64,000 nt of DNA from assembly GCF_003855095.1 (NCBI RefSeq), contig NZ_CP033972.1, positions 372,001-436,000 on the forward strand, given 5' to 3'. The position numbers and the translations under genes are program-made. Shown in pieces: positions 1 to 64,000 of this stretch. The notes beneath the pieces are model-generated. The model made no database searches. It saw only the letters and a list, made by a program, of their open reading frames with translations, and was not told the DNA's origin. Numbering within the stretch: position 1 is the stretch's first letter; each line of letters opens with the position of its first letter. Source of the stretch: Gordonia insulae. GTDB taxonomy: Bacteria; Actinomycetota; Actinomycetes; Mycobacteriales; Mycobacteriaceae.

Positions 1-1
1 A

Positions 2-1477
2 CATGAACGCGCATGTTGCCGCGAGAGCGACGGGCACCGTCAGCACGAGTGGGTCGAGGTTCATGCCCAGCGCGACGCCGCCGGCCACCGGCAGGAAAGT
101 TGCGGCAGTCGCCGTGTTGCTGGTGATCTCGGTCAGGAAGATGATCGCGGCGGTCACCACGATGATCAACAAGATCACCGGTATGGCATCGAGGTCCGCT
201 GCCACCTCGCCGATCCAGGTGGTCAATCCGCTCGACTCGAACTGCTCGGACAGGGCGAGGCCGCCGCCGAAGAGCAGGAGTACACCCCAGGGCAGTTTGA
301 CTGCTGTCTCCCAATCGAGCAGGCGCACACCTGGTTTGACACCGCTCGGGAGTAGGAAGAGAAGGACGGCCGCGGTCATCGCGATCCCGGTGTCGGAGAT
401 CGGTGGACTATCGTCCCAGATCAGCGGCACGGCGACCCACGAGAGTGCGGCGAGGCAGAAGATCGCGGCCACCCGGATCTCGCCCTGTGACATCGGTCCG
501 AGTGCATCGAGTTCACCCCGGATCAGGCGCTTGCCACCGGGAATGTCGTCGATCTCGGGCTTGAACAGCACGTGCGTCAACAGGAACCAGGCGATGACCA
601 GGAACAGTGCGGCCAGCGGCACTCCGGCGATCATCCACTCGAGGAATCCGATGTCGATGCCCTCACCCTCCAGGTACCCCACGAGCAAGGTGTTCGGCGG
701 CGTACCGATGATGGTGCCGAGCGACCCGATCGATGCGGCGTACGCGATGCCCAGCATCAGTGCGGTACCGAAGTTGCTGCGGATCACTGCCTCTGCGATG
801 GTGCCGGTCGCGCCCTCCGAGGGTTCTGTCTGCTCCGATGCCGGTTCTGCGGCCGCCTCCTTGTCGAGGTCGAGGACGAGGACCAGAACGGAGACACCGA
901 TCGGGATCATCATGACGGCCGTGGCCGTGTTCGACACCCACATGGACAGGAAGCCGGTGGCGATCATGAACCCGGCGATCACCATCGTCGGCTTCGTGCC
1001 CATGGCGCTGACCGTGAGGAGGGCTATCCGACGGTGCAGGTTCCATCGCTGCATCGCCAGCGCCAGCAGGAAGCCGCCCATGAACAGGAAGATCACGTTG
1101 TTGCCGTAAGCGGCTCCCACATCGTTCACGGCGACGTCGGTGCCGAAGACCGGAAAGATGACCAACGGCAAGAGGGCCGTCGCCGGAATCGGAATGGCCT
1201 CTGTCATCCACCAGATACCCATGAGCACCGCCGTCGCCGCAGTCAGCCGGGCGCCGTGATCGACGTCGGTCGGCATGACCACGTACACGAGCGCGGCGAG
1301 CAGCGGTCCTGCCGCCAGGCCGACCCATTGCCGCTTCCGGCGCCTCGGTTCCACTTCCTCGGCACGTTCGCCGGCTGACTGCTGGTCGACTTCGTCGTAT
1401 TCCCGGGGGTCTGATTCCTGGGGCGCCGACCGACCCGCCGCGCCCTTGTCCTGCTCCGCATTCCCGAGTTGCGCCAT
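2..1477 (-). CDS. SLC13/DASS-family sodium:dicarboxylate (anion) symporter, 3' end outside window
   Basis: The minus-strand frame is open from an ATG at 1477 to the window edge (about 492 codons, stop not reached). A perfect AGGAGGT Shine-Dalgarno at 1484-1490 lies seven bases upstream of that ATG. The first ~50 residues are hydrophilic and charged. Many hydrophobic membrane segments follow, with the DASS-family stretches GIWWMTEAIPIPATALLP, GNNVIFLFMGGFLLALAM and, near the truncated end, LTEITSNTATAATFLP, which carries the SNTA sodium/substrate-site motif. A charged loop rich in Glu/Ala separates the two halves. Family members import succinate, other C4-dicarboxylates, citrate or sulfate with sodium; the substrate here is not resolved. 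It is divergent from the sdh1 operon, so C4-dicarboxylate uptake beside succinate oxidation is an attractive but unproven reading. Confidence 0.9.
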   Translation of the reverse strand, partial: MAQLGNAEQDKGAAGRSAPQESDPREYDEVDQQSAGERAEEVEPRRRKRQWVGLAAGPLLAALVYVVMPTDVDHGARLTAATAVLMGIWWMTEAIPIPATALLPLVIFPVFGTDVAVNDVGAAYGNNVIFLFMGGFLLALAMQRWNLHRRIALLTVSAMGTKPTMVIAGFMIATGFLSMWVSNTATAVMMIPIGVSVLVLVLDLDKEAAAEPASEQTEPSEGATGTIAEAVIRSNFGTALMLGIAYAASIGSLGTIIGTPPNTLLVGYLEGEGIDIGFLEWMIAGVPLAALFLVIAWFLLTHVLFKPEIDDIPGGKRLIRGELDALGPMSQGEIRVAAIFCLAALSWVAVPLIWDDSPPISDTGIAMTAAVLLFLLPSGVKPGVRLLDWETAVKLPWGVLLLFGGGLALSEQFESSGLTTWIGEVAADLDAIPVILLIIVVTAAIIFLTEITSNTATAATFLPVAGGVALGMNLDPLVLTVPVALAATCAFM

Positions 1478-1688
1478 CTGCGTACCTCCTTGTGCCGTGC
1501 CGCCAGCGTATCGAGATCGATGACCGAAATGTCCAGATTCTCTGAGGTGTTCGGCCGTGACGCCCCCTCTGCCTGGCTCCGGGGCCGGGAGATGTTGGGC
1601 AGGTGGCCCGGGTGATCGGACACCTCAGAGGTATCGAAGTTCGGCGAGTCGGGTGCCCTCCACGACGCGACACGTTCGGTCGAAACCG

Positions 1689-1716
1689 TTGACTGACCGA
1701 GTCGTGCCAGTACTGT
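1689..1716 (+). promoter_or_regulatory. Predicted sigma-70-type promoter of the sdh1 operon
   Basis: TTGACT at 1689-1694 and TACTGT at 1711-1716 are separated by 16 bases, close to the -35/-10 pattern of housekeeping sigma promoters. It sits 33 bases before the start of the first operon gene. The call rests on sequence pattern only. Confidence 0.45.
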
Positions 1717-1729
1717 GGTACACATCACA
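1714..1729. promoter_or_regulatory. Candidate CRP/GlxR (cAMP receptor protein) site upstream of sdh1
   Basis: TGTGG-TACACA-TCACA differs by one base from the TGTGA-N6-TCACA consensus of actinobacterial CRP/GlxR regulators. It overlaps the predicted -10 and the transcription start region, a position more compatible with repression than activation. Confidence 0.45.
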
Positions 1730-1748
1730 GAGGTCTTGGAGGGAAGCC

Positions 1749-2042
1749 ATGGCAACGGCCGAAATGAAGGAACTCCATCGCAGCATCGTGACGCTACGCC
1801 ATCACATCGCCGCGCTGAAGCTGCAGTACGGGGATGTCGATGCCGTCCGCCGGATGACCAACGACCTCGACCGACTCGAGATCGATCTGCACGACTTCGA
1901 ACATGCGCCGCCGCCGGTGGTGCGGGCCCGGGTCAGCAAGGACGACGTGATCTACGTGCCGGACAGCAAATCAGACGAGGCGGCATGGCTCGGTGCACAA
2001 GACGAAGGGCTGGGCTTCCACTCGCGTGAGCGAACGAAGTGA
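1749..2042 (+). CDS. Conserved small protein, first gene of the sdh1 operon (Rv0250c-like)
   Basis: 97-aa soluble protein with no membrane segment. The start is the ATG at 1749, placed after a GGAGG at 1738-1742; an in-frame upstream extension exists but has no ribosome site. The N-terminal half is a predicted charged helix (AEMKELHRSIVTLRHHIAAL), and the C-terminal part contains VIYVPDSKSD and the end DEGLGFH. This resembles, as I remember it, the 97-residue Mycobacterium tuberculosis Rv0250c encoded at the same place ahead of Sdh1. The stop overlaps the start of the membrane-anchor gene by four bases (GTGA), so the two are probably translationally coupled. No function is established from sequence. 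Confidence 0.8.
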   Translation: MATAEMKELHRSIVTLRHHIAALKLQYGDVDAVRRMTNDLDRLEIDLHDFEHAPPPVVRARVSKDDVIYVPDSKSDEAAWLGAQDEGLGFHSRERTK

Positions 2043-2863
2043 GCGCCCCCGCGACTGAGCGGGAGGCAACCGGGGTTTTCTCTCCGGGACGGGCGCGCAT
2101 CCTGGCGCGCACCCTTCGAGTGGACAGATGGTGGCTGTCGCCGCTGCTGACGGTGCTCGGTCTGTCGGCGTTCATCATCTACGCGACCGTGCGTTCGTTT
2201 GTGCGCAGCGCGTATTGGGTTGCGGACTATCACTATCTGACGCCCTTCTACTCGCCGTGCCTGAGTGAGTCGTGCGTTCCCGGATCGAGCCATTTCGGGA
2301 CGCCGTTCCCCGAGCTCCCGATGTGGATTCCACTCGGTTTCGTGGTGCTGCCGTTCCTCTTGGGTTTCCGCGTGACCTGCTACTACTACCGCAAGGCCTA
2401 CTACCGCTCCTTCTGGTTCTCCCCGCCGGCGTGCGCGGTGGCCGAGCCGCACCGCCGGTATACGGGGGAGACCCGGCTGCCGCTGATCATCCAGAATGCG
2501 CACCGCTACTTCTTCTATGCGGCAGTGATCGTCTCGTTGATCAACACCTACGACGCCATCACGGCGTTCCACGGTAAGGACGGCGGCTTCGGCTTCGGCC
2601 TGGGCAATGTGATCCTGCTGGTGAACGTCATCCTGCTGTGGACCTACACGGTGTCCTGCCATTCGTGCCGACACGTCACGGGTGGTCGGCTCAAGCACTT
2701 CTCGGCGCATCCGGTCCGGTACTGGATCTGGACCCAGGTCTCCAAGCTCAACACCCGACACATGCAGTTCGCGTGGATCACGCTCGGCACCCTGGTCCTC
2801 ACCGATTTCTACATCATGCTGGTGGCCAGCAACACGATCTCCGACCTGCGATTCGTGGGTTGA
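2039..2863 (+). CDS. sdhC: Succinate dehydrogenase Sdh1 membrane-anchor subunit (SdhC-type, mycobacterial)
   Basis: 274-aa protein starting at GTG 2039, overlapping the previous stop. About five hydrophobic segments are visible (roughly residues 32-52, 92-111, 154-172, 189-205 and 243-264). It does not look like the short SdhC/SdhD anchors of proteobacteria; identity rests on its place directly ahead of sdhA-sdhB and on the match to the mycobacterial Sdh1 arrangement (Rv0249c-Rv0247c). Cysteines at 74, 79, 114, 132, 207 and 210 and histidines at 138, 155, 208 and 212 are notable. The SCHSCRH stretch at 206-212 lies at the end of a membrane helix and could hold metal or heme. The protein would pass electrons from succinate to the menaquinone pool. 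Confidence 0.85.
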   Translation: MSAPATEREATGVFSPGRARILARTLRVDRWWLSPLLTVLGLSAFIIYATVRSFVRSAYWVADYHYLTPFYSPCLSESCVPGSSHFGTPFPELPMWIPLGFVVLPFLLGFRVTCYYYRKAYYRSFWFSPPACAVAEPHRRYTGETRLPLIIQNAHRYFFYAAVIVSLINTYDAITAFHGKDGGFGFGLGNVILLVNVILLWTYTVSCHSCRHVTGGRLKHFSAHPVRYWIWTQVSKLNTRHMQFAWITLGTLVLTDFYIMLVASNTISDLRFVG

Positions 2864-2922
2864 CCGCAGTCATGCACGGAACGCTTGTCGCGCAACTACT
2901 TCACGCTGGGGGTCTGTGTTAG

Positions 2923-4851
2923 ATGACGGAACCGGGACGCCACAAATACGACGTTGTTGTGATCGGCGCCGGGGGAGCCGGTCTGCGGGCGGTCATCGAG
3001 GCCCGGGAGAAGGGCTATTCGGTCGCAGTGGTGTGCAAATCGCTGTTCGGCAAGGCGCACACCGTGATGGCCGAGGGCGGGTGTGCCGCGTCGATGGGCA
3101 ATGCCAATTCGAAGGACAACTGGCAGACCCACTTCAAGGACACCATGCGTGGCGGCAAGTTCCTGAACAACTGGCGGATGGCGGAACTGCACGCCAGAGA
3201 AGCGCCGGATCGGGTCTGGGAACTGGAAACCTATGGCGCACTGTTCGATCGAACCCCAGACGGACGGATCGCCCAGCGCAACTTCGGTGGGCACACCTAT
3301 CCGAGGCTGGCACACGTCGGCGACCGGACCGGTCTCGAACTGATCCGAACCATGCAGCAGAAGATCGTCTCGCTGCAACAGGAGGATTACGCGGCCACCG
3401 GCGACTACGAGGCGCGTATCAAGGTGTTCGCCGAGTGCACCATCACCGACCTCCTCAAGGACGGCGATGCCATCGCCGGAGCGTTCGGATACTGGCGTGA
3501 GTCGGGCCGTTTCGTCCTGTTCGAAGCACCGGCGGTCGTGTTGGCGACCGGTGGGATCGGCAAATCCTTCAAGGTGACCTCCAACTCGTGGGAGTACACC
3601 GGCGACGGACACGCGCTCGCGTTGCGGGCCGGCGCCAGCCTGATCAACATGGAGTTCATCCAGTTCCATCCGACCGGGATGGTCTGGCCGCCCAGCGTCA
3701 AGGGCATCCTGGTGACCGAGGGTGTTCGTGGCGACGGTGGCGTGCTGAAGAACACCGACGGCAAACGGTTCATGTTCGATTACATCCCACCGGTTTTCAA
3801 AGGCCAGTACGCCGAAACCGAAGAAGAGGCCGACAAGTGGCTGGCCGACAACGACAGCGCTCGCCGCACACCTGACCTGCTGCCGCGCGACGAGGTCGCG
3901 CGGGCGATCAACGAAGAGGTCAAGGCCGGCCGCGGCACCGAACACGGCGGCGTCTACCTCGACATCGCCTCCCGCATGCCCGCCGACGAGATCATCCGCC
4001 GGCTGCCGTCGATGCACCACCAGTTCAAGGAACTCGCCGACGTCGACATCACCGCCGAACCCATGGAGGTCGGCCCCACCTGTCATTACGTGATGGGTGG
4101 CATCGAGGTCGATCCGGACACCGGGGCGGCCAGAGTGCCGGGCCTGTTCGCGGCGGGCGAGTGTTCGGGCGGGATGCACGGCTCGAATCGGTTGGGCGGC
4201 AACTCGTTGTCCGACCTGCTGGTGTTCGGGCGGCGGGCCGGTCTCGGGGCGGCGTCGTACATCGAATCGCTGCAGACGCGACCGGAGGTCTCCCCGGCAG
4301 ATGTCGACCGGGCCGCAGCCTTCGCGCTCGCACCGTTCGAGTCGCAGAGCACAGGCAAACCGGAGAACCCCTACACCTTGCACACCGACCTCCAGCAGTC
4401 GATGAATGACCTCGTCGGCATCATCCGCAAGGAGGCCGAAGTCGCCGAGGCCATCGAGGTCCTCGACGACATCCGCGGGCGCCTGCCCGGGATGCAGGTG
4501 GAGGGACACCGGCAGTTCAACCCCGGCTGGCATCTGGCCGTGGACCTGCGAAACATGCTGTTGGTCTGCGAATGTGTCGCCAAGGCGGCACTGCTGCGGA
4601 CCGAGAGCCGTGGTGGCCACACCCGTGACGACCATCCGGGGATGGATTCGGGGTGGCGCAACACGCTGCTGGTGTGCACCGCCGATCTGGGCGACGATTC
4701 ACCGGTTCCCGAGGTGACGGTGGTCAAGGAGGAGCAGATTCCGATGCGGCCGGATCTGCTGGAACTCTTCGATTTCTCCGAGATCGAGAAGTACTACACC
4801 GCCGGTGAGATCGCCGGGCATCCCGACGCCGGGGGCGGCAAGGAGAACTGA
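2923..4851 (+). CDS. sdhA: Succinate dehydrogenase flavoprotein subunit (Sdh1)
   Basis: 642-aa FAD subunit that oxidises succinate to fumarate on the cytoplasmic face of the membrane complex. The dinucleotide fold GAGGAG is at residues 15-20, and the covalent-FAD histidine is His46 in KAHTVMAEGG. Further family signatures are IQFHPTGM, the TCHYVMGGI stretch and GSNRLGGNSLSDLLVFGRRA, which line the dicarboxylate and FAD sites. The length is normal for SdhA. The gene follows the anchor gene after a 59-base gap and is followed by sdhB two bases after its stop. The C-terminal part carries the capping histidine/arginine region (SRGGHTRDDHP). Confidence 0.97.
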   Translation: MTEPGRHKYDVVVIGAGGAGLRAVIEAREKGYSVAVVCKSLFGKAHTVMAEGGCAASMGNANSKDNWQTHFKDTMRGGKFLNNWRMAELHAREAPDRVWELETYGALFDRTPDGRIAQRNFGGHTYPRLAHVGDRTGLELIRTMQQKIVSLQQEDYAATGDYEARIKVFAECTITDLLKDGDAIAGAFGYWRESGRFVLFEAPAVVLATGGIGKSFKVTSNSWEYTGDGHALALRAGASLINMEFIQFHPTGMVWPPSVKGILVTEGVRGDGGVLKNTDGKRFMFDYIPPVFKGQYAETEEEADKWLADNDSARRTPDLLPRDEVARAINEEVKAGRGTEHGGVYLDIASRMPADEIIRRLPSMHHQFKELADVDITAEPMEVGPTCHYVMGGIEVDPDTGAARVPGLFAAGECSGGMHGSNRLGGNSLSDLLVFGRRAGLGAASYIESLQTRPEVSPADVDRAAAFALAPFESQSTGKPENPYTLHTDLQQSMNDLVGIIRKEAEVAEAIEVLDDIRGRLPGMQVEGHRQFNPGWHLAVDLRNMLLVCECVAKAALLRTESRGGHTRDDHPGMDSGWRNTLLVCTADLGDDSPVPEVTVVKEEQIPMRPDLLELFDFSEIEKYYTAGEIAGHPDAGGGKEN

Positions 4852-4852
4852 C

Positions 4853-5599
4853 ATGGGCTATGACGCGAAGTTCCGGGTGTGGCGTGGTGACGCCGACGGT
4901 GGCGATCTCCAGGACTACACGGTGCTGGCCAACGACGGGGAGGTGGTGCTGGACATCATCCATCGGCTCCAGGCGACGCAGACCCCGGACCTGGCCGTCA
5001 GGTGGAACTGCAAGGCAGGTAAATGCGGGTCCTGTTCGGCGGAGGTGAACGGCCGTCCGAAACTGTTGTGCATGACCAGGATGTCGACCTTCACCGAGGA
5101 CGAGGTCATCACGGTCACGCCGATGCGAACGTTCCCGGTGATCCGTGACCTGGTCACCGACGTCTCGTTCAACTACGCGAAAGCCCGCGAGATCCAGTCG
5201 TTCACCCCACCCGAAGGTCTGAAGGCGGGGGAGTACCGGATGAAGCAGGTCGACGTTGCGCGGTCACAGGAGTTCCGCAAGTGCATCGAATGTTTCCTCT
5301 GTCAGGACACCTGCCACGTGGTCCGCGATCACGAGGAGAACAAACAGAATTTCGCCGGGCCCCGTTTCCTGATGCGTGTCGCCGAGCTCGACATGCATCC
5401 CCTGGACGTGGCCGAACGTCGCGATTCGGCGCAGTCCGAACACGGGTTGGGACTCTGCAACATCACCAAGTGCTGTACGGATGTCTGCCCCGAGCACATC
5501 AAGATCACCGACAACGCACTCATCCCGATGAAGGAACGGGTGGTGGATCGTCATTATGATCCGCTGGTGTGGTTGGGTAACAAGCTGTTCCGTCGGTAG
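4853..5599 (+). CDS. sdhB: Succinate dehydrogenase iron-sulfur subunit (Sdh1)
   Basis: 248-aa electron-transfer subunit. The ATG at 4853 is preceded by AAGGAG inside the end of sdhA; a longer in-frame version from 4805 would overlap sdhA needlessly. The plant-ferredoxin-type [2Fe-2S] ligands are Cys53, Cys58, Cys61 and Cys73 (CKAGKCGSC...LLC). The C-terminal ferredoxin domain has CIECFLCQDTC and CNITKCCTDVCP, the usual [4Fe-4S] and [3Fe-4S] ligand sets. It bridges SdhA and the membrane anchor. The stop codon TAG is directly followed by the predicted leaderless promoter of the next gene. Confidence 0.97.
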   Translation: MGYDAKFRVWRGDADGGDLQDYTVLANDGEVVLDIIHRLQATQTPDLAVRWNCKAGKCGSCSAEVNGRPKLLCMTRMSTFTEDEVITVTPMRTFPVIRDLVTDVSFNYAKAREIQSFTPPEGLKAGEYRMKQVDVARSQEFRKCIECFLCQDTCHVVRDHEENKQNFAGPRFLMRVAELDMHPLDVAERRDSAQSEHGLGLCNITKCCTDVCPEHIKITDNALIPMKERVVDRHYDPLVWLGNKLFRR

Positions 5600-5605
5600 T
5601 AGACT
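5600..5605 (+). promoter_or_regulatory. -10 element of a leaderless promoter (lysine permease)
   Basis: TAGACT lies six bases before the GTG at 5612, which puts the expected transcription start on the first base of the start codon. No Shine-Dalgarno is present. Confidence 0.5.
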
Positions 5606-5611
5606 CTGCGG

Positions 5612-7126
5612 GTGTCCAGTCCTCTGGGGATCACCCCCGACGAGTCCCTGCGCAAGGGACTGCAGAGTCGCCACATCAGCATGCTCGCGCTGGGCGGTGC
5701 CATCGGCACCGGTCTGTTCGTCGCCTCGGGTGCGACCATTGCCGACGCAGGTCCCGGTGGCGCCATCACGGCGTATCTGCTCATGGGCGCCATGGTGTTC
5801 TTCCTCATGCAGAGTCTGGGCGAGATGTCGGCCCACATCCCGTGCAGCAATCCCTTCGAGGAGTACGGCAAGCGGTTCGTGAGCAAGTCATTCGGCTTCG
5901 CCGCCGGCTGGAACTACTGGTTCAACTGGTCGATCACCCTTGCCGCCGAGCTGGTCGCGGCCGGGTTGATCATGAAGTACTGGTTGCCCGACGTGCCGTC
6001 GTGGATCTGGTCGGTGGTGTTCCTCGGGGCGCTCCTCGCCCTGAACCTGTTTGCGGTCAAGGCATTCGGCGAGGCGGAATTCTGGTTCGCCACGATCAAG
6101 GTGATCGCGGTGGTCGTATTCCTCTTTGTGGGTGTGCTCTTGATCCTCGGTGTCGTCGGCGACATGCCGTCGCCCGGTTTCAGCAACTGGACCACCGGTG
6201 ATGCGCCGTTCGTGGACTGGCCACTGGGCATGCTGTCGGTGTTCCTGATCGCGGGCTTCGCCTTTCAGGGCACCGAGATGATCGCGGTGGCCGCGGGGGA
6301 GGCCGTCGAGCCGAAGACCGCGATCCCGCGCGCCGTCCGGACGGTGTTCGTGCGAATCCTGCTGTTCTACATCGGCACCCTGACCATCATCGCGTTCCTG
6401 ATCCCGTATACCGATCCGAACCTGCTGAACGCCTCCGAGGAGAACATCGCGATCGCTCCGTTCACGTTGGTGTTCTCCCAGGCGGGTATCTCCGTCGCGG
6501 CCTCGATGATGAATGCCGTCATCCTGATCGCGATCCTGTCGGCGGGGAATGCCAGCCTCTTTGCGGCAACCCGAGCGCTGTACGGCCTGTCGGTGGAAGG
6601 CAGCGCCCCGCGGCTGTTCGGCTGGGTCACCCGGTCGGGTGTCCCGCTGATGGCGGTGGCCGCCACGACAGCGATCGGCGCGCTGTGTTTCACGGCCAGC
6701 CGGGTGGGTGACGGTCGCGCGTACGTGTGGTTGGTGACCGCGTCGTCGGTGGCGGGGTTCATCACCTGGATGGGAATCGCGTGGGCGCACTACCGCTTCC
6801 GACGGGCGTGGAATGTGCAGGGCCGCTCGCTCGACGAACTGCCGTACAAGGCCTGGCTGTACCCGGCGGGCCCGATCATCGCGCTGCTCATGTGTGTCGC
6901 CGTCATCGCGGGCCAGAATCTTCCCGCCATCCGCGACGGCAGCGCGGGAAACCTGGAACTGTGGCTGACCGCCTACGGTGCACTGTTCGTGTTCCTCGCG
7001 TTCTGGTGGGGCCACAAACTCGTCACTCGTTCACCGACGGTTGACCTCCGTACCGCCGATCTGTCGCCCGCCGCGGCGGCATCGGCACACCGCGATCCTG
7101 ACCCCGATCCCGAGCCGATCCACTGA
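5612..7126 (+). CDS. lysP: LysP-type lysine/amino-acid permease (APC superfamily)
   Basis: 504-aa integral membrane permease with about twelve hydrophobic segments, usual for the APC superfamily. The opening LGGAIGTGLFVASGATIADAG is the conserved helix-1 signature. Long stretches match the E. coli LysP pattern as I recall it: GFAAGWNYWFNW, FGEAEFWFATIKV, GFAFQGTEM, AVRTVFVRILLFYIG, PFTLVFSQAG and AILSAGNASLFAATR. It would import lysine with protons across the cytoplasmic membrane. The hydrophilic C-terminal tail ends in a DPDPDPEP repeat. The start is the GTG at 5612, judged from the adjacent leaderless-type -10 and the absence of an upstream alternative. Substrate is inferred from subfamily resemblance only. 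Confidence 0.85.
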   Translation: MSSPLGITPDESLRKGLQSRHISMLALGGAIGTGLFVASGATIADAGPGGAITAYLLMGAMVFFLMQSLGEMSAHIPCSNPFEEYGKRFVSKSFGFAAGWNYWFNWSITLAAELVAAGLIMKYWLPDVPSWIWSVVFLGALLALNLFAVKAFGEAEFWFATIKVIAVVVFLFVGVLLILGVVGDMPSPGFSNWTTGDAPFVDWPLGMLSVFLIAGFAFQGTEMIAVAAGEAVEPKTAIPRAVRTVFVRILLFYIGTLTIIAFLIPYTDPNLLNASEENIAIAPFTLVFSQAGISVAASMMNAVILIAILSAGNASLFAATRALYGLSVEGSAPRLFGWVTRSGVPLMAVAATTAIGALCFTASRVGDGRAYVWLVTASSVAGFITWMGIAWAHYRFRRAWNVQGRSLDELPYKAWLYPAGPIIALLMCVAVIAGQNLPAIRDGSAGNLELWLTAYGALFVFLAFWWGHKLVTRSPTVDLRTADLSPAAAASAHRDPDPDPEPIH

Positions 7127-7139
7127 TCAAGCCCAGGCG

Positions 7140-7156
7140 CTCACATGTTCTGTGAG
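7140..7156. terminator. Small hairpin between convergent genes
   Basis: CTCACA and TGTGAG form a six-base-pair stem with a TGTTC loop between the convergent permease and reductase genes. There is no clear U-run, so terminator function is weakly supported. Confidence 0.3.
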
Positions 7157-7160
7157 GGAA

Positions 7161-8159
7161 TCAGTTGTGGGTGATGACGACCTTCCCGCCCTTGGTTTTG
7201 CCCGAGTGGACGTAGGCGAGAGCTTCGACAGTCTGGTCGAACGGAAATGTCGAGTCGATGACAGGTCGCAGGTGGCCGGCATCATAGAGCTCGGCCAGGC
7301 TGCGGAGTTGAGCGCCGTCTGATCGCATGAAGAAGAAGGAGTACTGAACGCCACGCTTCCGTGCGGCCGCTCGGACCTTGCGGCTGAGCAGATTCAGGAC
7401 GAGCTTGAACGGGGCGGGGGCGCCGAGCTGTGTGGCGAATCCGGCGTCAGGTGGCCCGGTGACTCCAAGTGCCAGGCCGCCGGGGGCGAGGACGGAGAGG
7501 GTCTTCATGAGGTTGCCGCCGCCGACGGCATCGATGGCCAGATCGACGTCGGAGAGTACGTCGGCGAAATCGGTGGTGCGGTAGTCGATCACCATGTCGG
7601 CACCCAGGCTGGTGACCAGATCTGTCGATCCGCTTCCGGCGGTGGTCGCCACGTACGCACCCAGGTGTTTGGCCAGCTGGATGACGGTCGATCCCAGACC
7701 GCCGGCGCCGGCGTGGACGAGGACCTTCTGGCCCGGCCTGATGTGGGCCTTCTCGACGAGCATCTGCCATGCCGCCAACGCGACCAGCGGAACCGCAGCA
7801 GCCTCCGCGAAAGTGAGTGTCGCGGGCTTGTGCGCTGCGTCGTCCTGGTCGATGGCGATGTACTCGGCGAAGGTTCCGATCCGCAGGTCACGGGGGCGGG
7901 CGTAGATTTCGTCGCCGATTGCGAAGTCGGTTACCTCGTTGCCGATGTCGGTCACCACGCCGGAGACGTCGTGCCCGAGGATCAAGGGCATCTGGTATTT
8001 GAGGAGCTGCTTGAATTCACCGCTGCGGACCAACTGGTCGAGTGGGTTCACACTGGCGGCAACTACTTTGACGTAGATGTCGCGCGGACCGACCACGGGT
8101 GTGGGTACCTGGGCGGCGTGAATCGGGCCCTTGTAGTTGTCGATGACAAACGCTTTCAC
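7161..8159 (-). CDS. NADP-dependent zinc-free MDR oxidoreductase (quinone-oxidoreductase type)
   Basis: 332-aa medium-chain dehydrogenase/reductase. The chosen start is the GTG at 8159, preceded by AAGGAAG and overlapping the upstream hydrolase stop by four bases (GTGA); this gives the typical N-terminus MKAFVIDNYKG. The N-terminal GroES-like domain (about 1-125) has the GHDVSGVV stretch; the Rossmann fold has AGAGGLGSTVIQLAK near residues 150-164. The catalytic-zinc ligands of alcohol dehydrogenases are absent, which fits the quinone-reductase/enone-reductase branch. It is the last gene of a four-gene minus-strand operon with two hydrolases and an SDR, so it probably reduces an activated double bond or carbonyl in the same pathway. 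Confidence 0.85.
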   Translation of the reverse strand: MKAFVIDNYKGPIHAAQVPTPVVGPRDIYVKVVAASVNPLDQLVRSGEFKQLLKYQMPLILGHDVSGVVTDIGNEVTDFAIGDEIYARPRDLRIGTFAEYIAIDQDDAAHKPATLTFAEAAAVPLVALAAWQMLVEKAHIRPGQKVLVHAGAGGLGSTVIQLAKHLGAYVATTAGSGSTDLVTSLGADMVIDYRTTDFADVLSDVDLAIDAVGGGNLMKTLSVLAPGGLALGVTGPPDAGFATQLGAPAPFKLVLNLLSRKVRAAARKRGVQYSFFFMRSDGAQLRSLAELYDAGHLRPVIDSTFPFDQTVEALAYVHSGKTKGGKVVITHN

Positions 8160-9034
8160 TGGCTTCCTTCTCGAGTGGGTTGGACGCCGGGGGCGCAATC
8201 GGGGCCGTCGAGGAACTCGAGGACCTTGGGAACGAACTCACGGTAGTGCTGGAAGACGCCGCCGTGGCCGGAGCCGGGATAGATCACGATTTCCGCGTTG
8301 GGCAGTCGGTTGGCCAAGTCGAATGAGTGTTCGCTGGCAACCATCACATCGTTGTTGCCGTTGGCAACCAGGACCGGTTGGGTGATGCCCGAGAGATCAT
8401 CGGGCGCCGCCTTGCCGCCGGCGATGATGGCGCGCAACTGGGCCAGCCGTGCCTGTAGCGAGATCGCGGTGTCGAGGTCGGTGGTCCGTTCCGCCAAGCG
8501 GTCGAAATACGCTGCGGCCGCACGTTTGCCGTCTGCGGTCCGTGGGAAGAACAGGTAGTTGCGGGCGTCTTGGCGGGTGAGGGTGGCTTTGAGGTAAGCG
8601 CTCCCGACGATGATGGCCATCTTGTCGATACCGGCCCCTCCTCGTGGTCCCGTGCCGGTCAGCACGATCCTGCGCACGAGGTCGGAAGCGCGCAGCGCCA
8701 CGACCTGGGCGACACCACCGCCGAGGGAGAAACCGAACAGGTCGACCTTGTTCAAGCCGAGGGCGCGGATGAAGGCGATTGCATCGGCAGCCATCTCATC
8801 AATGCTGCCCGGAACTTTCGATCCGGATCCGCCGACTCCGCGATTGTCAAAGGCGATGACCCGGTGCTTCTCGGCAACGCCGTCGATGACGCGGGGATCC
8901 CAGTCGTCCAAGGTTGCGGTGAAGTGGTGTAGGAACACCACTGGCACACCGCTGGTGGGGCCGAGCTCACGATAGACGAAACGGACACCTTTGACGTCGA
9001 TGCTCTGGTTGGGAGTATCCGTCCACGCGGTCAT
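8156..9034 (-). CDS. Alpha/beta hydrolase (copy 1 of a paralogous pair)
   Basis: 292-aa soluble alpha/beta-hydrolase. The ATG at 9034 overlaps the SDR stop by four bases (ATGA) and its own stop overlaps the next gene by four, so translation is coupled on both sides. The oxyanion-hole region is FLHHFTA, the nucleophile elbow is GFSLGG with Ser103, and the catalytic His lies in PGSGHGG near the C-terminus. The acid is probably the Asp in NNDVMV. Family members include esterases, C-C bond hydrolases and cofactor-free haloperoxidase-like enzymes; the substrate is unknown. It is clearly paralogous to the hydrolase at 9822-10712, sharing for example NWDPRV/DWDPRV and VDLFGFSLGG. Confidence 0.88.
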   Translation of the reverse strand: MTAWTDTPNQSIDVKGVRFVYRELGPTSGVPVVFLHHFTATLDDWDPRVIDGVAEKHRVIAFDNRGVGGSGSKVPGSIDEMAADAIAFIRALGLNKVDLFGFSLGGGVAQVVALRASDLVRRIVLTGTGPRGGAGIDKMAIIVGSAYLKATLTRQDARNYLFFPRTADGKRAAAAYFDRLAERTTDLDTAISLQARLAQLRAIIAGGKAAPDDLSGITQPVLVANGNNDVMVASEHSFDLANRLPNAEIVIYPGSGHGGVFQHYREFVPKVLEFLDGPDCAPGVQPTREGSQ

Positions 9035-9756
9035 GACTCGGCAGCTACGGAAGTCGATCGCAGGGCGGGGTACGACGATTCGATGGGTCCGCTCAGAGCC
9101 GTCTTGACCATGACGGTCAGCTCGTCGCCGAGGACCTCGTAGCCACCCGATGCGACAGTGTCGTACACCTGCGTCACCAGGTCCTCGGGCCGGAGTTTGG
9201 GGCCGTCGGCGTGCGCGGCCATGGCGGTGTCGACGTAACCCATGTGCACTCCCACGACGTGCACGCCGTGTGGAGCGAGTTCGAGGCGCAGCGAATTGGT
9301 GGCCGACCACAGGGCGGCCTTGGATGCGCTGTACACCCCGCCGAAGGCGTTCCAGCTGGCCACGGAGTGGATGTCGACGAGTGCCGCGCCGGGTGCTGCG
9401 ATCAGCGACTGGGCAAACGCCTTCGCGATCAGGACCGGCCCGAAGAAGTTCGTCTCCATGGCCGCTCGCAGGTCGGATTCCGACAGCTCGAGGTAACTCG
9501 CGGTCGGCGGGACCACGCCGGCGTTGTTGATGAGCACCGTCACGTCGGACGCGAGCTCGGCGGCGGCGGTGATCGATTCGCCATCGGTGACGTCGAGTTG
9601 CAGGGGGACGATGCGCTCGTCCTCCCACGTGCGTGGAGATCGCGCCGCTGCGTAGACCTTTCGCGCACCGCGGGCGAGCGCCTGATGGACGAAGTGACCG
9701 CCGAGGCCGCCATTGGCGCCGGTGACCAGGACGACCGAATTGTCGAGACCAACCAT
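9031..9756 (-). CDS. Short-chain dehydrogenase/reductase (SDR)
   Basis: 241-aa classical SDR. The cofactor motif TGANGGLG is at residues 12-19, NNAGV follows at 77-81, and the catalytic Tyr142 and Lys146 are in YSASK, with a serine about ten residues before. Length and motif spacing are normal. The ATG at 9756 follows an AAAGG. It would oxidise an alcohol or reduce a ketone with NAD(P)H. It lies between the two paralogous hydrolases in the TetR-facing operon; the gap of about 65 bases to the upstream hydrolase holds no promoter that I can see. Confidence 0.9.
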   Translation of the reverse strand: MVGLDNSVVLVTGANGGLGGHFVHQALARGARKVYAAARSPRTWEDERIVPLQLDVTDGESITAAAELASDVTVLINNAGVVPPTASYLELSESDLRAAMETNFFGPVLIAKAFAQSLIAAPGAALVDIHSVASWNAFGGVYSASKAALWSATNSLRLELAPHGVHVVGVHMGYVDTAMAAHADGPKLRPEDLVTQVYDTVASGGYEVLGDELTVMVKTALSGPIESSYPALRSTSVAAES

Positions 9757-9821
9757 GGTGTGACCTTTCTGAGGGAAGTGCTCGGCGCACAGCGTGCTGC
9801 CGGGAGGAAAGAGCTGGGGCG

Positions 9822-10712
9822 CTATGCCGCGAGAAACTCCAGTGCGGTGGGGACGAACTGCTCGTGCGCCTGGAAGATTCCGCCGTGACCGGCGTCGGAA
9901 TAGATGCGCAGGGTGGCGTTGGGCAGGCGGCGTGCCAGATCGTAGGAGTTGCTGGTGGGCACCATCCGATCGTCTTCACCGTTGGCGACCAGCACGGGGT
10001 GGGTGATCGTACTCAGATCAGCCGGTTCGGTCAGGCCCCAGGTGTGGATCGCGCGAAGCTGGGCTTGGAAGGTTCTCAGCGAGACCTTCTTGTCGCGGTT
10101 GGTGGACCGTTCACCCAGGCGTGTGATAAACGCCCGCGCCTGCGCCTTGCCGTTCGCGGTCCGTGTGAAGAAGAGGTTCTGTTTGGGATCTTTGCGTGTC
10201 AGCACCCCTGCGATGGAGTCCGCGTAGGTCACCCGGGTCACCTTGTCGATGCCCTCGCCGCCGGCCGGGCCGGTGCCGGCGAGGATGAGTTTGCGGACCA
10301 GTGCGGGGCGTTCGATCGCGATGACCTGCGCGACGAAACCGCCCAGTGAGAAACCGAACAGATCAACCTTGTCGAGTCCCAGTGCCGAGATGAAGGCGAT
10401 GACATCGTGAGCCATCTCGTCGACGGTCGCCGGTGTCGCGCCACTCGAACCACCGACGCCCGTGCTGTCGACCACGATGACGCGATGCTGGGCAGCGATG
10501 CCGTCGACGACGCGTGGATCCCAGTTGTCGAGGTTCGCAGCGAGGTGGTTCAAGAACACCACCGGCACGCCACCGGCGCGACCGTATGTGCGGTAGGCGA
10601 AGTCGGTGCCGTCGACCGAGATCGTTTGGTTCGCAACGGTCGTCCATGAGGTGTCTGGGGTCGCGCGCGGCGCAGTGATGTCGCCGGGGTTGCGAACTGT
10701 GTGGTCTGTCAT
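9822..10712 (-). CDS. Alpha/beta hydrolase (copy 2, first gene of the operon)
   Basis: 296-aa alpha/beta-hydrolase. The start ATG at 10712 is preceded by GGGAG; the frame stays open far upstream but the extension would cross the operator region and TetR gene. Nucleophile Ser122 sits in GFSLGG, and the catalytic His in SDAGHGG. The acid is probably within NGEDDRMV. Compared with copy 1 it has an extra ~25-residue N-terminus. As promoter-proximal gene of the operon it is the one directly behind the two predicted TetR operators. The substrate cannot be read from sequence. Confidence 0.88.
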   Translation of the reverse strand: MTDHTVRNPGDITAPRATPDTSWTTVANQTISVDGTDFAYRTYGRAGGVPVVFLNHLAANLDNWDPRVVDGIAAQHRVIVVDSTGVGGSSGATPATVDEMAHDVIAFISALGLDKVDLFGFSLGGFVAQVIAIERPALVRKLILAGTGPAGGEGIDKVTRVTYADSIAGVLTRKDPKQNLFFTRTANGKAQARAFITRLGERSTNRDKKVSLRTFQAQLRAIHTWGLTEPADLSTITHPVLVANGEDDRMVPTSNSYDLARRLPNATLRIYSDAGHGGIFQAHEQFVPTALEFLAA

Positions 10713-10725
10713 GTGTCTCCCACTC

Positions 10726-10747
10726 AAGTAAACCGATCTGTCTACTT
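10726..10747. promoter_or_regulatory. Predicted TetR operator 1
   Basis: A 22-base imperfect palindrome with core ACCGATCTGT and outer arms AAGTA/TACTT (9 of 11 pairs match), between the divergent hydrolase operon and TetR gene. It shares its core layout (GTAAAC, then GATCTGT) with operator 2. Confidence 0.6.
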
Positions 10748-10770
10748 CACCGTAGATCACGATCAGCGGT

Positions 10771-10792
10771 TTGTAAACAGATCTGTGTATAT
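10771..10792. promoter_or_regulatory. Predicted TetR operator 2
   Basis: The perfect ten-base palindrome ACAGATCTGT with partial outer symmetry (8 of 11 pairs). Its centre is 45 bases from that of operator 1, and the two are direct repeats of each other. Confidence 0.6.
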
Positions 10793-10838
10793 TGAACGAG
10801 TAACCCGTTCGGCGAGACGTGATTGGTCGGTGACTTCG

Positions 10839-11426
10839 ATGGCAAACGCAACACGCGCCCAAGGGCCGCGCCGTGGTGACGGGCGGGGGCCTCGGGAACG
10901 CATCCTCGCGGCCGCGACCGAGCTGTTCTACGTCGAGGGAATCAACGCCACGGGTGTCGATCTGATTGCCGAACATGCCGACGTGTCCAAAAGGACTCTC
11001 TACAAGTACTTTCCGAGTAAGTCGGCGCTGGTGGAGCAGTATCTTTCCAGTGTTCGTGGCGTGGCGGTCGACCCGAGGGACGTACCCGCTGCCGGACCGC
11101 GCGAACGGTTGATGCTGCTGTTCGCCATCCCGGAGCCGGGGGAGGGTCGGATGCGCGGATGCCCGTTCCACAACGCGTCGGTGGAGGCGGCCGGCATCAT
11201 GCCCGACGTCACCGAGTTGGTGCACCTACAGAAGCGGGCCTTCGCCGCAGCGATCATTGATCTCTGTCGCGAGTATGGCGCTGCTGACCCGGAACTGCTC
11301 GGACACCAGATCGCGCTGCTCTACGAAGGCGCGGCGGCCCTGTCGACATCGCTCAACGACCCCCAACCGTGGGTCTATGCACGAACAACTGTCGAGACAC
11401 TGCTCGATCAAACAATGCCCGAATGA
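10839..11426 (+). CDS. TetR-family regulator of the hydrolase/SDR/MDR operon
   Basis: 195-aa repressor-like protein. The N-terminal helix-turn-helix domain is clear: RERILAAATELFYVEGINATG, then LIAEHADVSKRTLYKYFPSK, with the YKYFPSKSALVEQYL end of the TetR DNA-binding domain. The C-terminal ligand domain contains GCPFHNASVEA, a segment often seen in TetR proteins that sense small lipophilic molecules. The start is the ATG at 10839; a GTG three codons earlier is possible, and neither has a strong ribosome site. Its divergent position and the two matching palindromes between the start codons imply that it represses the operon and itself until a pathway compound binds. Confidence 0.9.
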   Translation: MANATRAQGPRRGDGRGPRERILAAATELFYVEGINATGVDLIAEHADVSKRTLYKYFPSKSALVEQYLSSVRGVAVDPRDVPAAGPRERLMLLFAIPEPGEGRMRGCPFHNASVEAAGIMPDVTELVHLQKRAFAAAIIDLCREYGAADPELLGHQIALLYEGAAALSTSLNDPQPWVYARTTVETLLDQTMPE

Positions 11427-11538
11427 ACGTCGTTCGGGCACAACGGCTTGGTGTTCAACAAAGTCGTGAACAGCAACTCCTGGCAACCGCGAGCCGGAAC
11501 AGTTCGGCCCGCAAAGGTCCTACCGATAGCCGGCGCAG

Positions 11539-12147
11539 TCAGAGAAGACCTCGGGCTCGTGCGTTGGTGATGAGTTGTGCGCGGTTGCGTGCTGTGAGCC
11601 TTTGCAGCACGTTTCGGACGTAGTCCTTCACCGTGTTGACCGACAAGTTCAACTCGGAGGCAATCTCGACGTTTGTATGCCCGGCCGCGATGAGCCTGAG
11701 CATGTCGTACTCACGAGGGGTGAGCAAGCTGGTACCGGAGGGGATCTCGGGCGACGACGTCAGGCGTCCGGTTGCTGCGGCATCGTGGACGGCCGCGCAC
11801 AGGTCGTACCCGGAGATGTCTTTCACCAGTAGTCCGCACGCCCCCGCCGCAAGCGCGGCTGCTACACCGTCGTGTTCAGGGAATGCGGTGAAGATGATGA
11901 TCTTCGACTCCGGTGAGGTCGCCGCGGCGCGCCGAACAACCTCGTGCGCCGGCATGTCTGGCAGCCTGAGATCGAGTAGCACTACGTCGGGCCGGTAGTT
12001 GCCACACATCGCGACGGCTTCGCGTCCGGACGGGGCCAGGCCGACCACCGATACTTCAGAACATGACTTGAGCTGCGAGGCGACACCGTCACGAACGACT
12101 GGATGATCGTCGACAACGATAACGCGGATGCTGGCAGAGTCAGTCAC
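11539..12147 (-). CDS. NarL/FixJ-type response regulator, LuxR-like HTH (orphaned)
   Basis: 202-aa response regulator. The receiver domain has the acidic pair in VVDDHPVVRDG, the phosphoacceptor in VVLLDLRLPD, Thr in IFTAF and Lys in LLVKD. The C-terminal LuxR-type HTH reads LTPREYDMLRLIAAGHTN and LSVNTVKDYVRNVLQRL. The GTG at 12147 overlaps the stop of the upstream kinase remnant by four bases (GTGA); a GTG at 12168 is an alternative. The organisation shows it was coupled to a histidine kinase, but only the C-terminal tail of that kinase remains here, so its present signal source is unknown. Confidence 0.88.
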   Translation of the reverse strand: MTDSASIRVIVVDDHPVVRDGVASQLKSCSEVSVVGLAPSGREAVAMCGNYRPDVVLLDLRLPDMPAHEVVRRAAATSPESKIIIFTAFPEHDGVAAALAAGACGLLVKDISGYDLCAAVHDAAATGRLTSSPEIPSGTSLLTPREYDMLRLIAAGHTNVEIASELNLSVNTVKDYVRNVLQRLTARNRAQLITNARARGLL

Positions 12148-12425
12148 GGGGAAAGCCTCATCCTCCACGTGGCGCCATCCTCTGACGAGTCCGACGACAG
12201 ATCGAACGTTCCGCCCAATCGTCTGACGGCTTCGTCGGTCTTACTGAGACCGAAGCCCTTTCGGATCGGACCAGCAAGACCGACGCCGGCGTCGGTGACT
12301 GCTACGGTCACGCGGCCAGCGGGGCAGTGGCGAACCCCACTCGAGGCGCGAGTCGAGCCCCTACCCGCGGAGCAATTGAATCGCGTTGCGCGCGCGGTGT
12401 TGTGGGTCATTCGTCGGTGAACAGG
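12144..12425 (-). pseudogene. C-terminal remnant of a two-component histidine kinase
   Basis: The last ~55 codons before the stop at 12144 read as the end of a HATPase_c domain: VTVAVTDAGVGLAGPIRKGFG carries the G1-type DAGVGL motif and is followed by VRRLGGTFDLSS and a WRMRLSP end. Upstream, the similarity becomes weak and a stop is met at 12426-12428, so the dimerisation domain, sensor and N-box are missing. The remnant is still coupled to the response regulator by a four-base overlap. Confidence 0.7.
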
Positions 12426-12834
12426 TCAAGTCGAAGACTTCACGGTCTTTCGAACGTTTGCCCGGCTCGGTCGGATCTTCCCGGCGCACGCGGTGTTCCT
12501 TTCGCAGATTCTCATGCACGGCAAACTGAACCCCGCCGAGAAGGAGCTCGTGGTACTGCATGTCGCTTGGCGAGTGGGATGTGTCTGCAAATGGGCGCAC
12601 CACGCGCAGATGGCCGATGAGCCCGGCATCTCAGAGGAGCACATAGTCGCGTTGGCAACGCACAACCCCGTCGTGGCCGAACCTCGACTCCACGCCTTCA
12701 TTACCGCCGCAGCGCAGCTCGTCGAAACCGGTCAACTCGATCAGAACACCTGGCGCGCCGTAGCCGACGTCGCAGGCGATGACACCGCCCTCGAGTTGTG
12801 CATGCTGGCGGTCATTACGTCATGGTCGCGATGA
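12421..12834 (+). pseudogene. Carboxymuconolactone-decarboxylase (AhpD-like) gene lacking its 5' end
   Basis: The reading frame is open from 12421 and reads EDFTVFRTFARLGRIFPA before the first possible start, a GTG at 12493. The family core follows: KELVVLHVAWRVGCVCKWAHH, then ISEEHIVAL. Relatives normally have about 25 more residues ahead of the FRTFAR segment. The frame is closed by a stop immediately upstream (12418-12420), where the kinase remnant on the other strand also loses its homology. A 113-aa product from GTG 12493 is possible but would lack the first helix of the fold. Confidence 0.65.
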
Positions 12835-13083
12835 CCATCAAACAGCGCGGGCATTCAGCTCGAACCAGCGTTCCACTGCCGTCACCGACCGCATCCTTGC
12901 AGCCGCCACCACCGCCTGATTCAGGCGGATCAGAGTCCATCCGTGTGTGAAGCCGGGGCAGTCCCCACGGCATCGGCGGCCTCACCCGATCCAACGACTA
13001 CACGTTCACAACCTCACCGGGTCTTGCATCTAGCTCGTCGTCAACGAGGGTGTGCTCCCTGGAGGCGGCCTTGTTCGGCTCGT
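12835..13083. other. Spacer without a recognisable gene
   Basis: A short minus-strand stretch around 12843-12960 reads like protein (for example MRSVTAVERWFELNARAV before a stop), but it has no start or family match that I can name. It may be a further gene fragment of the same eroded region. Confidence 0.4.
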
Positions 13084-13725
13084 TCAGTGTGGTGGCTTCA
13101 GCCGGAGGATGTGGTTGACGGCGTCGACGCCGAGTGCGGTGAGTGTGGCGACGAGCTCTGTGCGTTCGAGTGTGACGTCGCCGCGCAGCCATAGCGCGAC
13201 TCCTTCGGTGGTGCCGCCGACGAGCACTCGGGCGATGAGTTGAGCTCGTGGGTCGTCGGCCCGGTCGCCGGCGAGCAAGGTCAGTAGCTGAGTGACGAAG
13301 TGGGCCACCGCGTGATCTCGCGCTGCGCGGAGTCCGCGGTTGCCCGGGGCCTCGAGATATAGACGTGCGACGCGTGGATCGTCGAAGGCGGTCAGGATTT
13401 CTTCGACGGCGCCTTCGATCAGTCGGGCTCTGGGCGCGTCGCTGTCGAGTTCGGCTGATGCCGCGGCGATGCGATCGGCGACGTGTGCGAGCACGTCGGT
13501 CAGTGTCTCCTCCGTGAGGTCATCGAGATTGGAGAAGCTGAGGTAGAGATGGCGTTTGGAGACCGATGCGCGTTCGCAGATAGCTCCGACACTCAGCGAT
13601 TCGATACCGCTCTCATAGACGAGGTCGAGGACGGCCTCGGTCAGTCGATTGCGGCGCGATAGGCGTCGCTCTGTAGCGCTTTGCCCGCCGTAGGGCCGCC
13701 CGGCTGGCTCGGTGGTCTGCGTCAC
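13084..13725 (-). CDS. TetR-family regulator facing the Ldi-like/oxygenase operon
   Basis: 213-aa TetR protein. The DNA-binding domain spans about residues 22-68: RRNRLTEAVLDLVYESGIES, then ICERASVSKRHLYLSFSNLDD, an unusual HLYLSFSN in place of the common LYYHFxS. The ligand domain contains LYLEAPGNRGLRAARDHAVAHF. It starts at the GTG at 13725; the ATG just upstream runs into a stop in two codons. The gene is divergent from the operon at 13847-16823, and a symmetrical sequence lies between, so local regulation is likely. Confidence 0.88.
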   Translation of the reverse strand: MTQTTEPAGRPYGGQSATERRLSRRNRLTEAVLDLVYESGIESLSVGAICERASVSKRHLYLSFSNLDDLTEETLTDVLAHVADRIAAASAELDSDAPRARLIEGAVEEILTAFDDPRVARLYLEAPGNRGLRAARDHAVAHFVTQLLTLLAGDRADDPRAQLIARVLVGGTTEGVALWLRGDVTLERTELVATLTALGVDAVNHILRLKPPH

Positions 13726-13810
13726 GTGCCCATAGTGCCAGTGTCGGCGACCGACTGTCGTTCGCCGGTCGCACTGTTGACGACGCAGGATACACCGCCC
13801 TACGATAAGT

Positions 13811-13832
13811 GAAACCGAAACGGTACGGTTTC
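13811..13832. promoter_or_regulatory. Predicted operator for the neighbouring TetR protein
   Basis: GAAACCG and CGGTTTC form a perfect 7+7 inverted repeat with an eight-base spacer, in the intergenic region between the TetR gene and the divergent operon. It ends 14 bases before the first start codon of the operon. Confidence 0.55.
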
Positions 13833-13846
13833 AGAATGGGGTTCGG

Positions 13847-14014
13847 ATGCTGTGCTGCACGATTTTGCTGCTGTTGATGGTCGGCCTGCGCAAAGTTTTC
13901 CTCGTCGTCGGCTCGTCGGCGGGCCACCAGGTCTCTCAGGCGACGGCGATGCCGCCGGTCGCACGGCGGGTCGTCACGCCGGAGTTGCCAGTGCCTGAGG
14001 TGGCGGGGCGATGA
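13847..14014 (+). CDS. Small 55-aa membrane peptide, first gene of the Ldi-like/oxygenase operon
   Basis: An ATG at 13847 opens a 55-codon frame whose stop (14012-14014) overlaps the ATG of the next gene by four bases (ATGA). The N-terminus is a hydrophobic helix, MLCCTILLLLMVGL, followed by RK and FLVVGSS, then a proline-rich tail. A weak GGGG lies upstream. The overlap with the large downstream gene and the position just behind the predicted operator argue that it is translated. It could be a leader peptide that couples translation, or a small partner of the membrane-fused enzyme; no family is recognised. Confidence 0.55.
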   Translation: MLCCTILLLLMVGLRKVFLVVGSSAGHQVSQATAMPPVARRVVTPELPVPEVAGR

Positions 14015-15942
14015 GCGTCACGCCGGCGGCGCGGCTCGGTCGGCGGCTTCCGGCGCGGCTGTTGCCGACGTCGCGCCCGGTGGTGTCGCCGGTGACCAGA
14101 AGCAGGTTCGGCAGAGCTGCGGGGGTGTATGCCCTGCTGTGGGCCGGTGGCCTGCTGGTCACCGCCACCGGCAACACCGTGGCCGGCGTCACGGCGATGG
14201 GGTTGCTGCTTCCCGGCGGTGGTCATCTGGCATCGGGTCATGTCGGGCACGCGGCAATGGCGTTGGTCGCGTTCGGACTCGCACTTCTGGTGTGGTGGAT
14301 GATCGGCGCGATCGTCGCCCCGATCATCGTGTGGCTAGCGTTCACGATCGAAGCGGCTCTGACGCATTCTCATGCACATCATCTGTCGATCACCTGGATC
14401 TCGATCACTGCCGGACTGGTTCCGGGTGGGGTGTTGGTCGCGTTCGGCGTACATGTCCTGCGTCACAGCCATCAGGTTGCGGTTGCGCAGTCTTTGAATA
14501 CCGAACTCGCTGATGTCACGTTCTTCGAGACTGCGGTGCCGTCGTCTCCCGAGCCGCCAGTCGGTGAAGCGTCGACAGATGATCTCGCGCATCTTCGCTT
14601 TGCGCTCGACCTCGCTCTGCAACCGCTCGAGGACTTCGCGGGATTCGACCGCCGGGACCAGTTCCGGGAAGCCGCACTTCGCTACCAGCTCAGCGTCCTG
14701 GCCTATGCGCTGTCGATGTACCGATACTCCGCAACGCCGGCGTTCTCGGGCTATCTGGCCGAAGCGCAGGAGCGGGCAATCCTGAAAATGGGGAACAAGC
14801 GGGTCTGGGGATACTGGCCGCTGGAAAATGCCTGGGGGCGACTGTCCCTCGGTCGAGACCCGGTCGACAACAACGACAACGTGATGCTGACCGGATGGCA
14901 GGGCGCCGCGGTCGGGATGTACGAGAGCTTCGGCGACAACCGATTTTCCCGGCCGGGCGGGTTGACCTACACCTGGTCCGACGGACAAGAGTATCGGCAC
15001 GACTTCCACAACCTCACAGAGTCCATCCACCGCAACATGCGCCGGTCGCCCTACACACTGTTTTCCTGCGAACCGACGTGGATCTATCCCGTCTGCAACA
15101 CCTTTGGTGTCACCACCCTCATCGCTCATGACCGACTGCACGGCACGAGTTTTCATGCCGACCTCGACGAGGCGATCGCGCGCGCGTACGAAGACGAGTT
15201 CACGCGCCCGGACGGCAAACTCATCGGGGTTCGCAATGAGAGCCTGGGTTTGTCCTGGAACATCTGGGCCAGCGAAGGTGTCAGTCTCCCGACGACCTAC
15301 TGGATGAACGCATTTCTGCCGGACCAGGCACAGCGGGCGTGGTGGCTCATGAAAAGAAACTCGTTGAAGTTCGAAGGAGAGCGCTTTGTGCTACCGCGGA
15401 CCGCAGCCAATCGCTGCGACGTCGGCAACTACTCCTTCGGCAGTGACTCGTTCGCCCATACCTTTCTCTCGCTGACCGCTCGTGAGATGGGCGATGACGA
15501 GATCGCAGACGCCGCATTCGCCTACGTCGATACGAAAGAGCACATCGAACGCCAGGCAGGTGTCGCGCGGTATGACGGAATGTCCACGCAGGGCAACCTG
15601 TACTCGCTGCTCGCGCGGTTCTCGCGGGCGGCGGCCAATCGTGATCTGATCGGTGCGGGCCTGCCCGCCCATTGGCTCGCGGCCCCTCGTCTGGCCGAGG
15701 CCGCGTATCCCGATGTTCTCGTCGCCCGCGCTGTCACCGATGGCCGAGCACTGGAGCTGGTTCTCTATCCCGGTGATGGCGGCACTCGCGCAACACTGGT
15801 GATCGATCAGCTCCGGCCTCACCGCCGGTACGCGGTGCTGGGAGCCTTCAACCCGGCGGTCGAAGCAGACCACAATGGTTGCGCCCGAATTGATCTCGAC
15901 ATCGAAGGACGCACCGCCGTCCGAGTGGAGCCAACCTCATGA
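14011..15942 (+). CDS. Membrane protein fused to a linalool dehydratase/isomerase (Ldi)-like domain
   Basis: 643 aa. Residues ~36-155 hold four or five hydrophobic segments and His-rich loops (HSHAHH at 119-124). From about residue 190 the protein matches the Ldi alpha/alpha-barrel as I recall it from Castellaniella: KMGNKRVWGYW (Ldi KMKCKRVWGDW), GRDPVDNNDNVML, and CEPTWIYPVC (353-362), followed by DRLHGT. Both cysteines reported as catalytic in Ldi (C171, C180) therefore have equivalents, Cys353 and Cys362, at identical spacing. The Ldi active-site His in KGH is Trp here (TGW), so chemistry or substrate may differ. Ldi interconverts myrcene, linalool and geraniol. The start overlaps the small peptide gene and the stop overlaps the oxygenase gene, both by four bases (ATGA). 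Confidence 0.8.
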   Translation: MSVTPAARLGRRLPARLLPTSRPVVSPVTRSRFGRAAGVYALLWAGGLLVTATGNTVAGVTAMGLLLPGGGHLASGHVGHAAMALVAFGLALLVWWMIGAIVAPIIVWLAFTIEAALTHSHAHHLSITWISITAGLVPGGVLVAFGVHVLRHSHQVAVAQSLNTELADVTFFETAVPSSPEPPVGEASTDDLAHLRFALDLALQPLEDFAGFDRRDQFREAALRYQLSVLAYALSMYRYSATPAFSGYLAEAQERAILKMGNKRVWGYWPLENAWGRLSLGRDPVDNNDNVMLTGWQGAAVGMYESFGDNRFSRPGGLTYTWSDGQEYRHDFHNLTESIHRNMRRSPYTLFSCEPTWIYPVCNTFGVTTLIAHDRLHGTSFHADLDEAIARAYEDEFTRPDGKLIGVRNESLGLSWNIWASEGVSLPTTYWMNAFLPDQAQRAWWLMKRNSLKFEGERFVLPRTAANRCDVGNYSFGSDSFAHTFLSLTAREMGDDEIADAAFAYVDTKEHIERQAGVARYDGMSTQGNLYSLLARFSRAAANRDLIGAGLPAHWLAAPRLAEAAYPDVLVARAVTDGRALELVLYPGDGGTRATLVIDQLRPHRRYAVLGAFNPAVEADHNGCARIDLDIEGRTAVRVEPTS

Positions 15943-16823
15943 AACTACGTCCCGGTCTCGTTGTGTCCCGGCAGATCGCACGGTTGGATCCGGTCGTCGA
16001 CGCCGACGAGATCGCTCGGCTGTCGTTGGTCACCTTGCACGGCAATCCGGCTTTGACCTACGCCCTGTTCACCGTCGCGTTCATGAAGCAGGTGGCGGTT
16101 CCGACCATGGCCCGAATCCTGTACCGCCGTGGAGGTGGGGACATCATGGCCTTCCCGGCGCAGCGCAATGACGACACCCTGCTGTTCTTCGGGCAACTGC
16201 TCGATCACGGACCGACCTCGCCAACAGGACGCGCGTGGATCGAACGTCTGAACCAGATCCACGCGCACTTCCCGATCCGCAATGACGACTCGCTCTACAC
16301 GCTCTCGACGCTGGCTCTTGATCCCCATCAGATCACCTCCGACATCGCGCATTCCCCCTTCACGCCAACAGAATTGGAAGCGCAGTGGCACTTCTGGCGC
16401 TCGGTGGCCGAGTTGCAAGGACTCCACAGCCTGCCCGAGACGCGCGAAGCGCTCCACGGATGGGCACAGTCCTACGAGCAGCGTGAGTTTGCGCCGACCA
16501 GCGAAGGGCGCGCCGTGGCCCGCTCGCTGATCGACACGTTCGCAGAGCGTGTTCTGCCCAGACATCTGCGACAGTATGCGGACCAGATCATCTCGGCCGT
16601 CTGCCCACCGAATCTCCGCGACGTCCACGACCTACCCCAACCCCCTCCGCCCGTACAACTCGCGGCCGGACTAACAGTCGCTGCGTACGCTCGATCCGCT
16701 GCATTACGCCTGGTCGACCTCGAGCGATCCATGGTCGACACATTCGGCGTCCGACAGTACGGCGAGCGACAGCCGTCAGAAGTGGGTTATCAACGGTCAC
16801 AGCGCAAGGACCACACCATCTGA
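15939..16823 (+). CDS. MpaB/Lcp-type oxygenase (DUF2236 family)
   Basis: 294-aa protein of the DUF2236 family, which includes fungal MpaB (oxidative cleavage of a farnesyl chain) and is related to rubber oxygenase Lcp. Recognisable segments are LSLVTLHGNPALTYALF, NDDTLLFFGQLLDHG, the IHAHFPIRNDDSLYTLSTLA block, then FWRSVAELQGLHSLPET and WAQSYEQREFAPTSEG. The RxxDxLYTL and GLxxLPET parts are the family hallmarks. The family binds heme b through a histidine; His118 in NQIHAHF is a candidate. The C-terminus is proline-rich and then helical. There is no signal peptide. The start overlaps the Ldi-like gene by four bases, so the two are made together and probably act in one pathway. Confidence 0.82.
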   Translation: MKLRPGLVVSRQIARLDPVVDADEIARLSLVTLHGNPALTYALFTVAFMKQVAVPTMARILYRRGGGDIMAFPAQRNDDTLLFFGQLLDHGPTSPTGRAWIERLNQIHAHFPIRNDDSLYTLSTLALDPHQITSDIAHSPFTPTELEAQWHFWRSVAELQGLHSLPETREALHGWAQSYEQREFAPTSEGRAVARSLIDTFAERVLPRHLRQYADQIISAVCPPNLRDVHDLPQPPPPVQLAAGLTVAAYARSAALRLVDLERSMVDTFGVRQYGERQPSEVGYQRSQRKDHTI

Positions 16824-17014
16824 GCGGGAAACGATCACCAGTGCTTGAGGGGCCACCGATCGCCGCTGGTCCCGTAGGACCGGGAACCGGTCATCGCGTC
16901 AGATCGAAGTGCTCCGGTCTAGGCCTACGTGGATTCGAGGGCCGGTACGGCGGTCTCGCGATATCGTGAATCGCTCCGTCACTCTGGCGGACTACATGAA
17001 TGCCCTACACACCT

Positions 17015-19723
17015 TCACAGCCTCCGCATCCCGATCGCCTTGTCAATGCCGACGAACGTCGGCGTGATCAAGGACAGTCCCAACACCACCAGCCACTGCC
17101 CGCCGGTCAGCGACACGGTGTCGAGCAGTCGTTGCAGCATGCCCAGTTCCACTGCAGCCCACGTGAGTGTCCAGCCGGCGATGAGCCAGCCGAAGTAGGG
17201 GAACATCGGCTGAGACCACGGGACCTGGCGCTCGCGGCGCATGACCACGCCGAGGTTGACCCCGGTCAGCGCGACGACCGCGAAGGCCATCGTCATCGAC
17301 ACCGAACCCGTATCCGACGACGGCTCGTCGGGTCCCCACTGCAGAAGGGCCAGCGCGGTGACGGCGACGAGGAAACCGCTGATCACCCACCGGATGACCT
17401 GCGGGCCCTCGACGATGCGGGTTCCCGGCTTGCGGGGTGGACGCTGCATGACGCCGGGGTCGGGAACGTCAACGATCAGGCCGACCACCACAGTGACCAC
17501 CACGAACAACTTGCAGAACAGCAGTTGCATCGGCAGCATGGCCACCCCGCCGTTGATGTTGAAGATCGTCGCGAAGACCATCAACTGCAGAACCGACGAA
17601 AGGATCGTCAACTGCAGGCGGATGTAGGTCGATATCCGGCGGTAGATGTCCCGGCCCAGTTCCACGGCTCGCACCAGCGTGGCGAAGTTGTCGTCGGTGA
17701 GCACGATCTTCGCGGCCTGCTTGGAGACCTCGGAACCGCTTCCCATCGCGACGCCGATGTCGGCCTGCTTCAGGGCCGCCGCGTCGTTGACCGCGTCACC
17801 GGTCATCGCGACCACGTCCCCGTCCTCCTGCATCAGCCGGGCCAGTCGGAGTTTGTCCTCGGGAGCGACGCGCCCGAAGACGTGCAGTTGGGGAAGTCGG
17901 GTCTTCACGTCGTCGTCGCTGAGTTTCTGCAACTCGGTGCCGGTGATCACGCCCGGCCCCAGCCCGAGTTGATCGGCGATCGCCCGCGCGGTGATCGTGT
18001 GGTCGCCGGTGATCATGCGGACGTCGATGCCCGCGCCGAGCGCCGCGTGTACCGCGTCGGTCGCCTCTGTCCGCAGGGGGTCGATGATGCCGACGAGCCC
18101 GACGAACACGAGATCGGTGACCGATCCCATCGGCTCGCGCGACGCGGCCGTCATCTCGGCGTCATCGAGGCCCCGGGCGGCGAAGGCCAATACCCGCAGA
18201 CCCTTCTCGGACAGTTCACGATTGGCGTCGAGAATCTGCTGGCGCATGTCATCGATCGGCACGATCTCACCGCGCCGAAGTGCTGCACCGCAACGGTCGA
18301 GGACGACGTCGGGTCCGCCCTTCACGACGACGAGGTGAGGTTGATCGATCACCGCACCGTGGATCGTGGACGGGCGGTCGTGGAAGGTGGCCATGAACTT
18401 GTAGTCGGAATCGAACGGCACCTCGGTCACGCGGGAGATCGCGCGGCGGGTCGCCTCCGCGTCGACGCCCATCTTCGCGGCGAGCACCACGAGGGCCGCC
18501 TCGGTGGGATCGCCGATCACCGAACCGTCGTCGCCGACAGTCGCATCCGAGCAGAGCGAGAGTCCCAGGGCGAGTGGGGTGAAGTCGGGCGGATCGCCCG
18601 CGGCGCCGAGGATCGCACCGGACTTGGCATACCCGGAGCCCTCGACCCGGAACCACTGATCGCCTGCATACAGGGCGGTGACCGTCATGGCGTTCATGGT
18701 CAGGGTGCCGGTCTTGTCGGAGTTGATGACCGTGGTGCCGCCCAGAGTCTCGACGTCGGCCAAGGACTTGACCACCGCCTTCTGTTCCGCAAGATGCTGT
18801 GCTCCGGAGGACAGCATCGTCTGCACAAATGTCGGCAGGCCGGTGGGGATCGACGCGATGGCGGTGGAAATACACAGCAGGGCAAGGGTTTCGCCGCTCT
18901 GTCCGCGGAGCAGTCCGACGACACCGATGATCGCGACCGCACCCCAGGCGAGGAATCCGAATACCTTGGTCAGGCCGTCGAGCTCCAGTTGCAGCGGGGA
19001 TTTCGACCGTTTGGTGGCGGTGACCATGTCCGCGATCCGACCCATCTGGGTCGCGGCGCCGGTGGACGTCACCACGAACACCGCGGATCCCCGGGTGACC
19101 TGGGTGTTCTGGAAGACCATGTTCGTGCGGTCGCCCAGCGCGATGTCGCCGCCCGAGACAACCGCCGGATCCTTCGCCACTGGGGCACTCTCGCCGGTGA
19201 GCGCGGCTTCCTGTATCTCGAGGGTCGCCGAGGTGATGAGTCGGCCGTCGGCGGGCACGAGGTCGCCCGACTCGATCAGGACGACGTCGCCGGGTACGAG
19301 GTCGACGGCCGGGACCTCCGCCACCTGTCCACCGCGACGTACTCGCGCCAGCGGCACTTGCAGACCGGCGAGAGCGTCGACGCTCGCCTGTGCCTTCATC
19401 TCCTGACGGGTGCCCATCACGATGTTGAACACCACGAGGAAGGCCACGACGAGGCCGGTGGCGATCTGACCGATGGCGAACGCGGCCACCGCGACGATGA
19501 GCAGCATGATGTTCATCGGGTTCGCGAGCTGGCTGCGCGCGACCGCCCAGATGGACGGCGGTGGTTCCGCTGTCACCTCGTTCGGTCCGTAGGTTTTCAG
19601 CCGGACGGCCGCGTCGACGGTGGCCAGGCCGACGTTCGGGTCCACATCTGCGTCGGCTGCGACGTCGGAGGCGCTGCGGAGATGGGCATCGCCCAGGGCG
19701 TGCGAATCACTGAGGGCTGGCAT
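17015..19723 (-). CDS. P2-like P-type cation-transporting ATPase with altered ion-site motifs
   Basis: 902-aa P-type ATPase. The start ATG at 19723 follows an AGAGGA. Visible are the actuator TGES at 176-179, the phosphorylated Asp336 in DKTGTLTMN, KGGPDVVLDRC in the nucleotide domain, and MITGDHTITA. The hinge motif reads TGDAVNDAAALKQADIGVAMG, with Ala in place of the usual Gly and Pro of GDGVNDAPALK. In transmembrane helix 4 the calcium-type PEGLP is replaced by PTGLP (293-297), which removes the usual ion-ligand Glu, and helix 6 lacks the N..D ligand pattern. The overall layout (cation N-domain, P2 hinge, C-terminal helices) is that of a P2 pump, but the transported ion cannot be assigned. 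It is convergent with the Ldi-like operon. Confidence 0.9.
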   Translation of the reverse strand: MPALSDSHALGDAHLRSASDVAADADVDPNVGLATVDAAVRLKTYGPNEVTAEPPPSIWAVARSQLANPMNIMLLIVAVAAFAIGQIATGLVVAFLVVFNIVMGTRQEMKAQASVDALAGLQVPLARVRRGGQVAEVPAVDLVPGDVVLIESGDLVPADGRLITSATLEIQEAALTGESAPVAKDPAVVSGGDIALGDRTNMVFQNTQVTRGSAVFVVTSTGAATQMGRIADMVTATKRSKSPLQLELDGLTKVFGFLAWGAVAIIGVVGLLRGQSGETLALLCISTAIASIPTGLPTFVQTMLSSGAQHLAEQKAVVKSLADVETLGGTTVINSDKTGTLTMNAMTVTALYAGDQWFRVEGSGYAKSGAILGAAGDPPDFTPLALGLSLCSDATVGDDGSVIGDPTEAALVVLAAKMGVDAEATRRAISRVTEVPFDSDYKFMATFHDRPSTIHGAVIDQPHLVVVKGGPDVVLDRCGAALRRGEIVPIDDMRQQILDANRELSEKGLRVLAFAARGLDDAEMTAASREPMGSVTDLVFVGLVGIIDPLRTEATDAVHAALGAGIDVRMITGDHTITARAIADQLGLGPGVITGTELQKLSDDDVKTRLPQLHVFGRVAPEDKLRLARLMQEDGDVVAMTGDAVNDAAALKQADIGVAMGSGSEVSKQAAKIVLTDDNFATLVRAVELGRDIYRRISTYIRLQLTILSSVLQLMVFATIFNINGGVAMLPMQLLFCKLFVVVTVVVGLIVDVPDPGVMQRPPRKPGTRIVEGPQVIRWVISGFLVAVTALALLQWGPDEPSSDTGSVSMTMAFAVVALTGVNLGVVMRRERQVPWSQPMFPYFGWLIAGWTLTWAAVELGMLQRLLDTVSLTGGQWLVVLGLSLITPTFVGIDKAIGMRRL

Positions 19724-20069
19724 GCAGGGCGTCCTCTCGACACGCGATGGTCGACATCTGAAGCCCACCGCATCAAGCACTGTCGATGAGCGCCGAGCAG
19801 CACCCATCCGAGCACATCATGCCCCGATCGGTCGCCTGGTGCGCTCGGTATGGAATGGGTCGTGACAGAGAGGTGATGCCTGTACAGGGTGTCTTCTGGT
19901 CGTACTCGTCGGTCAGGTGTCCCAGGCGACCGCGCCGGGGAGCCCAGCGATGCGCACACGCCGTCGGTGCGAACGAAAAATCAAGCCAGGCAAAGTCGGT
20001 CGCGGCCTCAACTGGTCACCCGTGCGACGGGGGATGCCGAGCCGATTCGCTGATCGCGATCGCGACGCC
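19724..20069. other. Intergenic stretch without a recognisable gene
   Basis: Open frames here have no convincing start, codon pattern or family resemblance. The part nearest 19724 should hold the ATPase promoter, but no clear -35/-10 pair stands out. Confidence 0.5.
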
Positions 20070-20483
20070 TCACTCCGGTTCGGCTCCGGTGGCGGTCGCC
20101 GGGTCCATCCACATGATCTGCCACGAGTGACCGTCGAGATCGCTGTAGCTGCGGCCGTACATGAAGCCATGGTCCTCGGTGTCGCCCGGCGTGGCGCCTG
20201 CGGCGACGGCCCGGTCGACGAGCGCGTCGACGCCGTCTCGGCTGTCGGCGTCGAGGCAGACGATGCATTCCTTTGTGGTTGACGCGTCCGCGGTCGTGGC
20301 CGGGTGAAACGAATCGAAGTAGTCGCGCTGGAGCAGCATCGCGACGATGTTCTCGCCGAGCACGAGCGAGATGGCCTTGTCGTCGGAGAAGACCTCGTCG
20401 AATGTGTAGCCGAGGTCGGTGAAGAAAATGCGCGAGCGGGCCACGTCGGCCACAGGCAGGTTCACGTAGATCGTGTTGTGCAT
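20070..20483 (-). CDS. VOC-superfamily (glyoxalase/bleomycin-resistance-like) protein
   Basis: 137-aa protein of the vicinal-oxygen-chelate fold. It opens with MHNTIYVNLPVADVARSRIFF, typical of the first beta-alpha unit, and ends with GRSYSDLDGHSWQIMWMDP, the second-module signature (DPDGH-x-W). Start ATG 20483 is preceded by AAGGGAG with good spacing. Length equals one VOC domain pair. Members include lyases, dioxygenases and drug-binding proteins; the specific reaction is not resolvable. Glu/His metal ligands are only partly conserved, so a PhnB-like non-enzymatic relative is possible. It appears monocistronic. Confidence 0.82.
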   Translation of the reverse strand: MHNTIYVNLPVADVARSRIFFTDLGYTFDEVFSDDKAISLVLGENIVAMLLQRDYFDSFHPATTADASTTKECIVCLDADSRDGVDALVDRAVAAGATPGDTEDHGFMYGRSYSDLDGHSWQIMWMDPATATGAEPE

Positions 20484-20763
20484 CGGATGTCTCCCTTATG
20501 CTGTGCGCCCGTTGTCGGGCGACGTCGAGTAGATAGACATCGCGAGACGCCGAAACTGATCGTCGTCGTTGCGGGGCAACTGATCGCTGCACGCGCGGCG
20601 GCCTCGGCCGGGCGTCCGGATTGCCAGGCGCGCCACCATTTCCCAGTTCGCGCATCGATTGAGGCCTTACCGTAACTACCCTTCCAGGGTGATCGAGGCG
20701 CGATGTTGCCGTCGCCCATGGTCCGCACGTGCGCGCTCGTGAACGCAGGAGGTACTCGAAGCA
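20484..20763. other. Intergenic region between VOC gene and tRNA terminator
   Basis: No gene or RNA is recognised. The stretch includes a few short inverted repeats of no clear type and should carry the promoter of the VOC gene next to 20484. Confidence 0.5.
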
Positions 20764-20790
20764 GAAAGCCCCCGCTGTGCGGGGGCTTTC
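20764..20790 (-). terminator. Strong hairpin terminator downstream of tRNA-Leu
   Basis: A 12-base-pair perfect stem, GAAAGCCCCCGC / GCGGGGGCTTTC, with a TGT loop. It begins two bases after the encoded CCA end of the tRNA on the minus strand; only a short U-rich end (CTTTC) is present. Confidence 0.8.
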
Positions 20791-20791
20791 G

Positions 20792-20868
20792 TGGTGCCCT
20801 CGGTGAGACTCGAACTCACACTGGACGGGTTTTGAATCCGTTGCCTCTGCCAATTGGGCTACGAGGGC
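20792..20868 (-). tRNA. tRNA-Leu (anticodon CAA) with a short variable loop
   Basis: Cloverleaf on the minus strand. The acceptor stem is GCCCTCG/CGAGGGC, and the T arm is GTGAG-TTCGAGT-CTCAC. The discriminator is A and the CCA end is encoded at 20794-20792. The seven-base anticodon loop TTCAAAA gives anticodon CAA (20834-20832), reading UUG leucine codons. The anticodon stem has one A-C mismatch next to the loop. The variable region is only about five bases, so this is a class I body rather than the long-arm class II form typical of bacterial tRNA-Leu. It is followed by a strong terminator and lies just upstream of pdtaR, where mycobacteria also have a tRNA-Leu gene. Confidence 0.85.
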
Positions 20869-21007
20869 ATCCGCAGCGCCGACATTGCTGTGGCGGCTGC
20901 GACAGTCCACTTTAGATGATCGGCCGACCGCGGGACCAACCGGTACTCTGCACGCATCAGGTCGTGACAGATCATGCTGGTCACGGCTGGTACATGCGGA
21001 GGAGGGG

Positions 21008-21634
21008 ATGGTGACGGTGGCAGACAGGGCTGCGGATCGGACCGGCGAACAGACGACAACCCATCGGGTGCTCGTCGCCGAGGACGACTCGCTGATCCGG
21101 ATGGATCTGATCGAGATGCTCCGCGAGGAGGGCTACGACGTCGTCGGCGAGGCCCCCAACGGGCAGGTCGCCGTCGAGCTCACCGAGAGCCTCGCACCGG
21201 ATCTGGTGATCATGGACGTCAAGATGCCGGTACGCGACGGTATCGATGCCGCGTCGGAGATCGCGCAGAAGAAGTTGGCGGCGGTGGTCATGCTGACGGC
21301 CTTCAGTCAGCGTGAGTTCATCGAGAAGGCGCGAGACGCCGGCGCGATGGCCTATCTGGTCAAGCCCTTCACCAAGGCCGACCTCGTGCCGGCGATCGAG
21401 GTGGCGGTCAGTCGCTACAACGAGGTCGCGGCCCTGGAGAAGGAAGTCGCGACGCTGGGCGAGCGGCTGGAGACGCGCAAGCTCGTCGAACGCGCGAAGG
21501 GTCTGCTGATGGAAAAGCAGGCGCTGACCGAACCCGAGGCGTTCAAGTGGATCCAGCGCGCCGCGATGGATCGGCGGACGACGATGAAAGCTGTCGCGCA
21601 GGTCGTTGTGGAGACTCTGGGCCCCACCGGCTGA
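21008..21634 (+). CDS. pdtaR: PdtaR-like response regulator with ANTAR RNA-binding domain
   Basis: 208-aa two-component regulator resembling mycobacterial Rv1626. The receiver domain (about 20-135) has the acidic pair in VLVAEDDSLIRMD, the phosphoacceptor Asp70 in LVIMDVKMP, Thr in MLTAFSQ and Lys in LVKPF. A coiled linker (VAALEKEVATLGERLETRK) leads to the ANTAR domain: LVERAKGLLMEKQALTEPEAFKWIQ, which binds tandem hairpins in RNA to prevent transcription termination. It is expected to be phosphorylated by a PdtaS-type kinase encoded elsewhere. The start is set at the ATG 21008 behind a purine-rich GGAGGAGGGG; the in-frame GTG codons at 21011 and 21017 are alternatives with better spacing. 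Confidence 0.92.
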   Translation: MVTVADRAADRTGEQTTTHRVLVAEDDSLIRMDLIEMLREEGYDVVGEAPNGQVAVELTESLAPDLVIMDVKMPVRDGIDAASEIAQKKLAAVVMLTAFSQREFIEKARDAGAMAYLVKPFTKADLVPAIEVAVSRYNEVAALEKEVATLGERLETRKLVERAKGLLMEKQALTEPEAFKWIQRAAMDRRTTMKAVAQVVVETLGPTG

Positions 21635-21815
21635 CGCGGGGTCGGCACGCCGTTAATTCTGTGAAAACACGGCGGACAAAGTCATGCGGCTTTGCTTCCA
21701 ATCCATCGCGGGGGCCTGTGATTCGGACTATGTTTTCCGAAGGTCTCCTCAGCAGACCTCTCGGCTGCAGACGGATCGCCTGTACCGGGTGGGTGGGAAG
21801 TGAAGAGGTAAGAGA

Positions 21816-23048
21816 ATGCATCGTCGTGTGACGACAGGTGCTCTCGCGTTGGCTATGGCGAGCGTGCTCGCCGTGTCCGCGTGTAGCAGCAAATCCAGCG
21901 ACTCCGGATCCGAATCCGGGACCAGTGGCTCGGCTGCCGCGGGCTCCGGTCTACAGATCGCGCCCCTGGCCCAGATCGATACCCAGGGCAACGAGGTACA
22001 GGCCGCCGCGGAGTCGGCCGCTCTCAATCCGGCCGGTGACGGCAAGGCCGAGTGCCCGGAGACGACCATCGCCATGGCCGGCGCGTTGACCGGCGCCGAC
22101 GCCGCACTGGGCATCAACATCCGCAACGGCGCGCAGCTCGCGGTGGACCAGCACAACAAGGCAAACCCGAACTGCCAGATCGCACTGAAGACCTTCGACA
22201 CCGAGGGTGATCCGCAGAAGGCCACCCAGGTCGCTCCGCAGATCGTCAACGACGACGCCATCGTCGGCCTCATCGGTCCCGCGTTCTCCGGCGAGACCAA
22301 GGCCACCGGCGGCATCTTCAACCAGGCAGGTCTGGTGTCGGTGACCGCATCCGCCACCAACCCGACGTTGACCGACAACGGCTGGAAGACCTTCTTCCGC
22401 GGCCTGGCCAACGACGACGTGCAGGGTCCCGCGGTCGCCAAGTACCTCACCGGCACCATGGGCAAGAAGAAGGTCTGCGTCATCAAGGACGACACCGATT
22501 ACGGTGTGGGACTTGCCAAGGCGATGACCGAGTCGCTGGGATCGGCCGCCGACGCGAGCTGCTCCGGTGACGTCAAGAAGGGTGACCGCGAGTTCTCGGC
22601 GATCATCTCCAAGGTGACCGCCGCCAACCCCGACGCGGTGTTCTACTCGGGTTACTACGCCGAGGCCGCGCCGCTGGCGCAGCAGTTGAAGACCGCCGGT
22701 TCCGAGGCGACCTTTGTCTCCGGTGACGGCACCAACGACCCGCAGTTCACCGCTCAGGCCGGTGACAGCTCGAAGGGTTCCATCCTGTCCTGCCCGTGCG
22801 GTCCGGCACCGTCGCAGTTCAAGACCGATTACGAGGCGGCCTTCAAGCAGGCTCCCGGCGTGTACTCGGTGGAGGCGTACGACCTCGCGACGATCCTCAT
22901 GCAGGGCATCACCGAGGGCAAGCGCACCCGCCCCGAGTTGCTGTCCTACGTGGCCGGCTACAAGGGTCCGGGTCTGGCCCGTGAGTACGAGTGGAGCCCG
23001 ACCGGCGAGCTGACGTCCTCGCTGATCTGGGTCTACGACGTCAAGTAA
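21816..23048 (+). CDS. Branched-chain amino-acid ABC transporter substrate-binding lipoprotein (LivJ/LivK type)
   Basis: 410-aa lipoprotein. The signal peptide ends in the lipobox LAVSAC with Cys23 as the lipidated residue, followed by a Ser/Gly-rich linker. The periplasmic-binding fold type I is recognisable: MAGALTGADAALGINIRNGAQ, VVGLIGP-like IVGLIGPAFSGET, and a late YSVEAYDLATILMQGI. Two cysteine pairs (CPETT.../CQIAL and CPCG) could form disulfides outside the membrane. It delivers leucine/isoleucine/valine or a related amino acid to the LivHMGF complex encoded next. The ATG at 21816 follows an AGAGG. Confidence 0.93.
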   Translation: MHRRVTTGALALAMASVLAVSACSSKSSDSGSESGTSGSAAAGSGLQIAPLAQIDTQGNEVQAAAESAALNPAGDGKAECPETTIAMAGALTGADAALGINIRNGAQLAVDQHNKANPNCQIALKTFDTEGDPQKATQVAPQIVNDDAIVGLIGPAFSGETKATGGIFNQAGLVSVTASATNPTLTDNGWKTFFRGLANDDVQGPAVAKYLTGTMGKKKVCVIKDDTDYGVGLAKAMTESLGSAADASCSGDVKKGDREFSAIISKVTAANPDAVFYSGYYAEAAPLAQQLKTAGSEATFVSGDGTNDPQFTAQAGDSSKGSILSCPCGPAPSQFKTDYEAAFKQAPGVYSVEAYDLATILMQGITEGKRTRPELLSYVAGYKGPGLAREYEWSPTGELTSSLIWVYDVK

Positions 23049-23059
23049 GACACAACCAT

Positions 23060-23098
23060 CACGGTGCGTCCGGGCCACACCGGCCCGGACGCACCGTG
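23060..23098 (+). terminator. 17-bp perfect hairpin between binding-protein and permease genes
   Basis: Bases 23060-23076 pair with 23082-23098 around an ACACC loop. No U-run follows. In this position it probably lowers read-through or protects the 3' end of the binding-protein message, so the lipoprotein can be made in excess over the permease. Confidence 0.7.
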
Positions 23099-23132
23099 GT
23101 CTGTGGGGGATTTCTGTGGCTGAAAGGCACGC

Positions 23133-24173
23133 ATGATCGTGTACTCGATCGCCGAGACGGCGTCGGTGGCCTCGACCATCAACTTCGACCTCGGCGCACT
23201 CAAGAACGGCTTCTGGGGCCTGACGATCGAGGGGCTCACCTACGGTTCGATCTACGCGCTGGTGGCCGTGGGTTACACCCTCGTCTACGGCGTCCTGAGA
23301 CTGATCAACTTCGCGCATTCCGAAGTCTTCATGCTCGGCATGTTCGGGCAGTACATCGGGCTGCTGCTGTTGGGCTTCACACCCTCGGGCAACACATACT
23401 CCGAGGGCACCTTCATGACGATCATCTACCTGCTGCTCGCGGGGCTGTGCGGCATGGCGGTATCCGGTAGCGCCGCCGTGGGTTTGGAGTTCGTCGCCTA
23501 CCGGCCACTGCGTAAACGCAAAGCGAAACCGCTGGCCTTCCTGATCACCGCGATCGGTATGTCCTTCGTGCTGCAGGAGTTCGTGCACTACGTACTGCCG
23601 AAGCTGCCCATCGATCCGCCGCTCGGCGGTTCCAGTGCACAGCCGACGATCCGGCTCGTGCAGCCGGTCAAGGAGTTCAGCATCTTCGGCGCGCCGGTCT
23701 ACAACCTGACGCTGATCATCATCATCTCCGCGCTGATCCTGGCGATGGGCACCGACTACATGATCAACCGCACCCGACTCGGCCGCGGTATCCAGTCGGT
23801 TGCGCAGGACCCCGACGCCGCGCTCCTGATGGGCGTCTCGCGTGAGCGCATCATCATGATCACGTTCCTGATCGGCGGCGTCCTGGCCGGCGCGGCCGCG
23901 TTGCTCTACACGCTTCGCGTGCCGACCAACATCGTCTACTACGGCGGCTTCATCCTGGGCATCAAGGCGTTCTGCGCCGCGGTCCTCGGCGGAATCGGCA
24001 ACGTGCGGGGTGCGCTGCTCGGCGGACTTCTGCTCGGCGTCATGGAAAACTATGGGTCGGTGGTCCTCGGCAACCAGTGGAAGGACGTGGTCGCGTTCGT
24101 CCTGCTGATTCTGGTGCTGATGTTCCGTCCGACCGGAATTCTCGGCGAAAAACTCGGGAAGGCGAGGGTATGA
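23133..24173 (+). CDS. livH: Branched-chain amino-acid ABC transporter permease LivH
   Basis: 346-aa inner-membrane permease with about eight hydrophobic segments. The family signature TYGSIYALVAVGYTLVYGVL is followed by LINFAHSEVFMLGMFGQY. The EAA-like loop is RGIQSVAQDPDAALLMGVS, which contacts the ATPases, and GGFILGIKAFCAAVLGGIGN is typical of LivH. The N-terminal ~35 residues are longer than in E. coli. Its TGA overlaps the ATG of livM by four bases. It forms the translocation pore together with LivM. Confidence 0.95.
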   Translation: MIVYSIAETASVASTINFDLGALKNGFWGLTIEGLTYGSIYALVAVGYTLVYGVLRLINFAHSEVFMLGMFGQYIGLLLLGFTPSGNTYSEGTFMTIIYLLLAGLCGMAVSGSAAVGLEFVAYRPLRKRKAKPLAFLITAIGMSFVLQEFVHYVLPKLPIDPPLGGSSAQPTIRLVQPVKEFSIFGAPVYNLTLIIIISALILAMGTDYMINRTRLGRGIQSVAQDPDAALLMGVSRERIIMITFLIGGVLAGAAALLYTLRVPTNIVYYGGFILGIKAFCAAVLGGIGNVRGALLGGLLLGVMENYGSVVLGNQWKDVVAFVLLILVLMFRPTGILGEKLGKARV

Positions 24174-25432
24174 CGACACATCAGCCACCGGCAAACCCCT
24201 CTGCGGCGAACTCCTCTGCGATGAACTCCTCTGCGGCCAAGGACCCGAACGCTCCGAAGCCTCGCGGCATCGGCGACGCGATCCGCACCTGGTGGAACGG
24301 GCTGCCCCGCGTCATGCAGTGGCTCGTGGGTGTGCCGGCCATCATCGTCATCGGTCTTCTACCGGTGGTCAATCCACCCATCATCACCACCACCGCAACC
24401 GATTTCGGTGTGGTGATGGCGACCTTCGCGATGACTGCGCTGATCGCGATCGGCCTCAACGTGGTGGTCGGGCAGACCGGTCTGCTCGACCTCGGCTATG
24501 TCGGCTTCTACGCCGTCGGCGCCTACGTCGTCGCCTTGATGACCAGCCCGGCGAGCCCGTTGTGGAACAGCACCAATCACGGGATCTTCTCCGGCCCGTG
24601 GGCGTGGCTGGCGTGCGTGCCGTTGGCGATCGTCATCACCGGTATCACCGGCGTCATCCTCGGCACCCCGACCTTGCGTGTGCGCGGTGACTACCTGGCG
24701 ATCGTCACACTGGGCTTCGGTGAGATCGTCCGGCTGCTCGCCGACAACCTGAGCGATGTCACCAACGGTGCGTCGGGCCTGCAGGCCGTGCTCTTCCCCG
24801 AGGTCGGACAGAACGACGCACACCCCGACGGCGTGTTCTCCAGCGCCAACAATGCCGGAGTCCTCAACTACGGAGTGTGGTGGTACTGGCTGGGCATCGT
24901 CCTGGTCATCCTGGTCCTCATCATCATCGGCAATCTGGAGCGCAGCCGGGTGGGCCGTTCCTGGGTCGCCATCCGCGAGGACGAGGACGCCGCCGAGATC
25001 ATGGGTGTCCCGACGTTCAAGTACAAGTTGTGGGCGTTCGTGATCGGCGCCGGCATCGGCGGTCTGTCCGGTGCGGTCTACGCCGGGCAGGTCCAGTACG
25101 TCGATCCCAAGGCGTTCACCGTCATCAACTCGATGCTGTTCCTGTGCGCGGTGGTGCTCGGTGGTCAGGGCAACAAACTCGGCGTCATCGCCGGTGCCTT
25201 CCTGATCGTCTATCTGCCCGCCCGGGTGCAGGGCATCGAGGTCGGCGGACAATCGTTGAGCGAGTTCAAGTATCTGTTCTTCGGCATCGCGCTGGTGGTG
25301 CTGATGATCTTCCGTCCGCAGGGGCTGTTCCCGGCACGCGCCCGACTGGTCACGTTCGGCCGACGAATCTACGGGGCGGTCAAACGGGCGCCCGCGGCCA
25401 CGACCCCGCACGGTGAGGAGGCGAGCGCATGA
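24170..25432 (+). CDS. livM: Branched-chain amino-acid ABC transporter permease LivM
   Basis: 420-aa permease. Start ATG 24170 overlaps the livH stop (ATGA). A hydrophilic N-terminus with a short repetitive stretch (SAANSSAMNSSAAKD) precedes about ten membrane segments. Family segments include LNVVVGQTGLLDLGYVGFYAVGAY, GTPTLRVRGDYLAIVTLGFGE and the ATPase-contact loop VGRSWVAIREDEDAAEIMGV. The C-terminus, MIFRPQGLFP, is the common end of LivM. The stop overlaps the livG start by four bases. Confidence 0.95.
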   Translation: MTTHQPPANPSAANSSAMNSSAAKDPNAPKPRGIGDAIRTWWNGLPRVMQWLVGVPAIIVIGLLPVVNPPIITTTATDFGVVMATFAMTALIAIGLNVVVGQTGLLDLGYVGFYAVGAYVVALMTSPASPLWNSTNHGIFSGPWAWLACVPLAIVITGITGVILGTPTLRVRGDYLAIVTLGFGEIVRLLADNLSDVTNGASGLQAVLFPEVGQNDAHPDGVFSSANNAGVLNYGVWWYWLGIVLVILVLIIIGNLERSRVGRSWVAIREDEDAAEIMGVPTFKYKLWAFVIGAGIGGLSGAVYAGQVQYVDPKAFTVINSMLFLCAVVLGGQGNKLGVIAGAFLIVYLPARVQGIEVGGQSLSEFKYLFFGIALVVLMIFRPQGLFPARARLVTFGRRIYGAVKRAPAATTPHGEEASA

Positions 25433-26406
25433 GCAGGCATCGCCAACCGGGTGACGAACCCGACGACATCGCCGATGGTGTGCCCGATCGCGACGAGCAG
25501 CTCGCCGAGGTCGCGGCCGACCCGGAGGCCACCACGATCGTGGATCCGGCGGCCATCGACCCCGATCTCGCCGACCCCGAGGTCGTCGCCGAAGTCGTTG
25601 CGCCTCAGCGTGAGATCGCGACTGCGACCGGTGATTCGCTGCTCGCGGTGGAGGGACTCACCGTCGAGTTCGGCGGCCTCGCCGCGCTCGACGACGTGAC
25701 CTTCGACATCAAGAGGGGCGAGATCCTCGGCCTCATCGGGCCGAACGGCGCCGGCAAGACGACCTGTTTCAACGCGATCACCGGCGTGTACCGACCCACC
25801 CGGGGCACCGTCTCCTTCGACGGCGCGCCGCTGGGGAAGATCAAGCAGCACAAGATCACCCGGCTCGGTATCGCCCGCACATTCCAGAACGTCCGGCTGT
25901 GGGGCGAGATGACCGCGCTCGAGAACGTCTGTGTCGGCACCGACGCACGGCACAAGACGTCGGTGTTCGGCGGCATCCTCCGCACGCCGCGCCACTATCG
26001 GGAGGAACGCGACGCCGTCGATCGCGGGATGGCGCTGCTGGAGTTCGTGGGCATCGGGCCGCGGGCGGCGGAGAAGGCGTCCAACCTGCCCTATGGCGAT
26101 CAGCGACGCCTGGAGATCGCGCGGGCCCTGGCCACCGAACCCAAGCTGCTCTGCCTCGACGAACCCGCGGCCGGCTTCAACCCGAGCGAGAAGACCGCGT
26201 TGATGGGACTCATCAAGAAGATCCGCGACGACGGGTACACGGTGTTGCTGATCGAACACGACATGCGACTGGTGATGGGGGTGACCGACCGCATCGTCGT
26301 GCTGGAGTTCGGCCGCAAGATCGCCGAGGGCAGCCCCAAGGAAGTCCGCGACAACCCGGCGGTCGTCGCCGCCTATCTGGGAGTTCCCGATGACGAAATC
26401 GCCTGA
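25429..26406 (+). CDS. livG: Branched-chain amino-acid ABC transporter ATPase LivG with acidic N-terminal extension
   Basis: 325-aa ATPase. The ABC domain starts near residue 70; Walker A GPNGAGKTT is at 104-112. Further LivG marks are ITRLGIARTFQNVRLWGEMT, the signature region LPYGDQRRLEIARALA, Walker B LLCLDEPAAGFN and IEHDMRLVMGV with the switch His. About 65 residues ahead of the domain are very acidic and rich in Asp/Glu/Pro/Ala (DPDLADPEVV and similar) and are absent from standard LivG. The ATG at 25429 overlaps the livM stop. The livF start lies inside its 3' end. Confidence 0.94.
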   Translation: MSRHRQPGDEPDDIADGVPDRDEQLAEVAADPEATTIVDPAAIDPDLADPEVVAEVVAPQREIATATGDSLLAVEGLTVEFGGLAALDDVTFDIKRGEILGLIGPNGAGKTTCFNAITGVYRPTRGTVSFDGAPLGKIKQHKITRLGIARTFQNVRLWGEMTALENVCVGTDARHKTSVFGGILRTPRHYREERDAVDRGMALLEFVGIGPRAAEKASNLPYGDQRRLEIARALATEPKLLCLDEPAAGFNPSEKTALMGLIKKIRDDGYTVLLIEHDMRLVMGVTDRIVVLEFGRKIAEGSPKEVRDNPAVVAAYLGVPDDEIA

Positions 26407-27166
26407 ATCCGAGACATCGGCCACGGCCGGCACACCGGCGTCCTCGACGCCGGTGCTGGAACTGCGCGACGTGGTGATCCACTACGGCCGGATCCGTGCG
26501 TTGCACGGCATCTCGTTGCACGTCGGCGCGGGCGAACTGGTCACCCTGCTCGGTGCCAACGGCGCGGGCAAGTCGACCACCATGCGTGGCATCTCCGGCC
26601 TGAACCGGCTCACCGAGGGTGAGATCCTGTTCAACGGTGAGGTGATCTCCCACCTCGCACCACACGAACGGGTCAAGCGCGGCATCATCCAGGTTCCGGA
26701 GGGCCGCCGCATCTTCCCCGGTATGACGGTCCTGGAGAATCTCGACATGGGCTGCTATGGAAGGCGATTCGACTCCAAGGCCGCCTATCAGGAGTCGGTC
26801 GACCACATCTTCGACCTGTTTCCGCGACTGGGGGAGCGGCGCAAACAGTTCGGCGGCACCATGTCCGGTGGTGAGCAGCAGATGCTCGCCATCGGTCGCG
26901 CGCTCATGGCGCGTCCCAAACTGCTACTGCTCGACGAACCGTCGATGGGACTGGCGCCCATGGTGATCCAGCAGATCTTCCGGATCATCGCGCAGATCAA
27001 CTCCGAGGGCACCACGATCCTACTCGTCGAGCAGAACGCCCAGCAGGCGCTGAGTAGATCCACGCGTGGGTACATCCTGGAGACCGGCGTCATCACCAAG
27101 GAGGGCAGTGGCAAGGACCTCCTGGTCGACGACGCGGTCCGCGAGGCATATCTGGGCGTCGCCTGA
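26390..27166 (+). CDS. livF: Branched-chain amino-acid ABC transporter ATPase LivF
   Basis: 258-aa ATPase overlapping livG by 17 bases. Walker A GANGAGKST is at 55-63, and the LivF-type QVPEGRRIFPGMTVLENL block is followed by the signature MSGGEQQMLAIGRALM. Walker B is LLLLDEPSMGLAP, and the switch region is LVEQNAQQAL. About 20 hydrophilic residues precede the domain. With LivG it forms the nucleotide-binding dimer of the importer. It is the last gene of the liv operon. Confidence 0.95.
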   Translation: MTKSPESETSATAGTPASSTPVLELRDVVIHYGRIRALHGISLHVGAGELVTLLGANGAGKSTTMRGISGLNRLTEGEILFNGEVISHLAPHERVKRGIIQVPEGRRIFPGMTVLENLDMGCYGRRFDSKAAYQESVDHIFDLFPRLGERRKQFGGTMSGGEQQMLAIGRALMARPKLLLLDEPSMGLAPMVIQQIFRIIAQINSEGTTILLVEQNAQQALSRSTRGYILETGVITKEGSGKDLLVDDAVREAYLGVA

Positions 27167-27216
27167 TCGACGTCGCGGTCATGCGTCGATCCTGCCGGTG
27201 GCATGTCCGGATCGTC

Positions 27217-27222
27217 TAGGCT
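27217..27222 (+). promoter_or_regulatory. -10 element of a leaderless promoter (GNAT gene)
   Basis: TAGGCT lies seven bases before the ATG at 27230; no ribosome site is present. This supports the ATG at 27230 over the earlier in-frame ATG at 27203. Confidence 0.5.
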
Positions 27223-27229
27223 CGGCGTC

Positions 27230-27799
27230 ATGCCGGGCATCGCAGTGAGCACGAGCCGAGATCTGGATCTGGTGAGTTCGATACTCGCGCAGGCCTTCGT
27301 CGACGATCCGGTCATCCGGTGGCTGCAGCCCGACACGCGCCACCACAAGCAGATCTTCCTCACCCTGGCGCGCTGGGTACACGGCGACGACGCCTCGATC
27401 GACCTGGCCGTCCGTGACGGTGTCCCGATCGGTGCCGCGGTGTGGGATGCGCCCGGCCACAAGATCTCCGCCAGGCAGCAGGTCGGTTCGATGGCGGGCT
27501 TTCTGCGGGGACTGCGCAGTCGCATGCGCTACGGCGCGCTCCTCGAGCAGGAGTTCGGCAAACTGCGTCCCAAGGAACCGCACTGGTACCTGGGGCAGGT
27601 GGGCGCCACCGTCCAGGGCGTCGGCGTGGGCACCGCACTGCTGCGGACCGGTATCGACCGGGTCGATGCGCCGGCATATCTGGAGAGCTCCAACGAGGCC
27701 AACATCCCGCTCTACGAGCGGTTCGGGTTCGAGGTCACCGGCGAGGTCACGTTGCCCTACGACGGCCCCACGGTGTGGCCGATGTACCGACGGGGCTGA
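27230..27799 (+). CDS. GNAT-family N-acetyltransferase
   Basis: 189-aa acetyltransferase starting at MPGIAVSTSRDLD. The acetyl-CoA-binding region is WYLGQVGATVQGVGVGTALL, where Q-x-x-G-V-G-x-G corresponds to the conserved P-loop of the fold. It is followed by YLESSNEANIPLYERFGFEVTGEV, the usual beta5-alpha4 end of GNAT proteins. The LRP-W-YLG arrangement is typical of small-molecule or antibiotic-type acetyltransferases in actinobacteria. Substrate unknown. It is monocistronic, between the liv operon and polA. Confidence 0.87.
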   Translation: MPGIAVSTSRDLDLVSSILAQAFVDDPVIRWLQPDTRHHKQIFLTLARWVHGDDASIDLAVRDGVPIGAAVWDAPGHKISARQQVGSMAGFLRGLRSRMRYGALLEQEFGKLRPKEPHWYLGQVGATVQGVGVGTALLRTGIDRVDAPAYLESSNEANIPLYERFGFEVTGEVTLPYDGPTVWPMYRRG

Positions 27800-27828
27800 C
27801 ACCCCCTCGACCTGTCCGATCGGGTCAC

Positions 27829-27834
27829 TAGACT
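27829..27834 (+). promoter_or_regulatory. -10 element of a leaderless promoter (polA)
   Basis: TAGACT is seven bases before the GTG start at 27842, with no ribosome site between them. Confidence 0.5.
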
Positions 27835-27841
27835 CGCTGAG

Positions 27842-30610
27842 GTGAGCCCCGCGAAGAGTTCGACAGCACCCGCGAAGCAGTCAACCGGCAAGGACGGGCA
27901 GCCGGTCCTGATGCTGCTCGACGGACATTCCCTGGCCTACCGGGCCTTCTTCGCGCTACCCGCGGAGAATTTCAAGACGGCGTCCGGTCAGACCACCAAC
28001 GCCGTCTACGGCTTCACCTCGATGCTGATCAACCTGCTGCGCGACGAGGGCCCCACCCACATCGCCGCTGCCTTCGACGTGTCGCGTAAGACCTTCCGCT
28101 CCGAGATGTTCCCCGAGTACAAGGCCCAGCGATCCAAGTCGCCCGATGAGTTCAACGGGCAGGTCGACCTCACCAAGGAGGTGCTCGACGCGCTGGGCAT
28201 CCCGGTGATGGCCATCGAGGGATTCGAGGCCGACGACATCATCGCCACCCTCGCGACGCAAGCCGAGGCCGAGGGCTACAAGGTCCTGATCGTGACCGGC
28301 GACCGCGACTCGCTCCAGCTCGTCGACGACTCGGTCACCGTGCTCTACCCGCGCAAGGGAGTCTCGGACCTGACGCGGTTCACGCCGGAAGAGGTGGAGA
28401 AGAAGTACGGACTCACCCCGGCGCAGTATCCCGACTACGCGGCATTGCGCGGCGACCCCAGCGACAACCTCCCCGGTATCCCCGGGGTGGGGGAGAAGAC
28501 CGCGTCGAAATGGATCCGCGAGTACGGGTCACTCGCGTCGCTGGTCGACCACGTCGACGAGGTCAAGGGCAAGGTCGGGGATGCGCTGCGCGCGCACCTC
28601 GCGTCCGTGCAGACCAACCGCCAACTCACCGAGCTGATCCGCGACATGCAGCTGCCGGCCGGGCCCGACGAACTGGCCATGGTCGGGTGGGACCGCGACC
28701 GCATCCACCAACTCTTCGACGACCTCGAGTTCCGCGTACTCCGCGATCGGCTGTTCTCCACGCTGACTTCCGTTGAGCCGGAAGCGGAATCGGGTTTCGA
28801 CCTCGACGGCACGATCCTCGGTGCGGGTGAGGTCCGGGCGTGGCTCGACGAGCACACGAAGACCGGCCGTACCGGGGTCGCGGTGACGTCGCCGCACCTG
28901 GTCGTCGGCGCCGACGCCACCGGCATCGCCCTGGCCGCGGCCGACGAGGCCTCCGCGTTCATCGACGTGACCACCCTGGACGCCGACGACGAACAGGCGC
29001 TGGCCGCGTGGCTGGCCGACCCCGAACTGCCCAAGGCATTGCACGAGGCGAAGTGGGCGATGCACGCGGTCCGCGCGCGGGGTTGGCTGCTCGCGGGTGT
29101 CACCAGCGACACGTCGCTGGCCGCCTACCTGGTGCGACCGGGTCAGCGGACGTTCAACCTCGACGATCTCGCCCTGCGTTATCTGCGCCGTGAACTCCGT
29201 GACGACGCCGCACCGGACGACGGCCAGATGTCGCTGCTCGACGAGGACGCCGGCGACGCCAAGGCGGCCGAGCACCAGATGCTCGAGGCGCGTGCCGTCG
29301 CCGAGCTCGCCGACACCCTGGACATCGAACTCGACCGTATCGACTCCAAACCACTGCTCACCGAGATGGAGTTGCCGCTGCTGTTCGTCCTCGCCGAACT
29401 CGAGGCGGCCGGCATCGCGGTGGACGTCGACCACTTCGGTGAGTTGGAAAGCACGTTCTCCCAACGCATCCGGACCGCCGCCGACGCCGCCTACGATGTG
29501 ATCGGGGAACAGATCAACCTCGGCTCGCCGAAGCAGTTGCAGACCGTGCTGTTCGACAAGCTCGACATGCCGAAGACCAAGAAGACCAAGACCGGCTACA
29601 CCACCGATGCCGACGCATTGCAGGGCCTGTACGAGAAGACCGAGCATCCGTTCCTGGCGCACCTGCTCGAACATCGCGATGCGACGCGGCTCAAGGTCAC
29701 CGTCGACGGCCTGCTCAAGTCCGTCGCCGACGACGGGCGGGTGCACACCACGTTCAACCAGACCGTCGCGGCCACCGGCCGACTGTCCTCGACCGAACCC
29801 AACCTGCAGAACATCCCGGTCCGCACCGAGGCCGGCCGCGAGATCCGGCAGGGTTTCATCGTCGGGACGGGGAGCGGAGCGAGCGGGCCGGGAGTCTCCG
29901 GCGCGACCGACTACGACTGCCTGATGACCGCCGACTACAGCCAGATCGAGATGCGGATCATGGCCCATCTGTCGGAGGACGCCGGACTGATCGAGGCGTT
30001 CAACACCGGTGAGGATCTGCACAATTTCGTCGGGTCGCGGGCATTCGGCGTGCCGATCGACGAGGTCACCACCGAGATGCGGCACCGGGTGAAGGCGATG
30101 TCGTACGGGCTGGCGTACGGACTGAGCGCGTTCGGTCTCGCGGCGCAGCTGAAGATCAGCCGCGACGAGGCCAAGGAACAGATGGAGGCCTACTTCGCGC
30201 GGTTCGGTGGGGTGCGTGACTATCTGCACAACGTCGTCGACGAGGCGCGCCGCAACGAGTACACCGCGACGCTGTTCGGGCGCCGTCGCTATCTGCCCGA
30301 CCTCAACAGCGACAACTGGCAGCGTCGACAGTCCGCCGAACGGATGGCGCTCAACGCCCCCATCCAGGGTTCGGCGGCGGACATCATCAAGGTCGCGATG
30401 ATCAACGTCTACGGACGTCTTCGCGACGAGAAACTGCGGTCACGGATGTTGCTGCAGGTGCACGACGAATTGATCGTCGAGGTCGCCGCGGGGGAGCGCG
30501 ATGCGGTGGAGGCGGTGGTCCGCGAGGAGATGGGCAACGCCATCACCCTGTCCGTGCCGTTGGAGGTCTCGGTGGGATTCGGTCGCTCCTGGGACGACGC
30601 GGCGCACTGA
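27842..30610 (+). CDS. polA: DNA polymerase I
   Basis: 922 aa from a GTG start. The 5'-3' exonuclease domain (about 15-310) has LLDGHSLAYRAFFALP, FEADDIIATLA and GDPSDNLPGIPGVGEKTA. The middle domain (about 320-500) has lost the DxE proofreading motif (GVAVTS in its place), as in other actinobacterial PolA. The polymerase domain has TGRLSSTEPNLQNIPVRT, motif A DYSQIEMRIMAH, the O-helix RHRVKAMSYGLAYG and motif C QVHDELIVEV. Between FIVG and LMTADYSQ there is an extra ~15-residue Gly/Ser-rich stretch (about 676-692) absent from usual sequences. It fills gaps and removes RNA primers in replication and repair. Confidence 0.97.
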   Translation: MSPAKSSTAPAKQSTGKDGQPVLMLLDGHSLAYRAFFALPAENFKTASGQTTNAVYGFTSMLINLLRDEGPTHIAAAFDVSRKTFRSEMFPEYKAQRSKSPDEFNGQVDLTKEVLDALGIPVMAIEGFEADDIIATLATQAEAEGYKVLIVTGDRDSLQLVDDSVTVLYPRKGVSDLTRFTPEEVEKKYGLTPAQYPDYAALRGDPSDNLPGIPGVGEKTASKWIREYGSLASLVDHVDEVKGKVGDALRAHLASVQTNRQLTELIRDMQLPAGPDELAMVGWDRDRIHQLFDDLEFRVLRDRLFSTLTSVEPEAESGFDLDGTILGAGEVRAWLDEHTKTGRTGVAVTSPHLVVGADATGIALAAADEASAFIDVTTLDADDEQALAAWLADPELPKALHEAKWAMHAVRARGWLLAGVTSDTSLAAYLVRPGQRTFNLDDLALRYLRRELRDDAAPDDGQMSLLDEDAGDAKAAEHQMLEARAVAELADTLDIELDRIDSKPLLTEMELPLLFVLAELEAAGIAVDVDHFGELESTFSQRIRTAADAAYDVIGEQINLGSPKQLQTVLFDKLDMPKTKKTKTGYTTDADALQGLYEKTEHPFLAHLLEHRDATRLKVTVDGLLKSVADDGRVHTTFNQTVAATGRLSSTEPNLQNIPVRTEAGREIRQGFIVGTGSGASGPGVSGATDYDCLMTADYSQIEMRIMAHLSEDAGLIEAFNTGEDLHNFVGSRAFGVPIDEVTTEMRHRVKAMSYGLAYGLSAFGLAAQLKISRDEAKEQMEAYFARFGGVRDYLHNVVDEARRNEYTATLFGRRRYLPDLNSDNWQRRQSAERMALNAPIQGSAADIIKVAMINVYGRLRDEKLRSRMLLQVHDELIVEVAAGERDAVEAVVREEMGNAITLSVPLEVSVGFGRSWDDAAH
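29867..29911 (+). repeat. Repeat-like in-frame insertion inside polA
   Basis: The DNA GGAGCGGAGCGAGCGGGCC and neighbouring bases look unlike the surrounding codons and add a Gly/Ser/Ala loop just ahead of motif A. This resembles the low-complexity intergenic repeats common in Gordonia-type genomes; the origin is inferred. Confidence 0.35.
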
Positions 30611-30627
30611 GTGGGGACGGCGCACTG

Positions 30628-31680
30628 ATGACTCGGGTCGGAGTTCTCACCGGCGACGGCATCGGAGCCGAGATCGTGCCGGCCGCTGTCGCCGTCGCCG
30701 ACGCAGCGGCGCAAGCCGAGGACCTGGCGTTCGAATGGGTGGATCTGCCGTTCGGGCGCAACGCCATCGAAACCCATGGGGATCCGGTGCCCGACGAGAC
30801 GTTGCGGGCCCTCGATGATCTGGACCTCTGGGTGTTGGGGCCGCACGACTCGGCCGGCTATCCGCCGCAGCATTCGGGACGGACCCCGGGCGCGGTGATC
30901 CGCACCCGCTACGACCTCTTCGCGAATCTTCGGCCGGCGCGGGCGTTTCACGGGGTGCGCGCCACCGCGCCGTCCATCGATGTGTTGATCGTCCGGGAGA
31001 ACAGCGAAGGGTTCTATGCCGACCGCAACATGTTCGCCGGCAGTGGCGAGTTCATGCCGACGCCGGATGTTGCGCTCGCGGTCGGCATGATCTCGCGGCC
31101 CGCGTGCGAACGTATCGCGCGGGTGGCGTTCGAGGCCGCGCGTGCGCGGGCGTCGCGGGTCACCATCGTGCACAAGGCGAATGTGCTGCGGATGACGACC
31201 GGACTCTTCCGGGATGTGTGCCGCGAGGTGGCGGCGGAGCATCCCGACGTCGTCGTCGACGAACAGCATGTCGACGCGATGGCCGCGCACCTGGTCCGCA
31301 GGCCTGGCGACTTCGACGTGATCGTCACGGAGAACCTGTTCGGCGACATCTTGTCCGACCTCGCCGGCGAACTCGCCGGATCGTTGGGCATCGCGGCGTC
31401 GGTCAACTGTTCGGACACCAAAGTGATGGCACAGGCCGCACACGGGGCGGCACCCGACATCGCCGGCCGCGGGCTGGCGAATCCGGTGGCGATGATCCTG
31501 TCGACGGCCATGGCGTTGCGCCGGCATGGGACGGCGTCGGCCGACGGCGCGCTGGTGGCGACCGCCGGCCGGATGGAGGCCGCGGTGGCCGACACCCTCG
31601 CCGAGTCGATCGCCACCGCCGACCTCGGCGGGACTGCGACGACCCAGGCCTTCACCGACGCCGTGGTCGCCCGCATCTGA
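30628..31680 (+). CDS. Isocitrate/isopropylmalate-family NAD(P) dehydrogenase
   Basis: 350-aa decarboxylating-dehydrogenase of the IDH/IPMDH/tartrate dehydrogenase family. The signature region is DVIVTENLFGDILSDLAGEL, with metal-binding aspartates, followed by GSLGIAASVN. Substrate-site arginines appear in IRTRYDLFANLRPAR. The VRENSEGFYADRN stretch (Glu-Asn-x-Glu-Gly) is more like IDH and tartrate/homoisocitrate dehydrogenases than leucine-pathway LeuB, so a role other than leucine synthesis is likely. Start ATG 30628 follows polA after 17 bases, and cotranscription with it is possible. The exact substrate is open. Confidence 0.85.
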   Translation: MTRVGVLTGDGIGAEIVPAAVAVADAAAQAEDLAFEWVDLPFGRNAIETHGDPVPDETLRALDDLDLWVLGPHDSAGYPPQHSGRTPGAVIRTRYDLFANLRPARAFHGVRATAPSIDVLIVRENSEGFYADRNMFAGSGEFMPTPDVALAVGMISRPACERIARVAFEAARARASRVTIVHKANVLRMTTGLFRDVCREVAAEHPDVVVDEQHVDAMAAHLVRRPGDFDVIVTENLFGDILSDLAGELAGSLGIAASVNCSDTKVMAQAAHGAAPDIAGRGLANPVAMILSTAMALRRHGTASADGALVATAGRMEAAVADTLAESIATADLGGTATTQAFTDAVVARI

Positions 31681-31709
31681 CACCCTTTCGCTGGTCGAGG
31701 TGTTCCTTC

Positions 31710-31758
31710 CGTTGGTCGAGTAGCCGAGGAGCTTGCGACGAGGCGTATCGAGACCCCG
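31710..31758. repeat. REP-like element (GGTCGAGTAG...TATCGAGACC)
   Basis: GTTGGTCGAGTAGCCGAGG and GCGTATCGAGACC border an element placed just after the dehydrogenase gene. The same two ends recur, inverted, at 34578-34626. A partial GGTCGAGG copy precedes it at about 31692. Confidence 0.65.
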
Positions 31759-31886
31759 ACCCGGTAAATCTCTCGTAACCAGCGTGTGGATCGGCTTGGT
31801 AGCCACTAAGTTCGACACTGTGCGTCGACGATGGCCGCGGTGGTCGTCGTGCGCCCGTTCCTGCGGATGCAGGGCGGATCGAACAG

Positions 31887-32810
31887 ATGGGGTGTGTGAT
31901 GCGTTTTCTGCGATCGTCCCGACCGGTAGGAGTGCTTGCGGCACTTCTCGCGGTCCTGGTTCTCGCCCTCGCAGGGTGTTCCAACAGCGAGTCCGAGTCG
32001 TCGGGCCCGGAGTCGTCGACGACCGCGGTCGAGGCGACTGAAGTTCCCGAGATCGCCGCACTCCTGCCCGAGAAGATCAAGAATTCGGGCCAGCTCATCG
32101 TCGGCGTCAACGTGCCGTACCAGCCGAACGAGTTCAAGGACTCCAGCGGCAAGATCATCGGCTTCGATGTCGACCTGATGAACGCCATCGGAGGCGTGCT
32201 GGGCGTGACGCCGGTCTACAAGGAGTCGGAGTTCGACAAGATCATCCCGGCCGTCCAGCAGGGCACCTACGACGTCGGCATGTCGTCGTTCACGGACAGC
32301 AAGGAGCGTGAGCAGCAGGTCGACTTCGTCACCTACTACAGCGCCGGAATCCAGTGGGCGCAGCGCAAGGGCGGGGGCATCGACCCCAACAACGCCTGCG
32401 GCAAGCGCGTCGCCGTGCAGTCGACGACGGTCGAGGACACCGACGAGATCCCGGCCAAGAGCAAGGCCTGCACCGACGCCGGTAAGCCGGCCATCGAGAA
32501 GACCAAGTTCGACTCCCAGGACGAAGCGGTCAATGCGCTGGTGCTCGGCAAGGTCGACGCGATGTCGGCGGACTCCCCGGTCACCGCGTACGCGATCAAG
32601 CGGTCCGACGGCGCGCTCGAGCCGGCCGGCGGCGTGTTCGAGTCGGCTCCCTACGGCTACCCGATCGCGAAGGGTTCCCCGCTGGGCAAGGCGCTGCAGC
32701 AGGCCGTGCAGCACCTCATCGACAACGGCCAGTACAAGCAGATCGCCGAGAACTGGGGCGTCCAGGCGGGCACCATTCCGAACTCGGTGATCAACGGCGC
32801 GGTCAGCTGA
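31887..32810 (+). CDS. Polar amino-acid ABC transporter substrate-binding lipoprotein
   Basis: 307-aa family-3 solute-binding lipoprotein. The signal peptide ends in the lipobox LALAGC (Cys31 from ATG 31887; a start at ATG 31899 is equally possible). A Ser/Thr/Glu linker precedes the domain: SGQLIVGVNVPYQPNEFKD, then IIGFDVDLMNAIG, typical of GlnH/HisJ-like proteins. YDVGMSSFTDSKEREQQVDFV matches the hinge/ligand region. The end is AENWGVQAG. It captures an amino acid for the permease and ATPase encoded immediately downstream. Confidence 0.92.
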   Translation: MGCVMRFLRSSRPVGVLAALLAVLVLALAGCSNSESESSGPESSTTAVEATEVPEIAALLPEKIKNSGQLIVGVNVPYQPNEFKDSSGKIIGFDVDLMNAIGGVLGVTPVYKESEFDKIIPAVQQGTYDVGMSSFTDSKEREQQVDFVTYYSAGIQWAQRKGGGIDPNNACGKRVAVQSTTVEDTDEIPAKSKACTDAGKPAIEKTKFDSQDEAVNALVLGKVDAMSADSPVTAYAIKRSDGALEPAGGVFESAPYGYPIAKGSPLGKALQQAVQHLIDNGQYKQIAENWGVQAGTIPNSVINGAVS

Positions 32811-32814
32811 CGAC

Positions 32815-33771
32815 GTGACGGCTCCCTCGACCGGGCCCATCGGCCTCGACCCGGACGAACCCGCACCCATCAAAGCGGTACCGCTGCGTCACCCCGGCCA
32901 GTGGATCGCCGCTGCCGTGGTGCTCATCCTGGTGGCGCTGTTCATCTGGGGTGCGGCGACCAATGACGCCTACCGCTGGGACACCTACGCGAGCTACCTC
33001 TTCGACACCCGGATCCTGTCCGGTGTCTGGTACACGCTGGCGCTGACCGTGCTCGCGATGATCATCGCGATCGTGCTCGGCGTCGTCCTGGCGGTGATGC
33101 GGTTGTCGCCGAATCCGGTGCTGCGGTACACGGCGTGGGTCTACCTGTGGATCTTCCGCGGCACACCCGTGTACGTGCAGTTGGTGTTCTGGGGGCTGTT
33201 CCCGTCGATCTACAAGCGGATCGACCTCGGCATCCCGTTCACCGTCCAGTTCGCCCACTTCGACATCCAGACGCTCAACGCGGCGTTCCTGTTCGCAGTC
33301 ATCGGTCTGGGCCTGAACGAGGCGGCGTACATGGCGGAGATCGTGCGGGCCGGTGTGTCGTCGGTCGGGGAAGGCCAGACCGAAGCGTCTGTCGCACTGG
33401 GTATGTCGTGGACGCAGACGATGCGTCGGACGGTGCTGCCGCAGGCGATGCGGGTGATCATCCCGCCGACGGGCAACGAGCTGATCAGCATGCTCAAGAC
33501 CACCAGCCTCGTCGCGGCGGTGCCGTTCAGCCTCGAGTTGTACGGCCGCGCCAGGGACATCTCCGGCGTCAACTTCCAGCCGATCCCGCTGCTGATGGTG
33601 GCGTCGACCTGGTACCTGATCGTCACGAGCATCCTCATGGTCGGGCAGTTCTACCTCGAGCGCTACTACTCGAAGGGTGCCAGCAAGCAGATGACGGCCC
33701 GGCAGTTGAAAGCCATGGCCGCCGTGCAGAATGCACCGATCATTGATGGGGAGAGCGATGAGCGCCGCTGA
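32815..33771 (+). CDS. Polar amino-acid ABC transporter permease (HisM/GlnP type)
   Basis: 318-aa permease starting at GTG 32815, four bases after the binding-protein stop. After a ~35-residue cytoplasmic N-terminus there are at least five membrane segments. The family block [22 protein letters not shown] is followed by [18 protein letters not shown]. The EAA loop reads [37 protein letters not shown], the contact to the ATPase. One gene serves both halves of the pore as a homodimer in this kind of operon. Its 3' end overlaps the ATPase gene by 14 bases. Confidence 0.93.
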
Positions 33772-34531
33772 CAGGCCGATGGTGGTCGCGGAACGCGTCT
33801 GCAAGAACTTCGGCTCACTGGAGGTTCTCAAGGGGATCACCCTGGAGGTCGGGCGCGGGGAGGTGCTGTGCATGATCGGGCCCTCCGGGTCCGGCAAGTC
33901 GACGTTCCTGCGCTGCGTCAACCACCTCGAGGTCGTCAACGCCGGCCGGCTCTACGTCGACGGCGATCTGATCGGCTATCGGGAGCGGGGCGACAAGCTC
34001 TACGAGATGAGTCCGAAGGACGCGGCCAAGCAACGGCGTGACATCGGCATGGTGTTCCAGCATTTCAATCTGTTCCCACATCGGACGGCGCTGGAGAACG
34101 TGATCGAGGCGCCCACCCAGGTCAAGGGGGAGAGCAAGAAGGCGGCCACCGAGCGTGCGCGTTACCTGCTCGACCGGGTGGGGCTGGCGGAGAAGTCGGA
34201 CACGTATCCGGCGCAGCTCTCGGGTGGACAACAGCAACGCGTCGCGATCGCCCGTGCACTCGCGATGGAGCCGAAGCTGATGTTGTTCGACGAGCCGACG
34301 TCGGCGCTCGATCCCGAGCTAGTCGGTGAGGTCCTCGGCGTCATGCGCGAACTCGCCGCCAGCGGCATGACCATGGTGGTGGTGACCCACGAGATGGGAT
34401 TTGCCCGGGAGGTCGCCGACCAACTCGTCTTCATGGACGGTGGGGTCGTCGTGGAGAAGGGGAATCCGCGTGAGGTGCTGGCGAATCCGCAGCACGAGCG
34501 GACGAAGGGCTTCTTGTCGAAATTGTTGTGA
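33758..34531 (+). CDS. Polar amino-acid ABC transporter ATPase (GlnQ type)
   Basis: 257-aa ATPase. The start ATG 33758 is preceded by GGGGAGAG inside the permease gene. Walker [10 protein letters not shown] is at 41-49, the signature is [19 protein letters not shown], and Walker B is [19 protein letters not shown], a near-exact GlnQ pattern. The switch is [15 protein letters not shown], and the C-terminus contains [17 protein letters not shown]. It energises import by the two preceding gene products; the substrate is not defined by the sequence. Confidence 0.95.
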
Positions 34532-34577
34532 GCGTTGCGCATCGGACGTCCGCGGCCGGTTCGTCGACTATTTGTGT

Positions 34578-34691
34578 GGTCTCGATACGACCCTCGCCTA
34601 GCGGCTCGGGTCTACTCGACCAGCGGTGGTGGCGGCTCGGATCTACTCGACCAGCGGTGGTGGCGGCTCGGCTACTCGACCAGCGGTGGTG
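34578..34691. repeat. REP-like element followed by three 31-bp tandem units
   Basis: GGTCTCGATAC at 34578-34588 and TCTACTCGACCAGCG form the inverted counterpart of the element at 31710. Starting at 34601, units beginning GCGGCTCGG and ending TACTCGACCAGCGGTGGTG repeat with a 31-base period (34601, 34632, 34663; the third is two bases shorter). The last unit supplies the stop codon and final residues of the methyltransferase gene on the minus strand. Confidence 0.8.
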
Positions 34692-35547
34692 CCGACGGCT
34701 TCCGGCAACAGAAGATGGCGGTGCCGGGGAAATACTGGCCACGGAAAGGGCTCCACTGGCCCCATTCCTTGGTGAAACCGTCGGGCCATTCGGGCTCGAC
34801 GATATCCTCGAGAATCAGTCCGGCGGAGCGTATTTCACGGACCCGGTCGCCGATGGTGCGGTGGTGTTCGACGTAGGTGATCGACCCGGCATCATCGACC
34901 TCGGTGTAGGGCGTGCGGTCGAAGTACGGGATTCGGACGATCAGCCCCTCGGGTCCGGGGTCGTCGAGGAACATCCACCGCATCGGATGGTTGACCGCGA
35001 ACACCCATCGGCCGCCGGGACGCAGGACGCGGGCGACCTCGGCCATCACCCCGGCGGAGTCGGCGACGAACGGGACCGCGCCGAACGCAGAGCAGACGAC
35101 GTCGAAGGACTCGGCGGCAAAGGGCAGCGACTCGGCGGTCGCCTGCACCAGCGGAACCCGCGTGCCGTCCGCGGCCATCGCCGCCACGCCGATGCCGAGC
35201 ATCCGACGCGACAGGTCGACGCCGACAGCATGGGCGCCCTGACCGGCCAGCCATCGCGCGCACGGCGCGGACCCGCACCCGACCTCCAGTATGTCGCGCC
35301 CCGCGACGTCACCGAGCAGGCCGACGTCGGCCTCGCGCAGACCCTCTGGGCACCACACGAAATCGCCGCCGGCCGCGTACGTGCCGAGGAACTCACCGTG
35401 CTCGTCGTGATAGGTCTGCGCGTCGTGGTCCCACCACCACCGGTTGGCCCGGTCGCTGGTCGCCGAATCGACGCTGGTCAGCAGCCGCGGCGGCCGCACG
35501 GAATCCTCCTGCACCGAACCCTCGTGTGCGGTGTCGTCCTCGATCAT
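34672..35547 (-). CDS. Class I SAM-dependent methyltransferase
   Basis: 291-aa enzyme. The SAM-binding motif I is ILEVGCGSAPCARWLAGQG, then VGVDLSRRML for the acidic ribose contact, motif II around FDVVCSAFGAVPFV, and post-motif RVLRPGGRWVFAVNHPM. A Trp-rich N-terminal region (RWWWDHDAQTYHDEHG) and a C-terminal WPDGFTKEWGQWSPFRGQYFP resemble actinobacterial methyltransferases of unknown substrate. The last residues (APPLVE) and stop codon are encoded within the tandem repeat, so the original C-terminus may have been altered. Start at 35547 is the outermost in-frame ATG; a shorter form is possible. Confidence 0.85.
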   Translation of the reverse strand: MIEDDTAHEGSVQEDSVRPPRLLTSVDSATSDRANRWWWDHDAQTYHDEHGEFLGTYAAGGDFVWCPEGLREADVGLLGDVAGRDILEVGCGSAPCARWLAGQGAHAVGVDLSRRMLGIGVAAMAADGTRVPLVQATAESLPFAAESFDVVCSAFGAVPFVADSAGVMAEVARVLRPGGRWVFAVNHPMRWMFLDDPGPEGLIVRIPYFDRTPYTEVDDAGSITYVEHHRTIGDRVREIRSAGLILEDIVEPEWPDGFTKEWGQWSPFRGQYFPGTAIFCCRKPSAPPLVE

Positions 35548-35552
35548 CCGCC

Positions 35553-36635
35553 TCAGTCTGTCACGAGTTCGTAGAAGCGGAAGAAGCTGAAGTCCTCGAT
35601 CGGGAGCACGTCGACCCGACTGAAGCCGGCGTCGTGAGCGTACGAACGCAGGGTGGCCGGGCGCATCACCGTGCCGGTCGCCGCCGACGGGGGAGAGCTC
35701 ATCGAGTCGGGCAGGCAGACGAACAACGAGAACCCGTACATGATCTTGTCCAGATCGTCTGCGGGCCCGGCAAATTCATCCGATACGGCTTCGTCCATGA
35801 CCACCATCGATCCCCCGGGCGCGAGCGAGGCCCGTGCAGCCGAGAGGACGTCGACGGGCCTCGGCATGTCATGCAGGCATTCGAACGCGAACGCGACGTC
35901 GAAGGGTCCACGGGCGGATGCGTCCGCGCCGTCGGCGAGCAGGAACTCGACGCGATCGGCGACCCCCGCATCGGATGCGGTGCGACGTGCCATCTCGACC
36001 GATTCCGCGTCGATGTCGAGTCCGACGAACGTCGCCGCCGGATAGGCCTTCGCGAGCGCAACGGTGGAGTGGCCGCCGCCGAAGCCGATGTCGGCGATCC
36101 GTGCACCTGGCCGTGACAACCGGGTGTGCAGATGCTCGACCCCGGCGAGCGCGGGAGCCAATTGCCGGTCGAACCACGGCCGGTTCATGCCGGCCTGGGA
36201 TTCGCGTGCGTCGACGCCGAGCCGCTCCCAGCTGACCCCGCCGCCGGTGCGATAGGCCTCGAGCAACTCGGGCAGATGGGTGAACGATGCCGCGAACATC
36301 TGCGGGAGCGTGCCGAGGAACGAGAGGCTCGACGTGTCGGTGAGGACTTCGGCCACCCCGGGCGAGATCGCGAACCGGGCGGGGTCGGTGGCCAGGTCGG
36401 CATCGAGGATGCCGAAGGCTGCCTGCATCTCCAACCACTCCCGGGCGTAGCGGGGATGCGTGCCGCTGCGGTCGGCGAGTTCGTCGGCGGTCAGCGGCCC
36501 GTGTTCGGCCAGGGCTGCGTACCAACCGAGCCGGTCACCGAGGTAGACGCTCATCGTCTCGGCGGTCGCGAGGGCCGACGAGAAGAGACGTTCCGCGAAC
36601 TCGTCTGCGCTTGCGTTCGACGATGATGTGGTCAT
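35553..36635 (-). CDS. SAM-dependent methyltransferase with N-terminal winged-helix domain
   Basis: 360-aa protein. The N-terminal domain (about 10-110) looks like the dimerisation/winged-helix part of O-methyltransferase-like proteins (GPLTADELADRSGTHPRYAREWL). The SAM domain begins with ADIGFGGGHSTVALAKAYP, followed by FVGLDIDAESVEMAR and LADGADASARGPFDVAFAFECLHDM. The proline-rich loop MSSPPSAATGTV precedes a C-terminal lid and the end FSFFRFYELVTD. Small-molecule methylation is likely; substrate unknown. It lies just upstream of the other methyltransferase gene on the same strand, five bases apart, so they may be coexpressed. Confidence 0.85.
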   Translation of the reverse strand: MTTSSSNASADEFAERLFSSALATAETMSVYLGDRLGWYAALAEHGPLTADELADRSGTHPRYAREWLEMQAAFGILDADLATDPARFAISPGVAEVLTDTSSLSFLGTLPQMFAASFTHLPELLEAYRTGGGVSWERLGVDARESQAGMNRPWFDRQLAPALAGVEHLHTRLSRPGARIADIGFGGGHSTVALAKAYPAATFVGLDIDAESVEMARRTASDAGVADRVEFLLADGADASARGPFDVAFAFECLHDMPRPVDVLSAARASLAPGGSMVVMDEAVSDEFAGPADDLDKIMYGFSLFVCLPDSMSSPPSAATGTVMRPATLRSYAHDAGFSRVDVLPIEDFSFFRFYELVTD

Positions 36636-36698
36636 TCATCAATGATGCGCCGGTGCCGTAGTCGACGGCCAGCACTGATTTCGCAGGTCATTCGATTG

Positions 36699-37259
36699 TC
36701 AGCAGGCGCGTCCGCCCAGTATGTGCTCGGTCTTCGCGTCGCCGTCCCAATGTCGTAGCCCGACGAACGAACCGTCGATGGTGGCGCGGGTCCGGAGCAG
36801 CGCGAGTGCGCGAACGAGCTGATCCGGTTCCAGCCGGCGGGCGAGCGTCACGTGTGGTGTCCACCGACCGGGTGCGCTGTGCGGCATCATCGCGGGTCCG
36901 GCGTTGTGGTGGTCGGCGTCGCCGAGATGGCCGGCGACCAACCGGATCGTCTGGGCGTGGACCGACAGCAGTTCACTCGACGGCACGACGAGCCGCGCGA
37001 GCGTGAATCGGGATCCCTGGGTGAACAGGATCGGCGCCCCCAGGACGGCGGTGAACGGGAGGCGCAGACTCACCGGGACGAGGGCCGCATCGGCGGTCGC
37101 ATCGATCCGTTCCGCGGCTGCCAGCGTGACGTGGGGGCGGTTGCTGCCGGCCCGGATGGTGCTCTGGTTCGGCAGGCCCGCGTCGTGCAGTGTGTGCCAT
37201 TCGTCACGTATGTACTGGTCAGAGGCTTCGTCGAGGAGCAATTCGAGCGAGTGGACCAT
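36699..37259 (-). CDS. 2H phosphoesterase / 2'-5' RNA ligase-like protein
   Basis: 186-aa protein with the two HxT motifs that define the 2H superfamily: HVTL at residues 43-46 and HVTL at 136-139, in two similar halves. The start ATG 37259 has an ideal AGGAGGT six bases upstream, which decides it over the earlier ATG at 37280. Superfamily members hydrolyse cyclic phosphodiesters or ligate RNA; the cellular substrate here is unknown. It is monocistronic and divergent from rpsA. Confidence 0.85.
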   Translation of the reverse strand: MVHSLELLLDEASDQYIRDEWHTLHDAGLPNQSTIRAGSNRPHVTLAAAERIDATADAALVPVSLRLPFTAVLGAPILFTQGSRFTLARLVVPSSELLSVHAQTIRLVAGHLGDADHHNAGPAMMPHSAPGRWTPHVTLARRLEPDQLVRALALLRTRATIDGSFVGLRHWDGDAKTEHILGGRAC

Positions 37260-37284
37260 CCGCCGACCTCCTGGTGGCACGTAT

Positions 37285-37314
37285 TTGCCCAGTACAGCGG
37301 GCCTGGAGTACGCT
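37285..37314 (+). promoter_or_regulatory. Predicted rpsA promoter
   Basis: TTGCCC at 37285-37290 and TACGCT at 37309-37314 are 18 bases apart. This would give a leader of roughly 145 bases before the rpsA start, long enough for translational feedback. Confidence 0.4.
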
Positions 37315-37466
37315 TGCTCACGCGCGTGTGCTCGATAACGCGCGGTTCAGCATGCCAATCCGGTGTACGACTGCTCGTCGGTCGAACCGTCCGGAGGCGG
37401 TCCATGCCGATCCACAGACTCGAAAAAACTGTACCTACTACACACCTGTCCGGAGCAACTCAACAT

Positions 37467-38945
37467 ATGTCGTCCCCCACGATCACCTCCCCGCAAGTAG
37501 CCGTCAATGACATCGGCTCGGCGGAGGACTTCCTCGCTGCCATCGATTCCACGATCAAGTACTTCAACGATGGCGACATCGTCGAGGGCACCATCGTCAA
37601 GGTCGATCGGGACGAGGTTCTGCTCGACATCGGTTACAAGACCGAAGGCGTCATCCCTTCCCGTGAACTCTCGATCAAGCACGACGTCGACCCCAATGAG
37701 GTCGTCAACGTCGGTGACGAGGTCGAGGCCCTGGTCCTCACCAAGGAGGACAAGGAAGGTCGCCTGATCCTGTCCAAGAAGCGCGCTCAGTACGAGCGGG
37801 CCTGGGGCACCATCGAGGAGCTCAAGGAGAAGGACGAGGCCGTCAAGGGCACCGTCATCGAGGTCGTCAAGGGCGGCCTGATCCTGGACATCGGTCTGCG
37901 TGGCTTCCTCCCGGCGTCGCTGGTCGAGATGCGTCGCGTCCGCGACCTCCAGCCGTACATCGGCAAGGAGATCGAGGCCAAGATCATCGAGCTCGACAAG
38001 AACCGCAACAACGTGGTCCTGTCGCGCCGTGCATGGCTCGAGCAGACCCAGTCCGAGGTCCGCAGCGAGTTCCTGCACCAGCTGCAGAAGGGCCAGGTCC
38101 GCAAGGGCGTCGTGTCCTCGATCGTCAACTTCGGCGCGTTCGTCGATCTCGGCGGCGTCGACGGCCTGGTGCACGTCTCCGAGCTGTCCTGGAAGCACAT
38201 CGATCACCCGTCCGAGGTCGTCGCCGTGGGCGACGAGGTCACCGTCGAGGTTCTCGACGTCGATCTGGACCGCGAGCGCGTGTCGCTGTCGCTCAAGGCG
38301 ACTCAGGAAGACCCGTGGCGTCAGTTCGCCCGCACCCACGCGATCGGTCAGATCGTGCCGGGCAAGGTCACCAAGCTGGTTCCGTTCGGTGCGTTCGTCC
38401 GCGTCGACGAGGGCATCGAAGGTCTGGTCCACATCTCCGAGCTGGCCGAGCGCCACGTCGAGGTGCCGGATCAGGTTGTCGCCGTCGGCGACGACGCGAT
38501 GGTCAAGGTCATCGACATCGACCTCGAGCGTCGTCGTATCTCGCTGAGCCTCAAGCAGGCCAACGAGGACTACACCGAGGAGTTCGACCCGTCGAAGTAC
38601 GGCATGGCCGACAGCTACGACGAGCAGGGCAACTACATCTTCCCGGAGGGCTTCGACGCCGAGACCAACGAATGGCTCGAAGGCTTCGAGAAGCAGCGTG
38701 AGGCATGGGAGGCCCGGTACGCCGAGGCCGAGCGTCGCCACAAGATGCACACCGCCCAGATCGAGAAGTTCGCGGCTGCCGCCGCCGAGGCCGAGAAGGC
38801 CCCGACGGACTACTCGTCGGCATCGGAGAACCGTGGCGGCGGATCGTCGTCGTCCTCCTCCACCGGCGCTGCGTCGACCGGCGGCTCGCTCGCCAGCGAC
38901 GAGCAGCTCGCCGCACTGCGCGAGAAGCTGTCCGGCAACGCCTGA
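37467..38945 (+). CDS. rpsA: 30S ribosomal protein S1
   Basis: 492-aa S1 protein. The ATG at 37467 follows a GGAG; upstream in-frame starts lack support. Four S1 RNA-binding repeats are visible at roughly 36-105, 123-188, 209-277 and 294-363. The third and fourth carry the strongest OB-fold signatures: IVNFGAFVDLGGVDGLVHVSELSW and LVPFGAFVRVDEGIEGLVHISELAE. The C-terminal tail has acidic and Ala-rich segments, then a Gly/Ser-rich linker (GGGSSSSSSTG) before the final LAALREKLSGNA, as in mycobacterial RpsA. It brings mRNA to the 30S subunit. A strong terminator follows. Confidence 0.97.
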   Translation: MSSPTITSPQVAVNDIGSAEDFLAAIDSTIKYFNDGDIVEGTIVKVDRDEVLLDIGYKTEGVIPSRELSIKHDVDPNEVVNVGDEVEALVLTKEDKEGRLILSKKRAQYERAWGTIEELKEKDEAVKGTVIEVVKGGLILDIGLRGFLPASLVEMRRVRDLQPYIGKEIEAKIIELDKNRNNVVLSRRAWLEQTQSEVRSEFLHQLQKGQVRKGVVSSIVNFGAFVDLGGVDGLVHVSELSWKHIDHPSEVVAVGDEVTVEVLDVDLDRERVSLSLKATQEDPWRQFARTHAIGQIVPGKVTKLVPFGAFVRVDEGIEGLVHISELAERHVEVPDQVVAVGDDAMVKVIDIDLERRRISLSLKQANEDYTEEFDPSKYGMADSYDEQGNYIFPEGFDAETNEWLEGFEKQREAWEARYAEAERRHKMHTAQIEKFAAAAAEAEKAPTDYSSASENRGGGSSSSSSTGAASTGGSLASDEQLAALREKLSGNA

Positions 38946-38966
38946 TAGCGGTTCGTAGTTCCACTC

Positions 38967-39002
38967 AAAGCTCCCCGGCTCGTCTTCGAGCCGGGGAGCT
39001 TT
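38967..39002 (+). terminator. Strong hairpin terminator after rpsA
   Basis: AAAGCTCCCCGGCTCG pairs perfectly with CGAGCCGGGGAGCTTT (16 base pairs) around a TCTT loop, 21 bases after the rpsA stop. Confidence 0.88.
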
Positions 39003-39034
39003 GCTGTATCCGGCTGCCGGGAACCATTAGCAGT

Positions 39035-39049
39035 TGACAATAATTTTCA
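39035..39049. promoter_or_regulatory. Zur box upstream of the zinc lipoprotein gene
   Basis: TGACAATAATTTTCA is a 15-base near-palindrome (6 of 7 pairs) matching the actinobacterial Zur consensus TGAAAATNATTTTCA. It overlaps a TTGACA that could be the -35, and lies 22 bases before the start codon, so zinc-loaded Zur would block transcription. Confidence 0.75.
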
Positions 39050-39070
39050 TTAACAAGTTGACTGTCCGGC

Positions 39071-40309
39071 GTGCATCTACAACGGACAAAACTGACACGG
39101 GTCGTCGCGCTGCTGGTCGCGTCGTCCTTCGCGCTCACCGCCTGCGGTTCCGACTCGGAAGAATCGGCGGCCACCAGCAGTGCGCCAACGAGTTCGACGC
39201 CGGTCGAAGAGCAGAGCGCGACACCACGTCTCGCGCTCAGCTACGACGGCGGCATTCTCGTTCTGGACGCGGAATCGTTGCAGCAGGTGGCCGACATCCC
39301 GGCCGACGGCTTCATCCGCCTCAACAGCGCCGACAACGGCCGCAACGTCTTCGTCTCGGAGACGGGCGGATTCCGCGTTCTGGACATGGGCACCTGGACG
39401 CGTCAGCACGGCGATCACGGGCACTACTACACGGCGCAGCCGGCGATGACGGACATGCGTTTCGGCGGTGCGGAGCCCGGCCACGTGGTGCCGCATGACT
39501 CCCGCATCACGCTCTTCAGCGACGGCACGGGCGAGGTCGACATCGTCGAGCCCGCAGAGTTGCTGCGCGGCAACGCGAAATCCACGGAGTACACGGTGCC
39601 GGAACCGCATCACGGTGTCGCCGTGTCCCGCGGCGACGGCTCGCTGGTGGTGACGTCGGGCAACGAGGAGACCCGCACCGGCATCGTCATCCTGGACAAG
39701 GACCGCACCGAGATCGCCCGCAACGATCAGTGCCCCGGCATCCACGGTGAGGCCGCGGCCACCGGCGGAGTCCTCACATTCGGGTGCCAGGACGGCATCC
39801 TGATCGTGCGCGGCAACGAGATCCAGAAGGTGCAGAGCCCCGACGCCTACGGGCGTATCGGCAACCAGGCCGGCAGCGAGGAGTCGCCGATCGTGCTGGG
39901 CGACTACAAGACCGACAAGGACGCCGACCTCGAACGACCGAACCGGTTCACCCTCACCGACACCCGCACCGGGGAGCTGCGCATCGTGCCGTTCCCGGCG
40001 AGCTACAGCTTCCGATCCATCGAGCGCGGCCCGAACGGCTCGGCGGTGATCCTCGGCACCGACGGTGCGCTGCACGTCTACGACCCCGCCACCGCCACCG
40101 AGACCAAGAAGATCGACGTGATCGGTGCGTGGACCGAGCCCGACGAATGGCAGTCGCCGATGCCCAACCTGCATGTGCAGGACGGCATCGCCTACGTCAC
40201 GGACCCGACCGCCAAGACGGTGACCGCGGTCGACCTCGCGTCGGGTGAGCAGAAGGCGAAAGCCGACCTGCCGCAGCCCACGGTCGAACTCACCGGCGTC
40301 ACCGGCTGA
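39071..40309 (+). CDS. AztD-like periplasmic zinc-chaperone lipoprotein
   Basis: 412-aa lipoprotein starting at GTG 39071; the signal peptide ends in LTAC with Cys25 lipidated, followed by a Ser/Thr-rich linker. The rest looks like a beta-propeller of repeated short strands (SYDGGILVLDAESLQQVADI, RVLDMGTW, VVTSGNEE). The flexible HGDHGHYY loop at 113-120 and HH in PEPHHGVA are the His-rich features of AztD, a zinc chaperone that hands zinc to the AztABC importer in relatives. A Zur box overlaps the promoter. No transporter genes are adjacent, so its partner importer must be encoded elsewhere. Confidence 0.82.
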   Translation: MHLQRTKLTRVVALLVASSFALTACGSDSEESAATSSAPTSSTPVEEQSATPRLALSYDGGILVLDAESLQQVADIPADGFIRLNSADNGRNVFVSETGGFRVLDMGTWTRQHGDHGHYYTAQPAMTDMRFGGAEPGHVVPHDSRITLFSDGTGEVDIVEPAELLRGNAKSTEYTVPEPHHGVAVSRGDGSLVVTSGNEETRTGIVILDKDRTEIARNDQCPGIHGEAAATGGVLTFGCQDGILIVRGNEIQKVQSPDAYGRIGNQAGSEESPIVLGDYKTDKDADLERPNRFTLTDTRTGELRIVPFPASYSFRSIERGPNGSAVILGTDGALHVYDPATATETKKIDVIGAWTEPDEWQSPMPNLHVQDGIAYVTDPTAKTVTAVDLASGEQKAKADLPQPTVELTGVTG

Positions 40310-40407
40310 TCGGCAAAGGTTCTCGCTCCCGCGTTACGAATCCGCGCACTCGATCGAAGGCGCGGACACGAAACGAGGGAGCGGCAACCTGGCAATCGGA
40401 CGTTTGC

Positions 40408-40413
40408 GAGACT
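40408..40413 (+). promoter_or_regulatory. -10-like element of a leaderless promoter (coaE)
   Basis: GAGACT lies seven bases before the GTG start at 40421; it differs from the TANNNT pattern at the first base. Confidence 0.35.
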
Positions 40414-40420
40414 GGTAGCC

Positions 40421-41608
40421 GTGATCAGACTGGGACTGTCCGGCGGCATCGGCGCGGGCAAATCGACGGTGGCGAAGACGTTCATCGAGCGCGGCGGCTA
40501 CCACATCGATGCGGACAAGGTGGCCCGCGAGGTGGTCGAGCCGGGTACACCGGGTCTGGCCGCACTGGCAGAGGCGTTCGGCGACGAGATCCTCGCGGCC
40601 GACGGAAGCCTCGACCGCCCGGCGCTCGCGGCCAAGGCGTTCGTCGACGACGAGCAGCGCAAGAAGCTGAACTCGATCACGCATCCGCTGGTGGGTGCCC
40701 GGACACAGGAACTGCTCGAGGCCGCGCCGGCGGACGCGATCGTGGTCCAGGACATCCCCCTGCTCGTCGAGGGCAACATGGCACCGTTCTTTCACCTGGT
40801 GGTGATCGTGCACGCCGACGCCGACGTCCGAATCGACCGGCTGACCACCGCCCGGGGGATGCCCGAGGGCGACGCCCGTGCCCGGATCGCCGCCCAGGCT
40901 TCGGACGAGCAGCGCCGCGCCGTCGCCGACGTCTGGCTCGACAATCATGGGTCGCCGGCGGATCTGGCCGCGGCCGCCGCAGCGCTCTGGGACGAGCGCC
41001 TGGTCCCGTTCGAACAGAACATCCGTTCGCGGACCTTGGTGCGGGGACCGCTGACCCTGGTCGATCCGGACCCGGAGTGGGCCGCCCTGGGGAATCGGAT
41101 CGTCAACCGTCTCTGGGCGATCGTCGGTGACAAGGCCTCCGCGATCGACCACGTCGGCTCGACGGCCGTCCCCGGCCTGGCTGCGAAGCCGACCATCGAC
41201 GTGCAGATCACCGTGGCAGACCTCGACGTCGCCGACGGACTCGCCGACACTCTCGCCGACGGCGGATTCCCGAAGGTGGCCGGGATCGAGGGCGACGAGC
41301 CCAAGGCGGATCCGTCGACCGGATCGGTCGATCGCGGGCTGTGGGGCAAGCGCTTTCACGGCTCGGCCGATCCCGGGCGTCCGGTCAACGTCCACCTGCG
41401 CGCTGCCGGATCGCCCGGCGGTCGCTTCGCCATCGATTTCCGCGACTGGCTGCGCGCCGACGACGCGGCCAGGGACGAGTACGCACAGATCAAACGTGCG
41501 GCTCTCGACAGCGCCGACGGTGACCTCGCGCGGTATGTCACCGCCAAGGAGCCGTGGTTCGACGACGCGTATCGCCGCATCGCCGACTGGAAACGGTCGC
41601 GCGACTGA
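40421..41608 (+). CDS. coaE: Dephospho-CoA kinase fused to a GrpB (UPF0157) domain
   Basis: 395-aa two-domain protein. Residues 1-200 are dephospho-CoA kinase, the last step of coenzyme A synthesis: P-loop GLSGGIGAGKST at 5-16, HIDADKVAREVVEPG, and the lid HPLVGARTQELL and QDIPLLVEG. From about 205 the GrpB/UPF0157 domain follows, with DHVGSTAVPGLAAKPTIDV and the late GSPGGRFAIDFRDWLRAD. This fusion is usual in Mycobacteriales, where the C-terminal part is described as assisting folding of the kinase. Start GTG 40421. It lies between rpsA and uvrB as in mycobacteria. Confidence 0.96.
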   Translation: MIRLGLSGGIGAGKSTVAKTFIERGGYHIDADKVAREVVEPGTPGLAALAEAFGDEILAADGSLDRPALAAKAFVDDEQRKKLNSITHPLVGARTQELLEAAPADAIVVQDIPLLVEGNMAPFFHLVVIVHADADVRIDRLTTARGMPEGDARARIAAQASDEQRRAVADVWLDNHGSPADLAAAAAALWDERLVPFEQNIRSRTLVRGPLTLVDPDPEWAALGNRIVNRLWAIVGDKASAIDHVGSTAVPGLAAKPTIDVQITVADLDVADGLADTLADGGFPKVAGIEGDEPKADPSTGSVDRGLWGKRFHGSADPGRPVNVHLRAAGSPGGRFAIDFRDWLRADDAARDEYAQIKRAALDSADGDLARYVTAKEPWFDDAYRRIADWKRSRD

Positions 41609-41620
41609 GCGCGCGGCGCC

Positions 41621-42100
41621 TCAGTCGAAGTGTGCGGCCAGTCGTCGATGCCGATGCCGGAACAGACGGCCGACGAACCACACGAGGCCCGGAGTCAGCG
41701 GACGCAGCGGTAGACGTGGCCGGAAGTGCAGCTCGTCGACGACCTCCGTGCCGTCCCTCGTGGGGGACAGTCGGCGTTCGTGATGCCAAACCGCCATCGA
41801 TGCCATCGATGACTCCTCGCGGAAGCAGCGCCCGGGCGTCAGTTCGACGATGGTGAGGTCGTCGTAGTCGGCGGGTAGGAGACCGCCGTAGAGGATCATC
41901 ACCTTGCCGAGCGGGACGCCCACCTCGATGTCGGCGAGCGACTTCCCGCGGTGACGTCGGGGGAGGACCATCCGCATGTACGGCATCAGCTCGTCGTTGA
42001 TGCCCTCCATGCTCGCCACGCGGGTCCAGACATCGTCGATCGGTGCACGGATCACGGACCGCTGGGTATGGCTGCTCAGCTCCGCTCGCCCGGCGCTCAT
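41621..42100 (-). CDS. SRPBCC (START-like) domain protein
   Basis: 159-aa protein. The chosen ATG at 42100 gives MSAGRAELSSHTQRSVIRAP, where the beta-strand followed by PIDDVWTRVASMEGIN is the opening of SRPBCC folds, hydrophobic-ligand-binding cavities. The C-terminal part, LTPGLVWFVGRLFRHRHRRL, forms the long helix closing the cavity. An upstream in-frame extension is possible but has no ribosome site. Ligand unknown. Convergent with coaE. Confidence 0.78.
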   Translation of the reverse strand: MSAGRAELSSHTQRSVIRAPIDDVWTRVASMEGINDELMPYMRMVLPRRHRGKSLADIEVGVPLGKVMILYGGLLPADYDDLTIVELTPGRCFREESSMASMAVWHHERRLSPTRDGTEVVDELHFRPRLPLRPLTPGLVWFVGRLFRHRHRRLAAHFD

Positions 42101-42315
42101 CGCCCGAGCGTGGCAGGGGAGTCCGGCCAGGTCAAGGCCATACCGACCGCCGAGCAGGTGCGACACCCGGCGACTCCCACGAACAGATGAAATCTGGGGA
42201 CAGATGTGGCCAGAAGTCGGTACCGAGGTCCACTTGTCCTGCGATCCTTTGCTAGCGTGAAGCGCGACAAGTAGGTGCGACCTACATCACTGCTCTGAGT
42301 CGAGGGAGAACAGCC

Positions 42316-42726
42316 ATGGGTGTCCGCACGAAGAGCCGCGTTGCGGCCGCGGGAATTGCATTCGCGAGTGTCGCGGCGGCCGGAGCGGTGATGGCCGCGC
42401 CGGCGAATGCGGCGGTCAGTGACATCACGATCGACAACTCCGCCCTGTTGGGGTCCGTCGGTGAGCAGCGATACGGAGCGGGATGCGGATATGGCGTCAT
42501 CGCCACTGCCACTCCGGATTCAAATGTTGATTTCTACATCAACAACAACAAAGTCGGCACCTTCAAAGCAGATGGCGGCAAGGCCACCTATCCGTGGTTC
42601 CCTGTCGCCCCGGGCAAGTACACGATCGTGGCCAAGGAGGGGGCCCAGGACCCGGGTAAGTCGACCGGTGAGATCACCGTCGGCGTGGGTGTCTACACCG
42701 GAAGTTCGTGCATTGTCATAGGCTGA
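42316..42726 (+). CDS. Secreted small protein, array member 1
   Basis: 136-aa precursor. A Sec signal peptide (cleavage near APANA-AV, residue ~33) is followed by a compact beta-rich domain. The conserved array pattern is present: an early hydrophobic strand (ISDITID in the form VSDITID), GSVGEQRYGAGCGY with the first Cys, alternating strands, FPVAPGKYTIVA, and a last Cys in SSCIVIG at the C-terminus. The two cysteines probably form a disulfide closing an Ig-like sandwich. A good SD (GAGGGAGAA) precedes the ATG. Function unknown; the shortest and most divergent of five paralogues. Confidence 0.75.
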   Translation: MGVRTKSRVAAAGIAFASVAAAGAVMAAPANAAVSDITIDNSALLGSVGEQRYGAGCGYGVIATATPDSNVDFYINNNKVGTFKADGGKATYPWFPVAPGKYTIVAKEGAQDPGKSTGEITVGVGVYTGSSCIVIG

Positions 42727-42896
42727 CATCGTAGTCCCAGATCAGACGTGGTCACAGCGCGTGAACTCTGCGCGACGATGCGGCCATTTCCGGCTACAAC
42801 GGTTGCCGAATCCTGATTTCTGTGAAATACCTGAACCTGCGGTCGCGATCGTCGGGATGCGACCGTTTCAACGAAATGCCAAGGGAGAACCAGCAC

Positions 42897-43364
42897 ATGG
42901 CTGTTAGCAAGACCCGCCGCACCCGTATTCTCGGTGCCGCCACCGCATTCATCGGCGTCGGAGCAGCAGGCCTCGTGATGGCCGCTCCGGCCAGTGCTGA
43001 TGTGTCTAAAGTCGAGATCACCACTCCGTCCGGCTACGGCTCCACTATCGGCCAGTACGGCACGACTTGCGCGTACGATGTCGCGGCAACTGTCGACAAT
43101 TACGCATCCTCGGGTGCCCCCCAGGTGACTTTCACAGTCTCGAAGGACGGCGGCGCATTTGCGCCACTCGGTGCTGCAGTTGATGCTACGTCGGAGGTTG
43201 TGACGACCGAGTGGACGCCGACTACTCCCGGCACCTACAAGATCCGAGCGACGCAAGAGGGCGTGAGCGCGACTACCGCAAACTTGTCGGTTGCCCAGGG
43301 CTTCTCGCCTAACAGTGGCTCGGTGGAGCTTCCGCTGACCGACGCCTGCATCGTTCTGGGCTAA
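42897..43364 (+). CDS. Secreted small protein, array member 2
   Basis: 155-aa precursor with signal peptide ending in APASA. ATG 42897 follows AAGGGAG. Mature part starts DVSKVEITTPSGYGS; the first Cys is in YGTTCAYDVAATV, then PQVTFTVSKDGG, WTPTTPGTYKIRATQ and the terminal Cys in TDACIVLG. The strand order and PGTYKI element resemble bacterial Ig-like domains. A strong terminator follows, so this is its own transcription unit. No family is recognised beyond the array. Confidence 0.75.
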   Translation: MAVSKTRRTRILGAATAFIGVGAAGLVMAAPASADVSKVEITTPSGYGSTIGQYGTTCAYDVAATVDNYASSGAPQVTFTVSKDGGAFAPLGAAVDATSEVVTTEWTPTTPGTYKIRATQEGVSATTANLSVAQGFSPNSGSVELPLTDACIVLG

Positions 43365-43380
43365 TTCTCTGATCTCACCT

Positions 43381-43419
43381 CAACGGGTGTTGCGGACCAC
43401 CGGTCCGCAACACCCGTTG
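43381..43419 (+). terminator. Strong hairpin terminator after array member 2
   Basis: An 18-base-pair perfect stem from 43381-43398 to 43402-43419 with an ACC loop, followed by TGTTTTCTC. Confidence 0.88.
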
Positions 43420-43555
43420 TGTTTTCTCGCATCAAAAACAATGCACCACAAGAGATTTCCGTTTCCAAACCCTGGGGTATCCTCATCCGTGTTTGTTACG
43501 TTCGTTGGGAGCGGACGTCTGTTCCGCTCGAAGACGAGGCAACGGAAAGGACATC

Positions 43556-43978
43556 ATGACCATTTCCAGGAGTCGTATCTTCGGCACAACCGCTGCGTGC
43601 GCCGCGATCGCCGCCACCGGTTTCGTCATGGCGGCGCCCGCGAACGCCGCGGTCAGCGGCCTCACCCTGCAGGAGCAGTCGGGCTACGGCTCGGTCGAGG
43701 GTTTGCGTGGTGCGGGTTGCACGTACGTTGCGAAAGTCGATGTGGCCGGGGACAACTCGGTCGTGACATTCAAGGTCGACGGACCCGGCAATGCGGACTC
43801 CGAGTCCACCGTGACGCCGGCCGACGGGACGGCGACATACCCGTTCAAGCCCGCCGGCCGCGGAACCTACAAGATCACGGCGGTACAGGGCGGGATCAGC
43901 TCGAACACAGTCACGGCCGAGATCGGTGGCAACGGTATCCAGATCGACCCGGAGACCTGTCTCGTGCTGGCTCCCTGA
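43556..43978 (+). CDS. Secreted small protein, array member 3
   Basis: 140-aa precursor; ATG 43556 is preceded by GGAAAGG. The signal peptide (FVMAAPANA) is nearly the same as that of members 1 and 2. The mature domain has VSGLTLQEQSGYGS, the first Cys in RGAGCTYVAKVDV, VVTFKVDGPGN, PAGRGTYKITAVQGG and the last Cys in ETCLVLAP. It lacks lipidation and LPXTG-type sorting signals, so release from the membrane is expected. Upstream ~180 bases carry no recognised regulator site. Confidence 0.75.
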   Translation: MTISRSRIFGTTAACAAIAATGFVMAAPANAAVSGLTLQEQSGYGSVEGLRGAGCTYVAKVDVAGDNSVVTFKVDGPGNADSESTVTPADGTATYPFKPAGRGTYKITAVQGGISSNTVTAEIGGNGIQIDPETCLVLAP

Positions 43979-44116
43979 TTCTCGCCTGATTTCGCGAATC
44001 CGTTCTCCGAGAAACTCGTTACGAACATTCCGCGAAATGCACTATCGTGTTGCACTGCTTTGATACGTTCGCGACAGTCGGTGGTCGCCGATGCCTGTCG
44101 AGAAGGGTCGCATCTG

Positions 44117-44554
44117 ATGAACGGAAAGCGTTGGGTCTGGACTGCCGGAGCAATCGTGAGTGTCGGTGTCGTCGGCCTGGTGATGGCCGGACCGGCGAGC
44201 GCGGCCACCACCAAGGTCGAGATCACCACGCCTTCGGGCTACGGCCTCGTGCAGAACCGCTACGGCACCAACTGTTCGTACGAGGTGGCGGGGACGGTCG
44301 ACGATTATTCGGCCGACGCGGAGACTGTCACCATCACTGCGAAGCCCCCGACGGGAGCGGTCAAGACTTTGTACGGACCGCAGAAGCCGGCGGCGGGCAC
44401 GGTGACTGGAACCTGGAAGCCGACCGTCCGTGGGAGTTGGACGATCACCGCCGCGCAGGGCACGTCAACGAAGTCGGTCACCGTGCAAGTCGGCACCGGT
44501 ACCCAACTCCCGCCGTTCATCCTCGGCGGCGGTTGCCTCATCACAGCTCCATGA
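44117..44554 (+). CDS. Secreted small protein, array member 4
   Basis: 145-aa precursor; ATG 44117 follows AGAAGGG. Signal peptide to MAGPASA. The mature start TTKVEITTPSGYG is almost the same as in member 2; the first Cys is in YGTNCSYEVAGTV and the last in GGGCLITAP. The C-terminal half has WKPTVRGSWTITAAQGTST, the counterpart of the PGTYKI element, and a GTQLPPF segment shared with member 5. A terminator hairpin follows. Confidence 0.75.
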   Translation: MNGKRWVWTAGAIVSVGVVGLVMAGPASAATTKVEITTPSGYGLVQNRYGTNCSYEVAGTVDDYSADAETVTITAKPPTGAVKTLYGPQKPAAGTVTGTWKPTVRGSWTITAAQGTSTKSVTVQVGTGTQLPPFILGGGCLITAP

Positions 44555-44573
44555 CCGTGTGACCACATAGATT

Positions 44574-44604
44574 CGGGCGCCGCGAGCTACGTTCGCGGCG
44601 CCCG
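44574..44604 (+). terminator. Hairpin terminator after array member 4
   Basis: CGGGCGCCGCGA pairs with TCGCGGCGCCCG (12 base pairs) around GCTACGT, 19 bases after the stop codon. No U-run. Confidence 0.7.
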
Positions 44605-44758
44605 ATGCCGTGTGTCCACAAGGCAAACTCGTCGAAGGTCACCAACTGACAACGGATGTGTTCAAATGGGCCCGAAACGGCCCATGCCGTTGTTAGCCTG
44701 AGTACACGCCCGTCGGGGGCGACGTTTACCGAGAAGCGTCGAGAAGTGGAGTAGTTCA

Positions 44759-45217
44759 ATGATGAATCACCGTCGCTCTGTGCGAACCGGCTGTGCCGCA
44801 ATCGCATTCCTGGCCGTCGCGGCCGTCGGCTCGGTGCTGGCGGCACCGGCGGGTGCGGAGGTCAGGGGAGTGGCGGTCGATACGCCCGCCGGCTACGGGT
44901 CCACCAGTGGCTCAACCAATTACGACGTCTACGGCACAGGTTGCGCTTATCAGCTCGACATCATCGTCGACGGCTTCGCTGCGTCGAAGTCGAACCTCGT
45001 GGTGACGTCGACCGCCAACGGGAAGAAAGTCACCCTGCTGAACAAGAAGCCGACCGCTTCGCTGGTGAAGGCGACCTGGCGTCCCACCACTCCGGGTGCA
45101 CACGTCCTGTCGGCCACGCTGGACGGTGTCACCAAGACCCGGACCGTCAAAGTCGCGTCCGGTGTTCAACTCCCGTGGTTCATTCGTGGCGGCCCGTGCT
45201 TCGTGCTGCCGTACTGA
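44759..45217 (+). CDS. Secreted small protein, array member 5
   Basis: 152-aa precursor starting at the tandem ATG ATG at 44759, with GTGGAG upstream. Signal peptide to AAPAGA. The mature domain has VRGVAVDTPAGYGS, the first Cys in YGTGCAYQLDIIVDGF, KPTASLVKATWRPTTPGAHVL and the last Cys in GGPCFVLPY. It shares the QLP-F segment with member 4. It ends the array and is convergent with the DUF402 gene. Function unknown. Confidence 0.75.
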   Translation: MMNHRRSVRTGCAAIAFLAVAAVGSVLAAPAGAEVRGVAVDTPAGYGSTSGSTNYDVYGTGCAYQLDIIVDGFAASKSNLVVTSTANGKKVTLLNKKPTASLVKATWRPTTPGAHVLSATLDGVTKTRTVKVASGVQLPWFIRGGPCFVLPY

Positions 45218-45237
45218 GACTGCGGCGGTCCAACGAG

Positions 45238-45259
45238 CCTGCGGCGTCTGGCCCGCAGG
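45238..45259. terminator. Hairpin between convergent array member 5 and DUF402 gene
   Basis: CCTGCGG and CCGCAGG form a seven-base-pair stem with an eight-base loop; it could serve both directions. Confidence 0.5.
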
Positions 45260-45266
45260 ATGAGCG

Positions 45267-45800
45267 TCAGTCGGTGAGGCGGTCCCTGAAGTAGACCGCT
45301 CCACCGGCGGCCTCGTCGAGCCAGCCTTGCACGTTGTGTCCGTGCTCGGCCGCGCCGACCAGTGCACGCGTCGCGATGGCGACGGCCTCCTCACATTCGG
45401 CTGTGCCGAGCAAACCGGCGGTGTGTGCCTCGAACAGCTCGTCGACGTCGATGAGGTGGAGGGGAAGGCCCGGCACGTCCACCAGGTCGAGGTACCAGTC
45501 CTCGGCGTGCCAGCGTCCGTGGTCGTCGGGGCCGGTGAAACGACCGACGTCCAGATAGAGGCGCTGCCCGTCACGGTGTCCGGGGGTGAAGTGGAAGATG
45601 TTTGCGCGCAACCCGAGTTGCGGGAGCAGCCACGACTCCAGGTGAGAGAACCGTGGGTGGTCCGCGGTTCGGGACATGTAGAGCCCGTGCCCGGAGACCT
45701 CGTACCGCTCGACCGGCCGTACGAACCCCTTGTTGTCGGTGTTGGTCATCGCCGGTACGTCGAAGACCTCGCGTTTGGGCGGATGGGGAGCGTCTGCCAT
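45267..45800 (-). CDS. DUF402-domain protein (Rv1632c-like)
   Basis: 177-aa protein. It contains RYEVSGHGLYMSRTADHPRF, WLLPQLGLRANIFHFTPGH and the acidic DUF402 core DWYLDLVDVPGLPLHLIDVDELFEA. Some relatives are nucleoside di/triphosphatases or FomD-like phosphate hydrolases using two metals held by acidic residues; activity here is not proven. The ATG at 45800 has a TAGGGT seven bases upstream, suggesting a leaderless message. Its place between coaE and uvrB matches the M. tuberculosis gene Rv1632c. It is divergent from uvrB with about 100 bases between. Confidence 0.85.
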   Translation of the reverse strand: MADAPHPPKREVFDVPAMTNTDNKGFVRPVERYEVSGHGLYMSRTADHPRFSHLESWLLPQLGLRANIFHFTPGHRDGQRLYLDVGRFTGPDDHGRWHAEDWYLDLVDVPGLPLHLIDVDELFEAHTAGLLGTAECEEAVAIATRALVGAAEHGHNVQGWLDEAAGGAVYFRDRLTD

Positions 45801-45807
45801 AGCCGAA

Positions 45808-45813
45808 ACCCTA
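45808..45813 (-). promoter_or_regulatory. -10 element of a leaderless promoter (DUF402 gene)
   Basis: TAGGGT on the minus strand ends seven bases before the ATG at 45800. Confidence 0.5.
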
Positions 45814-45892
45814 ATCGCTGCGTCGGACGTCGGTCGGGCCGTCGCGGCTCCATCCGATCGGCCGGTGGAACACAACTGTCGTAGCGCGCGTT

Positions 45893-45898
45893 TACCCT
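45893..45898 (+). promoter_or_regulatory. -10 element of a leaderless promoter (uvrB)
   Basis: TACCCT lies six bases before the uvrB ATG at 45905; no Shine-Dalgarno is present. Confidence 0.45.
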
Positions 45899-45904
45899 GG
45901 CACT

Positions 45905-48070
45905 ATGGCTTTTGCAGCAGAACGCCCGGTCCTCGCGCACTCCGAGTTCCGCCCCGTCGGTGAGATCGAACGCACCGGTGGGAACTTCGAGGTGGTCAGC
46001 GAGTACGAACCGGCCGGTGACCAGCCCGCGGCCATCAACGACCTGGAACGACGCATCTCGGCGGGCGAGAAGGACATCGTCCTGCTCGGTGCCACCGGTA
46101 CCGGTAAGTCGGCCACCACGGCCTGGCTGATCGAGCGGGTTCAGCGGCCGACCCTGGTGATGGCGCCGAACAAGACTCTCGCGGCCCAGCTCGCCAACGA
46201 GCTGCGCGAGATGTTGCCGAACAATGCCGTCGAGTACTTCGTCTCGTATTACGACTACTACCAACCCGAGGCATACATCGCGCAGACCGACACCTATATC
46301 GAGAAGGACTCGTCGATCAACGACGACGTCGAGCGGCTCCGTCACTCGGCGACCTCCAACCTGCTGTCCCGGCGGGACGTGGTGGTGGTGGCGTCGGTGT
46401 CGTGCATCTACGGTCTGGGTACGCCGCAGTCCTACCTCGACCGGTCGGTCGAGATCAGTGTCGGCGAGGAGATCGATCGCGACGCACTGCTGCGACTGCT
46501 CGTCGACGTCCAGTACACCCGCAACGACCTCTCGTTCACCCGCGGCGGTTTCCGGGTGCGCGGCGACACCGTCGAGATCATTCCGTCCTACGAGGAACTC
46601 GCGGTACGGATCGAGTTCTTCGGCGACGAGGTCGAATCGCTCTACTACCTGCATCCGTTGACGGGAGACGTTGTCCGACAGGTGGATTCGTTGCGAATCT
46701 TCCCGGCAACCCACTATGTCGCCGGACCGGAGCGGATGGCGAAGGCGATGACGAGTATCGAAGAAGAACTCGAGGCGCGCCTCGCCGACCTGGAATCCAA
46801 GGGCAAGCTCCTGGAGGCGCAGCGCCTGCGGATGCGTACGTCCTACGACCTCGAGATGATGCGGCAGGTCGGATTCTGCTCCGGCATCGAGAACTACTCG
46901 CGTCACATCGACGGACGTGCCGCCGGCAGTGCCCCGGCCACGCTGATCGACTACTTCCCGGACGACTTCCTGCTCGTCATCGACGAGTCCCACGTGACCG
47001 TGCCGCAGATCGGCGGCATGTACGAGGGCGACATGTCGCGCAAACGCAACCTCGTCGACTACGGATTCCGGCTCCCGTCCGCCGTCGACAACCGGCCGCT
47101 CACCTGGGACGAGTTCGTCGACCGGATCGGGCAGACGGTCTATCTCTCCGCGACACCGGGCCCCTACGAACTCGGCCAGGCCAACGGCGAGTTCGTGGAG
47201 CAGGTGATCCGCCCGACCGGACTGGTCGATCCGCAGGTGATCGTGAAGCCGACCAAGGGCCAGATCGATGATCTGGTGCACGAGATCCGTGAACGCACCG
47301 AACGCGACGAACGCGTGCTGGTCACCACGCTGACCAAGAAGATGTCCGAGGACCTCACCGACTATTTGCTTGAACTGGGTATCCGGGTGCGCTACCTGCA
47401 CTCCGAGGTCGACACCCTGCGCCGGGTGGAACTGCTGCGCCAGTTGCGCTCGGGTGAATACGACGTGCTGGTGGGCATCAACCTCCTGCGTGAGGGGCTC
47501 GATCTCCCCGAGGTCTCCCTGGTGGCGATCCTCGACGCCGACAAGGAAGGTTTCCTGCGATCCACCACCTCGTTGATCCAGACCATCGGTCGCGCCGCTC
47601 GTAACGTGTCCGGCGAGGTCCACATGTACGCGGACAAGATCACCGACTCGATGCGCAATGCGATCGACGAGACCGAACGTCGCCGTGAGAAGCAGGTTGC
47701 CTACAACAAAGAGATGGGCCTCGACCCGAAACCGTTGCGCAAGAAGATCGCCGACATCCTCGACCAGGTATATCGGGAGGCAGAGGACGACTCGGTTGCC
47801 GTGGGCGGGTCCGGCCGCAACGCCAGCCGCGGTCGGCGGGCGCAGGGCGAGATGTCCAAGGCGAAGGGCGGCGGCAGCGCCGGGGTCATCGAGAAGCGGG
47901 ACGCGTCGTCGATGCCACGGGCCGAGCTCGCCGACCTCGTGGCACAGCTGACCGACCAGATGATGAGTGCCGCACGGGATCTGCAGTTCGAGCTCGCCGG
48001 CCGCCTGCGCGACGAGATCGCCGACCTGAAGAAGGAACTGCGCGGGATGGACGCCGCCGGCATCAAGTGA
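45905..48070 (+). CDS. uvrB: Excinuclease ABC subunit B
   Basis: 721-aa DNA-repair helicase-like protein that receives damaged DNA from UvrA and recruits UvrC. Walker [14 protein letters not shown] starts at 62, and the damage-probing beta-hairpin is [21 protein letters not shown]. Further marks are [16 protein letters not shown] (DESH, Walker B) and [19 protein letters not shown], motif VI. The C-terminal UVR domain (about 675-715) has [21 protein letters not shown] and is preceded by a Gly/Ser/Arg-rich linker. Length is normal. I do not see a clear LexA box upstream. Confidence 0.97.
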
Positions 48071-48103
48071 GCCGACGGCGCCGCCGCGGTCGGGCGCGTT
48101 CCG

Positions 48104-49327
48104 TCAGTTGTAGCGCGGGTTGTTGAGCACCGGGATCTCGATGTTGATCGGCATCCGCAGTTCGGACATGTAGAACAAGACGAACTGGCGGAGGAACTCA
48201 TCGAACAGCCAGTACGCCTCCCGGGGCATGCCGACGTTCAGAAGTCCCTCGCGCACAGCAACATACGGACCCCACGCCGTTTCCAGCAGCGGCGTCCAGA
48301 CCGGTTCGCGCGGGATCTGCAGCCATCCCGCGATCTGATCGCCGAGCATGAACCGGGTGAGCGCACCCAGAACGGGCCGACTCAACAACGAGAGGTCGAG
48401 GTTCATCCCCAGGTCGAGCAGGATGTTGGCCAGCTTGATGCCCTCGGGGGTCGGTGCCAGGATCGGATCGAGAACCTGCTTGGCCTGCGCATCGGCCTGA
48501 TGCCACGACGCCGGGATGTACTGGTCCTCCACTCCGAGCATGTGCGCGCTCACCTGCCACGAGTGCAGGAAGCCCTCGGACTCGTCGGGGGCGATCGGCA
48601 CCTTCCACTTCTGCAGATTGCGCATCACCGTGGTCGGCAGGCTGTGCCAGGTGACCATGATGTCGGCCTGACTGATCGGCTTGTCCTCGGTCGCGGCATG
48701 CACCCAGTACGGGGACTGGGGAAGGAGGTGCCGGACGGAGGCGTGCGCGAGACGCGTCTTCACACAGGTGACGACCATCTCGCCGTCGGGCTGATAGGCG
48801 TTGAGCGAGCCGATGTCGTAGCCGAGTTTTGCGGTCTTGGTGATGCGGTCCTTCATGTCGGCGCCGCCCTTGGAGTAGTAGACCGCGCGCGCCTCCTTCG
48901 GGATGACGGTGCTCATCATGCCGCTCGCGAAGCCGTACAGGACACCGAGATAGGTGCCGCGTTTCTGATTGAAACGCACCGCGGTCGCCAGCTTGCCGCG
49001 ATCGGTCCAGGACGGCAGCTGCCGGGCATGCTCCATGAAGTCGCGGAGTTCGGGTGGCAGGCCCGCGGGCAACGGCTGCCCGTTCTTGGTCCACGAGCGG
49101 AGCAGCCGATTGACCTCGGGTACCTGGCCACGGTCGAGCAGATTGGCGACCACGGTGTCCCCGTCGGGATCCCAGGCCTTGCGCGGATCCAGGCCGCTGC
49201 CGGTGCCGGGCACGGACCCGGCGGGCGACCAGGTCCACGGCGTGGCCGGTGCCACCGCCGCGACCGCCCCGGCCGCACCGACTGTGCCGCCGACCTTCAA
49301 GAAATTCCGTCTGTTCAGGCTGTCCAT
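48104..49327 (-). CDS. lcp: Latex-clearing protein (rubber oxygenase) Lcp, Tat-exported
   Basis: 407-aa secreted b-type-heme oxygenase that cleaves cis-1,4-polyisoprene to oligo-isoprenoid aldehyde-ketones. Start ATG 49327 follows GGGGAG. The N-terminus is a twin-arginine signal, NRRNFLKVGG, ending near residue 30. Residues corresponding to those described for Lcp of Streptomyces K30 with an offset of three are all present: Glu145, Arg161, Lys164, Thr165 and the proximal heme ligand His195 in TRLAHASVRHLLPQSP. KGGADMKDRITKTAKLGYDI and DIMVTWHSLPTTVMR are further Lcp hallmarks. Divergent from a TetR gene that resembles LcpR, the repressor described in rubber-degrading Gordonia. Confidence 0.95.
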   Translation of the reverse strand: MDSLNRRNFLKVGGTVGAAGAVAAVAPATPWTWSPAGSVPGTGSGLDPRKAWDPDGDTVVANLLDRGQVPEVNRLLRSWTKNGQPLPAGLPPELRDFMEHARQLPSWTDRGKLATAVRFNQKRGTYLGVLYGFASGMMSTVIPKEARAVYYSKGGADMKDRITKTAKLGYDIGSLNAYQPDGEMVVTCVKTRLAHASVRHLLPQSPYWVHAATEDKPISQADIMVTWHSLPTTVMRNLQKWKVPIAPDESEGFLHSWQVSAHMLGVEDQYIPASWHQADAQAKQVLDPILAPTPEGIKLANILLDLGMNLDLSLLSRPVLGALTRFMLGDQIAGWLQIPREPVWTPLLETAWGPYVAVREGLLNVGMPREAYWLFDEFLRQFVLFYMSELRMPINIEIPVLNNPRYN

Positions 49328-49368
49328 CTCAAGCTCCCCGTCCACGTCGACCACCGATATGATGCAAT

Positions 49369-49385
49369 GAAACGCAACTTGTTTC
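49369..49385. promoter_or_regulatory. Candidate TetR operator between lcp and its regulator
   Basis: GAAAC and GTTTC arms flank a seven-base centre (GCAACTT), 42 bases upstream of the lcp start and 102 bases before the TetR gene. The symmetry is modest. Confidence 0.4.
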
Positions 49386-49486
49386 CTCGTAACATCAATA
49401 GCACTGTGTGGCTGACATCACAAGATGCTGCGCACGCGGGCTGAGTCACGCACCCGGGGTAGTCTGGGTTCTCCCAGGAGGAGTGC

Positions 49487-50158
49487 ATGGAATCTGCGCC
49501 GCCCGACAGCGCGAGCCCGAAGTCCCTTCTCGAGCGCGCATTGACCGACGTCCTCGAGCAGGCCGACGATGTCGACCCCACCCGCGTCCGTCTGCTCGAC
49601 GCGGCATTCGATCTGTTCTGTCGTAGGGGAATCCAGCGGACCTCGATGGAACAGGTCGCCAAGCGGGCCGACCTGTCGCGGATCACCGTCTATCGCAAGT
49701 TCGAGACGAAGGACGCTCTGGTCGATCAGGTCATGCTGCGAGAGTTCCGTCGCTACTTCGCCCAGTTCCTCACCGACATCAGGCTGGCGCAGACCACCGC
49801 GGACCGGGTGGTCGTCGGATTCGTCAGTTCCCTGCGCGCGATCGGCGGCAATCCTCTGATCGGCGGTCTCATCGAATCGGAGTCCACCCTGGTCGTCGGC
49901 TCGTTGATCGGCGATGACGGCAAGATGGTCGCGACCGTGCGGGAGTTCGTCGCGGGGCAACTGCGCCGCGAACAGCGGGCCGGCTACATCGCGGCAGCGG
50001 TCGACGTCGACCTCGTCGCGGAGATGATGGTCCGGATCTCCGCGTCGTTCCTGACGATTCCGAGCCGCATCGTGGACCTCGGCGACGACGGCCAGTTGGA
50101 ACGGATCGCGCGGCAGTTCCTGGTGCCGATGCTCGATGGCCCGGGCGCCCTCGGGTGA
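49487..50158 (+). CDS. TetR-family regulator (LcpR-like) of lcp
   Basis: 223-aa TetR protein. ATG 49487 follows AGGAGGAG. A ~25-residue N-terminal extension precedes the DNA-binding domain: RVRLLDAAFDLFCRRGIQRTS, then QVAKRADLSRITVYRKFETKD. The C-terminal domain has FVSSLRAIGGNPLIGGLIESE and LVAEMMVRISASFLTIPS. Divergence from lcp and the described lcpR of Gordonia polyisoprenivorans at the same position argue that it represses lcp until rubber degradation products appear. Confidence 0.88.
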   Translation: MESAPPDSASPKSLLERALTDVLEQADDVDPTRVRLLDAAFDLFCRRGIQRTSMEQVAKRADLSRITVYRKFETKDALVDQVMLREFRRYFAQFLTDIRLAQTTADRVVVGFVSSLRAIGGNPLIGGLIESESTLVVGSLIGDDGKMVATVREFVAGQLRREQRAGYIAAAVDVDLVAEMMVRISASFLTIPSRIVDLGDDGQLERIARQFLVPMLDGPGALG

Positions 50159-50319
50159 CCAGGCCCGACTCTGCGTGCGGCGGAACATCGGAATTCGACC
50201 TGGATCCCACCCGATCGGCAAGTGTGCCGATCCCCACGAACTGCGGACAAATCGGCACGTCGCCAACTAACCTGCGGGAACAGGGGATCTAGAGTGTTCT
50301 TACAGTGTGGGGATGACAC

Positions 50320-50342
50320 CTGTCCCGAGACCATCGGGACAG
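50320..50342. promoter_or_regulatory. Hairpin in the leader of the universal stress protein gene
   Basis: CTGTCCCGA and TCGGGACAG form a nine-base-pair perfect inverted repeat with a GACCA loop, 11 bases ahead of the ribosome site. It could be an operator, an mRNA structure or the terminator of the TetR gene. Confidence 0.35.
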
Positions 50343-50362
50343 ACTGACTCGTGGAGGTAGGG

Positions 50363-50809
50363 ATGAGCGCTTATCAGACGGTCGTCGTCGGCACCGATGG
50401 CTCTGAGTCATCGTTGAAGGCGGTCGATCGCGCGGGGGCACTGGCCGGGGCCGACAAGGCAACATTGGTGATCGCATGCGCGTACTTTCCGAACGACCGC
50501 GGCGCCGGAGGCGCCGCAGACGTGCTGAAGGATGAGGCCTACCAGATCACCGGGTCGTCGCCGACCGAGGAGATTCTGCGGAAGGCCAAGGAACGCGCCA
50601 CCAGTGCAGGTGCCGAGACCATCGATCAGCGATCGGTCAAGGGAGCACCGGTGGACGCGCTGCTGCAGTTGGTGACCGACGTCAAGGCCGATCTTCTGGT
50701 CGTCGGTAACCGCGGACTGAACTCGATCGCCGGGCGTCTGCTCGGTTCCGTGCCGGCCGACGTCGCCCGGAAATCCGCGTGTGACGTACTGATCGTGCAC
50801 ACCACGTAG
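50363..50809 (+). CDS. Universal stress protein (single UspA domain, ATP-binding type)
   Basis: 148-aa UspA protein. ATG 50363 follows GGAGGT. The N-terminal strand is YQTVVVGTDGSESSLKAVDRA, with the conserved Asp, and the ATP-binding motif G-2x-G-9x-G-(S/T) is seen as LVVGNRGLNSIAGRLLGSVP. It ends SACDVLIVHTT. Such proteins are often induced in hypoxia or stationary phase; here no DosR-type site is recognised. Monocistronic. Confidence 0.92.
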   Translation: MSAYQTVVVGTDGSESSLKAVDRAGALAGADKATLVIACAYFPNDRGAGGAADVLKDEAYQITGSSPTEEILRKAKERATSAGAETIDQRSVKGAPVDALLQLVTDVKADLLVVGNRGLNSIAGRLLGSVPADVARKSACDVLIVHTT

Positions 50810-50848
50810 GTCCGGCGCACAGCAACGGACGTCCGGCCCTCGACACCG

Positions 50849-53155
50849 CTACCAGGTGTCGGGGGCCGCGTTCGTCATGTCGGCGAGTTCGTCGGGGAGA
50901 TCGTCGGCGTGGATCACCGTGAGCCGCTGCGTGGCACGGGTCAGGGCGACGTAGAGATCCGAGTAGCCCAGCGGGGAGTCGGCGATGATCGCCGACGGCT
51001 CCACCACCACGGTGTTGTCGAACTCCAGGCCCTTGCACGCACCCACGGTGAGAATCCTCGGTGGCGAATCGATGTCCTCCGTCGCGGCGACCACGTCGTC
51101 GTAGAGGTCGTCGGGAACGATGACCGCGCTCAGTCCGGACAGCTCGGGTCGGGTGGCCGCGCGGAGGGCGATCTGCCCGCGCTTGGCGGCATCGGTGCGA
51201 ATGGCCACCGGCTCGATGCCGTTGCTTCGCAACGACGTCGGCGGGGACTGCGTCGGACTGATCTGAGCCAGCACCCGGGTCGCATAGGTCATGATCTCGG
51301 CCGGCGTGCGGTAGTTCACGGTCAGCTCGCGCAGATGCCATCGGTCGGCGACGTAGGGCGTGAGCACATCGCCCCACGATCTCGTACCCGCCAGGTCGCC
51401 GGTCTGCGCCGTGTCGCCGATGATCGTCATCCAGCGATTGGGTATGCGCCGCATCACCATCCGCCAGGCCATCGCGGACAGCTCCTGCGCCTCGTCGACG
51501 ATCACATGGCCGAACGCCCAGTTGCGGTCGCCGTGTGCGCGTTCCGCGGTGGTCAGCCGCTGGGTCTCGGTCTGGCGGGCGGCGAGTTGTTCGGCGTCGA
51601 TCAGGTCGTACGCCATCAGGATCTCCGGGTCCAGCTCGTCCTCGAGGTCCTGCGGAGCCGAACCGGTGAGGATGTCCAGGGCATCCTGAGCGTCGGCGAG
51701 CTGACGCCGCCACCGCTCACGCTCGGTACGCTCGGCATCGTCGGTGCCGTAGCCGATCAGTTCGGCGAGCTCGTCGAGCAGCGGGACGTCGGCCGGGGTC
51801 AGGTCACTACCATCGCGTTGCGGGGCAGGCGAATCACGCTGCAATCCGGCACGATCGGTGTCCGACCAGCCGGGCGAGGCCTTGCGGATCGCCGTTGGAT
51901 CCGCGTAGAGCTCCCGCAACATCTCCTGCGGACCGAGCGTCGGCCAGTACATCAGCAGCGCGCGGCGGATCTCGCCGTCCTGGCTCATCTCGGTGCGGAT
52001 GTCGGCGATGTCGGCGCCACTGAGCAACTGGGTGCCGTCGAGGAGGCTGGAGCCGATGGTGCGGGCGTGCGCCTGCGCGAGACCGTCGAGTGCCGCCCGG
52101 ATGAAGACGGGTTGCGCGAGATTGTGGGCGCGGCGGGAACTGCGGGCCTTGGCCCGCGCCGCCTTGATCAGATCCGAATCGATCATGACCTGGTAGGTGT
52201 CGAAGTCCACCGGAACCGGCTTGGACGGCAACGACTGCCGCGCGCGCACCGCACGTTTGAGCAGATCGACCATGCGCAGATCGCCCTTGACCGCGGCGGC
52301 GTGCCGCGTCTCGGTCGCCGCGGCGTGCACACCGGGGTACATGTCGCCCACGGTGGACAGCAGCACGCCCGACTCACCCAGCGAGGGCAGCACCTGGCCG
52401 ATGTAGGTGAGGAAGTCGTCGTTGGGTCCGATGATCAGGATGCCGCTGCGCGACAAGATGTCCCGATGGGTGTACAGCAGGTAGGCCGCGCGGTGCAGGG
52501 CCACCGCGGTCTTGCCGGTGCCCGGGCCGCCCTGGATGACGGTGACGCCCCGATGCGGTGACCGGATGATCAGATCCTGCTCGCGCTGAATCGTCTCCAC
52601 GATGTCGGTCATCTCACCGGTGCGGGCCGCGTTCAGCGCGGCGACGAGCGCGTTCTCGTTGACGACGTCGCCGTGGCCCACGTCGTCCGGGGATGCGTCG
52701 CCCAGGGTGAGGTACTCGTCGTTGACCGCGCGGACCCGACGACTGCGGGTGCGGACGTGCCGTCGACGGTCCACCTCCTCGGGCGCTGCCGGGGTCGCGA
52801 GATAGAACGGCCGCGACAAGGGTGCGCGCCAGTCCAACAGCAGAGTTGTGTCCGTGGCATCGTCGTCGAGGACGCCGATGCGACCGATACGGCGGATCTC
52901 GCCGTCGTCGAGGTCGAGGCGCCCGAAGTACAGATTGTGTTCGGCCGCATCGAACTTGGCGAGGTCGTCGGTGTACATCCGCTCATACGACTCGCGTTCG
53001 GACCGCGCCTGTGGGGTGCCACCGGCCTCGCGCAGGGTCGTCGACAGGCGGCGTTGGGTGTTGGCGCGCATGCGATCGAGGCGTGCGTAGACCAGATCGA
53101 GGTGGTCCTGCTCTTCGGTGATCCGTGAATCGACCTGGGTCTCTGTCGAACTCAC
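50849..53155 (-). CDS. HelD-like RNA polymerase-associated ATPase/helicase (UvrD superfamily 1)
   Basis: 768-aa protein. The GTG start at 53155 overlaps the upstream gene stop by four bases (GTGA). The N-terminal ~60 residues form an antiparallel coiled-coil (EEQDHLDLVYARLDRMRANT), the part of HelD that enters the secondary channel of RNA polymerase. Walker A GGPGTGKTAVALHRAAYLLY begins at 209, then ILIIGPNDDFLTYI. VIVDEAQELSAMAWRMVMRR (motif II, DEAQ), GDTAQTGD, LTVNYRTPAEIM and YVALTRATQRL follow, as in SF1 enzymes. HelD releases stalled polymerase from DNA, and class II forms in actinobacteria can confer rifampicin tolerance. It shares an operon with a DoxX protein and an unknown protein. 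Confidence 0.9.
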   Translation of the reverse strand: MSSTETQVDSRITEEQDHLDLVYARLDRMRANTQRRLSTTLREAGGTPQARSERESYERMYTDDLAKFDAAEHNLYFGRLDLDDGEIRRIGRIGVLDDDATDTTLLLDWRAPLSRPFYLATPAAPEEVDRRRHVRTRSRRVRAVNDEYLTLGDASPDDVGHGDVVNENALVAALNAARTGEMTDIVETIQREQDLIIRSPHRGVTVIQGGPGTGKTAVALHRAAYLLYTHRDILSRSGILIIGPNDDFLTYIGQVLPSLGESGVLLSTVGDMYPGVHAAATETRHAAAVKGDLRMVDLLKRAVRARQSLPSKPVPVDFDTYQVMIDSDLIKAARAKARSSRRAHNLAQPVFIRAALDGLAQAHARTIGSSLLDGTQLLSGADIADIRTEMSQDGEIRRALLMYWPTLGPQEMLRELYADPTAIRKASPGWSDTDRAGLQRDSPAPQRDGSDLTPADVPLLDELAELIGYGTDDAERTERERWRRQLADAQDALDILTGSAPQDLEDELDPEILMAYDLIDAEQLAARQTETQRLTTAERAHGDRNWAFGHVIVDEAQELSAMAWRMVMRRIPNRWMTIIGDTAQTGDLAGTRSWGDVLTPYVADRWHLRELTVNYRTPAEIMTYATRVLAQISPTQSPPTSLRSNGIEPVAIRTDAAKRGQIALRAATRPELSGLSAVIVPDDLYDDVVAATEDIDSPPRILTVGACKGLEFDNTVVVEPSAIIADSPLGYSDLYVALTRATQRLTVIHADDLPDELADMTNAAPDTW

Positions 53156-53895
53156 CGCGACGCCACGCTTTCCGTGTGGGCCGACAGGTGTGACGGTCTG
53201 ACCAGGCCGGCCGAGCGCATGTCGCCGGTCACCCGGGCCCGGACCGTCGGGTCGGTCAGGCGGACGCAGGCGTCCTCGACCGGGCCACTGAGGGCGGGGT
53301 CGGCCAGATGGGCGTCGAGCCACGACAGGACCGTGCGTTGGGGCCCGAGAGGTAGCGGTGTGCCCGACGTCGGGTCGGCGAGGACGCCGTGCCGGGAGAC
53401 ATACAGCGAGAAGGTCTGCGGCACAACAGTGGGCGCGACGACCTGATGGTCGGCGGTGGAGAGCATCATTCGATCGTAATTCGGTTCGGTCTGGTCGAGG
53501 GCATCGGTCTCGTGGTCGGTGAGCCAGGCGCCGACGGTGCGCAGCGAGATGCCGGCGGCGCGATACGGCGCCGCCGGCACATAGCCACGAGCAGAGACAT
53601 GGGCGGAATGTCCCACCGCGAGGTGAGACACCGTGACAGGCACGATCGGCGGGCCCGAATCCTCGGTCGTCGCGGCGAGTTTGGCGCGCAGCACGGTGGC
53701 GGATGCGTTGGATCCGACCGCGACGACCAGGCGGCGCCCGACTAGCGATCCCGGATGGATCGTCGCGCTGTCGTCGGCGACGTCGACCGTCGCCCACGGG
53801 TAGTCGTGGGCGGGGAGGACCGTCGTCGTGGCGGTGGGCGGCCCACCCGGGCCGCCGGATTCAGCGGTCGGGTCTATGAGCGGGCCTTCCGCCAG
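53152..53895 (-). CDS. Conserved hypothetical protein without a canonical start codon
   Basis: About 240 aa. The protein-like part begins near ATTTVLPAHDYPWATVDVAD and contains RLVVAVGSNASATVLRAKL and a C-terminal SGPVEDACVRLTDPTVRARV. Upstream of this, within the frame, there is no ATG, GTG or TTG until deep inside the DoxX gene. The candidates are ATA at 53877 (overlapping the DoxX stop as ATAG) and CTG at 53895. It was annotated from the CTG. The stop overlaps the helD start by four bases, so the reading frame is used. VAVGSNAS recalls gamma-glutamylcyclotransferase-like folds but the resemblance is short. Function unknown. Confidence 0.6.
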   Translation of the reverse strand: MAEGPLIDPTAESGGPGGPPTATTTVLPAHDYPWATVDVADDSATIHPGSLVGRRLVVAVGSNASATVLRAKLAATTEDSGPPIVPVTVSHLAVGHSAHVSARGYVPAAPYRAAGISLRTVGAWLTDHETDALDQTEPNYDRMMLSTADHQVVAPTVVPQTFSLYVSRHGVLADPTSGTPLPLGPQRTVLSWLDAHLADPALSGPVEDACVRLTDPTVRARVTGDMRSAGLVRPSHLSAHTESVASR

Positions 53896-55013
53896 CGCCG
53901 CCGGCCCTCCTCGGCACCTTCGGTCGCCTTGTCCTTCGCGGCGTTCGCGCGGGCGGTGACCTCGTCGGCGGCGGCGTTCGCGCGCGCCACGATCTCGTCG
54001 GCCACCTCGGGTGCACGCTGCCGGATGCGGTCGGCGACGTCGGCCGACCGATCGCGCGCGGCTTCCGCGAGTTCGGGGGCGCGGTCCTTGATCTGGTCGG
54101 CGGCCTTGCCGGCACGCTTCTGCGCCACCTTGGTGGCCTTGTCCGACTTCTTCTGGGCCTTCTTGGCGGCCTTGGCCGCCTTCTCCGAACGCTTCTGTGC
54201 GAGGGCCGCGAACTCGGCGGAGTGCTTCTGGGCCGCGTCGGCGAACCCGACGGACTTCTTCTGCGCGGCCTCGGCCAGCTCCGGCGCCTTGTGGCGGATC
54301 AGTTCGGCCGCCTCGCTGGAGTATTCGCGGGCCGCCTCGGCGATCTCGGGTGCGCGGTGGCGGATGACCTCGGCCGCTTCGACGGACCGCTCGCGGGCCG
54401 CCTCGGCGATCTCGGGTGCGCGGTGCCGGACGACCTCGGCCGCATCCGCGGAGCGCTCGCCCAGGACGTGGGCGCCTTCGGCCGACCGCTCGCGGATGGT
54501 CTCCCATGTCGAGTCGGATGCCGCGACGCCTGCCGGCAGGGCGGCGGCGATCGCATGGCTGGCCGCGGAGGCCTTCTGCCGTCCACGCCAGGCGATCGAG
54601 GGCTTGCCCTCGGTGTCGACCGCCGCGATGAGCAGACCGCCGAGAAGGCTGACGTTCTTGAGGAACTGCGTGCGCTGACGGGCCTTGGCCTCGGGGTCGG
54701 TCTCTTCCCAGAAGGCATGTCCGGCCAGTGTGGTCGGAATCAGTGAGCCGGCGAGGCCGAGCGATGCGATCCGGGGGAACTTGCCCGTGGCCAACAGGAT
54801 TCCGCCGCCGACCTGGACCGCTCCGTTGATGCGGACGAGGGTGATGGGTTCGGTGGGCACGCTGTCGGTGACGCTGTTGGGCAATGCCTCCACCGACTTG
54901 TCGACGAGGTCGCGGGACATCTCGGCCCTCGGCCCCGGGTTACGCAAGGCGTCGATGCCCGACGCGACGAAGACGGTGGCCAGCATGGGCCGGGCAATTC
55001 GGCGGATCAACAT
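53874..55013 (-). CDS. DoxX-family membrane protein fused to apolipoprotein-like amphipathic repeats
   Basis: 379-aa protein starting at ATG 55013 behind GAGGAGG. Residues 1-150 are a DoxX domain with four membrane segments (for example LVRINGAVQVGGGILLATGK and FLKNVSLLGGLLIAAVD). From about residue 175 the sequence is a long Ala/Glu/Lys/Arg helix with 22-residue repeats: AAEVVRHRAPEIAEAARERS, then AAEVIRHRAPEIAEAAREYS and AAELIRHKAPELAEAAQKKS, followed by Lys/Ala-rich 11-mers (AKAAKKAQKKSDKA). The 11/22-mer periodicity is like that of apolipoproteins and of lipid-droplet or HBHA-type proteins, which lie on lipid surfaces. The DoxX domain would anchor it. The stop overlaps the following gene. 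Confidence 0.82.
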   Translation of the reverse strand: MLIRRIARPMLATVFVASGIDALRNPGPRAEMSRDLVDKSVEALPNSVTDSVPTEPITLVRINGAVQVGGGILLATGKFPRIASLGLAGSLIPTTLAGHAFWEETDPEAKARQRTQFLKNVSLLGGLLIAAVDTEGKPSIAWRGRQKASAASHAIAAALPAGVAASDSTWETIRERSAEGAHVLGERSADAAEVVRHRAPEIAEAARERSVEAAEVIRHRAPEIAEAAREYSSEAAELIRHKAPELAEAAQKKSVGFADAAQKHSAEFAALAQKRSEKAAKAAKKAQKKSDKATKVAQKRAGKAADQIKDRAPELAEAARDRSADVADRIRQRAPEVADEIVARANAAADEVTARANAAKDKATEGAEEGRRRWRKARS

Positions 55014-55141
55014 TGACAGCCTCCTCGTGACAGAGCTCGGATGTTCCACCGCCCATGTCTTGAGTGGTGAACCTCATCGAGGCTACCGGTGTCGGGCAGC
55101 GATCGCAGGCGCCCCGACGGCGACGTCGGCTGCCCGGCGGG

Positions 55142-55825
55142 TCACCAGCCCCGCTCGCGCCACTCCGGAAGGGCGGGGCGCTCGGCACCGAGTGTGGTGT
55201 CCTTGCCGTGTCCCGGATAGACGACGGTCGAATCCCCGAAGCGGTCGAAGACCTTGGTGGAGACGTCCTGGAGCAATGTCTCGAAGTCACCGGGTTCCCA
55301 CGTCTTGCCGATGCCACCGGGGAACAGACAGTCACCCGTGAACAGATGCACGGTGTCGCCGTCGGTCAGCGCGAGGGCGATCGAGCCGGGCGTGTGGCCG
55401 ACCAGGTGGATGGCCTCGAACGTGAGGTCGCCCACCGCGACGGTGTCGACGTCGTCGATCAGGCGGTCCGGGGTGACCGGTAGTTCGTCCGCGTCCAGAC
55501 GGCCGGCGGCGGTCGGGACCCCGAGTCCCGAGACGACTGCCTCGAGTGCCTGCCAGTGGTCGAAGTGGCGATGTGTGGTGAAGATGAGCCGGGGTGTCCC
55601 GGGGAGCTCGCGGACCACCTCGAGGACACGGTCGGCGTCGTTCGCCGCGTCGATGACGAGCTGGTCGCCGGTCTGCCGGGAGGTGATGACGTAGACGTTG
55701 TTGTCCATCGGTCCGACCGACAGCTTCACGATCGTCGCGGAGTCGAGGGTCCGACGCTGCGGGACGGGTGACTCCGACAGGTCGCCGGTATAGGTGTCGC
55801 TGACAGAAACATCCTGTGGGCTCAT
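55142..55825 (-). CDS. MBL-fold metallo-hydrolase (glyoxalase II-like, Rv1637c-like)
   Basis: 227-aa metallo-beta-lactamase-fold protein. The metal-binding motif THRHFDHW gives His85, His87, Asp89 and His90. The third His is in LVGHTPGSIAL, the bridging Asp in LFTGDCLFPGG, and the last His in VYPGHGKDTT. This arrangement is that of glyoxalase II-like hydrolases, though the GSH-binding helices are absent, as expected in a mycothiol-using actinobacterium. Position beside uvrA equals M. tuberculosis Rv1637c. Start ATG 55825. Confidence 0.88.
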   Translation of the reverse strand: MSPQDVSVSDTYTGDLSESPVPQRRTLDSATIVKLSVGPMDNNVYVITSRQTGDQLVIDAANDADRVLEVVRELPGTPRLIFTTHRHFDHWQALEAVVSGLGVPTAAGRLDADELPVTPDRLIDDVDTVAVGDLTFEAIHLVGHTPGSIALALTDGDTVHLFTGDCLFPGGIGKTWEPGDFETLLQDVSTKVFDRFGDSTVVYPGHGKDTTLGAERPALPEWRERGW

Positions 55826-55851
55826 GTTCGTCAGGCTATGTCACGACAGGG

Positions 55852-55901
55852 GGTCACAACGAGGGGTCACCACGAAGGGTCACCACGAGGGGTCGCCACC
55901 C
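55852..55901. repeat. 13-bp tandem repeats upstream of uvrA
   Basis: About four copies of GGTCACMACGARG (55852, 55865, 55878, 55891; the last is degenerate). They lie in the ~330-base region between the divergent MBL hydrolase and uvrA; the rest of that region shows no gene or regulator site that I recognise. Confidence 0.6.
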
Positions 55902-56154
55902 GGGGACGCCGGTCGACGGGGATCGGTGCGGTCGGAGCGAGAGTATCGTGGAGCACTGGTCGAAGTGACCATCGAGCATGCTCGCGCGGCGGGACTCCTG
56001 AAGCCACGGGGAGGGCTGTCGGGCCGTCCGATCTTGTCGGTGGTCGCCGCTAGGGTATGCGCGGAGCGGTCCGGCCTCGGCTGGATTCGGCTCCGACCAG
56101 CTCACACACCAACATCCCGGCGTCAGCCGGATCAGCAACGAATGAGGACTGCAA

Positions 56155-59037
<2,883 letters not shown>

Positions 59038-59074
59038 GTGCCCGCAGACCTGTCCGCCCGCAGACCTGTCGTCC

Positions 59075-59743
59075 TCAGACCTGTGCGAGTTCGGTACGCG
59101 CAGGCGCCGACGTCGGTTCGGCCTGCGTGCGAAGCGCCACGGCGACGCCGAAGGCCATGTACCACACGGCAACTCCGGCGACGCCCGGGAACAGCACGGT
59201 CATCTGGACGTCGCGGGTCACCAGTACCAGCGGCACCGCCAACCCGGCCGCGGTCCCGCCGACGACGGCCGGGATGGTTGCCGTCCACCAGAGCACCCGA
59301 TGTCGGGTCGCGGTTACGGCGACTGCGATTGCGAGTACAGCGGTGCCGAAACCAAACAGCGGGCCGGAGAACGCCGCGATCAGTTCGTGCGTCCGCGTGA
59401 TCGGTGCGGGCCCGCCGACCCGGAGTTGTTCGAGTTCGGTGACCGCCAGGATGTGCGGGATGTACTCGATCGCGGCGAGCGAGGCCCCGACCGCCGCCAC
59501 CGTGACGAACGGCGCGAGCGCGTGGGGCCGGATCGAGCGTGCGAGCAGCGCCAGCGACGCCGCGATCAGCACCGTGCCGGTCATCGCGATCACGTGTGAC
59601 AGCACCCAGGTCGGGCTCTCCATCATCGAGATCATGTGCGCTTCCAGGGAGTCCATCGATCCGTGCGGGTGCATGGGTCCACCGACACACACGAGTAGTC
59701 CACCCAGAACAAGGCCGTAACCGGCAGGATTGGCTTTTCGCAC
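59075..59743 (-). CDS. Hypothetical membrane protein under TetR control
   Basis: 222-aa protein with about seven hydrophobic segments, beginning MRKANPAGYGLVLGGLLVCVGG. The GTG at 59743 follows TAGGAG. A loop after helix 1 reads GPMHPHGSMDSLEAHMISMM, with several Met/His residues that could bind metal. No named family is recognised. The gene is divergent from a TetR gene, and a clear palindrome lies between the start codons, so expression is probably induced by a compound sensed by that regulator. Confidence 0.75.
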   Translation of the reverse strand: MRKANPAGYGLVLGGLLVCVGGPMHPHGSMDSLEAHMISMMESPTWVLSHVIAMTGTVLIAASLALLARSIRPHALAPFVTVAAVGASLAAIEYIPHILAVTELEQLRVGGPAPITRTHELIAAFSGPLFGFGTAVLAIAVAVTATRHRVLWWTATIPAVVGGTAAGLAVPLVLVTRDVQMTVLFPGVAGVAVWYMAFGVAVALRTQAEPTSAPARTELAQV

Positions 59744-59755
59744 GAGAACTCCTAG

Positions 59756-59780
59756 ATTGAATGAGTGCGACTCAATGAAT
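59756..59780. promoter_or_regulatory. Predicted TetR operator
   Basis: TGAGT-GCG-ACTCA is a perfect 5-3-5 inverted repeat within a 25-base near-palindrome (9 of 11 outer pairs), between the divergent membrane-protein and TetR genes. Confidence 0.65.
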
Positions 59781-59798
59781 ATAGGTGAGGTCATCGGA

Positions 59799-60422
59799 AT
59801 GGGGCAAGAGAAACGCGCATATCGGTCTCCGCGTCGGGAGGCGCAGGCCCGCGAGACGCGGGAGCGACTGATCGCCGCGGCACGGCGGCTGTTCGCCGAC
59901 GGGGGATGGAACGGCACCACGCTGAAGGCGATCGCCCGCGAGGCGGAGGTCGCCGAGCCGACCGTCTACGCCGTGTTCGGCAACAAGGCGGGCCTGGCGA
60001 TGGCGCTGACCGACACCGTCGACGACGAGGCGGACGTGGCCACCCTGGTGGCCGAACTCGACGCAGCGCCGGGGCCGGCGCACCAGCTCGAGGCGATGGC
60101 GCGGTTCGAGAAACGGATGTACGACGGCGCGGGCGACATCGTGCGGCTGTTACACGAGGGTGCCCGGACGAACCACGACCTCGACGTCGCGTACCGGGAA
60201 GGCCTGTCCCGCGGAGATGCGGGACGGCGGCGGGTGCTGTCGGGCTGGCCGACAGGCGCTCTCCGTGCGGGGCTCACGCTCGATCAGGCGCTGGACCTCT
60301 GCTCGCTCGCGCTGAGCTTCGAGGTCTGGGACCATCTCGCGCACCGAGGATGGTCGAGCGACCAGATCGCCGCGTGGGCCACCGCCATGCTTACCCGGGA
60401 GATCCTCCGGGATCAGGGCTGA
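59799..60422 (+). CDS. TetR-family regulator
   Basis: 207-aa TetR protein from ATG 59799, behind GGTGAGG; an in-frame ATG at 59775 lies inside the predicted operator and is less likely. The DNA-binding domain reads RETRERLIAAARRLFADGGWN, then IAREAEVAEPTVYAVFGNKAGL. The ligand domain has FEKRMYDGAGDIVRLLHEGART and ends FEVWDHLAHRGWSSDQIAAW. It most likely regulates itself and the adjacent membrane protein. Confidence 0.87.
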   Translation: MGQEKRAYRSPRREAQARETRERLIAAARRLFADGGWNGTTLKAIAREAEVAEPTVYAVFGNKAGLAMALTDTVDDEADVATLVAELDAAPGPAHQLEAMARFEKRMYDGAGDIVRLLHEGARTNHDLDVAYREGLSRGDAGRRRVLSGWPTGALRAGLTLDQALDLCSLALSFEVWDHLAHRGWSSDQIAAWATAMLTREILRDQG

Positions 60423-60432
60423 CGCGAGTTGC

Positions 60433-60777
60433 TCAGCGCCCCATGGACTTCCGGATCTCGTCCAGTTTCTTCTTCGCGGCCTCGTCGCGCTTGCGCATCA
60501 TCTCGTCGACCTGTTGGCCCTCCGGGCCGCCCTCGGCGAGTTCCTTGGAGCCGATGGCGGTGGAGATCCGGTTCTCGATCTTGTCGCGGACGAAATCGAA
60601 GGTCGGCACGCCCGACGCGCTGTAGTTGGGGTCGGTCACCGGCGGGACGTAACCCGGGGTCGGCGACGCCGGGGGAGCCGGCGTGGTGGTCGGCACCGAC
60701 GACACCGGGGCAGATTCGGGCACGACCTCGCCGTCGACGATGTCGGGGTTCGGCTCCTGGGGTGTCTGGCTGCTCAC
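60433..60777 (-). CDS. Hypothetical proline-rich small protein
   Basis: 114 aa. The N-terminal half is low-complexity (Pro/Ser/Thr/Val, PTTTPAPPASPTPGYVPPV); the C-terminal half is a charged helix (RDKIENRISTAIGSKELAEG, then MMRKRDEAAKKKLDEIRKSM) likely to form a coiled coil. No membrane segment or signal peptide. It begins at GTG 60777, and a TACGCT lies six bases upstream, consistent with a leaderless message. Located between the TetR gene and the DUF1844 gene. Family unknown. Confidence 0.65.
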   Translation of the reverse strand: MSSQTPQEPNPDIVDGEVVPESAPVSSVPTTTPAPPASPTPGYVPPVTDPNYSASGVPTFDFVRDKIENRISTAIGSKELAEGGPEGQQVDEMMRKRDEAAKKKLDEIRKSMGR

Positions 60778-60783
60778 CCCTCC

Positions 60784-60789
60784 AGCGTA
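60784..60789 (-). promoter_or_regulatory. -10 element of a leaderless promoter (proline-rich protein)
   Basis: TACGCT on the minus strand ends six bases before the GTG at 60777. The intervening GGAGGG is too close to the start to act as a ribosome site. Confidence 0.45.
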
Positions 60790-60836
60790 CGTCGACCCGA
60801 CGCGACGATCGGTCCCGTTGCGGCAACGGCCTGCGA

Positions 60837-61277
60837 CTACGGCCTGCGACGCTCGCGCACCGGTCCGGTGAACTTCTCGCCAGGGCCCTCGCCCGGGGCG
60901 TCCGGGTGCGCGCTGGCCTCCCGGAACGCCAGCTGCAGGCCCTGCAACCCGTCGCGGATCGGCGCGGCGTGGATCCCGAGATACTCGGTCGAGGCCTGCA
61001 CGAGCCCGGCCAGCGAGGTGATCAGTCGGCGTGCCTCGTCCAGATCGACCTTCTCCGGATCGGCGCCCTCGGCCAGACCGAGCTTCTCCGCCGCGGCGCT
61101 CATCAGCATCACGATCGCGCGCGTGACGACCTCGATCGCCGGAATATCGGCGAGATCGCGGACGTTGTCGAAGTCGGTCTGATCCGGACCGGGTTCTCCC
61201 GCGCCGCCATCTGTGCCGCCCGCTGCGGCATCCCCGCCGGGCATCGGTGCAGGTGACGAATAGGAGTTCTCGGTCAT
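60837..61277 (-). CDS. DUF1844-domain protein
   Basis: 146-aa protein from ATG 61277. After a Gly/Pro-rich N-terminus the DUF1844 segment reads DLADIPAIEVVTRAIVMLMSAAAEKLGL, then DLDEARRLITSLAGLVQASTEYLG. The C-terminal part, HAAPIRDGLQGLQLAFREAS, completes the helical domain. The family has no known function but is commonly found beside infC in actinobacteria, here divergent from it. AAGTCT lies seven bases upstream, a weak leaderless -10. Confidence 0.85.
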   Translation of the reverse strand: MTENSYSSPAPMPGGDAAAGGTDGGAGEPGPDQTDFDNVRDLADIPAIEVVTRAIVMLMSAAAEKLGLAEGADPEKVDLDEARRLITSLAGLVQASTEYLGIHAAPIRDGLQGLQLAFREASAHPDAPGEGPGEKFTGPVRERRRP

Positions 61278-61564
61278 GGCTGCTAGACTTCCACGTACGA
61301 CCGCCCCGGTTTGCGCCGGGGTCGCAAGTGGAGTTCCGCTCCCACCGTCACGACGCGTTTTCACCGCAGTTGGACGGTCCGGTTCACACCGATCGTCGCG
61401 AGGCCCTGAGCTGCGCGTTCGCATCGGTCCGACATGTGTCGGAGAACCGGTCGGTAACGGAGCCCTGTGGATGCATCAGCGTCCCGGGGCTCTTCTGCTG
61501 AGAGCGATCCCTTGTACCCAGTCATTCCTGGCGGTCACCAGAGAACACTGATCAAGGAGGCCCC

Positions 61565-62158
<594 letters not shown>

Positions 62159-62267
62159 ACCCGTTCGGGGGCCACCACCTCCGGATCGGTCGCTGACCAC
62201 CCAGCGCGCGAGAGATGACACCCGACACCCACGGGTGGGCTCCCGTTCGCTCGAATGAAGGAAGAAC

Positions 62268-62462
62268 ATGCCGAAGAGCAAGACCCACAAGGGCACCGCG
62301 AAGCGATTCAAGGTCACCGGCAGCGGCAAGATCGTGCGCCAGAAGGCCAACCGCCGCCACCTGTTGGAGCACAAGTCGTCGCGCCGCACCCGTCGTCTCG
62401 ACGGCGTGGCCGTCGTGAGCGAGAACGACGCCCCGCGCATCAAGCGACTGCTCAACCGCTGA
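62268..62462 (+). CDS. rpmI: 50S ribosomal protein L35
   Basis: 64 aa, the usual size. [20 protein letters not shown] is the family start, followed by the basic [14 protein letters not shown] segment. ATG 62268 follows GGAAG. Second gene of the operon, 109 bases after infC and 34 bases before rplT. Confidence 0.96.
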
Positions 62463-62496
62463 CACCGACACCCTGACGACCAAAGAGGACTGAGAC

Positions 62497-62877
62497 ATGG
62501 CACGCGTGAAAAGGGCGGTCAACGCCCAGAAGAAGCGTCGGACAACCCTGGAGGCTTCCAAGGGCTACCGCGGACAGCGTTCGCGTCTGTACCGCAAGGC
62601 GAAGGAGCAGCAGCTCCACTCGCTGACCTACGCCTACCGGGACCGCCGCGCCCGCAAGGGTGAGTTCCGCAAACTGTGGATCTCGCGTATCAACGCCGCG
62701 GCCCGCGCCAACGACATCACCTACAACCGCTTCATCCAGGGCCTGAAGGCCGCTGGTGTCGAGGTGGACCGCAAGGTGCTCGCCGACATCGCCGTCACCG
62801 ACCCCGAGGCCTTCACCGGCCTGGTCGAGGTGGCCCGCAAGGCGCTGCCGGCCGACGTCAACGCCCCGGCGGCCTGA
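62497..62877 (+). CDS. rplT: 50S ribosomal protein L20
   Basis: 126 aa. [20 protein letters not shown] begins the long basic N-terminal helix; [21 protein letters not shown] and [21 protein letters not shown] form the globular 23S rRNA-binding domain. L20 also binds the operon message in other bacteria for feedback. ATG 62497 is preceded by AGAGGAC. Confidence 0.96.
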
Positions 62878-62938
62878 CGCATTCGTTGATCCAGGCGATC
62901 ACGCGACCCGCGAGCGACGCGCCGACCGGATCCGTCCC

Positions 62939-63745
62939 ATGACGGAGATCCTGTCCGAGCGCTCCTCGCGGGTCGTGTCATTTGCCAAACTCCATCGGGC
63001 GTCGGTGCGGCGCTCCGAGGGGCGATTCCTCGTAGAGGGGGCGAACTCGGTGACATCCGCGCTCGCCGTCGGGCGGGCGGAGGTCGTCCTGGTGCCCGAG
63101 GACGAATCGTCCCGGCACCAGCAGATCGTCGAGGCCGCCGAGTCGCAGGGCGTCCCGGTGTTCGCGCTGACCCCGCGTGCGGCCGCCAAGCTGGCCGAGA
63201 CCGACACCCCGACAGGCGTGTTCGCGATCTGCCCGCTGATCGACGTCCCGCTGGCGGAGGTTCTCGCGGCGAGCCCGCAGCTGCTCGCGGTCGCCGTCGA
63301 GCCGCGCGAACCCGGGAACGTGGGCACCCTCATCCGATGCGCGGACGCGATGGGCGCGGACGGCCTCGTGCTGCTCGGTGACGCGGTGGACCCGCACAAC
63401 GGCAAGTCCGTGCGTGCCTCGGCGGGCAGCGTCTTCCACCTGCCGATCGCCCGTGAGCGATCGATCTCCGCCGGTCTCGACGCGATCCGGCAGGCAGGCA
63501 TCGCGACGCTGGCGACCGCCGCCGACGGCGAACTCTCCCTCGACGACGCCGACAAGATCCTCGCAGGTCGCTGCGCCTGGCTGTTCGGCAACGAGGCGCA
63601 CGGCCTCGCCGACGACGTCCTGCACACGGCAGACCATCGGGTGTCCATCCCGATCCGTGGTCGCGCGGAGAGTCTGAATCTGGCCGCGGCGGCGGCAATC
63701 TGCCTGTACGCGAATGCGCGGGTACACGCGACCTCCGGCCGCTGA
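62939..63745 (+). CDS. SpoU/TrmH-family rRNA 2'-O-methyltransferase (TsnR-like)
   Basis: 268 aa from ATG 62939. The N-terminal substrate-binding domain (about 15-100) starts VVSFAKLHRASVRRSEGRFLVEG. The SpoU trefoil-knot motifs are EPREPGNVGTLIRCADAMGADGL (motif 1), LFGNEAHGL (motif 2) and IPIRGRAESLNLAAAAAICLY (motif 3), which form the SAM site. Same position as mycobacterial Rv1644 (tsnR), after rplT, with 61 bases between. The modified rRNA position is not predictable. Confidence 0.92.
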   Translation: MTEILSERSSRVVSFAKLHRASVRRSEGRFLVEGANSVTSALAVGRAEVVLVPEDESSRHQQIVEAAESQGVPVFALTPRAAAKLAETDTPTGVFAICPLIDVPLAEVLAASPQLLAVAVEPREPGNVGTLIRCADAMGADGLVLLGDAVDPHNGKSVRASAGSVFHLPIARERSISAGLDAIRQAGIATLATAADGELSLDDADKILAGRCAWLFGNEAHGLADDVLHTADHRVSIPIRGRAESLNLAAAAAICLYANARVHATSGR

Positions 63746-63909
63746 GCCGGCGGCGACGCTGATCATCCACGGCTCATCCACGGCCGACCCGCCGCACGTG
63801 CACCGGGCATCCCGAGCAGGGGTGACGAGCCGCCGGGGCGGGAAGTCCCCATACGGATCCGAGTAGAACTGCTCATCCCGCGGGCGCCGTCGCGCAGGAT
63901 TCTCGATGC

Positions 63910-64000
63910 ATGCGAACTCACCTCGACATGCGGGCACAGAACGCCGCCCGACGCAGCGCCCTCCCGACCCCGGCCGAACTCGATGCGATCAGCGGTGGCC
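63910..64000 (+). CDS. Possible 5' end of a gene running off the window
   Basis: An ATG at 63910 opens a frame to the window edge: MRTHLDMRAQNAARRSALPT and onward. GATTCT lies six bases before it, resembling the leaderless -10 elements of the neighbours. No family can be recognised from 30 residues. Confidence 0.3.
   Translation, partial: MRTHLDMRAQNAARRSALPTPAELDAISGG

Follow-up and report, generated by a model that had tools for sequence, protein, structure and literature searches.

A conserved TetR-linked cassette of Gordonia insulae joins a membrane linalool dehydratase/isomerase-like enzyme to an M-x-C-C peptide and a trans-anethole-oxygenase-like protein

The window, i.e. the whole stretch of 64,000 nucleotides of Gordonia insulae DNA that was analysed, contains a compact row of genes coding for a regulator, a small membrane peptide, a membrane enzyme with a linalool dehydratase/isomerase (Ldi) domain and an oxygenase. 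The features are given below with window coordinates and strand.

13052..16824, no strand: whole cassette, one conserved block (blastn, 83.3% over 3778 columns against Williamsia sp. 1135, locus L011)
13084..13725, minus: divergent TetR-family regulator (TetR_N PF00440, 29 bits)
13811..13832, no strand: TetR operator candidate GRAACCGRAACGNNNCGGTTYC, within the palindrome TGAAACCG-N8-CGGTTTCA at 13810-13833
13847..14014, plus: 55-aa M-x-C-C membrane peptide (75% identical in L011, with indels of 3 bases only)
14011..14014, plus: ATGA overlap of peptide stop and Ldi start, read from the sequence
14011..15942, plus: membrane Ldi-domain enzyme, 643 aa (PF18566, 268 bits, cut-off 26.1; AF2 model with pLDDT 92.7, pTM 0.92)
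14089..14508, plus: membrane domain, residues 27-166 (helices of the AF2 model)
14554..15669, plus: Ldi (alpha/alpha)6 barrel, residues 182-553
14896..14898, plus: W296, counterpart of the active-site His128 of Ldi (alignments)
15067..15096, plus: C353...C362, counterpart of the Cys170/Cys179 pair of Ldi (alignment to Ldi; invariant in 37 of 37 rows)
15688..15933, plus: C-terminal beta domain, residues 560-641 (strands in the model; outside the Ldi-aligned part)
15939..15942, plus: ATGA overlap of Ldi stop and oxygenase start, read from the sequence
15939..16823, plus: MpaB/Lcp-superfamily, trans-anethole-oxygenase-like oxygenase, 294 aa (MPAB_Lcp_cat PF09995, 51 bits, cut-off 23)
16164..16178, plus: R76-N-D-D-T80, putative residues of the distal haem site, assigned by analogy (no change of R76 or T80 in 28 rows)
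16260..16262, plus: H108, candidate proximal haem ligand (invariant in 28 rows; aligns with a His of 8s1j)

This arrangement is that of the initial annotation, which had read the peptide, the Ldi-type gene and the oxygenase gene on the plus strand as a coupled operon with two ATGA overlaps, behind a TetR gene on the minus strand and a palindrome. The palindrome was recovered, and the coupled operon with its regulator and operator candidate is supported. DNA identity to Williamsia sp. 1135 ends at the module edges (13052-16824); blastn at E 1e-3 gave no further match to L011 in the rest of window positions 9001-22000, and in L011 transposase-like ORFs, recognised by eye from the sequence, lie on both sides of the block. 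Substitutions against L011 at codon positions 1/2/3 numbered 10/7/15 in the peptide, 79/25/176 in the Ldi gene from codon 43, 38/19/88 in the oxygenase and 19/14/70 in the TetR gene; the third-position lean in all four genes, weakest in the peptide, supports the reading frames. Near the start of the Williamsia Ldi gene (L011, about position 2734) there is a one-base frame break relative to the window, a sequencing error or decay.

GC3 is 75.0 for the Ldi gene, 74.5 for the oxygenase and 72.4 for TetR, against a median of 85.8 for the ORFs of the window (genes called with a custom script). Profile searches found PF18566 matches in 9 of 59 genomes of the genus, the other proteins being 37-43% identical to the window Ldi or too weak to align, and a window-type Ldi with adjoining oxygenase, judged from about 1.5 kb around each match, occurs within the genus only in the genome studied here (1/59). 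The 83% block with its sharp edges, the low GC3 and the rarity in the genus fit an acquired cassette, which has probably moved horizontally as a small transferable unit. Window positions 9822-13000 hold overlapping ORFs with few good calls, namely two recognised by eye, a regulator-like ORF and a kinase-like fragment, and, some 250 bases past the TetR gene, one with a CMD domain; this may be a decayed island adjoining the cassette. ARAGORN called a tRNA-Thr (agt) at 12187-12280 on the minus strand, which lacks Rfam support and is probably false.

Relatives of the TetR regulator adjoin Ldi genes in L011, L012, L014, L015 and L016. The operator candidate is kept with 0-1 mismatch in L011, L012 and L014, thus in four of eight linked loci including the window, and was not found in the remaining four. 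A 22-base pattern drawn from the window site and these three relatives matched one site in the window, with 0.17 expected from shuffles when up to 3 mismatches are allowed; as the pattern was built from the site itself, this comparison is no independent test. The sole other site in the genome (at most 1 mismatch) sits in a called gene resembling an ABC substrate-binding protein and is probably due to chance, so that a wider TetR regulon was rejected.

The Ldi-like domain proposed for the membrane enzyme is borne out by the PF18566 match and the Ldi-type barrel of the model, and the two motifs noticed earlier are present, KMGNKRVWGYW from residue 259 and CEPTWIYPVC from residue 353. The membrane domain is modelled as long helices (27-52, 78-98, 102-118, 127-166) and short ones (56-66, 70-74), with hydropathy peaks beginning at residues 76 and 125; P68 and G69 are kept in the 24 rows shown of the alignment. 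The initial annotation had taken Trp in place of the active-site His as a pointer to a new reaction. The substitution itself is correct, but 36 of the 37 aligned relatives have F, Y or W at this position (His only in L057), and Trp alone is hence no sign of new chemistry; the idea was rejected as stated. D200 is a candidate, chosen by eye, for the counterpart of Ldi Asp38 (D in 30/37 rows), the printed Ldi alignment beginning only at residue 221. The block 188-214 holds no Tyr that could correspond to Tyr44, the residue which LinD contributes from the neighbouring subunit.

Ldi/LinD of Castellaniella defragrans is soluble and periplasmic, without the membrane and beta domains of the window enzyme, and where it has His128 and Cys101 (cap disulfide) the window enzyme has W296 and N262. 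It forms a pentamer (available text of PMC6600392), and its Cys170/Cys179 are numbered here after the accessible part of PMC12455561. The membrane-fused architecture claimed for the window enzyme stood, but its kind is already known from linalool isomerase (Lis, EC 5.4.4.4) of Thauera linaloolentis 47Lol, for which the available sections of PMC4791888 give 644 aa, four predicted N-terminal TM helices and an Ldi-like C-terminal part. Going by this description, the window protein is alike, with four N-terminal TM helices, an Ldi-like domain and 643 aa. Differences are that the Lis gene is reported to be separated from the adjoining genes by more than 150 bp, that its host is a denitrifier grown anaerobically, and that the same sections of PMC4791888 describe no oxygenase or peptide partner.

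The blocks on which the oxygenase had been recognised were also recovered (IHAHFPIRNDDSLYTL from residue 107, GLHSLPET from residue 161), and its membership in the DUF2236/MpaB-like group follows from the PF09995 match above the cut-off and the invariant R76, T80 and H108. The superfamily assignment thus held; Lcp as a near relative did not, since the whole-length fold match to trans-anethole oxygenase (8s1j, Stenotrophomonas; 20-22% identity) was well above that to Lcp. Tat export is typical of Lcp; the window oxygenase gave no Tat match at E up to 1, and the same search does detect Tat in the window protein at 48104-49354 (minus), a second PF09995 oxygenase of 416 aa whose layout is more Lcp-like than that of the cassette oxygenase. 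Lcp is an extracellular rubber oxygenase with solved chains of 371-375 residues (5o1l; PMC5522427, text available in part), compared with 294 residues here. R76 and T80 were matched through motif and spacing to Arg164 and Thr168, haem-site residues of Lcp in the same source. The oxygenase probably cleaves C=C bonds. Haem as its cofactor is not certain, because the trans-anethole oxygenase of Pseudomonas putida is described as a flavoprotein in the accessible part of PMC3774712, which describes no link to Ldi. A profile search of the genome gave 14 matches to PF09995; the superfamily in itself is therefore common, a point against the preferred reading given below.

The co-occurrence of both enzymes across other genomes, suggested earlier as a check, was found. 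Among 397 genomes of the order, with up to 3 Ldi and 6 oxygenase candidates scored per genome, full-length relatives at least 49% identical to the Ldi occurred in four (G000, G079, G220, G322) and oxygenase relatives of at least 41% in the same four. Ldi matches at E 1e-20 occurred in 10 genomes and oxygenase matches at E 1e-25 in 25, the best oxygenase candidate scored outside the four reaching 105 bits, with 35% the highest identity; no oxygenase match above 32% turned up among 72,556 plasmid records. The two genes are linked in these four genomes, as they are in Williamsia 1135, Nocardia takedensis and G744. G499 provides an eighth linked locus (34% identical, TetR in between). The genes overlap or abut in six of the eight; in G322 a TetR gene stands between them, and linkage despite changed order indicates more than a single arrangement passed on by copying.

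In the oxygenase tree the first seven linked rows form one clade (100/100) against 21 rows without Ldi in the flanks read. When G499 and an unlike DUF2236 protein of G492 were added, the nine linked rows still stood apart (96/80), these two on long branches. The G492 protein (L084 7143-8009) is a different, canonical DUF2236 member (PF09995, 211 bits) beside TetR, peptide and Ldi; both enzyme kinds may here have been paired a second time, independently. In the Ldi tree five linked rows fall in one clade (100/100) and all seven in the starred clade of 15 rows, and the oxygenase groupings resemble the Ldi groupings where the latter are resolved. With L065 counted, eight of these 15 rows are linked and seven have no trans-anethole-oxygenase-like gene in the flanks read, so that the Ldi can do without the oxygenase, which speaks against the preferred reading. 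In this survey, the oxygenase implies Ldi, but Ldi does not imply the oxygenase.

The 55-aa membrane ORF had been noted in the initial annotation, but not that it belongs to a conserved partner family of Ldi. It has no Pfam or NCBIfam match at E up to 1, on which its apparent novelty as a family is based. Its C3 and C4 are invariant in 21 alignment rows, and when ORFs of at least 35 aa with M-x(0-2)-C-C and a hydrophobic start were looked for, the window gave one, the peptide itself, and 21 control loci with oxygenase but without Ldi (77,982 bp) gave none. A chance ORF was rejected on this absence, the conservation in L011 and the alignment. The peptide stands beside Ldi at 26 of 43 distinct Ldi places, with one doubtful case (L022, wider spacing), and in 22 of 24 rows of the starred 24-row Ldi clade. 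The 16 places without it, which count against the preferred reading, comprise six weak Ldi matches (L009, L010, L072, L077-L079), the plasmid genes L057-L059, which show no match to the membrane part, then L020, L021, L049, L075 and L076, and the main-clade members L004 and L064.

The peptide may be free, at 38-56 aa, or part of a longer protein with membrane helices beside a separate Ldi ORF (204-253 aa, L001 type), and forms of middle length exist too; it lies 3' of Ldi in Aureimonas and Novosphingobium and carries a Caa3_CtaG domain in G460. These shifting split points suggest parts of one complex. Six longer fused forms revealed no parent family, two being without match, three below cut-offs and one (L080) Caa3_CtaG. 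A profile of 21 peptides gave 14 strong places (at least 47.8 bits; next best 25 bits) among the candidates scored in 384 genomes of the class; all 14 adjoin Ldi, but all belong to the training set of the profile. The 356 genomes of the phylum, some of them shared with the class set, gave one new case among the candidates scored, G853, at 55.5 bits. Misses are possible in these searches, as in most genomes the scoring covered 18-19 candidates out of some hundreds. G853 has one Ldi; its peptide ORF stops 20 bases before a contig end and the Ldi frame is cut off by the end of a second contig, as expected if an assembly gap separated the two, for which adjacency is predicted. This makes G853 the one independent prediction of the link, and it held as far as testable. 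Within the surveyed genomes the peptide was met only where membrane-Ldi relatives are present.

We favour, at about even odds (roughly 0.5), the reading of the locus as a catabolic (or detoxifying) cassette that has moved horizontally, is controlled by TetR and works as one membrane unit. The Ldi enzyme would be anchored at the inner membrane via its four helices and have the M-x-C-C peptide as a putative small membrane subunit. The enzyme would draw a hydrophobic allylic or tertiary alcohol from the membrane, and acid-base chemistry at C353/C362 would move or remove the hydroxyl group. A presumably haem-type oxygenase would then use O2 to cleave the exposed C=C bond, yielding a ketone and an aldehyde destined for ordinary oxidation. 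This suggests a compact O2-using breakdown route for branched plant-type alcohols, the substrate presumably being an isoprenoid.

Neighbourhoods of other Ldi genes bear on the kind of substrate. Annotated nearby are ALDH, alcohol dehydrogenase, an AMP-binding protein and P450, and by eye CoA ligase, thiolase, enoyl-CoA hydratase and acyl-CoA dehydrogenases were seen near the Ldi of L080, L081 and L088, which favours catabolism. Beside the window cassette neither genes of these kinds nor any terpenoid-pathway gene was recognised. Two AtuA loci lie far from the window in the same genome, where the known acyclic terpene route may thus exist as well. On plasmid pAU20b of Aureimonas AU20 (L050 7237-10386), the gene of a membrane Ldi, a 31% relative, overlaps the cis-prenyltransferase gene uppS (PF01255, 238 bits). 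The next two genes code for an M-x-C-C peptide of 38 aa and a DAGK_prokar protein, from a family that includes undecaprenol kinases. This operon favours a prenol substrate, and it is also what could support a biosynthetic role in which the pair tailors the cell's own membrane prenols. We regard such a role as rather improbable: Aureimonas is one case and without the oxygenase, some other Ldi neighbourhoods appear catabolic, and the cassette is confined to one of 59 genomes of the genus and low in GC3.

The kinship of the oxygenase to trans-anethole oxygenase, its nearest solved relative, raises instead an aryl-alkenol of the phenylpropanoid type, dehydrated by Ldi before the oxygenase cleaves a styrene-like bond; LinD does convert aromatic alpha-methyl allyl alcohols (PMC12455561, accessible part). 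With only 20-22% identity behind that kinship, no aromatic-catabolism gene recognised by eye beside the cassette, and a membrane domain that would better suit more hydrophobic chains, we consider this unlikely. Co-regulation of two enzymes that act on different molecules under one stress, e.g. terpenoid toxicity, would accommodate the same-clade Ldi genes lacking an oxygenase in the flanks read. It appears very improbable, given that the oxygenase subfamily was not found without Ldi in the genomes surveyed, that the trees agree where resolved and that the genes overlap or abut in most linked loci.

The known acyclic terpene pathway uses geranyl-CoA carboxylation. A possible, though doubtful, extension of the cassette reading is that membrane Ldi enzymes consist of several parts, among them an undescribed M-x-C-C subunit, and were in the window lineage coupled to a dedicated C=C-cleaving oxygenase, giving an isomerise-then-cleave route for beta-methyl-branched prenols with O2. 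The peptide would then be a redox guardian of the Cys pair or a substrate gate, and prenol cleavage would bypass the carboxylation. If true, three genes would form a tool for converting tertiary or allylic alcohols to ketones and aldehydes, and aerobic bacteria might by this route get past terpenoid methyl branches. It would also name a small protein to add whenever a membrane Ldi is expressed, and would supply a partner, and hence a testable substrate, for one subfamily of the MpaB/Lcp group, which is large and mostly uncharacterised. The enzyme parts are of known kinds; new, as far as searched, are their combination and the peptide family. The combination was not met in the open-licence literature, where no paper holds 'linalool dehydratase' and 'oxygenase MpaB' together and none of the papers listed in a further search pairs an Ldi term with an oxygenase term; this is weak evidence of absence.

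Genes of the cytochrome-oxidase-assembly type stand beside Ldi in L080 (8239-8988), L085 (8310-9056), L049 (11951-12802) and L058 (7505-8005). In L080 the M-x-C-C sequence is joined to a profile-tested Caa3_CtaG domain, and L085 looks alike; a cytochrome-oxidase assembly protein is annotated beside Ldi in R. opacus and a SCO protein in Allorhizobium. A link of the Cys-Cys peptide to copper is thinkable.
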